Part shown: positions 1-22,825 of the stretch, in pieces
Numbering within the stretch: the first letter of the stretch is position 1
How the letters are laid out: each line of letters starts with the position of its first letter
IMG/VR virus record: IMGVR_UViG_3300036766_000949
Coordinates: 1-22,825 of that record
DNA length: 22,825 nt
Strand: one strand, 5' to 3'
Origin: a virus
Program-made: the position numbers and the translations under genes
Notes under the pieces: generated by a model
What the model saw: only the letters and a program-made list of their open reading frames with translations
Databases searched by the model: none
Told to the model about the DNA's origin: nothing

Positions 1-780
1 CCGGACCTGCACCGCAACCACCGCGGTCGCGGTGCCGGTGTGGGTGTCCTGTACCGCGACCGCGGCCGTGGTGGTGACGGTGCGCGTCGTCGCGGCCAGG
101 TTCGCCATGACGATGCAGGCCGCGGCCCAGTTCGCTGCGTTCTGGATCGTGCCGTCGGCCTTGTACTGCGTCCCGCTAGCGCCGCTCTTCCACCCCGTGA
201 TCTGCCGGATGTTCGTGGTGGTGCCGCCGCCGCTGGTCCCGTTCGTTCCGGTCGAGGTGTAGCCGGAGCCGGCGCTCGCCGTGTCCGCGCTCGTGGCGTT
301 GACCCCGATGTGCTCGAGCACCAGGGTGCCGCCGGCCGGGTCGCTACCGTAGGTCGCCGCGGCCAACCCGGAGTCAGGGCTCGCCGAGTTCCCGGTGGTG
401 GCGATCGCGGCGCCGACGTCCCAGGCCCAGCCGGCCACCCCCGTCGTGAACTTGGAAGCGGCCGAGGCGACTGAGGTCGAGCCCACGCTCAGGTTGAAGT
501 TGATCTTGTCGACGCCGGACGTCATCGCGACGGTGCAGACCGCCGTCCAAATCTGGGCGCGGACGAAGCCGGTGTTCTCGACGTCGGAACGCTTCGTCCA
601 GACGTTCCCCTGCGAGTCGGTGACGCTGAGCGTGGTGGCGCTGCCCGGCACGAGGCAGGTCACGAACGCCACCATGAGCTGATCCACGCTGACCGCGCTC
701 GTGATGGTCAGCGCGAGCAGAGTCTGGGCGCTCCCACTCTTCGAGTTCGCCGTGCCCAGGTTGGTGCGGGTAATCGCCAC
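1..780 (-). CDS. Partial virion/tail-type beta-rich protein, 3' end beyond left edge
   Basis: The minus-strand frame from 780 down to base 1 is open for 260 codons without a stop and leaves the window, so the C-terminus is missing. It starts with GTG at 780-778, directly after the TAG of the upstream gene (783-781), with GAGGTG as a possible ribosome site. The protein starts MAITRTNLGTANSKSGSAQT and is rich in Thr, Ser, Ala, Gly and Val with few charged residues. It has beta-strand-like stretches (TLLALTITSAVSVDQL, TTLSVTDSQGNVWTK) and a Thr/Val-rich end (TTTAAVAVQDTHTGTATAVV). This composition is typical of extracellular beta-sandwich domains of phage tail, fibre or decoration proteins, and the position after the capsid module fits. 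I recognise no specific family. Function is inferred from composition and context only. Confidence 0.7.
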   Translation of the reverse strand, partial: MAITRTNLGTANSKSGSAQTLLALTITSAVSVDQLMVAFVTCLVPGSATTLSVTDSQGNVWTKRSDVENTGFVRAQIWTAVCTVAMTSGVDKINFNLSVGSTSVASAASKFTTGVAGWAWDVGAAIATTGNSASPDSGLAAATYGSDPAGGTLVLEHIGVNATSADTASAGSGYTSTGTNGTSGGGTTTNIRQITGWKSGASGTQYKADGTIQNAANWAAACIVMANLAATTRTVTTTAAVAVQDTHTGTATAVVAVQVR

Positions 781-1215
781 CTACACCTCGGGGTTCGCGG
801 TCACGATGACGCGGTTGTCGTAGGCCTGGTGGAAGACCAGGGTCTTCGTCGCGGTGACCTCGCCGCACTTCCGACACGCCACGTTCTTCTGGATGCCGAC
901 CACCTCGCGCACCAACGGCCGGGCGTCCGGCAGGTCCTCGAGGTCGCAGTTCCAGTACTTGATCGCCTTCTCCGCGTTGCCGGGGTCGACGCGGAGCTCG
1001 ATCGTGGGGAGCCCCTCCCACTGCGGCACGAGCTCGATGCGGACCACGCGCGCCCAGTCGAGCCCGGCGACGCTCCTCGACAGGCCGAGCTCGTCGAGCT
1101 GGTAGACCCACGGCCCGCCGCGGCGATCGTCGTACTGGGCCCGCCACAGGTAGCGGAACTTCTCGTTGCGGAAGTCGGGCTTGGTCAGCCCGGGGGGGAG
1201 TGTCGGGGCGTCCAT
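781..1215 (-). CDS. Conserved-looking hypothetical virion-region protein (144 aa)
   Basis: The protein starts MDAPTLPPGLTKPDFRNEKF and ends VIVTANPEV. The ATG at 1215-1213 is preferred because the residues upstream of it in this frame are low-complexity Arg/Ala/Gly typical of a wrong-frame shadow. The nearest purine-rich motif (GAGG) lies about 12 bases upstream, so the ribosome site is weak. The sequence is mixed alpha/beta and well balanced, with a central stretch (DWARVVRIELVPQWEGLPTI) and one CxxC pair (ACRKCGE) near residues 114-117 that might bind metal. The next gene starts immediately after its stop, so the two are probably co-translated. I do not recognise the family. By position it may be a head-tail or tail-associated protein. 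Confidence 0.6.
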   Translation of the reverse strand: MDAPTLPPGLTKPDFRNEKFRYLWRAQYDDRRGGPWVYQLDELGLSRSVAGLDWARVVRIELVPQWEGLPTIELRVDPGNAEKAIKYWNCDLEDLPDARPLVREVVGIQKNVACRKCGEVTATKTLVFHQAYDNRVIVTANPEV

Positions 1216-1307
1216 TGGATTGAAGGCCTCAAGGAGTTCGGTGGGGAGCGGGGCGGGCCTGGCCGCGGTATGGGTGCCGAGACACGCAGCCGCCGCTCCC
1301 CCCTCGG

Positions 1308-1652
1308 TTACGGGGTGGCGGGCGGCGGTACCTCCGGGGGCGCGGCGGGCGCGGGGTAGACCGGCTTCCCGATCGCCACGTTCACGCAGGGCGCGTCGGC
1401 CCCGATGACCGAGAACTCGTAGGTCCGACTCTGCCACTTCCCGCCGCTCGAGATCTCGAGGGTGACGCGCGTCGAGCCGTGCCGGCCCGTCGGCACGAAG
1501 GCGCCGGCAGCGCCGCTGGCGTCGAACACGACCTCGAGGACGTCGTAGCGGCTCTGCTCGACCCGCACGGCGTCGTCGAGCACGACGGGCTTCCCCTCGG
1601 CGTCGAGGATCTTGAACGGGACCTTCTGGCAGGTGTCGTGGAGCTGCTGCAT
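1308..1652 (-). CDS. Small beta-rich hypothetical protein, Pro-rich tail (114 aa)
   Basis: The ATG at 1652-1650 has a clear Shine-Dalgarno (AAGGAG, about 6 bases upstream). The N-terminal and central part looks like one small beta-sandwich: KVPFKILDAEGKPVVLDDAV, then VLEVVFDASGAAGAFVPTG and STRVTLEISSGGKWQSRTY, ending in a Pro/Ala-rich tail (PAPAAPPEVPPPATP). The alternation of strand-like segments resembles Ig-like or carbohydrate-binding accessory domains of virions, but no family can be named. It lies 9 bases after the lipoprotein gene and 92 bases before the next gene. The role is inferred only from being among virion genes. Confidence 0.6.
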   Translation of the reverse strand: MQQLHDTCQKVPFKILDAEGKPVVLDDAVRVEQSRYDVLEVVFDASGAAGAFVPTGRHGSTRVTLEISSGGKWQSRTYEFSVIGADAPCVNVAIGKPVYPAPAAPPEVPPPATP

Positions 1653-1661
1653 CGGATCTCC

Positions 1662-1988
1662 TTACGGGATGATGGCGGAGGCCGCCCCGAACGTGAGGTA
1701 GGACAGGGCGGCGCTGATGCCGGCCTTGAACAGGTCGGAGGCGATGTCGGAGAGCTTCCCGCCCTTGGCCCGCGCGCAGGGCCCCGCCGTCGTGAAGGCC
1801 CCGTCGGCGGAGCTGGTCGCGACCGCGCCGGCGGGGGCGCACGCCTCCGCCTCGCTCTGGCCGAAGGCGGCCGCGGTGAGGGCGTAGCCATCGGCGCGCA
1901 GGTCGACGCGGGACATGGCGCAGCCCGCTACGACGCAGACGAGGACGGCGAGCAGTAGGTCCCTGCCGATCTTCTTCTTGAGGCCCAT
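1662..1988 (-). CDS. Predicted lipoprotein (108 aa)
   Basis: The N-terminus is MGLKKKIGRDLLLAVLVCVV followed by AGCAMS: a positively charged start, a hydrophobic core and a lipobox (VAGC) with Cys at residue 23. This is the classical type II signal peptide, so the mature protein is probably lipid-anchored in a bacterial membrane. The rest is Ala/Gly-rich, with a hydrophobic C-terminal segment (GISAALSYLTFGAASAIIP) that could insert into or lie on a membrane. Its start overlaps the upstream stop by one base (TGATG). Phage lipoproteins act in lysis (Rz1-like spanin subunits) or superinfection exclusion. The holin-like gene two positions upstream makes a lysis link possible, but this protein is longer than typical Rz1 and no partner Rz is seen. 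Confidence 0.65.
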   Translation of the reverse strand: MGLKKKIGRDLLLAVLVCVVAGCAMSRVDLRADGYALTAAAFGQSEAEACAPAGAVATSSADGAFTTAGPCARAKGGKLSDIASDLFKAGISAALSYLTFGAASAIIP

Positions 1989-2509
1989 CAGATCTCGTCG
2001 TAGCGGTAAGTCAAAGTGCGCGCCGTCTTGACGCCGTTCGTGGCCGTGCTGAGCACGCCGATCTGCTGCAGCACGTAGTCCTGGGAGCCGTAGCTGGCGC
2101 TGGCCGTGATCGCGCCGGCGCTGCTGTTGACGGTGAGCGGTGAGGTGGAGTCGTAGCTGTTGACGTTGGCGGTGCCGCCGAGTTGCCCCGCCTCGTCCGC
2201 GGCGGTGCCGGCCGCGTAGCTCGGCGTGGTGCCGGCGAAGAGGTCGCAGCTGTTGACCCAGTCGCTGGGCTTGGCGGCGGCGAAGAAGCGGATGTTGCCG
2301 ATCTGAGAGCCGAGGCCCGAGGCGACGTAGAGCTTGGTGTACTTCCGCCAGCCGTACTTGGTGCCGGCGGCCGGCACGGGCACGGGGGCGTTGAGGTCGG
2401 CCGTGTCGTTGTCGGCGAGCTTGTGCCGCATCTCGGCGCTGGCGACGTTGGTGATCGTCGGCGACGCCGTCGACCCATGCCAGGAATGCACCTCCACAGT
2501 AGCTGACAA
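1988..2509 (-). CDS. Probable virion structural protein (173 aa, TTG start)
   Basis: The frame begins at TTG 2509-2507, which has a strong Shine-Dalgarno (GGGAGG, about 5 bases upstream); no ATG gives a comparable length. The protein starts MSATVEVHSWHGS and has a central motif EMRHKLADNDTADLNAPVPV followed by YGWRKYTKLYVASG, then IGNIRFFAAAKPSDW and a Ser/Thr/Ala-rich C-terminal half ending RTLTYRYDEI. The pattern of a (R/H)KLADNDT-(D)xNxPVPVP segment followed by a W(R)K(Y)T strand resembles small structural proteins I have seen in environmental siphovirus-like genomes. I recall this as a pattern, not as a named family. It overlaps the lipoprotein start by one base. A surface or head-tail role is plausible but unproven. 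Confidence 0.6.
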   Translation of the reverse strand: MSATVEVHSWHGSTASPTITNVASAEMRHKLADNDTADLNAPVPVPAAGTKYGWRKYTKLYVASGLGSQIGNIRFFAAAKPSDWVNSCDLFAGTTPSYAAGTAADEAGQLGGTANVNSYDSTSPLTVNSSAGAITASASYGSQDYVLQQIGVLSTATNGVKTARTLTYRYDEI

Positions 2510-2533
2510 GCTAGCCTCCCGTCCTCAGCCCGT

Positions 2534-2782
2534 TCACTTGACGATGATGCCGGTGATCGGCTGATTCGTGAGGTAGCGGAGCGCGATGTTGGCGAAGCCC
2601 ATGAGGGGCACGCCGTACTTGGGCGGCACGATGCCGCCGACCTGGACCGCGGTGCCGAGCACGTTGGCCCAGAACATCTTCGAGGTGAGCAGGGACTTGC
2701 CGGTCTTCACAGATTCCTCCTTGGCCGCGTTCACCGCCGAGCGGAGCCGCAGCGCGATCTTGAGTTCGTCGAGCGGGTTCAC
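2534..2782 (-). CDS. Small membrane protein, holin-like (82 aa)
   Basis: The GTG at 2782-2780 overlaps the upstream stop (GTGA), giving a protein that starts MNPLDELKIALRLRSAVNAA. After a charged amphipathic N-terminal part comes SKMFWANVLGTAVQVGGIVP, PKYGVPLMGFANIALRYL and TNQPITGIIVK. The two hydrophobic segments around residues 35-50 and 55-70, with the 'WANVL ... IP ... ANIALR(Y/F)LT(N/K)(Q/E)PI' pattern, are typical of small phage membrane proteins often annotated as holin-like. Holins form inner-membrane lesions to time lysis. No endolysin is seen in the window, so the lysis assignment is tentative. Confidence 0.6.
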   Translation of the reverse strand: MNPLDELKIALRLRSAVNAAKEESVKTGKSLLTSKMFWANVLGTAVQVGGIVPPKYGVPLMGFANIALRYLTNQPITGIIVK

Positions 2783-2976
2783 TTGGTCCGCATGCCGGCG
2801 CCGTGGATGGCGCGATCGCCGCGCGCCGGACCGCACTCGCCACTGCGGATCGCGACGACGCGGTCCGCGTTGGCCAGCACGTCGGCTGCGGTCATGGTCA
2901 GCGTAGCGCCGGCGGCGTAGCGCCGGTCTCCCAGCTTGACTTCGCACCCAGGCTTCACGACGACGGTCTTCAACAT
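2779..2976 (-). CDS. Small hypothetical protein (65 aa)
   Basis: The protein starts MLKTVVVKPGCEVKLGDRRY at ATG 2976-2974 and continues AAGATLTMTAADVLANADRV. This looks like a small beta barrel or SH3-like fold (short strands, a GDRRY turn, then a helix) followed by a basic tail ending GAGMRTK. Its stop overlaps the GTG of the holin-like gene by 4 bases, supporting translation as a pair. It is the first gene after the capsid gene and its downstream hairpin. No strong Shine-Dalgarno is visible. The position fits small capsid-accessory or head-completion proteins, but I do not recognise it. Confidence 0.55.
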   Translation of the reverse strand: MLKTVVVKPGCEVKLGDRRYAAGATLTMTAADVLANADRVVAIRSGECGPARGDRAIHGAGMRTK

Positions 2977-2991
2977 GGTGGTGGTGTGATT

Positions 2992-3015
2992 CGGGGGGCC
3001 CCGGAGGGCCCCCCG
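2992..3015 (-). terminator. Strong GC hairpin after the capsid gene (terminator or attenuator candidate)
   Basis: A perfect 10-bp stem (CGGGGGGCCC pairing with GGGCCCCCCG) encloses a 4-base loop. It lies 22 bases after the stop of the major capsid gene and 15 bases before the next start. Reading leftward it is followed by AATCACACC rather than a T-run, so it is not a textbook intrinsic terminator. It may reduce read-through or stabilise the 3' end of the abundant capsid mRNA. Confidence 0.5.
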
Positions 3016-3037
3016 TCTCTGTTGGCCAGCTCTGCGA

Positions 3038-4459
3038 TCAGATCTGGACGTTGCGGAGGATGGCCACGGCCGGATCCGACTCGAACCAGCCCCGGAACGT
3101 GACGCGCCGGAGCGCGACGAGGATGGTCTGGTCCGTGACCGGAACGTACTGGCTCGCGAGCTTGGTCGCGCGCCGGTCGCCGTGCATGAACTGAGAGACG
3201 TTGACGCACATCACGAGGCCGCGGTCGGTCGTGACGCCGTCGTAGACGCCCGTGGTGGAGAGGTTCTCGCGCATCTTCGGCGAGAGGATGATCGGGATGC
3301 CGTCGATCTGCGCGATCTGCCCGGTGAGGATGGTCGCGTTCGGGCCGAGCTTGTCCACCGTGATGACGGGGGACGGGTTGGTCGCGGACATCGGGTCCTC
3401 GACCTGGAGCATCTTGATGGCGCCCGCCATGCCCACGGCGTAGACGAGCTGGCTGACGTCCGCCCCGTACTTGCCCATCTTCACCCGCAGGGTGCGGAGG
3501 TCGGTGAGCCCGATCCGGGACTTGTCGGAGCAGGTGTTCGTGACCTTGGCGCCGGACACGGCGAGCTTGCGCAGGCCCTTCCAGGCCTTCCGGCCGTCCG
3601 TGGAACCGGTGACGTCCGAGTCCTGGTGGGTCCCGGTGGTGTCGCCGTTGATGTCGCAGTCCTCTTCCTGGTTGGCGATCGCCAGGGCGATCTTCTCGTT
3701 CAGGTACGGCAGCACGGGGACGATGACGTCCTCCCGGGCCTCCTCGCTGAACGTGGTCCGCACGCCGATCTTCTTGGAGGTCAGCGTGAGTGTGCCCGGG
3801 TTCGGATCCTCGGAGCTGTCCGAGAACGAGGACTTCACCCGGTTGCCGGCGGTGAGGTCGGCGTCCGCGTCACCCTGCTCGGTGACCATGTACGCCGTGG
3901 CGTCGTCCCCTTCGATCGGGAACGTGTAGGGGTCGTTCGGCATGTCGATGCGCCGGAACAGCCCCGCGACGCGGAGCTGCATGCGAACCTGCTTGTGGAG
4001 CGAGCTCGAGAAGACGTTCGGGATCCAGCTGTCGAGCCCGGTCGCCCCCGTGTCGAGGCTCTTGCGGAGGATCGGGAGATCCTCCATGGCGCGCTTGTAG
4101 TAGTCCGTGGTGCGGACATCGACGCGCGCGTCGTCCTCGTCACGCAGGACGTGACTGAGGATCAGGAGGTCGTCGTTCACCTTGTGCAGGTGCCGATCCT
4201 CGTCCGTGAGAGGGGCGCGCTTGAGGCGCGCTCCGATGACCGCGCGCGTGCTGCTGGCGCTCTCGCCGCGCTCGCGGTCTGCGTCTTCGCGATCGTCCCC
4301 GCCAGTGCGGCCGGTGGGGGTGAGCTTGCCGGCGATGCCCTCGAGCGACGCCTGCATGCGGACCTTGGCCTCCTTGCCCTCCGGCGTCGACTCGTCCAAG
4401 CGGCCGAGCTCGTCGCGGAGCGCAGAGAGTTCCCTGAGTGCTTCCTGATTGCGTGCCAT
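3038..4459 (-). CDS. Major capsid protein, HK97 family
   Basis: This 473-residue protein forms the icosahedral shell. Residues 1-50 are charged and helical (RNQEALRELSALRDELGRLD), like the delta/scaffold domain at the N-terminus of HK97-type capsid precursors, which the prohead protease removes; a low-complexity Asp/Glu/Arg stretch follows near 55-70. The body contains typical HK97-fold segments: TDYYKRAMEDLPILRKSLDT before the N-arm/E-loop region, KKIGVRTTFSEEAREDVIVP, NEKIALAIANQEEDCDINGD (spine helix and loop) and a C-terminal strand region ending RRVTFRGWFESDPAVAILRN. It follows the protease gene by 78 bases. A Shine-Dalgarno-like AAGGAGG lies about 16 bases upstream of the ATG, rather far. 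Family assignment rests on these motifs plus portal-protease-capsid order. Confidence 0.92.
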   Translation of the reverse strand: MARNQEALRELSALRDELGRLDESTPEGKEAKVRMQASLEGIAGKLTPTGRTGGDDREDADRERGESASSTRAVIGARLKRAPLTDEDRHLHKVNDDLLILSHVLRDEDDARVDVRTTDYYKRAMEDLPILRKSLDTGATGLDSWIPNVFSSSLHKQVRMQLRVAGLFRRIDMPNDPYTFPIEGDDATAYMVTEQGDADADLTAGNRVKSSFSDSSEDPNPGTLTLTSKKIGVRTTFSEEAREDVIVPVLPYLNEKIALAIANQEEDCDINGDTTGTHQDSDVTGSTDGRKAWKGLRKLAVSGAKVTNTCSDKSRIGLTDLRTLRVKMGKYGADVSQLVYAVGMAGAIKMLQVEDPMSATNPSPVITVDKLGPNATILTGQIAQIDGIPIILSPKMRENLSTTGVYDGVTTDRGLVMCVNVSQFMHGDRRATKLASQYVPVTDQTILVALRRVTFRGWFESDPAVAILRNVQI

Positions 4460-4537
4460 GATGGTTCTGGCTGATCCTCCTTAAGTGGTGTGCCCGCGGT
4501 TGGTCCCGGCCGCGGGTAGCGCCGGCTTGCCCTGTGA

Positions 4538-5518
4538 TCAGGCGGCCTGGGTGACTCCGAGGCCCTCCGCGAGTGCCTTGATGCGGGTCTCCATGCTGGT
4601 GAGCGTCGCGGCCTGCTCGTCGTTCCGCGCCCGCTTCTGGCGCAGCAACTCGTTGCCGGCGGCGAGGGCCACTGGCTCGACGTCGTCGAGACGCGTTTCG
4701 TGCTCCGTGCTCTTGGCCTCGAGCGTGTCGAGGCGTGCAGTCAGCTTCACGATGAACTCCTCCGGGGCGCTGCACTCGACGCAGATCGCCCATTCCAGGT
4801 CGCCGGCGGCGGCCGCGAACGCCCGCACGTCGGTGTCGGCAGTCTCGCAGACCGCACAGGTGCCCTTGATCCAGGCCGGCAACACGCAGCGGACCTCGAG
4901 CGGATCCCCCGGAGGCTCCTTGGCCGCCGGCGAGGCGACGCCGCGCTCCTTCAGGATCACGAGCAGCTGATCGGTCGAGGCGCTGCGAAGATCGGGCGCC
5001 TCGTCGTCGAGCATCGAGACCTTGAAGAGCTTGCCGGTCTCGTCGAGCGTGAAGATCGACTGCCGGTTGGCGGGAATCGAGACGACGCTGATCTCGTACA
5101 GCTCCAGCTGGGTGATGTGGTACACCTCGTCCATGTCGTACTCGCCGTCGAGCTCGCGGAATCCGATACTGAAGGTGCGCAGCACGCCGGCCTTGACGAG
5201 CCGGATCGTCTCGTCCGACGCGACCGTGCCGGGCACGATGCAGCCGCTGACCCAGAGGCCCTCCGCCTTGACCGCGAGGTCGTCGAAGTACCCGATCGGC
5301 GTTTCCACGTTGTGCTGCAGGAGCATGATCGGGTTCTGCTTGTAGGTGTCGATCGTGCCGCTGAACGCCCCGACCTCGACGATCTCCTTGTAGCGATCGA
5401 CGTTCGGAGTGTTCGCGTAGCCCGAGATCCGCACGCCGCCCTCGGGGGTCGGGATGACGGAGAGCTGCGTGAGCTGGAAGCTCTTGGTGCGGCCGCGGAT
5501 CTGCTTGGTCGTTGCCAT
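4538..5518 (-). CDS. Prohead protease, HK97 type, with C-terminal Cys4 and coiled-coil extension
   Basis: This is the serine protease that matures the prohead. The expected His-Ser-Glu triad is visible: His69 (MLLQHN), Ser117 (LRTFSIGF) and Glu142 (LELYEISVVSIPAN). The catalytic domain covers about residues 10-165. At 326 residues it is longer than typical S78-type proteases (about 180-220). The extra C-terminal part holds two CxxC pairs (Cys221/224 and Cys246/249), spaced like a small zinc site, then a Glu/Arg/Leu-rich helical segment (about 253-320) that looks like a coiled coil. The extension could act as scaffold or recruit the protease to the capsid precursor; that is inference. It sits between portal and capsid genes, the usual HK97 order, 8 bases after the portal stop. 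Confidence 0.92.
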   Translation of the reverse strand: MATTKQIRGRTKSFQLTQLSVIPTPEGGVRISGYANTPNVDRYKEIVEVGAFSGTIDTYKQNPIMLLQHNVETPIGYFDDLAVKAEGLWVSGCIVPGTVASDETIRLVKAGVLRTFSIGFRELDGEYDMDEVYHITQLELYEISVVSIPANRQSIFTLDETGKLFKVSMLDDEAPDLRSASTDQLLVILKERGVASPAAKEPPGDPLEVRCVLPAWIKGTCAVCETADTDVRAFAAAAGDLEWAICVECSAPEEFIVKLTARLDTLEAKSTEHETRLDDVEPVALAAGNELLRQKRARNDEQAATLTSMETRIKALAEGLGVTQAA

Positions 5519-5526
5519 ACTGTGTT

Positions 5527-7128
5527 CTATTCTACTGTCCCGCTTCTGGTGTCCGCGTACCGAGCCTGCAACCGGTCCAGCGCGGCGAGAATCTCCGCGT
5601 CGACCTCGTCCGCGATGCCCTTCGTCGGGCCCTTCATCGGTGCGCCGCCAGGATCGGCTCCCGCGGGGTCACCTTCGGCGGGGTTGTTCGGATCCGTCGC
5701 GACGTTGCCGTTCGGATCCGCCGGCACCGCGGCGCCCGCGACCTTCGCAAACGGGTTGGTGTCGTCCTTGATCGGCACCATGGCCTGGTTGGTCCACATC
5801 ACCCGGGCCCAGGCCGGAGGCTGGACGTGCGGGTACAGCTCGGCGAGCACCATCTCGAGGCTCCAGCCGGAGGCGAAGAGCGTGCGGGCCGCCTGCGAGC
5901 GCACCAGCTCCTTCTGCACGTCCTCCTTGAGGGCCGGGATCGCGCGGGTGTTCGGGACCAGCTCGAGCTCGCCGGGGAACAGGCCGACCAGCTCGCGGTT
6001 GAGGCTCCCCAGCACCTTCTCGAGCAACGGGAAGATCGTGAAGTAGTAGAAATTCACGACCTGCTGCGCGATGCCCGCGCTCTGGTTCGTGGTCTTCTCG
6101 CCACCGGAGAGCCCGGCAACGGCGAGTGGCACGCCGAGCAGGGCGAGGATCTCGTCGCGGCTCATGCGGCGCGCCTCTAGCCAGTCGAGATCCTTCGGGC
6201 TGAGCGCGATCTTGTCGTACTTCAGGCCGCCGCTCAGGATGATGACCTGGCCCGCCTTGTCCTTGCCGCCCGAGACCATGCGCTTGATCTCGGCGCGGAG
6301 GCGCCGCATCGTCTTGTCGTCGATGTCGTGCTCGGTGCTGACCGAGCCCGCCGGCCACGCCCCGTTCTGCATGAAATTCCGGTTCCACTCGACGGAGCTG
6401 AGATCAGTGCCGATCGGCGCCGAGGCGACCGTGATCGGGGACAGGCCCCAGTAGTCGTTGGCTGGGTGTGCCTCGCGGATGTGGATGATCTCGTCGGCGG
6501 TGAACGTGACGGTGCGATCCGAGAGCTGGTACCGGTACTCCTTCACCTTCGTGCTGGCGTTGCCCGCGACGATGGTCATGCGGGTCGGGTTCAGCACGTA
6601 GAGCGACGTCGGCCGCTTGAACCCGTCGCGCTCCGCCTTCTCGATGAAGCAGTTGCCGGTCAGCTTGAGGCTGACCGCGATCTGCTCGAAGAAGTCGAAG
6701 CGGCTCGTGTACGGGTTCGGGTGTAGCAGCAGGTCGCGCAGGCCGCCGGCGGGCGAGTCGAGGACTGCGCCGGGCTTGCCCTTCTGCTTGGACCGGATGA
6801 TCTGGAACGGGATCTGGGCGAAGGCGCTCGCGATGCGGTTGACGCCGATGTAGACCCAGGTGCAGCGCCCGTAGGTGCGCTGGAGCTTCTCGAGGTTCTG
6901 CTCCGCGGCCTCGACGTACTGCGTCGGGTCGAAGGCACGCGCGGTGTAGGCCTCCGCCTTGGCGGTGCGTCGGCCGATGGCGCGCTTCGCGCCGCGCGGC
7001 TGTGGCCCGTACGGGTTGGCGATCTCGACGAGGGCGGCGCTGGCCGCAGACCGCTTCGCGGGCGCTACTCGAGCGCGGGATCGGCTCGGACGGGGCTTGG
7101 CCTTGGCGGCCTGACGCTTCGCTGCCAC
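5527..7128 (-). CDS. Portal protein, HK97 family
   Basis: The 533-residue product forms the dodecameric portal ring at the capsid vertex through which DNA is packaged. Recognisable stretches are YIGVNRIASAFAQIPFQIIR near the start of the core, LLLHPNPYTSRFDFFEQIAV, TGNCFIEKAERD, the wing-type SLYVLNPTRM, DEIIHIREAHPANDYWGLSP, then EWNRNFMQNGAWPAGSVS and the RDEILALLGVPLAVAGL segment, all characteristic of HK97-type portals. The start is GTG at 7128, directly behind a run of seven G residues; an ATG 8 bases upstream is out of frame. The first 30 residues are very basic (Lys/Arg/Ala-rich) and the C-terminal 60 residues are Pro/Gly/Asp-rich, both probably disordered. The next gene is the prohead protease. 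Confidence 0.93.
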   Translation of the reverse strand: MAAKRQAAKAKPRPSRSRARVAPAKRSAASAALVEIANPYGPQPRGAKRAIGRRTAKAEAYTARAFDPTQYVEAAEQNLEKLQRTYGRCTWVYIGVNRIASAFAQIPFQIIRSKQKGKPGAVLDSPAGGLRDLLLHPNPYTSRFDFFEQIAVSLKLTGNCFIEKAERDGFKRPTSLYVLNPTRMTIVAGNASTKVKEYRYQLSDRTVTFTADEIIHIREAHPANDYWGLSPITVASAPIGTDLSSVEWNRNFMQNGAWPAGSVSTEHDIDDKTMRRLRAEIKRMVSGGKDKAGQVIILSGGLKYDKIALSPKDLDWLEARRMSRDEILALLGVPLAVAGLSGGEKTTNQSAGIAQQVVNFYYFTIFPLLEKVLGSLNRELVGLFPGELELVPNTRAIPALKEDVQKELVRSQAARTLFASGWSLEMVLAELYPHVQPPAWARVMWTNQAMVPIKDDTNPFAKVAGAAVPADPNGNVATDPNNPAEGDPAGADPGGAPMKGPTKGIADEVDAEILAALDRLQARYADTRSGTVE

Positions 7129-7243
7129 CCCCCCATGGTAGTGTCCCGCTTCTGGGGGCCTGAAACGGAATCTGCCCGCCGCTTGCGGAACGCCACGGAA
7201 CCCGGCGCTTCCGGCCGGTGGCGGCCGAGGCGGCGCGCCGAAA

Positions 7244-7504
7244 CTAAGTGCAGCGCGTTACGGACGCTCCGTCAGGCAGCTGCTCGATCTGGGGCGGGGT
7301 GGTCTTGAAGTACTCCGCGGCGAGTTCGACGAAGAAGGCCGCGTCCGCCACTCCGATCTCCGTCGGGGTCTGCTCCGAGAATCGGCGCTCCGCGTCCGCG
7401 CGATCCTCGGAGGACATTGCTAGGTAGGCGCGGTGCCACGCCGCGAAGATCTTCTCGAAGTCCTTCTGCGTACCGGACACTAGTACCTGCGCGTTCTGCT
7501 CCAT
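7244..7504 (-). CDS. Small hypothetical protein (86 aa)
   Basis: The ATG at 7504-7502 has a good Shine-Dalgarno (GGGAGGA, about 5 bases upstream) and lies 10 bases after the exonuclease stop, so the two genes are probably one unit. The protein starts MEQNAQVLVSGTQKDFEKIF, continues with AAWHRAYLAMSSEDRADAER and ends SVTRCT. It appears mostly alpha-helical and acidic. No motif or family is recognised. Its pairing with a lambda-type exonuclease raises the possibility of an accessory role in recombination, but nothing in the sequence proves this. A 115-base gap without a clear gene separates it from the portal. Confidence 0.6.
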   Translation of the reverse strand: MEQNAQVLVSGTQKDFEKIFAAWHRAYLAMSSEDRADAERRFSEQTPTEIGVADAAFFVELAAEYFKTTPPQIEQLPDGASVTRCT

Positions 7505-7514
7505 CGGTCCTCCC

Positions 7515-8108
7515 TCAGCCCCAGCCAGGACGTTCCTGCCGTAGCCACGCGCCCCAGAAGCCGGCAAGGCACTGCACGAGCCTGATCTGAAACGCGCGGT
7601 CCGCGGCAATGCGCTGCACGACGGGCAGCGCCGTCAGGCCTTCCGGAGGCCACGCCACGAAGTGCGCCTGCCGCGCCCCCGTCACCAGCAGCTGTTGCTG
7701 GACCTGCGGGTAGTAGTACTCAGGAATCCCGTGACGCTGCATCCGTCGGAAGCTGTGCGCAGCGGGCGCCTTGATCTCGAGAATCTCCGCGCCATCCGGC
7801 GAGAGCCCGTCGAGACTGGCCCGTATGAACGGGGCCTCTTCATGTTCGACGCAGGCCGGCACCCAATCGACCCCGGTCATGGCGGAGTACACTGCCCGGA
7901 TGTACGGTTCCCGGGCCTTGCCGCGAGCAATGTGCGCCTTGGCAGCCTCCGTGAAGTACCGCGGCTTTCCCTCGAGCGTGTCCCACACCGAGTCGGCCGT
8001 CTCGTAGGGGTTGAGCCCCATGATGGCGGCGGCATCCGACGCGCCCAGGCCGCGCTGCCGCCACGCGAGCCACTCCGCGGAGTCCTGGGAGAGGTCGACG
8101 ATCCTCAT
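7515..8108 (-). CDS. Lambda-type (YqaJ-like) recombination exonuclease
   Basis: This 197-residue protein carries the PD-(D/E)XK core of the lambda exonuclease/YqaJ family, which digests one strand of double-stranded ends to give 3' single strands for recombination. Visible motifs are RGLGASDAAAIMGLNPY (residues 19-35), RGKAREPYI with Glu67, ASLDG with Asp100, LEIKAP with Glu111 and Lys113, and YYPQVQQQLLVTG (residues 132-144), where QxQxQ contacts the active site. All expected catalytic residues are present. The ATG has GGAGAA about 7 bases upstream. A single-strand annealing partner (Bet/RecT) is not seen in the window. It is unusual that this replication/recombination gene lies in the late operon just ahead of the portal. 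Confidence 0.88.
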   Translation of the reverse strand: MRIVDLSQDSAEWLAWRQRGLGASDAAAIMGLNPYETADSVWDTLEGKPRYFTEAAKAHIARGKAREPYIRAVYSAMTGVDWVPACVEHEEAPFIRASLDGLSPDGAEILEIKAPAAHSFRRMQRHGIPEYYYPQVQQQLLVTGARQAHFVAWPPEGLTALPVVQRIAADRAFQIRLVQCLAGFWGAWLRQERPGWG

Positions 8109-8171
8109 ACGAAGTTCTCCATCACAAACTGGGGTCCTGCGCCCGGCGTGCCCGCTGTTCTGGCGATCTGG

Positions 8172-9338
8172 TCACACGAAGGAGAGGTGCCCGGGGCGGG
8201 GGGCCGCCGCGACCTGCTGCTCATAGACGCGATCCCCCATGAGCCGCAGCGCCTCGATGTTGCGCTGCTCATAGAGGCAGTGGATGCGACAGTCGCGACG
8301 CGGGTCGTGCTGGGCGCGCCACGCCGCGCCCTCGCCGAACCACATCTCACGAAAGGGCTTGTCGCGGATCGTGCCCATGAGGCCCATCTGGTTGTAGGAC
8401 CACGAGCAGCACGCGTAGACATTCTGGTCCGCGCCGATGACGCAGCCGACCTCTTTCCAGTAGCAGAAGGGGTACTCCTGGCGGCCGAGCGCGGTGTTGT
8501 GCCATCGCTCCGTCGAGAGGTCATGGATCGTGAAGCCGGCACGCTCGAAGTCCGCCTTGGCCCGCTGCACCATCGGCGGGACGGTCTCGCGGCACTCCTG
8601 GTCGAAGCGGCTGAGCCCATCCGGGGTGAAGCTAGTCGAGATCCGGATGTTGTGCGCGCCCGCCTCCATGGCGAGCCGGCACGCATCATAGACGCCGCGC
8701 CAATTCCCGCGGTCGATGACGAAGCCGACGCCGACGGTGGACTCGGGATGGGCGTAGGGCTGCTTCGCCTGCGCGGACAGGAACGCGACCGCCTCCCAGG
8801 CCCGCTCCCAGTGGCTGAGCGGCGTGTTGCGGACCGCGACGTAGTCCTCCGCGTTGCCCGCGTCGACCGAGACCCGCACCCAGGTGAAGGGCAGCTGCCC
8901 GAGGCGCTCGGCCCGCCGCGGGTCAATGCGCGTGCCGTTCGTCACCAGGGCCAGCTCCATGCCACACGCGGCGATGCGGGCGCACAGCTCGTCGAAGTCT
9001 GGGTGCAGGGTCGGCTCGCCGCCACCCGTCACCTCGACGCATTTGACGCCGGCGAGGGCCAGCTCGTCCACGGTCTCCATCAACTTGCCGGAGGGGATCA
9101 TGTCGCGCGTCCCGAACAGCTCCTGGTTCTTCCAGAGCGCCTTGTCCGGGTTCGCGACCTTGGCGCGCACCGACTCCGGCCCCGAGCCGTAGCTGCAGAA
9201 GCTGCAGGCCTGGTTGCACAGGTTGGACGGCATGAGCTGCACGATCAGCGGGGGCTGCGGGGCGCCCTCACGAAGCGCCTGCAGCGCCTCAGGGTGGAAG
9301 GCGATCTTCGACACGCTGTAGATCTGATTGGTGGACAT
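8172..9338 (-). CDS. Radical SAM enzyme with SPASM-like C-terminal Cys clusters
   Basis: The 388-residue protein has the canonical CxxxCxxC motif (CNQACSFC, Cys41/45/48), which binds the 4Fe-4S cluster that cleaves S-adenosylmethionine, followed by the SAM-binding VTGGGEPTLHP segment (about 103-113) and a barrel fold to about residue 280. The C-terminus holds further cysteines (Cys292, 299, 310, 311, 350, 354) arranged like a SPASM/twitch auxiliary cluster domain (FCYWKEVGCV, NVYACCSWSY, RRDCRIHC). SPASM enzymes usually modify peptides or small carbon substrates; the substrate here cannot be read from sequence. It starts at ATG 9338, overlapping the methyltransferase stop by one base, so it belongs to the methyltransferase and glycosyltransferase cassette. 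Confidence 0.88.
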   Translation of the reverse strand: MSTNQIYSVSKIAFHPEALQALREGAPQPPLIVQLMPSNLCNQACSFCSYGSGPESVRAKVANPDKALWKNQELFGTRDMIPSGKLMETVDELALAGVKCVEVTGGGEPTLHPDFDELCARIAACGMELALVTNGTRIDPRRAERLGQLPFTWVRVSVDAGNAEDYVAVRNTPLSHWERAWEAVAFLSAQAKQPYAHPESTVGVGFVIDRGNWRGVYDACRLAMEAGAHNIRISTSFTPDGLSRFDQECRETVPPMVQRAKADFERAGFTIHDLSTERWHNTALGRQEYPFCYWKEVGCVIGADQNVYACCSWSYNQMGLMGTIRDKPFREMWFGEGAAWRAQHDPRRDCRIHCLYEQRNIEALRLMGDRVYEQQVAAAPRPGHLSFV

Positions 9339-9952
9339 CAGACGGCCTCGTACGGCTGCTGAAACAGCACCAGCAGGTTGGCGACGCGCTCGGCCGGCAG
9401 GCTGGTGATCTGCCCGTCCGGCGCCTGGTAGTAGGGAACTTTCAGCACGTCGGTGAGCGACACGAACGCGCCCTCCGACAGACCGAAGTGGACGTGGTGC
9501 GGATTCGCGCCGGCGCCCTCGAGGTAGGGCACGGAGATCAGGAGACGCGGGGTCTTCGCGAGCAGCACCCGGACCGCGTCGGCCGGCGCGTCCGGGAGGT
9601 GTTCGAGAACTTCGAAGCAGAGCCCGACCGTGCCAGAGACCTCGGCCTCGAGCAGGTTGCCGACCTCGAAGCGGCCGTACCGGCCATACCGAGCGCGGGC
9701 GTACATGACCGTCTCTCGGTCGAGCTCGATGCCCAGGTAGGACTGCCGATCAGGGACGAGCCCCGCCCCGTACCCAACCCCGCAGCCCCAATCGACGACC
9801 GCATCCGCGGCGCCGATGACGTTCTGCGCGGCGAAGGCGTACCTCCGGAAGTGGACGTCCATGTCCGTGTCAGACGCGCGCCAGTAGCCTGGGACGATGC
9901 GCTCCCCGTCATTCCAAATGCGCTCCCGGAGCGGGTCGGCGACCTGGTCCAT
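9338..9952 (-). CDS. Class I SAM-dependent methyltransferase
   Basis: The 204-residue product starts MDQVADPLRERIWNDGERIV, and the ERIVPGYW...FRRYAFAAQNV lead-in is common in small phage and bacterial methyltransferases. Motif I is VVDWGCGVGYGAG (about residues 53-65, SAM-binding glycine loop). The post-I acidic residue lies in YLGIELDRE, and the GLCFEVLEHLPDAP segment is the motif IV/V region that resembles ubiquinone/Methyltransf_11-type enzymes. The start is placed at 9952 because it overlaps the upstream stop (TGATG); the upstream extension belongs to the 59-residue gene in another frame. The substrate is unknown; membership in a cassette with two glycosyltransferases and a radical SAM enzyme suggests modification of a sugar, nucleotide or capsid component. 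Confidence 0.82.
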   Translation of the reverse strand: MDQVADPLRERIWNDGERIVPGYWRASDTDMDVHFRRYAFAAQNVIGAADAVVDWGCGVGYGAGLVPDRQSYLGIELDRETVMYARARYGRYGRFEVGNLLEAEVSGTVGLCFEVLEHLPDAPADAVRVLLAKTPRLLISVPYLEGAGANPHHVHFGLSEGAFVSLTDVLKVPYYQAPDGQITSLPAERVANLLVLFQQPYEAV

Positions 9953-10131
9953 CAGATGCTGACCCCGAAGCAGATGCGACGGACATTGGTCCGGGCACGG
10001 TTGCTCGGCTCGTCGTGGGAGAGGCCCACGAAACCAGCGAAGCCGCAGCGTGGACACTCGCGAGGCGGGTGTTTCGGCTCACGCTTGCTCGGCGTCAACT
10101 GCACCTTTACGACGGTTCGGATCTTGGCCAC
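9952..10131 (-). CDS. 59-residue protein with a zinc-ribbon-like CxxC
   Basis: A short frame begins at GTG 10131-10129, behind a strong Shine-Dalgarno (GGAGGAG, about 5 bases upstream), and ends at TGA 9954-9952, which overlaps the ATG of the methyltransferase. It codes MAKIRTVVKVQLTPSKREPK, then HPPRECPRCGFAGFVGLSHD, and ends RRICFGVSI. The CPRCGF pair (Cys28/31) plus Cys54 and His20/His39 could make a small zinc-binding fold. It fills the gap between the glycosyltransferase (stop at 10143) and the methyltransferase with ribosome site and overlap in place, so it is probably real. No family is recognised. Confidence 0.65.
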   Translation of the reverse strand: MAKIRTVVKVQLTPSKREPKHPPRECPRCGFAGFVGLSHDEPSNRARTNVRRICFGVSI

Positions 10132-10142
10132 GGTCTCTCCTC

Positions 10143-10769
10143 CTAGTAGCGGGGCGTCGCGGGCTGCGACTGGCCCTCGCGGGTCTCAGACACGGCACGA
10201 CGGTAGTGGTACGTGTAGAGGGGCGGTCCCTCGATGCGGTACTGCTGCTCGCTCGTGAGTCCGGCGCAGGCCTTCGCGACCCAGGTCGCGTCCTCCCCGT
10301 AGTTCGTCGTGGGAAACGCGTGCTGCTTCGCCCAGGAAGCGCGCCAGCACTGGGTGTGCGCCGGCTTCCCAGTCCAGATCTTCGGGCCGTCCACGTAGGC
10401 GAACTCGAGCCCGTACTTGCACAGCTTGGGGCGCGAGCCGTTCACCACGACCTGCTGGTCGAAGACGATGACCTGCGTGGTCAGAGGACGGCCGCTGGCC
10501 ACCACGTCAGCGATCGCCAAGAGCAGGGTGTCGACGTAGATGCTGGCCACGTCATCATCATCATCGACGAAGGTGACCCACATCCCGGCCGAGGTCTGCA
10601 GCAAGGCGTTGCGCTTGGCGCCCACGCTGTTCGCCTTGTTGTCATAGAGCCCGAGGATTTCCACGCGCTTCCCCTCGGCCTGCGCCTCGAGGCCGTCGAG
10701 GATGGCGGGGAAGAAGGTGCGCTTCCGCGCCGGCACCGTGAGGACCAGGATTGAGAGCAGCGGAGTCAT
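10143..10769 (-). CDS. Glycosyltransferase family 2-like protein
   Basis: The 208-residue frame starts at ATG 10769, overlapping the upstream stop by 4 bases (ATGA). It begins MTPLLSILVLTVPARKRTFF, the first strand and nucleotide-binding region of a GT-A fold. Later come NSVGAKRNALLQTSAGMWV and TFVDDDDDVASIYVDTLLLA, which match the family 2 pattern of GxKRNxxxxxAxGxxxxFxDDDD where the Asp cluster binds metal and the sugar nucleotide. The C-terminal part has an acidic catalytic-base candidate (TTNYGEDATWVAKAC). It is shorter than typical GT2 enzymes (about 230-300 residues). Acceptor and donor are unknown. A phage GT could glycosylate virion proteins or modified DNA bases. Confidence 0.78.
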   Translation of the reverse strand: MTPLLSILVLTVPARKRTFFPAILDGLEAQAEGKRVEILGLYDNKANSVGAKRNALLQTSAGMWVTFVDDDDDVASIYVDTLLLAIADVVASGRPLTTQVIVFDQQVVVNGSRPKLCKYGLEFAYVDGPKIWTGKPAHTQCWRASWAKQHAFPTTNYGEDATWVAKACAGLTSEQQYRIEGPPLYTYHYRRAVSETREGQSQPATPRY

Positions 10770-10984
10770 GGCGTCCCTCCCATTGCGGCGCGGGCCTTCC
10801 GCTCCGTGTCCAGGCACCACTCGAGCCGCAGCCCGCTGGCGTACAGCATCCGGTAGAGCAGGGCCTTCTCGCCCGCGATGAGGTGCTGGAGCAGCCAGCG
10901 CACCCGCTCCTCCGCCTCGGCCCAGGTCTTAGGCGGCCCGAGCGGCAGCGGCATCTGCAGGGGATCGCCGTAGCCGAAATTCAT
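10766..10984 (-). CDS. Small hypothetical protein between two glycosyltransferases (72 aa)
   Basis: The start at 10984 overlaps the stop of the upstream glycosyltransferase by 4 bases, and its stop overlaps the ATG of the next one by 4 bases, so it is translationally coupled on both sides. It begins MNFGYGDPLQMPLPLGPPKT and continues with a helical, charged region (WAEAEERVRWLLQHLIAGEK and ALLYRMLYASGLRLEWCLDT). It may be a small helical adaptor. I do not recognise a family; coupling with two glycosyltransferases suggests it acts with them. Confidence 0.65.
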   Translation of the reverse strand: MNFGYGDPLQMPLPLGPPKTWAEAEERVRWLLQHLIAGEKALLYRMLYASGLRLEWCLDTERKARAAMGGTP

Positions 10985-11778
10985 CCGTCGTCCCGCTCCA
11001 CGATCATGGACTCGCTGCCCCAGTCCCGGCCGACGTTGGCGACGCGGTACTCGGGATCCGCGATGAGCCGCTCGTAGAGCGCCTTCGCGATGCCGACGCC
11101 GCGCTGGTCCGCCGTCTCGACGCGCGGGTGTGGCTGGTGGAAGCCACGGATCGCCCGGCCGCTGAACATGAACTCGCCGCCATTCGCGCGGAACCGATGC
11201 GCGAACTCGGTGTCCTGATAGCCCCAGCCTGTGAGGAACTCCTCCTCGAACCCACCGATGCGGAGCATGAAGTCCCGGTTGTAGACACCGAGGAAATGGA
11301 GTGGGCGCCGCCCCGGTCCGCCACCGATCATCCCGCGCGTCTGCGGATCTCCGGCCATAGCCGGGTCGAACACGTCGCAGATCAGCGCGTGGTTCTCCGC
11401 GAGCGGCCAGCTCTCCATCCGGTCCAGGTTGGTCCGGACCTCGTACATGACCTCTGGCGAGGACAGGACGACGCGCTCTCCCCGCGCCATCTTCATGCCG
11501 AGGTTCAACGCCGGCGAGGAGTCGTTGAAGATTCCGTGCTGGTAGACGCGGCCCCGGAACGCCTCGAGCCGGTGGATGTCGATCTTCACGTACCGAATCT
11601 GGAGCCCGTGGGCGCGGTAGGTGCGGAGGAGCGGCAACAGCTCTGGATCAGTGCCGCCGTCGTCGATGATGATCACCTCGAACTCGTCCGCCGGCAGCGT
11701 CTGGGACGTGAGGGTCTGCAGCGTCGGCTTGAACAGCGCGGTCCGCTCACAGATCGGAAAGATCAGGCTCAACTGCAC
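10981..11778 (-). CDS. Glycosyltransferase family 2 with GT7-like C-terminal region
   Basis: The 265-residue frame starts at GTG 11778-11776 with GGAGGT about 5 bases upstream and overlaps the end of the preceding gene by 32 bases. It starts MQLSLIFPICERTALFKPTL, then FEVIIIDDGGTDPELLPLLR (residues about 33-52), the classic GT-A IDDGS-like nucleotide-binding loop. PALNLGMKMARGERVVLSSP follows where family 2 enzymes have N.G...A.G; here the usual DxD is replaced by SSPEV, as in some polypeptide N-acetylgalactosaminyltransferase-like members. IGGFEEEFLTGWGYQDTEFA is the acceptor/catalytic-base region found in the glyco_transf_7C domain. Substrates are unknown. It overlaps the 72-residue gene at its end. 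Confidence 0.85.
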   Translation of the reverse strand: MQLSLIFPICERTALFKPTLQTLTSQTLPADEFEVIIIDDGGTDPELLPLLRTYRAHGLQIRYVKIDIHRLEAFRGRVYQHGIFNDSSPALNLGMKMARGERVVLSSPEVMYEVRTNLDRMESWPLAENHALICDVFDPAMAGDPQTRGMIGGGPGRRPLHFLGVYNRDFMLRIGGFEEEFLTGWGYQDTEFAHRFRANGGEFMFSGRAIRGFHQPHPRVETADQRGVGIAKALYERLIADPEYRVANVGRDWGSESMIVERDDG

Positions 11779-12310
11779 CAGGACCTCCGTCGGGGCCTTC
11801 GAGGCCCTCTGCTGGGGGCGGGCGGTCCGCCACGATGAACACGTCGTCGATGAGTCGGCAGCGCACCACCCCGATCTCAGCGAAGCCGCCGAGCGCGAGG
11901 AGGGTCTGCAGCATCTGCACAGGGAACTGGGTCTGGCGCTGGTTGTCTGCGCCGGTCACCGTCACGATGCGGCCGTCGCTGCGGAGGCCGGTGGTGAGCC
12001 CGAGGATGAGGCGGCGCTCGGTGACCCGCGCCATCTCGCTCAACACCGGGACGACCGCCTCGAATGCGAGCCGCTCGAAGACGTACCAGGCGTAGCTGAC
12101 ATGGAAGGCGCGGTCTCGGAACGGGAGCGCCGTTGCCATCGCGTCGAACATGGTCGTGTCGACCAAGAACGCCCCAAGAGCACGGAGGCGATCCCGGGTC
12201 TCCGGGGCATCGCCGAGGTCGAGCACCCTCCCGGCGGCCTCTCCGATCAGCGCATCCCTGGCAGGGGCGAACAGTTCCCGATGCGCCAGATCTACACGCT
12301 CAGCCCGCAT
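11747..12310 (-). CDS. Methyltransferase-like protein (degenerate class I fold)
   Basis: The chosen ATG at 12310-12308 has GAGGGGG about 6 bases upstream; a GTG at 12325 would add five residues but has no good ribosome site. The 187-residue protein starts MRAERVDLAHRELFAPARDA and has GRVLDLGDAPETRDRLRALG, which resembles motif I (VLDLG) but lacks the usual GxGxG continuation. It then has ATALPFRDRAFHVSYAWYVF (motif IV-like LPF.D..FD.......ER(L)), and a C-terminal region typical of Methyltransf_11-type folds (MLQTLLALGGFAEIGVV). The missing glycines suggest weak or altered SAM binding, so it might be a pseudo-enzyme or bind a different ligand. The last 20 residues are Pro/Gly/Asp-rich. Confidence 0.65.
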   Translation of the reverse strand: MRAERVDLAHRELFAPARDALIGEAAGRVLDLGDAPETRDRLRALGAFLVDTTMFDAMATALPFRDRAFHVSYAWYVFERLAFEAVVPVLSEMARVTERRLILGLTTGLRSDGRIVTVTGADNQRQTQFPVQMLQTLLALGGFAEIGVVRCRLIDDVFIVADRPPPAEGLEGPDGGPGAVEPDLSDL

Positions 12311-12878
12311 GGCGGCCCCCCTCACAGACCCGACGCACCTGACTCTTGGACACCCGGAGCTTGAGCGCGATGACGCGGTAGCTGACCCCCTGTCCGTTCA
12401 TCCGACGGATCTTGACGTCCCGGCGATCCCGCAGGATCGCGGGCAGGGCGCGCACGCGGCGCGGTAGGGCGCGCTGCTCGACGCCGAACGTCTTGGCAAC
12501 CCGACGCAGCGGCTGGCCCTCCCGGACCAGTTCCGAGGCCTGCCGCGCGTCGATCGTGATGGTGCGCCGGCGCTGCCCGCCGACGTCGATGACGAGCCGG
12601 AGCTGGTCGGCCTGCTTGAGCATGGCTTCGCGGAGCTTCTCGGTGGGGAGGCCCAGCACGTCGCAGGTCTGGTCGAAGCTGAAGGGCTGGTCGGGCTCGA
12701 TGCGCCGCGCCCAGTCGCGGGTCTCCTCCACGAGCACCGGCGCCCGCCGACGACGCAGGCATTTGGACGCGTCGAGCAGGACCGCCAGGTGGAGGCGCTT
12801 CTCCGCTGCGGCCGGGCCAACGAACTCCGACATGTCGAAGTCGATGCGGAGCGGCAGACCTTCGCGGCGGGTCGTCAT
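12300..12878 (-). CDS. Helix-turn-helix DNA-binding protein (two HTH-like segments)
   Basis: The 192-residue frame starts at ATG 12878, overlapping the terminase nuclease stop by 4 bases. The C-terminal third has two resolvase/transposase-like HTH segments: ASELVREGQPLRRVAKTFGV (about residues 111-130) and IRRMNGQGVSYRVIALKLRV followed by SKSQVRRVCEGG (about 156-187). The N-terminal half is helical and contains RAPVLVEETRDWARRI and TCDVLGLPTEKLREAMLKQA. It may regulate late genes or assist terminase at the packaging site; both are inferences from position. It is probably not the canonical small terminase because it lies downstream of the large subunit, but that alternative should be kept. Confidence 0.7.
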   Translation of the reverse strand: MTTRREGLPLRIDFDMSEFVGPAAAEKRLHLAVLLDASKCLRRRRAPVLVEETRDWARRIEPDQPFSFDQTCDVLGLPTEKLREAMLKQADQLRLVIDVGGQRRRTITIDARQASELVREGQPLRRVAKTFGVEQRALPRRVRALPAILRDRRDVKIRRMNGQGVSYRVIALKLRVSKSQVRRVCEGGRHAG

Positions 12879-13705
12879 CCGCGCACCACCGTGATCCGCA
12901 TCTTCGGCACCTTGCCCTGGCGAGCACCCTCACGCGCGAAGAACGACGCCATGACCGTGTCCTTGAACTTCACGTTCGGGTACGCGCCCAGCTCCTCGAG
13001 CCACGGCTCCATCATGGCGATGCTGCGCGCGTCCCCCTGCGGGATCACCCAGTGCCCATGCTCGAACTCGGTCGCCATGCTGGGGAGCCCGACGTCGAGA
13101 TCGTTCGGAGAGATGTCCGCACCGGTGCAGACGCCCTGGACCACGATCTGCGGACGCTCACTCAGGTGGTCGATGATCGCCTCCTGGTACGAGTTGCTCT
13201 CCACCATCCAGAGCTGGCAGCGGAAGCGTTCCTCGAGGTCGAGGATCAGCTTCACCTGCTTCCCGAAGCTGACCCCCCGCTCCCGGTACATGTAGAGGGG
13301 CCACTTCGTCTTGTCGGGCATGAGCGCGAAGATGAAGATGACGAAGAATGCGGCCTCCTCGTCCTTCTTGCTGATCGCGAGGTCGACGCCGGCGATGCGT
13401 GGGAACTTGTCCCAGTAGTCGCCCTGGTCGATGCGCTCCACGACGGTGTGATTCGCGCCGAGCTCCAGGCACCGCTTGAGGTAGGGCGCCTTGAAGAGGA
13501 GGTCTTGGTCGCTGATGGCGCGCTGCCGGTGGCTGCGCGCGAACTCGCGACTGCCCATATCGGCGAGCCGCATCTTGAGGATCTCGGTCGAGATGCGGTC
13601 GTCCCAGAGGGGGCAGTGCCGGTGGATGTGAACCGGCATGTGGTCGGCCCACGCCACGTCGCCGCGGCAGGCGATGCGCTCGTCGTTGATGAGCGGGAAG
13701 CTCAT
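12875..13705 (-). CDS. Terminase large subunit, nuclease part (separate gene)
   Basis: This 276-residue protein equals the C-terminal half of a TerL. It begins MSFPLINDERIACRGDVAWA at ATG 13705, overlapping the TGA of the ATPase gene by 4 bases (ATGA). A WDDRISTEILKMRLADMG / SREFARSHRQRAISDQDLLF region matches the linker just before the nuclease in normal TerL proteins. The RNase H-like nuclease has its first acidic residue in RIAGVDLAISKKDEEAAFFV, the second in QLWMVESNSYQEAII and a third candidate in KFKDTVMASFFAREGARQG. The nuclease cuts concatemeric DNA during packaging. The ATPase and nuclease must therefore associate as two chains, unless the 4-base overlap is a frameshift or sequence error joining them. 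Confidence 0.85.
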   Translation of the reverse strand: MSFPLINDERIACRGDVAWADHMPVHIHRHCPLWDDRISTEILKMRLADMGSREFARSHRQRAISDQDLLFKAPYLKRCLELGANHTVVERIDQGDYWDKFPRIAGVDLAISKKDEEAAFFVIFIFALMPDKTKWPLYMYRERGVSFGKQVKLILDLEERFRCQLWMVESNSYQEAIIDHLSERPQIVVQGVCTGADISPNDLDVGLPSMATEFEHGHWVIPQGDARSIAMMEPWLEELGAYPNVKFKDTVMASFFAREGARQGKVPKMRITVVRG

Positions 13706-15879
13706 GCCGCGAGCAGCCCCTGCTCGTAGTTCATCAGGCACGCCTCGAGGTTGGTGCGCAACGCGCGCGGCTTGATGGGCAGGCCCGTCGGGCTCTTGCC
13801 GAGGATGATCTCGCAGTCGAGCGCGGTCAGGTCCTCGTTGACCGCCTGGATCAGGAACCCGTACTGCCGCGCCATGCGCGGATCCGCCGTGATCATTCCG
13901 TACACGTCTTCGACGTGCCAGCGTGTCATCACCCCAACACCTCGGCGGGCCTTCGGCTCGAGGCGGTTGTGGAACACGCCGGTGTAGTTCTTCCAGACCT
14001 GCTTCCGCAGCTTCGGCTGCAGGATCGTGTTCTTCATGTCGTTCAGGTCGTCGTAGACGTTGAAGTCGGACCGCGACCCGATCTTGCTGGCGGTGGCGCC
14101 GATCGCCTCAACGCTCGCGTCCTTGGCGCGGGTGCCGCGCTCGACGTAGAGCTTGTGCGCCGTCCACTTCTTCTTCTTGTCGCGGCGGATCTCCGGGAAG
14201 ACGTTGTGGTACTCCTCGCTCTCGTCGATGTACTGGCGGATTAACTCGACGCGCTCCGTGGCGATCTCGTCCTTCGAGCTGATGATCTTGATCCGCATCA
14301 GCGGGTTCTGGCCGAGCAGGTAGAGCGGAAGCGCGATGCCCGGCAAGGTCGTGTTATGCACCACGACGTCCTCCGTCACGTAACTCTGATACCCGTCGAC
14401 CTCGAGGGCGTAGGTCTCCTGCCCCCCGAGGTCCTCCACCGCCACGACGCGGTCCCAGAAGGTATGCGCGTCACAGAGCCGGAGGAGGGCAGCGTTGCCT
14501 TCGGCCTCAGCCGCCCGCCGCACTACGGTGCGCGACGTCCCGTACCGGGACTGCTGGTCGAGCGAGACGCCGGTGTGGTGCTTGTGCCACCAGGCGGTCC
14601 GCTGCAACAGCGGACGGTACGCGGCGTTCGGGATCACATCGAAGTTGTCCCCGCTCCGCAGGGGGGCGCGCCCGTCCGTCGGCGTGCCGAAAGGCCGCAT
14701 CGCCGCTTCCAACGCCCGCCGCTTCGTCCCGCAGAGCGGAACGGCTTCCGCCAGCCGCTGCAGGTTGGCCTGCCCGGAGATCACCAGCCGCCACGACCAA
14801 TGGACCTCGCCTAGGTACCGGCCGCGCTTGCGCCGCAGGCGCGCCACGATCCCGAGCCGCGAGAATAGGTGCTGTGCATCCCGCACCAGCCCCTCGTTGA
14901 CGGAGTAGAGCTCGACGGCGCGGTTCTTCCGACAGACAGTCCCGTCACAGGTCACATAGGCACCCAAGTAGGCCGCCACGTCCGTCGTCGGCGCCGTGAA
15001 GATGGCCGGCGGGGTGCGCTTCGTATGTGCATCGCCGCCCGCGAGCCCGTGTGCCCGCAGCCAGGCCCGTGCTCCGCCGTTGACCACGACCCGCGGCGTC
15101 CGCTTCGGGTAGGTCCGCTCCGCCGCCGTGAAACCGAGCTCCGCGGCGACCGCGCATACCCGCGCCCGCGTCTCCGGATCCCCACTCGTGACGTTGGAGG
15201 CGCAGCTCGATCCGTTCGCCGCCGTGCAGCCGTCTCCGACGAAGTACCCGAGCAGTTCCGCTTCCCCAGGCCGGAGCGCCGCGGATTCCGCGGGCACAAC
15301 CTCCCGGGCCACGGCCATCCAAGCGCCAACCTCAAGAGTTCCGGCCGCGACCCACCCCGCCGGCGTCCAGACGGGGTGCTGCTCCGTGACCTCGAGGACG
15401 CGCCCGCTCCACGTCGTCAGTCGCCGGACCGTGCGCCGGCCGTTCGGGGCCCCGCGGGCTGCCGCCGGGCAGAACGCGCCAGTCTGCGCGTCATACGCCA
15501 TGACGCGGGCGTCGCGTCCGCTCAAGTCCACAATCCTGACCCACGCACCGTTCGCCAGCAGTACGCGCTGAGACGCGGGCTGACACTTTCCAGTACCGTA
15601 CGGGGCGAGGATGTAGGGGAAGAGGTCGAGGCTCCAGCAAAGCGCCATGAACTGGATCCACATCAAATGGACCGGAGCTAGTTTGATGCTACCGCCCGTC
15701 GCCTCGTCTTTGAGAACGTACTCGCAGAAGGCCACGAAGTCGGTGCGGGCCCGCTCCGCCTGCGAGACCTCGCGCTGCGCGTCCACAACCTCTTGCTCGA
15801 CCGCCGCGTCCCCGCGCTCCTTCGCGATCTTGCGCAGCGCCCCGAGACGGACCAGCTTCTCCTCCCGCGTCTCCATCAC
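13702..15879 (-). CDS. Terminase large subunit, ATPase part, with intein
   Basis: The 725-codon frame codes the packaging motor ATPase interrupted by an in-frame intein (residues 99-509). The exteins show Walker A (LAPYGTGK, residues 91-98, continuing after splicing with TTLPGIAL), a following MRIKIISSKDEIATERVELI region, Walker B (FNVYDDLND, about 606-614) and the GVGVMTRWHVEDVYG coupling motif (about 647-661). After splicing it would be about 314 residues, which matches an ATPase domain without nuclease; the nuclease follows as the next gene. The N-terminal helical part (residues 1-90) includes RTDFVAFCEYVL, common at TerL N-termini. It starts at ATG 15879, overlapping the stop of the small membrane peptide (ATGA). 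Confidence 0.93.
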   Translation of the reverse strand: MMETREEKLVRLGALRKIAKERGDAAVEQEVVDAQREVSQAERARTDFVAFCEYVLKDEATGGSIKLAPVHLMWIQFMALCWSLDLFPYILAPYGTGKCQPASQRVLLANGAWVRIVDLSGRDARVMAYDAQTGAFCPAAARGAPNGRRTVRRLTTWSGRVLEVTEQHPVWTPAGWVAAGTLEVGAWMAVAREVVPAESAALRPGEAELLGYFVGDGCTAANGSSCASNVTSGDPETRARVCAVAAELGFTAAERTYPKRTPRVVVNGGARAWLRAHGLAGGDAHTKRTPPAIFTAPTTDVAAYLGAYVTCDGTVCRKNRAVELYSVNEGLVRDAQHLFSRLGIVARLRRKRGRYLGEVHWSWRLVISGQANLQRLAEAVPLCGTKRRALEAAMRPFGTPTDGRAPLRSGDNFDVIPNAAYRPLLQRTAWWHKHHTGVSLDQQSRYGTSRTVVRRAAEAEGNAALLRLCDAHTFWDRVVAVEDLGGQETYALEVDGYQSYVTEDVVVHNTTLPGIALPLYLLGQNPLMRIKIISSKDEIATERVELIRQYIDESEEYHNVFPEIRRDKKKKWTAHKLYVERGTRAKDASVEAIGATASKIGSRSDFNVYDDLNDMKNTILQPKLRKQVWKNYTGVFHNRLEPKARRGVGVMTRWHVEDVYGMITADPRMARQYGFLIQAVNEDLTALDCEIILGKSPTGLPIKPRALRTNLEACLMNYEQGLLAA
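14353..15585 (-). mobile_element. Intein with LAGLIDADG homing endonuclease in the TerL P-loop
   Basis: The intein is 411 residues, from Cys99 (TGT at 15585-15583) to Asn509 (AAC at 14355-14353), followed by Thr510 as the nucleophile of the C-extein. Block A is the Cys start plus VLLANGAWVRIVDL; block B is VTEQHPVW with the Thr and His of TxxH; blocks F and G are TYALEVDGYQSYVTED and VVVHN. Two LAGLIDADG motifs are seen: LLGYFVGDGC (about 209-218) and LGAYVTCDGT (about 305-314), each with its Asp, plus a block D-like KRTPPAIF and block H-like YSVNEGLVRDAQHLFSRLGI. All splicing residues and both endonuclease aspartates are present, so it is probably active. Insertion is GTGK^intein^TTL, so unspliced protein cannot bind ATP. 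Confidence 0.92.
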
Positions 15880-15971
15880 GCCCGCGGCCCCCGCATCGCC
15901 GACACGATCCAGTAGAGGAGCGCCCCGCCAAGCGCGGCGTAGAAGGCCAGCACGAGCGCGACATGCCTCAC
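15876..15971 (-). CDS. Single-span membrane peptide (31 aa)
   Basis: A short frame from GTG 15971 (alternative GTG 15980) to TGA 15878-15876 overlaps the ATG of the terminase ATPase by 4 bases. GAGAGGAG lies about 11 bases before the first GTG. The peptide starts MRHVALVLAFYAALGGALLY and ends WIVSAMRGPRA: one hydrophobic span of about 20 residues with basic ends, so probably an inner-membrane peptide. Tight packing between two genes and the start/stop overlap argue that it is translated. Possible roles are a small holin/antiholin or a membrane anchor; none is proven. Confidence 0.5.
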   Translation of the reverse strand: MRHVALVLAFYAALGGALLYWIVSAMRGPRA

Positions 15972-15972
15972 G

Positions 15973-16168
15973 CTACGCACCGCTCCTCTCGGACGTGCCG
16001 GAGCAGCAGAGTCCAGAATGCGACTGCCACCACGAGCGGTACGACGCCGTTGCCGGCGCATCGCAGTCGATCCACCCGATTGGATAGCCCATCAGATGCT
16101 CGACGAACGCGGGGTTGAGCCGGAGCGAGATCGGGCCACACTCACACGACCCCGCGCCGCTGCTGCAT
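15973..16168 (-). pseudogene. DNA methyltransferase C-terminal fragment with a one-base frameshift
   Basis: In the frame ending at TAG 15975-15973 the peptide contains LNPAFVEHLMGYPIGWIDCD followed by APATASYRSWWQSHSGLCC. This matches the C-terminal signature of phage DNA methylases (LNPxFVEWLMGxPxGWT). In that frame no start codon lies near; but an ATG at 16168-16166 with a GGGAGG-type ribosome site opens a frame (MQQRRGVV) that stops at 16144-16142. Removing one G from the GGGG run at 16153-16150 would join both into a 64-residue protein. Options are a sequencing error, a programmed frameshift or a decayed gene. The rest of a methyltransferase is absent. Confidence 0.55.
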
Positions 16169-16228
16169 CCTACCCACCACCACCTCCCGCAGGAGCCCCG
16201 TTCCCGGGGCCCCGTCTCTCCGACCCGC

Positions 16229-16795
16229 CTACTCCTCCGTCGTCGACCCGACCTCGTGCTCGAGCGCCAAGATCTCCGCGTCGATCTCCGTCTCACTCTT
16301 CTCGTGATCCGGCTTGACCGGCACCACCGCCGGCGCCTTCCCGCCCTTCAACGCCGTCACGATCCGTGTCGACGCCTCCGCGATCGCAATCAACTCCTTC
16401 GTGCCCAGATACGGGTCGGCCTGGACCGCCCGCTCGAGCCGCGCCAAGCACCCCGTCGAGAGATGCAAGGCCTGCGCCAAGATGCGCTCCGAGAAGTACC
16501 GGTACGTCGACCGCAACTCCACGTCGCTCTCGAAGAACGCCACCAGCTGCTGCTGCCCCAGATCGCCAATGACCTCCTCGATGCTCCGCGCCACCACCGG
16601 CACCGAGAGCTCGCCGACCCCCTCCACCGTGTCCGCCGCCGCCTCCACCCCGTCGTGCGCCCGCTCCAGCGCCCCCGCCAACGAGTTGAAGATCGGCCGC
16701 CAGCTCGACCCCACCTTACGCGGCACCAACCCCCCACATCCACGACTCAGAATGCCCGTTTCCCCACGCCACTCAAGCCCAACCGCTCTTTCCAC
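16229..16795 (-). CDS. Putative terminase small subunit or packaging-region protein (188 aa)
   Basis: The frame starts at GTG 16795 without a clear ribosome site; GTG 16723 after a G-rich run is an alternative start. The protein is mostly alpha-helical and acidic at its end (SETEIDAEILALEHEVGSTT). Central helices include VARSIEEVIGDLGQQQLVAF and YRYFSERILAQALHLSTGCL, then LARLERAVQADPYLGTKELI and AIAEASTRIVTALKGGKAPA. I see no clear helix-turn-helix. The assignment as small terminase rests on position two short genes ahead of the large subunit plus length and helical, oligomer-like character. It could also be an unrelated small protein. Confidence 0.5.
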   Translation of the reverse strand: MERAVGLEWRGETGILSRGCGGLVPRKVGSSWRPIFNSLAGALERAHDGVEAAADTVEGVGELSVPVVARSIEEVIGDLGQQQLVAFFESDVELRSTYRYFSERILAQALHLSTGCLARLERAVQADPYLGTKELIAIAEASTRIVTALKGGKAPAVVPVKPDHEKSETEIDAEILALEHEVGSTTEE

Positions 16796-16859
16796 AGATC
16801 TGGCGAGCTTTGCGGCCGCTTTGCCGCGATCTGGCCGAGAATCCGCCGCGATGCCCGCG

Positions 16860-17594
16860 CTACAACACGACCGGGCCGGGGTACGCGATCCCGTAGACTG
16901 TCATGGACCGGCGGATGTCGAGACCCGTGCCCGCCAAGGGCAGGACCCACCCGATCAGGTTCCCGTTCGGGTTGGGCACGACGTAGCACCCGGGGTCCCG
17001 CGGGTCCGGTACGTACTTCCCGATCGGCATCACCGTGGTCGGATCGAGCGTCACCACCAACTCGGTGCCGTTGGCCCGCACCTGATGCACCACGATCGGG
17101 TTCCGGTTCACGCTCCAGCTGGCGGGGCAGAGCGGCGGCACGACGTAGTCGAGGGGCGGGAGCTTCCAGCCGAAGCCCAGGACCGCCCCCGCCCACTGCT
17201 CGGGAGACCGCACCTCGATGTGGTCCGCCACGAAGTACCCCATGTCGGGCCAACGCGCCGGGAACGTGCCGTAGAACTCAGAAGCCCCGGGCGGTAGCGG
17301 CCCTTCCGAGACCAACGTCGGGTCCACCAGGATCGTGGTGGTAGTCACCGTCGTCGTGGTCACCGTGGTGCTCGTGCTGACGACCTCCGTGGTCGTCGTG
17401 GTGGCGCAGCTCTCGACCCCCTCCAGCCGGCAGGTGCGGAGCACCGCACGCCGACACCGGGCCGGGTGCCGCTCCATGACGCAGGAGAGCATCGGCCCCA
17501 CGCACTCCTGCCGACACACGGACCTCGGCGTAGTGGCACCCGCCGCGGTCACCAGAACGAGGAGGAGGGCGAGGAGGCGCACGGAGGACATCAT
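16860..17594 (-). CDS. Secreted Cys-rich protein with Thr-rich linker (244 aa)
   Basis: The ATG at 17594 overlaps the upstream stop (ATGA); a second ATG follows directly. The N-terminus MMSSVRLLALLLVLVTAAGA is a signal peptide, probably cut after AGA. A six-Cys module follows (CRQECVGPMLSCVMERHPAR, then CRRAVLRTCRLEGVESC, about residues 27-63), and then a Thr/Val linker (about 64-90: TTTTTEVV, TTVTTTTVTTTTIL). The remaining 150 residues look like a beta-rich extracellular domain (ASEFYGTFPARWPDMGYFVA, VVVHQVRANGTELVVTLDP). No catalytic motif is seen. The Cys module plus poly-Thr linker recalls secreted proteins of uncultured delta-proteobacteria-like lineages, so it may be host-derived. A role at the cell surface, such as exclusion or adhesion, is a guess. 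Confidence 0.7.
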   Translation of the reverse strand: MMSSVRLLALLLVLVTAAGATTPRSVCRQECVGPMLSCVMERHPARCRRAVLRTCRLEGVESCATTTTTEVVSTSTTVTTTTVTTTTILVDPTLVSEGPLPPGASEFYGTFPARWPDMGYFVADHIEVRSPEQWAGAVLGFGWKLPPLDYVVPPLCPASWSVNRNPIVVHQVRANGTELVVTLDPTTVMPIGKYVPDPRDPGCYVVPNPNGNLIGWVLPLAGTGLDIRRSMTVYGIAYPGPVVL

Positions 17595-17887
17595 AGGGTG
17601 GGACACCGGGAGGCCCGCAGATCCCCGAGGCAGTAGTCGGTCGCCACCCCGTCCCGACAGTCGAGCGCGAGGAGACCCGCCCCGACCGCGCAGACGTCGC
17701 CACAGACCCTGATCGTGCCGTTGCAGCTCCGCCGACAGGACGCGATCGCCCGGCGCAGGAACCTCGGCCGACACCCCCGATCCTGCTGCACACAGGCACA
17801 AGCGCAGAGCCTTCGGCAGATGACGCCGCTCGAGGCCGGTGCGGGGGGAAGGACGAAGAGTAAGAGGAGGAGGGCCAGCGTCCGCAT
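17591..17887 (-). CDS. Small secreted Cys-rich protein (98 aa)
   Basis: The protein starts MRTLALLLLLFVLPPAPASS, a signal peptide, followed by GVICRRLCACACVQQDRGCR, RFLRRAIASCRRSCNGTIRV and CGDVCAVGAGLLALDCRDGV, ending RASRCPTL. Thirteen cysteines are spread over about 75 mature residues, suggesting a disulphide-stabilised exported domain. The repeating CxxxC spacing is similar to that in the neighbour encoded downstream, so the two may share origin or form a pair; the genes overlap by 4 bases. No strong ribosome site is seen before ATG 17887. Function is unknown. Confidence 0.6.
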   Translation of the reverse strand: MRTLALLLLLFVLPPAPASSGVICRRLCACACVQQDRGCRPRFLRRAIASCRRSCNGTIRVCGDVCAVGAGLLALDCRDGVATDYCLGDLRASRCPTL

Positions 17888-17950
17888 GGTCCAGAAGGTA
17901 CGCGCCCCGGATCCACCCCGTCAAGCACAATCTGCCAGGGACCTGGCACG

Positions 17951-18409
17951 CTACCCACCGTCCACGATCCCTGAATCGTGAATGGATTCTGAATGGATAC
18001 CCGGCACACCGGCTACGAGGGGGCTGAAGTGTGGGAACACGGCGCCGACGTCGCGCACGCCCTTCTTGAGATTGCGGGGGCCGCATGCCGGCACCACGTT
18101 CGCCGCGGTGTGCGCGCCGCCCCTGGCAATCGGGACGATGTGCTCCATGTGGGGCTGCGCCGTCGGGGTGCGGCAGTAGGCGCAGGCGCCGTCTGTGTTC
18201 GGACCTACCGAGTCAAGGCTGCCCGCTTCTTTCGCGTGAGGCAAACCCGCCTGCTCGAGGGGGCCTTTTTCTGGGGCCGGGAATTTCGGCGCGCATATCG
18301 CGCGACCGTACGCATGGCCCCCCCGGCCCCCCCCTAGGAGAAGAATCCGAGACCCGACCCGGTGGGTATTACCCAAGCACGGGGCCCGGAATGCCGCGCC
18401 GTTGCTCAC
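17951..18409 (-). CDS. HNH endonuclease-like protein with altered zinc ligand
   Basis: The conserved core lies at about residues 75-116 of the longest frame: ACAYC (Cys76/Cys79), HMEHIVPIARGG (Glu89-His90), TAANVVPACGPRNLKKG (Asn104, Cys109). This is the HNH/McrA pattern, used by phages next to terminase to nick DNA during packaging (HK97 gp74-type). The second zinc pair is incomplete: Arg112 (CGC) replaces the expected Cys (TGC). The start is unclear: GTG 18409 gives 152 residues but lacks a ribosome site and a low-complexity Gly-rich stretch follows; TTG 18244 would give 97 residues, closer to typical HNH length. It is the first gene of the leftward block. The core is sure; activity and start are not. 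Confidence 0.75.
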   Translation of the reverse strand: MSNGAAFRAPCLGNTHRVGSRILLLGGGRGGHAYGRAICAPKFPAPEKGPLEQAGLPHAKEAGSLDSVGPNTDGACAYCRTPTAQPHMEHIVPIARGGAHTAANVVPACGPRNLKKGVRDVGAVFPHFSPLVAGVPGIHSESIHDSGIVDGG

Positions 18410-18880
18410 TGTGGCAGGGGGATGGATTCCCCCACGAGTGTCCGATTGACGCGCCGGGCCGATTCGTCGCGAGGGGTTGCCGCGTCGATGCGCTAGGGCG
18501 CGTTAGGGAGGCGCGGCGCGCCCGGCCTTGGGCCCGTAGGGCCGGGTCGCCGGTACGCGGTCCTACGTTCGCTCCCAAAACTCGCTGGGGGGCGCGGCAC
18601 GTCGGGCTCGGGGGCCCAAAATCCGCTTGGGGCGAGTTTCCTTAGTCTTTACCCTCCGGGCGCCGGCCCCGTTTGTCCTAGCGACATCACGTTTGGCGGT
18701 CAGGAAATACCCTAGCGTACTCGAGGTCTTACGCCGTTACCTGGCCATCGGTCAACCTAAACCGACCCGGAGTGTCAAGTAGCGCAAGGGGGCCGAAAAT
18801 AGTGCTAAGCGCCGGCGTTTGTTAGGGTTTTGTAGTTTCGTTACTCTGAAAACTAGCGAGCCCGTGCTATGACCGTTGCA
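18410..18880 (+). other. Divergent intergenic region without a supported gene
   Basis: About 470 bases lie between the leftward and rightward gene sets. Open frames here look like shadows: Arg/Pro/Ser-rich, no ribosome site. The part from about 18640 to 18860 is visibly less GC-rich than the genes. It contains CTAGCG three times (18678, 18712, 18853). A weak promoter candidate for the rightward genes is TTGTTA (18819-18824), 17 bases before TACTCT (18842-18847). Functionally this is where early and late promoters, operators or an origin would be expected. Confidence 0.45.
18574..18639. repeat. Imperfect direct repeat inside an inverted repeat
   Basis: CCCAAAACTCGCTGGGG (from about 18575) is nearly repeated as CCCAAAATCCGCTTGGGG (from about 18615), about 40 bases apart. 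The outer edges also form an inverted repeat, AAACTCGC (18578-18585) with GCGAGTTT (18632-18639). Such pairs are typical of operators or replication-protein sites, but no protein or function can be assigned. Confidence 0.4.
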
Positions 18881-18946
18881 CGTCGCATGGAGCGACGACA
18901 GAGACGCGGGCCCCTGGCGGGGCGCGCAAAGAGAGGGAGAAGCGCC
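18881..18946 (+). promoter_or_regulatory. Leader module A of the first early unit
   Basis: A perfect 6-bp hairpin (CGTCGC, loop ATGGA, GCGACG, 18881-18897) is followed by ACAGAGAC, then a GC hairpin (18906-18927, CCCC-TGGC-GGGG core with one G/G mismatch in the outer stem), then GAGAGGGAG and ATG at 18947. It shares the order box, GGGCCC-type hairpin, ribosome site, ATG with four other leaders, but its upstream hairpin lacks the conserved cap seen in modules B, D and E. Confidence 0.6.
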
Positions 18947-19147
18947 ATGGTCGCAATTCGGTTCCTGTACGACGACGGCACGGCGGGCCCGGAACCCATG
19001 CCGTGCCTGCGACGGCGTGAACACGCCGAAGCGTTCGCGGCGGGTCTACTGGCCAGCGTTGCTGACTGCCCGATCCGGGTGCGGGGTTGGCGCAAGCTGG
19101 TTGCGGTCGCGTTCCTTCCGGTTCCCCGTAGCGCGGTGGCGCTGTAA
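18947..19147 (+). CDS. Early-region small hypothetical protein (66 aa)
   Basis: The protein starts MVAIRFLYDDGTAGPEPMPC and ends VAFLPVPRSAVAL. The ATG at 18947 is chosen because leader module A with its ribosome site ends directly before it; a longer in-frame start at 18869 would run through the hairpin. It looks like a small alpha/beta protein with a central helix (REHAEAFAAGLLASVADCP). Its stop overlaps the next ATG by one base (TAATG). It is the first gene of a five-gene unit. No family is recognised. Confidence 0.6.
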   Translation: MVAIRFLYDDGTAGPEPMPCLRRREHAEAFAAGLLASVADCPIRVRGWRKLVAVAFLPVPRSAVAL

Positions 19148-19398
19148 TGGCACGCCGTACCGGGAGGCCGGCCCCGTGCGAGTGCGCCGATTCGGGGTGC
19201 ATCATGCACGCGGGTAGGGGCGGGTGTGGGGCCCCGTCGGCTGGTGTCCTGTACCGGGTCGACATGAGCGACAGCACGGGCGTCGCGGCTTGTGAGGGGT
19301 GCGCCGACGACATGCTTGACTCGGGAGTGTTCAGTGACTGTCGCCCCGTGCGCAAGGGGCGCGACGAATCGGCCCGGTTCGCGGGTGCCACATGGTAA
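19147..19398 (+). CDS. Small Cys-rich early protein (83 aa)
   Basis: It starts MARRTGRPAPCECADSGCIM, overlapping the previous stop by one base. Seven cysteines are present, among them CEC near residue 11, Cys18, Cys27, and a CEGC pair near residue 49 followed by ADDML. The spread looks like a zinc-binding small protein of the kind common in early regions of actinobacteriophages (Cys pairs plus a C-terminal CADDM-like segment). Function is unknown. It overlaps the next gene by 7 bases. Confidence 0.6.
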   Translation: MARRTGRPAPCECADSGCIMHAGRGGCGAPSAGVLYRVDMSDSTGVAACEGCADDMLDSGVFSDCRPVRKGRDESARFAGATW

Positions 19399-19688
19399 CG
19401 GTCACGGCGCGGACGGCCGAGGGGGGCTCGGTTCTCCTGAACAAGGCGCACCACGTCTGGGCGAGCTATGCGGTTGCGGGCGTGGCCGACCTACCGGCGT
19501 CGTCGATTCTACGCGCGGGGGCGACGTTGCTCGATGGGCGAGCGGTTCAGTTTTTCCTCAATCGGGAAACCGGGCTGGTAGTGGTCGACGTGGTGGACAA
19601 GGGCGGACGTGGTGGCGTCGAGGTACTGCGCCGTACCATCGCGCCCTGTACGCACTGCGGGTGCAAGCCGGGGATGGTGCGCGCATGA
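19392..19688 (+). CDS. Early-region hypothetical protein with C-terminal CxxC (98 aa)
   Basis: The frame begins at ATG 19392 inside the end of the previous gene and starts MVTVTARTAEGGSVLLNKAH. It has beta-type segments (ATLLDGRAVQFFLNRETGLV, VVDVVDKGG) and ends with a Cys cluster, APCTHCGCKPGMVRA (three Cys in five residues), which may bind zinc. The stop overlaps the next ATG by 4 bases (ATGA). No family is recognised. Confidence 0.6.
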   Translation: MVTVTARTAEGGSVLLNKAHHVWASYAVAGVADLPASSILRAGATLLDGRAVQFFLNRETGLVVVDVVDKGGRGGVEVLRRTIAPCTHCGCKPGMVRA

Positions 19689-19966
19689 AAACGCAGCTAG
19701 CGTCGCGCATTCAGTGGTTGTTCCCGGTGGATCGCGAAGTATACGGCACGCGTCGTGCGGGCGCAGACGAGCCCCCGCCGTGCGCTCGGTGTGGGGGGGC
19801 CGGGTACGGCGCGGCGGGCATGCGGCAAGCGGTCGTATTCGACACGCGGGTGCGCGGTACGACGTGGAAGGACCGGGCGCTCGGCGCGATCCACCGGGGG
19901 TGCGTGCCGGTGCGAGACGAGTTCAAGGGCGCTGGCGTACCGGCCCGCATGAGAGGGGGGCGCTAG
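19685..19966 (+). CDS. Early-region hypothetical protein with CxxC (93 aa)
   Basis: The ATG at 19685 overlaps the previous stop by 4 bases. The protein starts MKTQLASRIQWLFPVDREVY and carries PPPCARCGGAGYG (Cys33/36), a DnaJ-type zinc-ribbon half-site, followed by MRQAVVFDTRVRGTTWKDRA and a further Cys (RGCVPVRDEF). It could be a compact zinc-binding protein. The longer upstream extension of the same frame is rejected since it runs through two other genes. Function is unknown. Confidence 0.6.
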   Translation: MKTQLASRIQWLFPVDREVYGTRRAGADEPPPCARCGGAGYGAAGMRQAVVFDTRVRGTTWKDRALGAIHRGCVPVRDEFKGAGVPARMRGGR

Positions 19967-19967
19967 C

Positions 19968-20189
19968 ATGGCCACCAGTCGCAAGGGGAACGGGCACCCC
20001 GCGTGCAAGGCGTGCGGGCGCTACATCGGTCGGGTTGCGGCGAGTGCCGTGGTGGGGCGCATCGTGGCGGTTCTCTACCCGAGCGATGATCCCGACGCGG
20101 AGTGGTCGCCCGATACGATCGACGACGTAGCGCGCGTCCTAGCCGATGCGGGTTTCGGCCCGCACGCAGGAAAGCGCGCTGGGCGGTAG
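19968..20189 (+). CDS. Early-region hypothetical protein with CxxC (73 aa)
   Basis: It begins MATSRKGNGHPACKACGRYI one base after the previous TAG and is the last gene of the first early unit. CKAC (Cys13/16) suggests a zinc site, with helical segments after it (ASAVVGRIVAVLYP and DTIDDVARVLADAGF). No family is recognised. Leader module B follows its stop. Confidence 0.55.
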   Translation: MATSRKGNGHPACKACGRYIGRVAASAVVGRIVAVLYPSDDPDAEWSPDTIDDVARVLADAGFGPHAGKRAGR

Positions 20190-20199
20190 CGTCGGCGCG

Positions 20200-20286
20200 T
20201 TCTCTCCGTTCCGCTGGGAGCGGGGAGGGCGGGCACGATGCCCTAGAGAGACGGGCCCGGACACGGGCCCGAGAAAAGGGCGGAGC
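20200..20286 (+). promoter_or_regulatory. Leader module B (three hairpins)
   Basis: Hairpin 1 (20202-20227) is an 11-bp stem with two G.U pairs, cap TTCC-GCTG-GGGA. Hairpin 2 (20231-20243) is GGGC, loop ACGAT, GCCC. Then comes AGAGAGA and hairpin 3 (20252-20271), a perfect 7-bp CGGGCCC/GGGCCCG with a six-base loop, then AAAGGGCGGAG and ATG at 20287. No T-run follows hairpin 1 or 3. Confidence 0.7.
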
Positions 20287-20853
20287 ATGGGAACGCGTGG
20301 ATGCATCGCTCGACGCACGGGCGAGTTTTCCTTCAAGGGCCGATACCACCACTGGGACAGCTACCCGAGCGGACTCGGCGCGGCGTTGTTCGCACTGAAC
20401 CGCGGACACTTCGGCGGAGATACTGCCGCCATGCTCCGGGTCCTGCTGGACGAGCACAAGGCGGGCTGGTCTACGATCCTAGGTGCGGATTTCTCGCTTC
20501 CGCCGGAGCCCGTTGACGGGCGGACCGACGATGCGCCGCGGGGACCGTCCTGCTACTGCCACGGTGGGCGGTCCGAGACGGCTAGCCTTCTGACCGAAAA
20601 GAACGCGGCCGGATCGGGCGTCGAGTACGCCTACGCGTTCACGGACGGCGGCGCGATGCTAGTGCTGTCGAGCTACCATCCGTCGGGCGGCAAGATGGTT
20701 GGATACTTCGGATCGGGCAACCCGCGGAGTCACTGGCGCTTGCTCGCCACCGTGAACCTGGACGGCGACGCGCCCAACTGGGAAGCGATCGAGGCGCGGG
20801 GCGGCGACGGTGCGCCGGTGTGGGGAGCCCACCGGTGCCGCCGCGCCAGCTAA
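20287..20853 (+). CDS. Conserved phage hypothetical protein, 'GRYxHWDxYP' family-like (188 aa)
   Basis: The ATG at 20287 directly follows leader module B; an upstream in-frame ATG at 20146 would code through the hairpins. The protein starts MGTRGCIARRTGEFSFKGRY and continues HHWDSYPSGLGAALFALNRG, then RVLLDEHKAGWSTILGADFS. This order (MxTRGxIA, GRYxHWDxYPxGxGxxL, a short helix, xEHxxGWS, and a later CYCH-type segment) is familiar from uncharacterised proteins of actinobacteria and their phages. CYCHG near residue 92 could be part of a metal site. A later segment EYAYAFTDGGAMLVLSSY is beta-rich. Function is unknown for the family as far as I know. Confidence 0.7.
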   Translation: MGTRGCIARRTGEFSFKGRYHHWDSYPSGLGAALFALNRGHFGGDTAAMLRVLLDEHKAGWSTILGADFSLPPEPVDGRTDDAPRGPSCYCHGGRSETASLLTEKNAAGSGVEYAYAFTDGGAMLVLSSYHPSGGKMVGYFGSGNPRSHWRLLATVNLDGDAPNWEAIEARGGDGAPVWGAHRCRRAS

Positions 20854-20866
20854 CGAAACCACGTTC

Positions 20867-20910
20867 AACACAGACACGGGCCCCTCACGGGGCTCGGGAA
20901 AGGACGCACG
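20867..20910 (+). promoter_or_regulatory. Leader module C (single hairpin)
   Basis: ACACAGACA is followed by an 8-bp hairpin (20877-20896, CGGGCCCC, loop TCAC, GGGGCTCG, one G.U pair), then GGGAAAGGA and ATG at 20911. It lacks hairpins 1 and 2 and starts 13 bases after the previous stop. Confidence 0.65.
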
Positions 20911-21654
20911 ATGCGTCGAGAGAGAAAGGGCCCCCTCACGGGGGCTTGGAAGCGCGGGTTGCTTACGACGAGCAACCCGAAGGCAGTCAAGGGGGAGGCC
21001 TACGGTTGGTACACCGCGGTCTTGCATCTTGCGCCGCACAGTCTCGCGGGCGGGGTGTCGGTCTGTACCTCCTCAACGGCGGGGTGCCGTCTCGCCTGTC
21101 TGAACAAAGCTGGGCGTGGTGGCGTGGTCGCAGCGGGGCGGCGCACCAATGCTATCCAGCAAGCGCGGGTGAAGCGTACCCGCCTCTACTTCTCAGACCC
21201 GGAGCGGTTCCTTGCGATTCTCGCGGCGGACATTCTCCGGCAGCAACGGCGCGCGACTACGCACGGGCTCCGGTTCGCGGTTCGCCTGAACGGTACCAGT
21301 GACTTGCCGGGGTTGCCGTTGCTCATGTCGGCGCGGTTCCCCGACGTCGTGTTCTACGACTACACGAAGCATCCGGCCCCGTGGAAGCGGGCGCGTCCTA
21401 ACTACAGCGTCACGTTCTCGCGGTCGGAGTCGAACGAGTCGGCGTGCCTGGATGCACTCGCGCACGGCGTCAACGTCGCCGTCGTGTTCTCGACGCGCAA
21501 GGGGGAACCGTTGCCCGCGCGCTGGAAAGGTTGGCCAGTGATGGACGGCGACGTGTCCGACCTGCGTTTCCTCGACGCGCCCCGGCACGTCGTCGGCGTG
21601 CGCGCCAAGGGCCCGGCCCGGCGCGACACGTCAGGATTCGTCGTCGCAGCGTAG
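20911..21654 (+). CDS. Conserved phage protein resembling the gp88/DUF7227 group (247 aa)
   Basis: The sequence contains LLTTSNPKAVKGEAYGWYTA followed by VLHLAPHSLAGGVSVCTSST and AGCRLACLNKAGRGG: the STSNPKxxKG...hLAPxxxSG...C...TxGCxxxCLNxAGRG pattern of an uncharacterised phage family that I associate with DUF7227 or gene product 88-like proteins. Further matches are IQQARVKRTRLYFSDPERFL, AVRLNGTSDLPG, FYDYTKHPAPWKR, YSVTFSRSESNESACLDALA and a KGPARRDTSGFVV end. Three clustered cysteines (about residues 52, 59, 63) may be functional. No activity is established. ATG 20911 follows leader C; TTG 20959 is a possible second start, since a copy of the leader hairpin (20921-20949) lies in between and known relatives begin near LLxTSNPK. 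Confidence 0.75.
   Translation: MRRERKGPLTGAWKRGLLTTSNPKAVKGEAYGWYTAVLHLAPHSLAGGVSVCTSSTAGCRLACLNKAGRGGVVAAGRRTNAIQQARVKRTRLYFSDPERFLAILAADILRQQRRATTHGLRFAVRLNGTSDLPGLPLLMSARFPDVVFYDYTKHPAPWKRARPNYSVTFSRSESNESACLDALAHGVNVAVVFSTRKGEPLPARWKGWPVMDGDVSDLRFLDAPRHVVGVRAKGPARRDTSGFVVAA
20921..20949 (+). repeat. Second copy of the leader hairpin inside the start of the gene
   Basis: AGAGAAA is followed by GGGCCCCC, loop TCAC, GGGGGCTT (20928-20947; 8 bp, two G.U pairs). This repeats leader C, 51 bases further on, with the same TCAC loop. Then GGAAGCG and TTG at 20959 follow in frame. It could be a duplicated leader with an alternative start or a chance in-frame copy. Confidence 0.5.
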
Positions 21655-21662
21655 GAGGCGCG

Positions 21663-21747
21663 TCTAGGTCGTTCCGTCCGGGAGCGACCTAGCCGGGCAT
21701 TCCCGCCCACAGAGAACCGGGCCCCTACGGGCCCGCAAGGGGGAACC
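21663..21747 (+). promoter_or_regulatory. Leader module D (three hairpins)
   Basis: Hairpin 1 (21664-21692) pairs CTAGGTCGTTCC with GGGAGCGACCTAG over 12 bp, one T.G pair (21672/21684). Hairpin 2 (21694-21708) is a short GGGC/GCCC stem. CACAGAGAAC precedes hairpin 3 (21718-21735), a perfect 7-bp CGGGCCC/GGGCCCG with loop CTAC. CAAGGGGGAACC leads to ATG at 21748. Confidence 0.72.
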
Positions 21748-22023
21748 ATGGAAACGACGACGACAACCGGACCGCGACCGATCCACGCCATTGCGCGCGA
21801 CATCGCGCGGGTATGGGGGGCGCAGGGGAGCGGTGTGTACTTCGGCGCGGTGCCGTACCTGCGCGCCATGTCCACCATGCAGTCGGCACGCGAGGCCTAC
21901 GGCTACGACAGCGGCGAGTCCATCGTTCTCTACTTCCTGTCGAATGCCAAGACGTTCCGGGGACCGGAGGCGCGGACCTTGAAGGCCGAGCTGAAAGCGG
22001 CGCTCGCGTCGGCGGGGGTGTGA
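21748..22023 (+). CDS. Early-region hypothetical protein (91 aa)
   Basis: It starts METTTTTGPRPIHAIARDIA directly after leader module D and continues with RVWGAQGSGVYFGAVPYLRA and MSTMQSAREAYGYDSGESIV, ending AELKAALASAGV. The pattern HxIAxxIxxxWxxxxxxxYFGAxPYLxAM plus YGxDSxxxIVxYFLxNAxxFRGxxA is one I have seen in small early proteins of actinobacteriophages; they are uncharacterised. It is mainly helical. The next gene starts 2 bases after its stop, so the two form one unit. Confidence 0.7.
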   Translation: METTTTTGPRPIHAIARDIARVWGAQGSGVYFGAVPYLRAMSTMQSAREAYGYDSGESIVLYFLSNAKTFRGPEARTLKAELKAALASAGV

Positions 22024-22025
22024 CG

Positions 22026-22325
22026 ATGGAACACACTTACAAGCGCCCGATGCGCAAGCTGTACCGGCCGGTGGGGCTGGATCGGTTCGACGCCAAGCAC
22101 GACATTCCGCCGGGAACCGTCGTGCTGGTAACGGCGAGTTGGGGACCGTTCCGAGGCATCGTGACTCTGGACGGCCGGACGCACGGTAGCTGCGGCAAGG
22201 GCTCGCTGGTTCCCGTGCCGCGTCCGGTGCATCGGTGCGTCCGGTGTAGCGGCGTGCTGCCAGCGTCCGGGTACTGCCCGTTTCATGGGAGAGGGGGGCG
22301 CGGCGCAGCAACCGCCACCTTCTAG
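22026..22325 (+). CDS. Early-region protein with C-terminal zinc-ribbon-like motif (99 aa)
   Basis: The ATG at 22026 lies 2 bases after the previous stop. The protein starts MEHTYKRPMRKLYRPVGLDR and shows beta-type segments (GTVVLVTASWGPFRGIVTLD, GRTHGSCGKGSLVPV). It ends with RCVRCSGVLPASGYCPFHGR, that is CxxC followed by CxxH ligands typical of a small zinc ribbon. The longer frame from 21813 is a shadow of the previous gene. The family is not recognised; the fold suggests a small nucleic-acid-binding or SH3-like protein. Confidence 0.65.
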   Translation: MEHTYKRPMRKLYRPVGLDRFDAKHDIPPGTVVLVTASWGPFRGIVTLDGRTHGSCGKGSLVPVPRPVHRCVRCSGVLPASGYCPFHGRGGRGAATATF

Positions 22326-22335
22326 CGGGCGCACG

Positions 22336-22421
22336 TTCTAGCCTTTCCGCCGGGAGAGGCTAGCGCGGGCAACCTGCCCGACAGACAACCGCGGGCCCCC
22401 ACGGGCCCGCAAGGGGGAATC
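22336..22421 (+). promoter_or_regulatory. Leader module E (three hairpins)
   Basis: Hairpin 1 (22338-22363) pairs CTAGCCTTTCC with GGGAGAGGCTAG over 11 bp, one T.G pair (22345/22356). Hairpin 2 (22366-22380) is CGGGC, loop AACCT, GCCCG. GACAGACAAC precedes hairpin 3 (22391-22410), 8 bp perfect with loop CCAC. CAAGGGGGAATC leads to ATG at 22422. From hairpin 3 to ATG it is almost identical to module D. Confidence 0.72.
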
Positions 22422-22825
22422 ATGGACACGGACCGACACACCGAACGCTGCGCGCTGGTTGCGGCCCTGCTGCCGCTCTTGCCCGGTACCTGGACGGAGC
22501 GGCGTCACCCGGACGGGCCCGACGGGTGTCGCTGGCAGTCGACGATGGAGCGGGCCGACGGCGCGTGCCTGAACATTCAGGCCGGGCGCGAGCGGACCGG
22601 CGCGTGGCATATCTCGGCCTCCGTGGGGCACGCGCTCCGGCCGTTCGTTCACAACTACGGGGGCGAAGATGCGGCCCCGGCAATCCACGTGAGCATGGCG
22701 AAGGGGCCCGACGCGGTCGCTCGGGACATCGGGCGGCGCATCCTGCCTGGACTCGACGCGCTCATGGCGCGGCTGGTGTCGCGCCGGGCTGAGTACGACG
22801 CGGCGGCGGATCGGTGCATGGCCAC
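22422..22825 (+). CDS. Partial early-region hypothetical protein, cut by right edge
   Basis: The frame opens at ATG 22422 right after leader module E and stays open for 134 codons to the end of the window. It starts MDTDRHTERCALVAALLPLL and continues RWQSTMERADGACLNIQAGR and ISASVGHALRPFVHNYGGED, then IHVSMAKGPDAVARDIGRRI and a helical LDALMARLVSRRAEYDAAAD. The order of a helical start, a beta segment and a C-terminal helix with IGRRILPGLDALM resembles small hypothetical phage proteins. I recognise no function. The stop is not in the window. Confidence 0.65.
   Translation, partial: MDTDRHTERCALVAALLPLLPGTWTERRHPDGPDGCRWQSTMERADGACLNIQAGRERTGAWHISASVGHALRPFVHNYGGEDAAPAIHVSMAKGPDAVARDIGRRILPGLDALMARLVSRRAEYDAAADRCMA

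Follow-up and report, generated by a model that had tools for sequence, protein, structure and literature searches.

The window analysed in this study is a viral fragment of 22,825 nucleotides (22.8 kb) that covers 3.9 kb of the early region. Repeated leaders are found there ahead of early genes, and the layout of the early copies from 5' to 3' is a hairpin of variable sequence (H2), the box A(C/G)AGANA, a second hairpin (H3), a purine-rich ribosome site and the start codon. H3 has a stem of 7-8 bp and a 4-base loop, and the ribosome-site stretches were GAGAGGGAGAA, AAAGGGCGGAG, GGGAAAGGACG and AAGGGGGAA. The earlier note had reported five leaders, with ATGs at 18947, 20287, 20911, 21748 and 22422, and all of them were located at these positions. 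The coupled internal starts that it listed as lacking a leader (19147, 19392, 19685, 19968 and 22026) did so in five of five cases. The leader was therefore present at 5/5 uncoupled early starts versus 0/5 coupled ones. In this study, we added a sixth copy, C2, within the reading frame of the leader formerly called C (C1 in Table 1), at the start of the GP88 gene. The alternative TTG start behind C2 is where GP88 homologues begin, and it sits in a 9-bp hairpin in the predicted fold.

Table 1. Coordinates of the leaders, their hairpins and associated features in the window.
Feature	Position	Strand	Sequence and context
Leader A	18881..18949	+	ATG 18947; purine-rich ribosome site GAGAGGGAGAA
Leader A, H2	18881-18897	+	CGTCGC-ATGGA-GCGACG
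Leader A, box	18898-18904	+	ACAGAGA
Leader A, H3	18907-18926	+	CGGGCCCC-TGGC-GGGGCGCG, one mismatch
H1 ahead of B	20199..20230	+	14 bp, tetraloop GCTG; 3' of stop codon 20189; without U-tract
Leader B	20231..20289	+	H2 GGGCA-CGA-TGCCC; AAAAGGGCGGAG; ATG 20287
Leader B, box and H3	box 20244-20251; H3 20252-20271	+	box TAGAGAGA; H3 CGGGCCCG-GACA-CGGGCCCG
Leader C1	20852..20913	+	H2 AACG-AAACCA-CGTT; GGGAAAGGA; ATG 20911
Leader C1, box and H3	box 20870-20876; H3 20877-20896	+	box ACAGACA; H3 CGGGCCCC-TCAC-GGGGCTCG
Leader C2 (new)	20903..20961	+	H2 GACGCA-CGA-TGCGTC, ATG 20911 within; box GAGAGAGAAA
Leader C2, H3	20928-20947	+	GGGCCCCC-TCAC-GGGGGCTT; then GGAAG and alternative start TTG 20959
GP88-family gene	20911..21654	+	Pfam PF17338, PHROG 1617; headed by C1/C2
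H1 ahead of D	21664..21692	+	CTAGGTCGTTCC-GTCCG-GGAGCGACCTAG, 12 bp; 3' of stop codon 21654
Leader D	21695..21750	+	H2 GGGC-ATTCCC-GCCC; AAGGGGGAA; ATG 21748
Leader D, box and H3	box 21709-21715; H3 21718-21735	+	box ACAGAGA; H3 CGGGCCC-CTAC-GGGCCCG
H1 ahead of E	22338..22363	+	CTAGCCTTTCC-GCCG-GGAGAGGCTAG, 11 bp; 3' of stop codon 22325
Leader E	22366..22424	+	H2 CGGGCA-ACC-TGCCCG; AAGGGGGAA; ATG 22422
Leader E, box and H3	box 22381-22387; H3 22391-22410	+	box ACAGACA; H3 GCGGGCCC-CCAC-GGGCCCGC
Copy F, late strand	2976..3022	-	box ACAGAGA; H3 CGGGGGGCCC-TCCG-GGGCCCCCCG, 3015-2992
Copy G (weak), late strand	16192..16221	-	box GGAGAGA; H3 GGGGCCCCG-GGAA-CGGGGCTCC

The H3 hairpin had been described as GGGCCC paired with GGGCCC. 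Both arms carry this sequence in B, D and E, but not in the other copies, and the stem of leader A has one mismatch, which corrects the former description. The loops at the longest stem were TGGC, GACA, TCAC, CTAC and CCAC in A to E, so that the NCAC-like loops proposed for B, C, D and E do not extend to B. H2 lies directly before the box (0 nt) in five copies and 4 nt from it in C1, an association with a Fisher p of 6e-5 against all early-region positions in a comparison that allows for the search. B, D and E are also preceded by a long hairpin, H1, which lies 3' of the stop codons; there is none between leader C and the preceding gene.

The leaders had been said to open every early unit. This holds for the available early region, but the same gaps are the only early intergenic gaps of at least 50 nt, so 'unit head' and 'intergenic gap' are inseparable. 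Placement at uncoupled early starts likewise stood, but the late strand has box and hairpin as well, at 3015 and 16213. Copy F lies where the major capsid gene gives way to the next ORF, with ATG 2976 15 nt further on and no ribosome site, and copy G lies directly 3' of stop codon 16229, without a clear downstream start. Translation may therefore not be the sole role of the element.

We investigated whether the arms of each hairpin change together by swapping arms between copies, with stems that were picked by eye. Pair counts were scripted, as MAFFT gave no single structural register for the six copies. H3 paired in 46 of 48 cells compared to a mean of 33.2 (maximum 40) after swapping, and 5 of its 8 positions showed compensatory change. 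H1 paired in 33 of 33 cells compared to 22-23, and H2 in 24 of 24 compared to 10.2 (maximum 16). Since all three hairpins pair despite sequence change, these results favour a folded RNA over a DNA operator. A promoter or operator for a phage regulator or polymerase would fit the well-conserved left arm and box (ACAGANA...GGGCCCC in four copies), and the conservation of the left arm CGGGCCC exceeds the needs of pairing, which counts against an RNA module. However, the right arms and H2 covary rather than being conserved, the box-to-H3 spacing is variable, and no sigma-70-like promoter pattern was found in 18000-22825. The H2-to-H3 linker also varies (8-11 nt), which is easier to reconcile with an RNA element than with a protein-DNA site. 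We thus regard a DNA-level signal as improbable. As a whole, leader D did not fold better than its shuffles (z +0.47; A -0.5, C1 -1.2).

The rarity of the leaders was examined with patterns of different strictness. The pattern ACAGANAN{1,5}GGGCCCCN{2,3}CGGGSC, which fits copies A, C, D and E, matched four times in the 22.8-kb record and never in 100 shuffles; because it was fitted to these same copies, it serves to gauge rarity rather than as an independent test. Among 2.9 million viral contigs it matched none except the window's own record, and in 257 Gb of prokaryote genomes it matched 42 stretches, each single-copy. One of these, a near-copy of D between two ABC-transporter-like genes in Rhizobium (L244), was taken as chance. 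A descriptor that leaves the hairpin sequence free (box, stem of 7 bp or more with a tetraloop, ribosome site and start) found 5 copies in the window, compared to none on either strand of other loci totalling about 2.4 Mb. At least 119 matches were obtained with the looser pattern CGGGCCC...CGGGCCCG...ATG, and among the matches listed none had a comparable leader set, which indicates that the hairpin sequence alone means little. Locus L034 combines this pattern with GP88, but its hairpin is not at the head of the gene. The matches in L246 resemble CRISPR repeats with a similar hairpin, and we drew no link since the repeat tail is absent from the window. ACAGAGA resembles the U6 snRNA box, which we took as coincidence.

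The presence of hairpins in each early gap of at least 50 nt, and the position of F and G 3' of stop codons, could suggest GC-rich intrinsic terminators that lie in gaps by chance. We consider this very improbable, as the H3 hairpins have no sense-strand U-run, share a box ahead of each, and include leader A, which has no same-strand gene before it; H1 is the better terminator candidate. An intrinsic-terminator scan of the + strand listed no H1 or H3, and H3s were listed solely on the opposite strand.

In phage lambda, the nut site consists of a box followed by a hairpin. By inspection, the leaders are similar in architecture to nut/put sites, and an H1 lies downstream of a leader each time, as if a phage factor loaded at box and hairpin carried the polymerase past H1. 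Such antitermination is quite improbable, given that the box is unlike boxA, whose sequence is absent, that H1 lacks a U-tract, and that the fragment has no known N-like gene.

In the early copies, H2 and H3 bracket the single-stranded purine-rich box, and the ribosome site and start codon come directly after H3, as judged from sequence and folding. The ribosome site had a predicted unpaired fraction of 0.47-0.71 in the leaders compared to 0.04-0.36 at coupled starts. Anatomy and predicted accessibility thus give an unpaired distal site, a hairpin and an unpaired proximal site before the start, the arrangement established for the standby module and for the split thrS ribosome site (PMC3936740). 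Based on this model, we propose, at slightly under even odds (about 0.45), that each copy is a cis-acting RNA leader in which H3 forms an insulated standby or split ribosome-site module for uncoupled genes. The box would serve as distal site and the ribosome-site stretch as proximal site; both, kept unpaired, would let the 30S subunit load on a gene without ribosomes from the preceding one. H1, 3' of the stop codon that ends the preceding group, would terminate, process or protect the upstream message, and the module would move as a cassette with non-homologous genes. A further role of the leader may lie in defining mRNA 5' ends or protecting them, with H2/H3 shielding the 5' end of a processed transcript. 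In B and C1, an H2 arm could pair with the ribosome site to form a bistable switch, but not consistently across copies.

The same anatomy could punctuate mRNA processing and stability, with cleavage of a single early transcript in or close to H1/H2 that would leave the hairpins as protective 5' and 3' ends. Models for this would be the RNase III sites of T7-like phages and possibly the hammerhead ribozymes of Janus-type phages. An AT-richer stretch occurs solely before A (51% GC compared to 70-81% before B-E), consistent with one promoter; the 100 nt concerned contain three TANNNT. H1 is long and directly 3' of stop codons, copies F and G have no normal ribosome site, and type II hammerhead ribozymes lie in most early gaps of the Streptomyces phages Janus and Triumph. 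However, leader A has neither a same-strand upstream gene nor an H1, and no Rfam 15 family, ribozyme and processing families included, reached its gathering score in the whole window. The best match, Scr5676 at leader D, scored 27 bits, and its gathering score is 56. We regard this reading as unlikely.

The earlier expectation of conservation in relatives was borne out for the design but not for the sequence, which was not found in close relatives. Several close relatives repeat covarying hairpin leaders of their own, and L063, L133 and L284 had parallel leaders whose stems covary. The window folds showed no tandem three-way junctions of the L063 type. No relative turned up when the viral contigs were scanned with the portal and B-gene proteins. 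Near-identical leaders at uncoupled early genes, with counterparts of unrelated sequence elsewhere, suggest that the element is probably a translation-start or messenger-end module. That H2-box-H3 marks a phage-wide RNA regulon, as a new small self-cleaving or processed motif or as the site of a phage RNA-binding protein, also seems improbable. If true, it would fill the niche that in Janus-type phages belongs to type II hammerheads, and the use of structured leaders to punctuate early messages would have arisen by convergence in unrelated phages.

Among known systems, E. coli thrS and the standby module match the leaders in order and scale (single-stranded site, hairpin, ribosome site), but have no sequence relation and are not a repeated phage cassette; the window module is known from sequence and predicted folding (PMC3936740). 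Type II hammerheads (RF02276) in Janus and Triumph are likewise structured RNAs in gaps ahead of uncoupled early genes, and in HF1/HF2 the hammerhead HHphage lies 13 nt before the helicase start (PMC3088659). However, RF02276 did not match the window at any E value up to 5, and the CUGANGA/GAAA core is absent from the leaders. Microbacterium cluster EG has 18-bp inverted repeats 14-22 bp upstream of right-arm starts, similar in being short and upstream of starts but different in sequence; the available text of PMC7302621 reports no box, second hairpin or covariation for them.

In cluster K mycobacteriophages and Microbacterium cluster EF, the ribosome site carries SAS, a near-invariant sequence of 13 bp that reads GGGATAGGAGCCC or GGGAAAGGACCCC (PMC3203893, PMC7302621). 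ESAS in cluster K consists of 17-bp imperfect inverted repeats upstream of SAS, with little support for RNA pairing (PMC3203893). The earlier analogy with SAS/ESAS is upheld. Both are non-structural-arm repeats directly 5' of the starts of unrelated genes, sometimes with an inverted repeat just before, but copy F lies in the structural arm. The ribosome site is variable in the window leaders, whereas SAS conserves its 13 bp there, and the window stems are 7-8 bp with compensatory changes rather than 17-bp repeats. The leaders of this soil-type phage work like SAS/ESAS signals but are not members. Such repeated signals of actinophages were described in 2011 with no mechanism given. The window copies covary as RNA, and unrelated phages share the layout with other sequences; in one group, the leaders are known self-cleaving ribozymes. 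With RNA covariation and the same layout in unrelated phages, the function of SAS-like repeats becomes a testable question.

All five leaders that the earlier note placed at the head of the early units (A to E, plus strand) were present as described. Leaders A, C, D and E are captured by one pattern, which had four matches in the window and none in 100 shuffles; such counts gauge rarity and are not a blind test, because the pattern was fitted to these copies. It had no match in 2.9 million viral contigs, own record excepted. Across 257 Gb of prokaryote genomes it matched 42 stretches, in single copies only, a density at which about 4e-6 matches are expected per window-sized sequence. A descriptor without fixed hairpin sequence matched the window five times, and the other loci compared gave no match.

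The GC-rich hairpin (H3) has a stem of 7-8 bp and a loop of 4 bases. The small hairpin (H2), with a stem of 4-6 bp, lies just upstream of the box A(C/G)AGANA and changes sequence in nearly every copy. Upstream of B, D and E, a long hairpin of 11-14 bp (H1) comes shortly after the stop codon that ends the previous gene; its tip, TTCC..GGAG, is common to the copies and its base is variable. Leader C consists of two tandem leaders, C1 and C2, and C2 falls inside the reading frame drawn by the earlier reader. GP88 homologues begin at a TTG downstream of C2, and L131, the nearest GP88 relative (60%), has an ATG at the corresponding site and no such leader. The TTG, a candidate start, is hidden in a predicted 9-bp hairpin.

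As far as sequence can tell, the leaders would act as RNA and not as DNA. H3 paired at 46/48 in its own copies, and swapping right arms between copies reduced this to a mean of 33 (best 40); five of eight positions carried compensatory changes. Arm swapping likewise lowered pairing from 33/33 to 22-23 in H1 and from 24/24 to 10 (best 16) in H2. The stems entering these tests were picked by inspection; for H2, a test allowing for the search gave a Fisher p of 6e-5. The spacing from box to H3 was variable, scanning of both strands found no sigma-70-like promoter pattern, and the 70-80 nt upstream of B-E were 70-81% GC. Whole-leader folding energies were not uniformly unusual (z -3.8 to +0.5), so the support for RNA structure comes from covariation.

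The window takes in an entire virus record of 22,825 bases, which is most likely a fragment, since the sequence stops within the early region. Its minus strand carries head and packaging genes (terminase, portal, head maturation protease, major head protein). Two early genes had clear relatives, and the family search matched most of the other small ones to nothing. The divergent region upstream of 18947 is higher in AT than the rest of the window. An HNH-endonuclease-like reading frame was seen by eye upstream of the terminase gene, and ARAGORN called a probably spurious tRNA-Arg within the predicted protease ORF.

The proposed restriction to unit-leading early genes held in the early region, where every uncoupled start and 0/5 coupled starts had a leader, but copies also occur on the late strand. 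There, two of seven boxes stood directly upstream of a tetraloop hairpin (31 such hairpins), against about 0.07 expected. Copies F and G thus show that the element is not exclusively early. Neither copy has both a normal ribosome site and a normal start, which keeps alive the rival, less likely reading of the leaders as mRNA processing or stability elements. The leaders are observed to recur, to sit at particular starts and to covary; on the preferred reading they form a module that would let genes start translation independently and may also define or protect mRNA ends, a function that we infer with a probability of about 0.45. Predicted ribosome-site openness was greater in leaders than at coupled starts.

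Features of the window and of the phage loci compared
Feature	Position	Strand	Details
Leader A			H3 loop TGGC; H2 arms CGTCGC/GCGACG
Leader B			GACA; GGGCA/TGCCC
Leader C1			TCAC; AACG/CGTT
Leader C2			TCAC; GACGCA/TGCGTC
Leader D			CTAC; GGGC/GCCC
Leader E			CCAC; CGGGCA/TGCCCG
Copy F	3015	late	between major capsid gene and following ORF; ATG 2976 lies 15 nt downstream; ribosome site absent
Copy G, weaker	16213	late	after stop codon
tRNA-Arg (gcg), probably spurious	4798-4881	minus
HNH-like frame	18050-18250	minus	H..HI.P...GG....NV.P.C
Small early genes	18947 to contig end	plus
Gene with relatives	20911		GP88 family, PF17338
Gene with relatives	21748		PHROG 13953
Candidate TTG start	20959
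Perfect 9-bp hairpin	20955-20979		CGGGTTGCT/AGCAACCCG; first codons of GP88 core
L133 leaders	10776-11738		GTC-[7 bp stem]-ACTGAGGAGAC
L284 leaders	7417-8187		[8-11 bp stem]-TCACAACTGGAGG
L063 leaders, 7-8	~1590-7100		three-way junction, GGGACGA, 8-bp covarying hairpin, CAGACAGAGAG, ATG
L143 leaders	4246, 4692, 6042		loop TTCAATC or similar; stem variable
Janus (L364), NC_054660	11935-19151	minus	8 RF02276 above gathering score, 3 more below
Triumph (L365), OQ190479	10831-18733	minus	8 RF02276 above gathering score

L279, which has three early genes in common with the window, had no such leader in the region read. Several relatives carried their own repeated leaders of different sequence. In L003-L006, ACACGGAGG is repeated and often preceded by a hairpin. 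The repeated leaders of L133 and L284 both combine covarying stems with a phage-specific ribosome-site sequence, and the swap test gave 24/24 paired versus 8 swapped for L284. The leaders of L063, a phage found by DNA pattern and without known kinship to the window, include a T-arm-like hairpin in their three-way junction and had no Rfam match above threshold. Repeated leaders shaped like tRNA T-arms were also seen before starts in L143, an AT-rich phage.

The L284 comparison led to the Streptomyces phages Janus and Triumph, whose early gaps are mostly occupied by type II hammerhead ribozymes (RF02276). Their record tables annotate no RNA features at these arrays before early genes, and the literature searched held no report of them. 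Hammerheads are already known from phage intergenic regions (PMC3088659).

The window leaders matched no Rfam family. The suggested analogy with the SAS/ESAS pair of cluster K mycobacteriophages stands in so far as the leaders work like those signals, but they fail the sequence definition, and unlike ESAS they have RNA-pairing support (PMC3203893). In layout, an unpaired site, a hairpin and an unpaired ribosome site, they match a standby module or the split ribosome site of thrS (PMC3936740).
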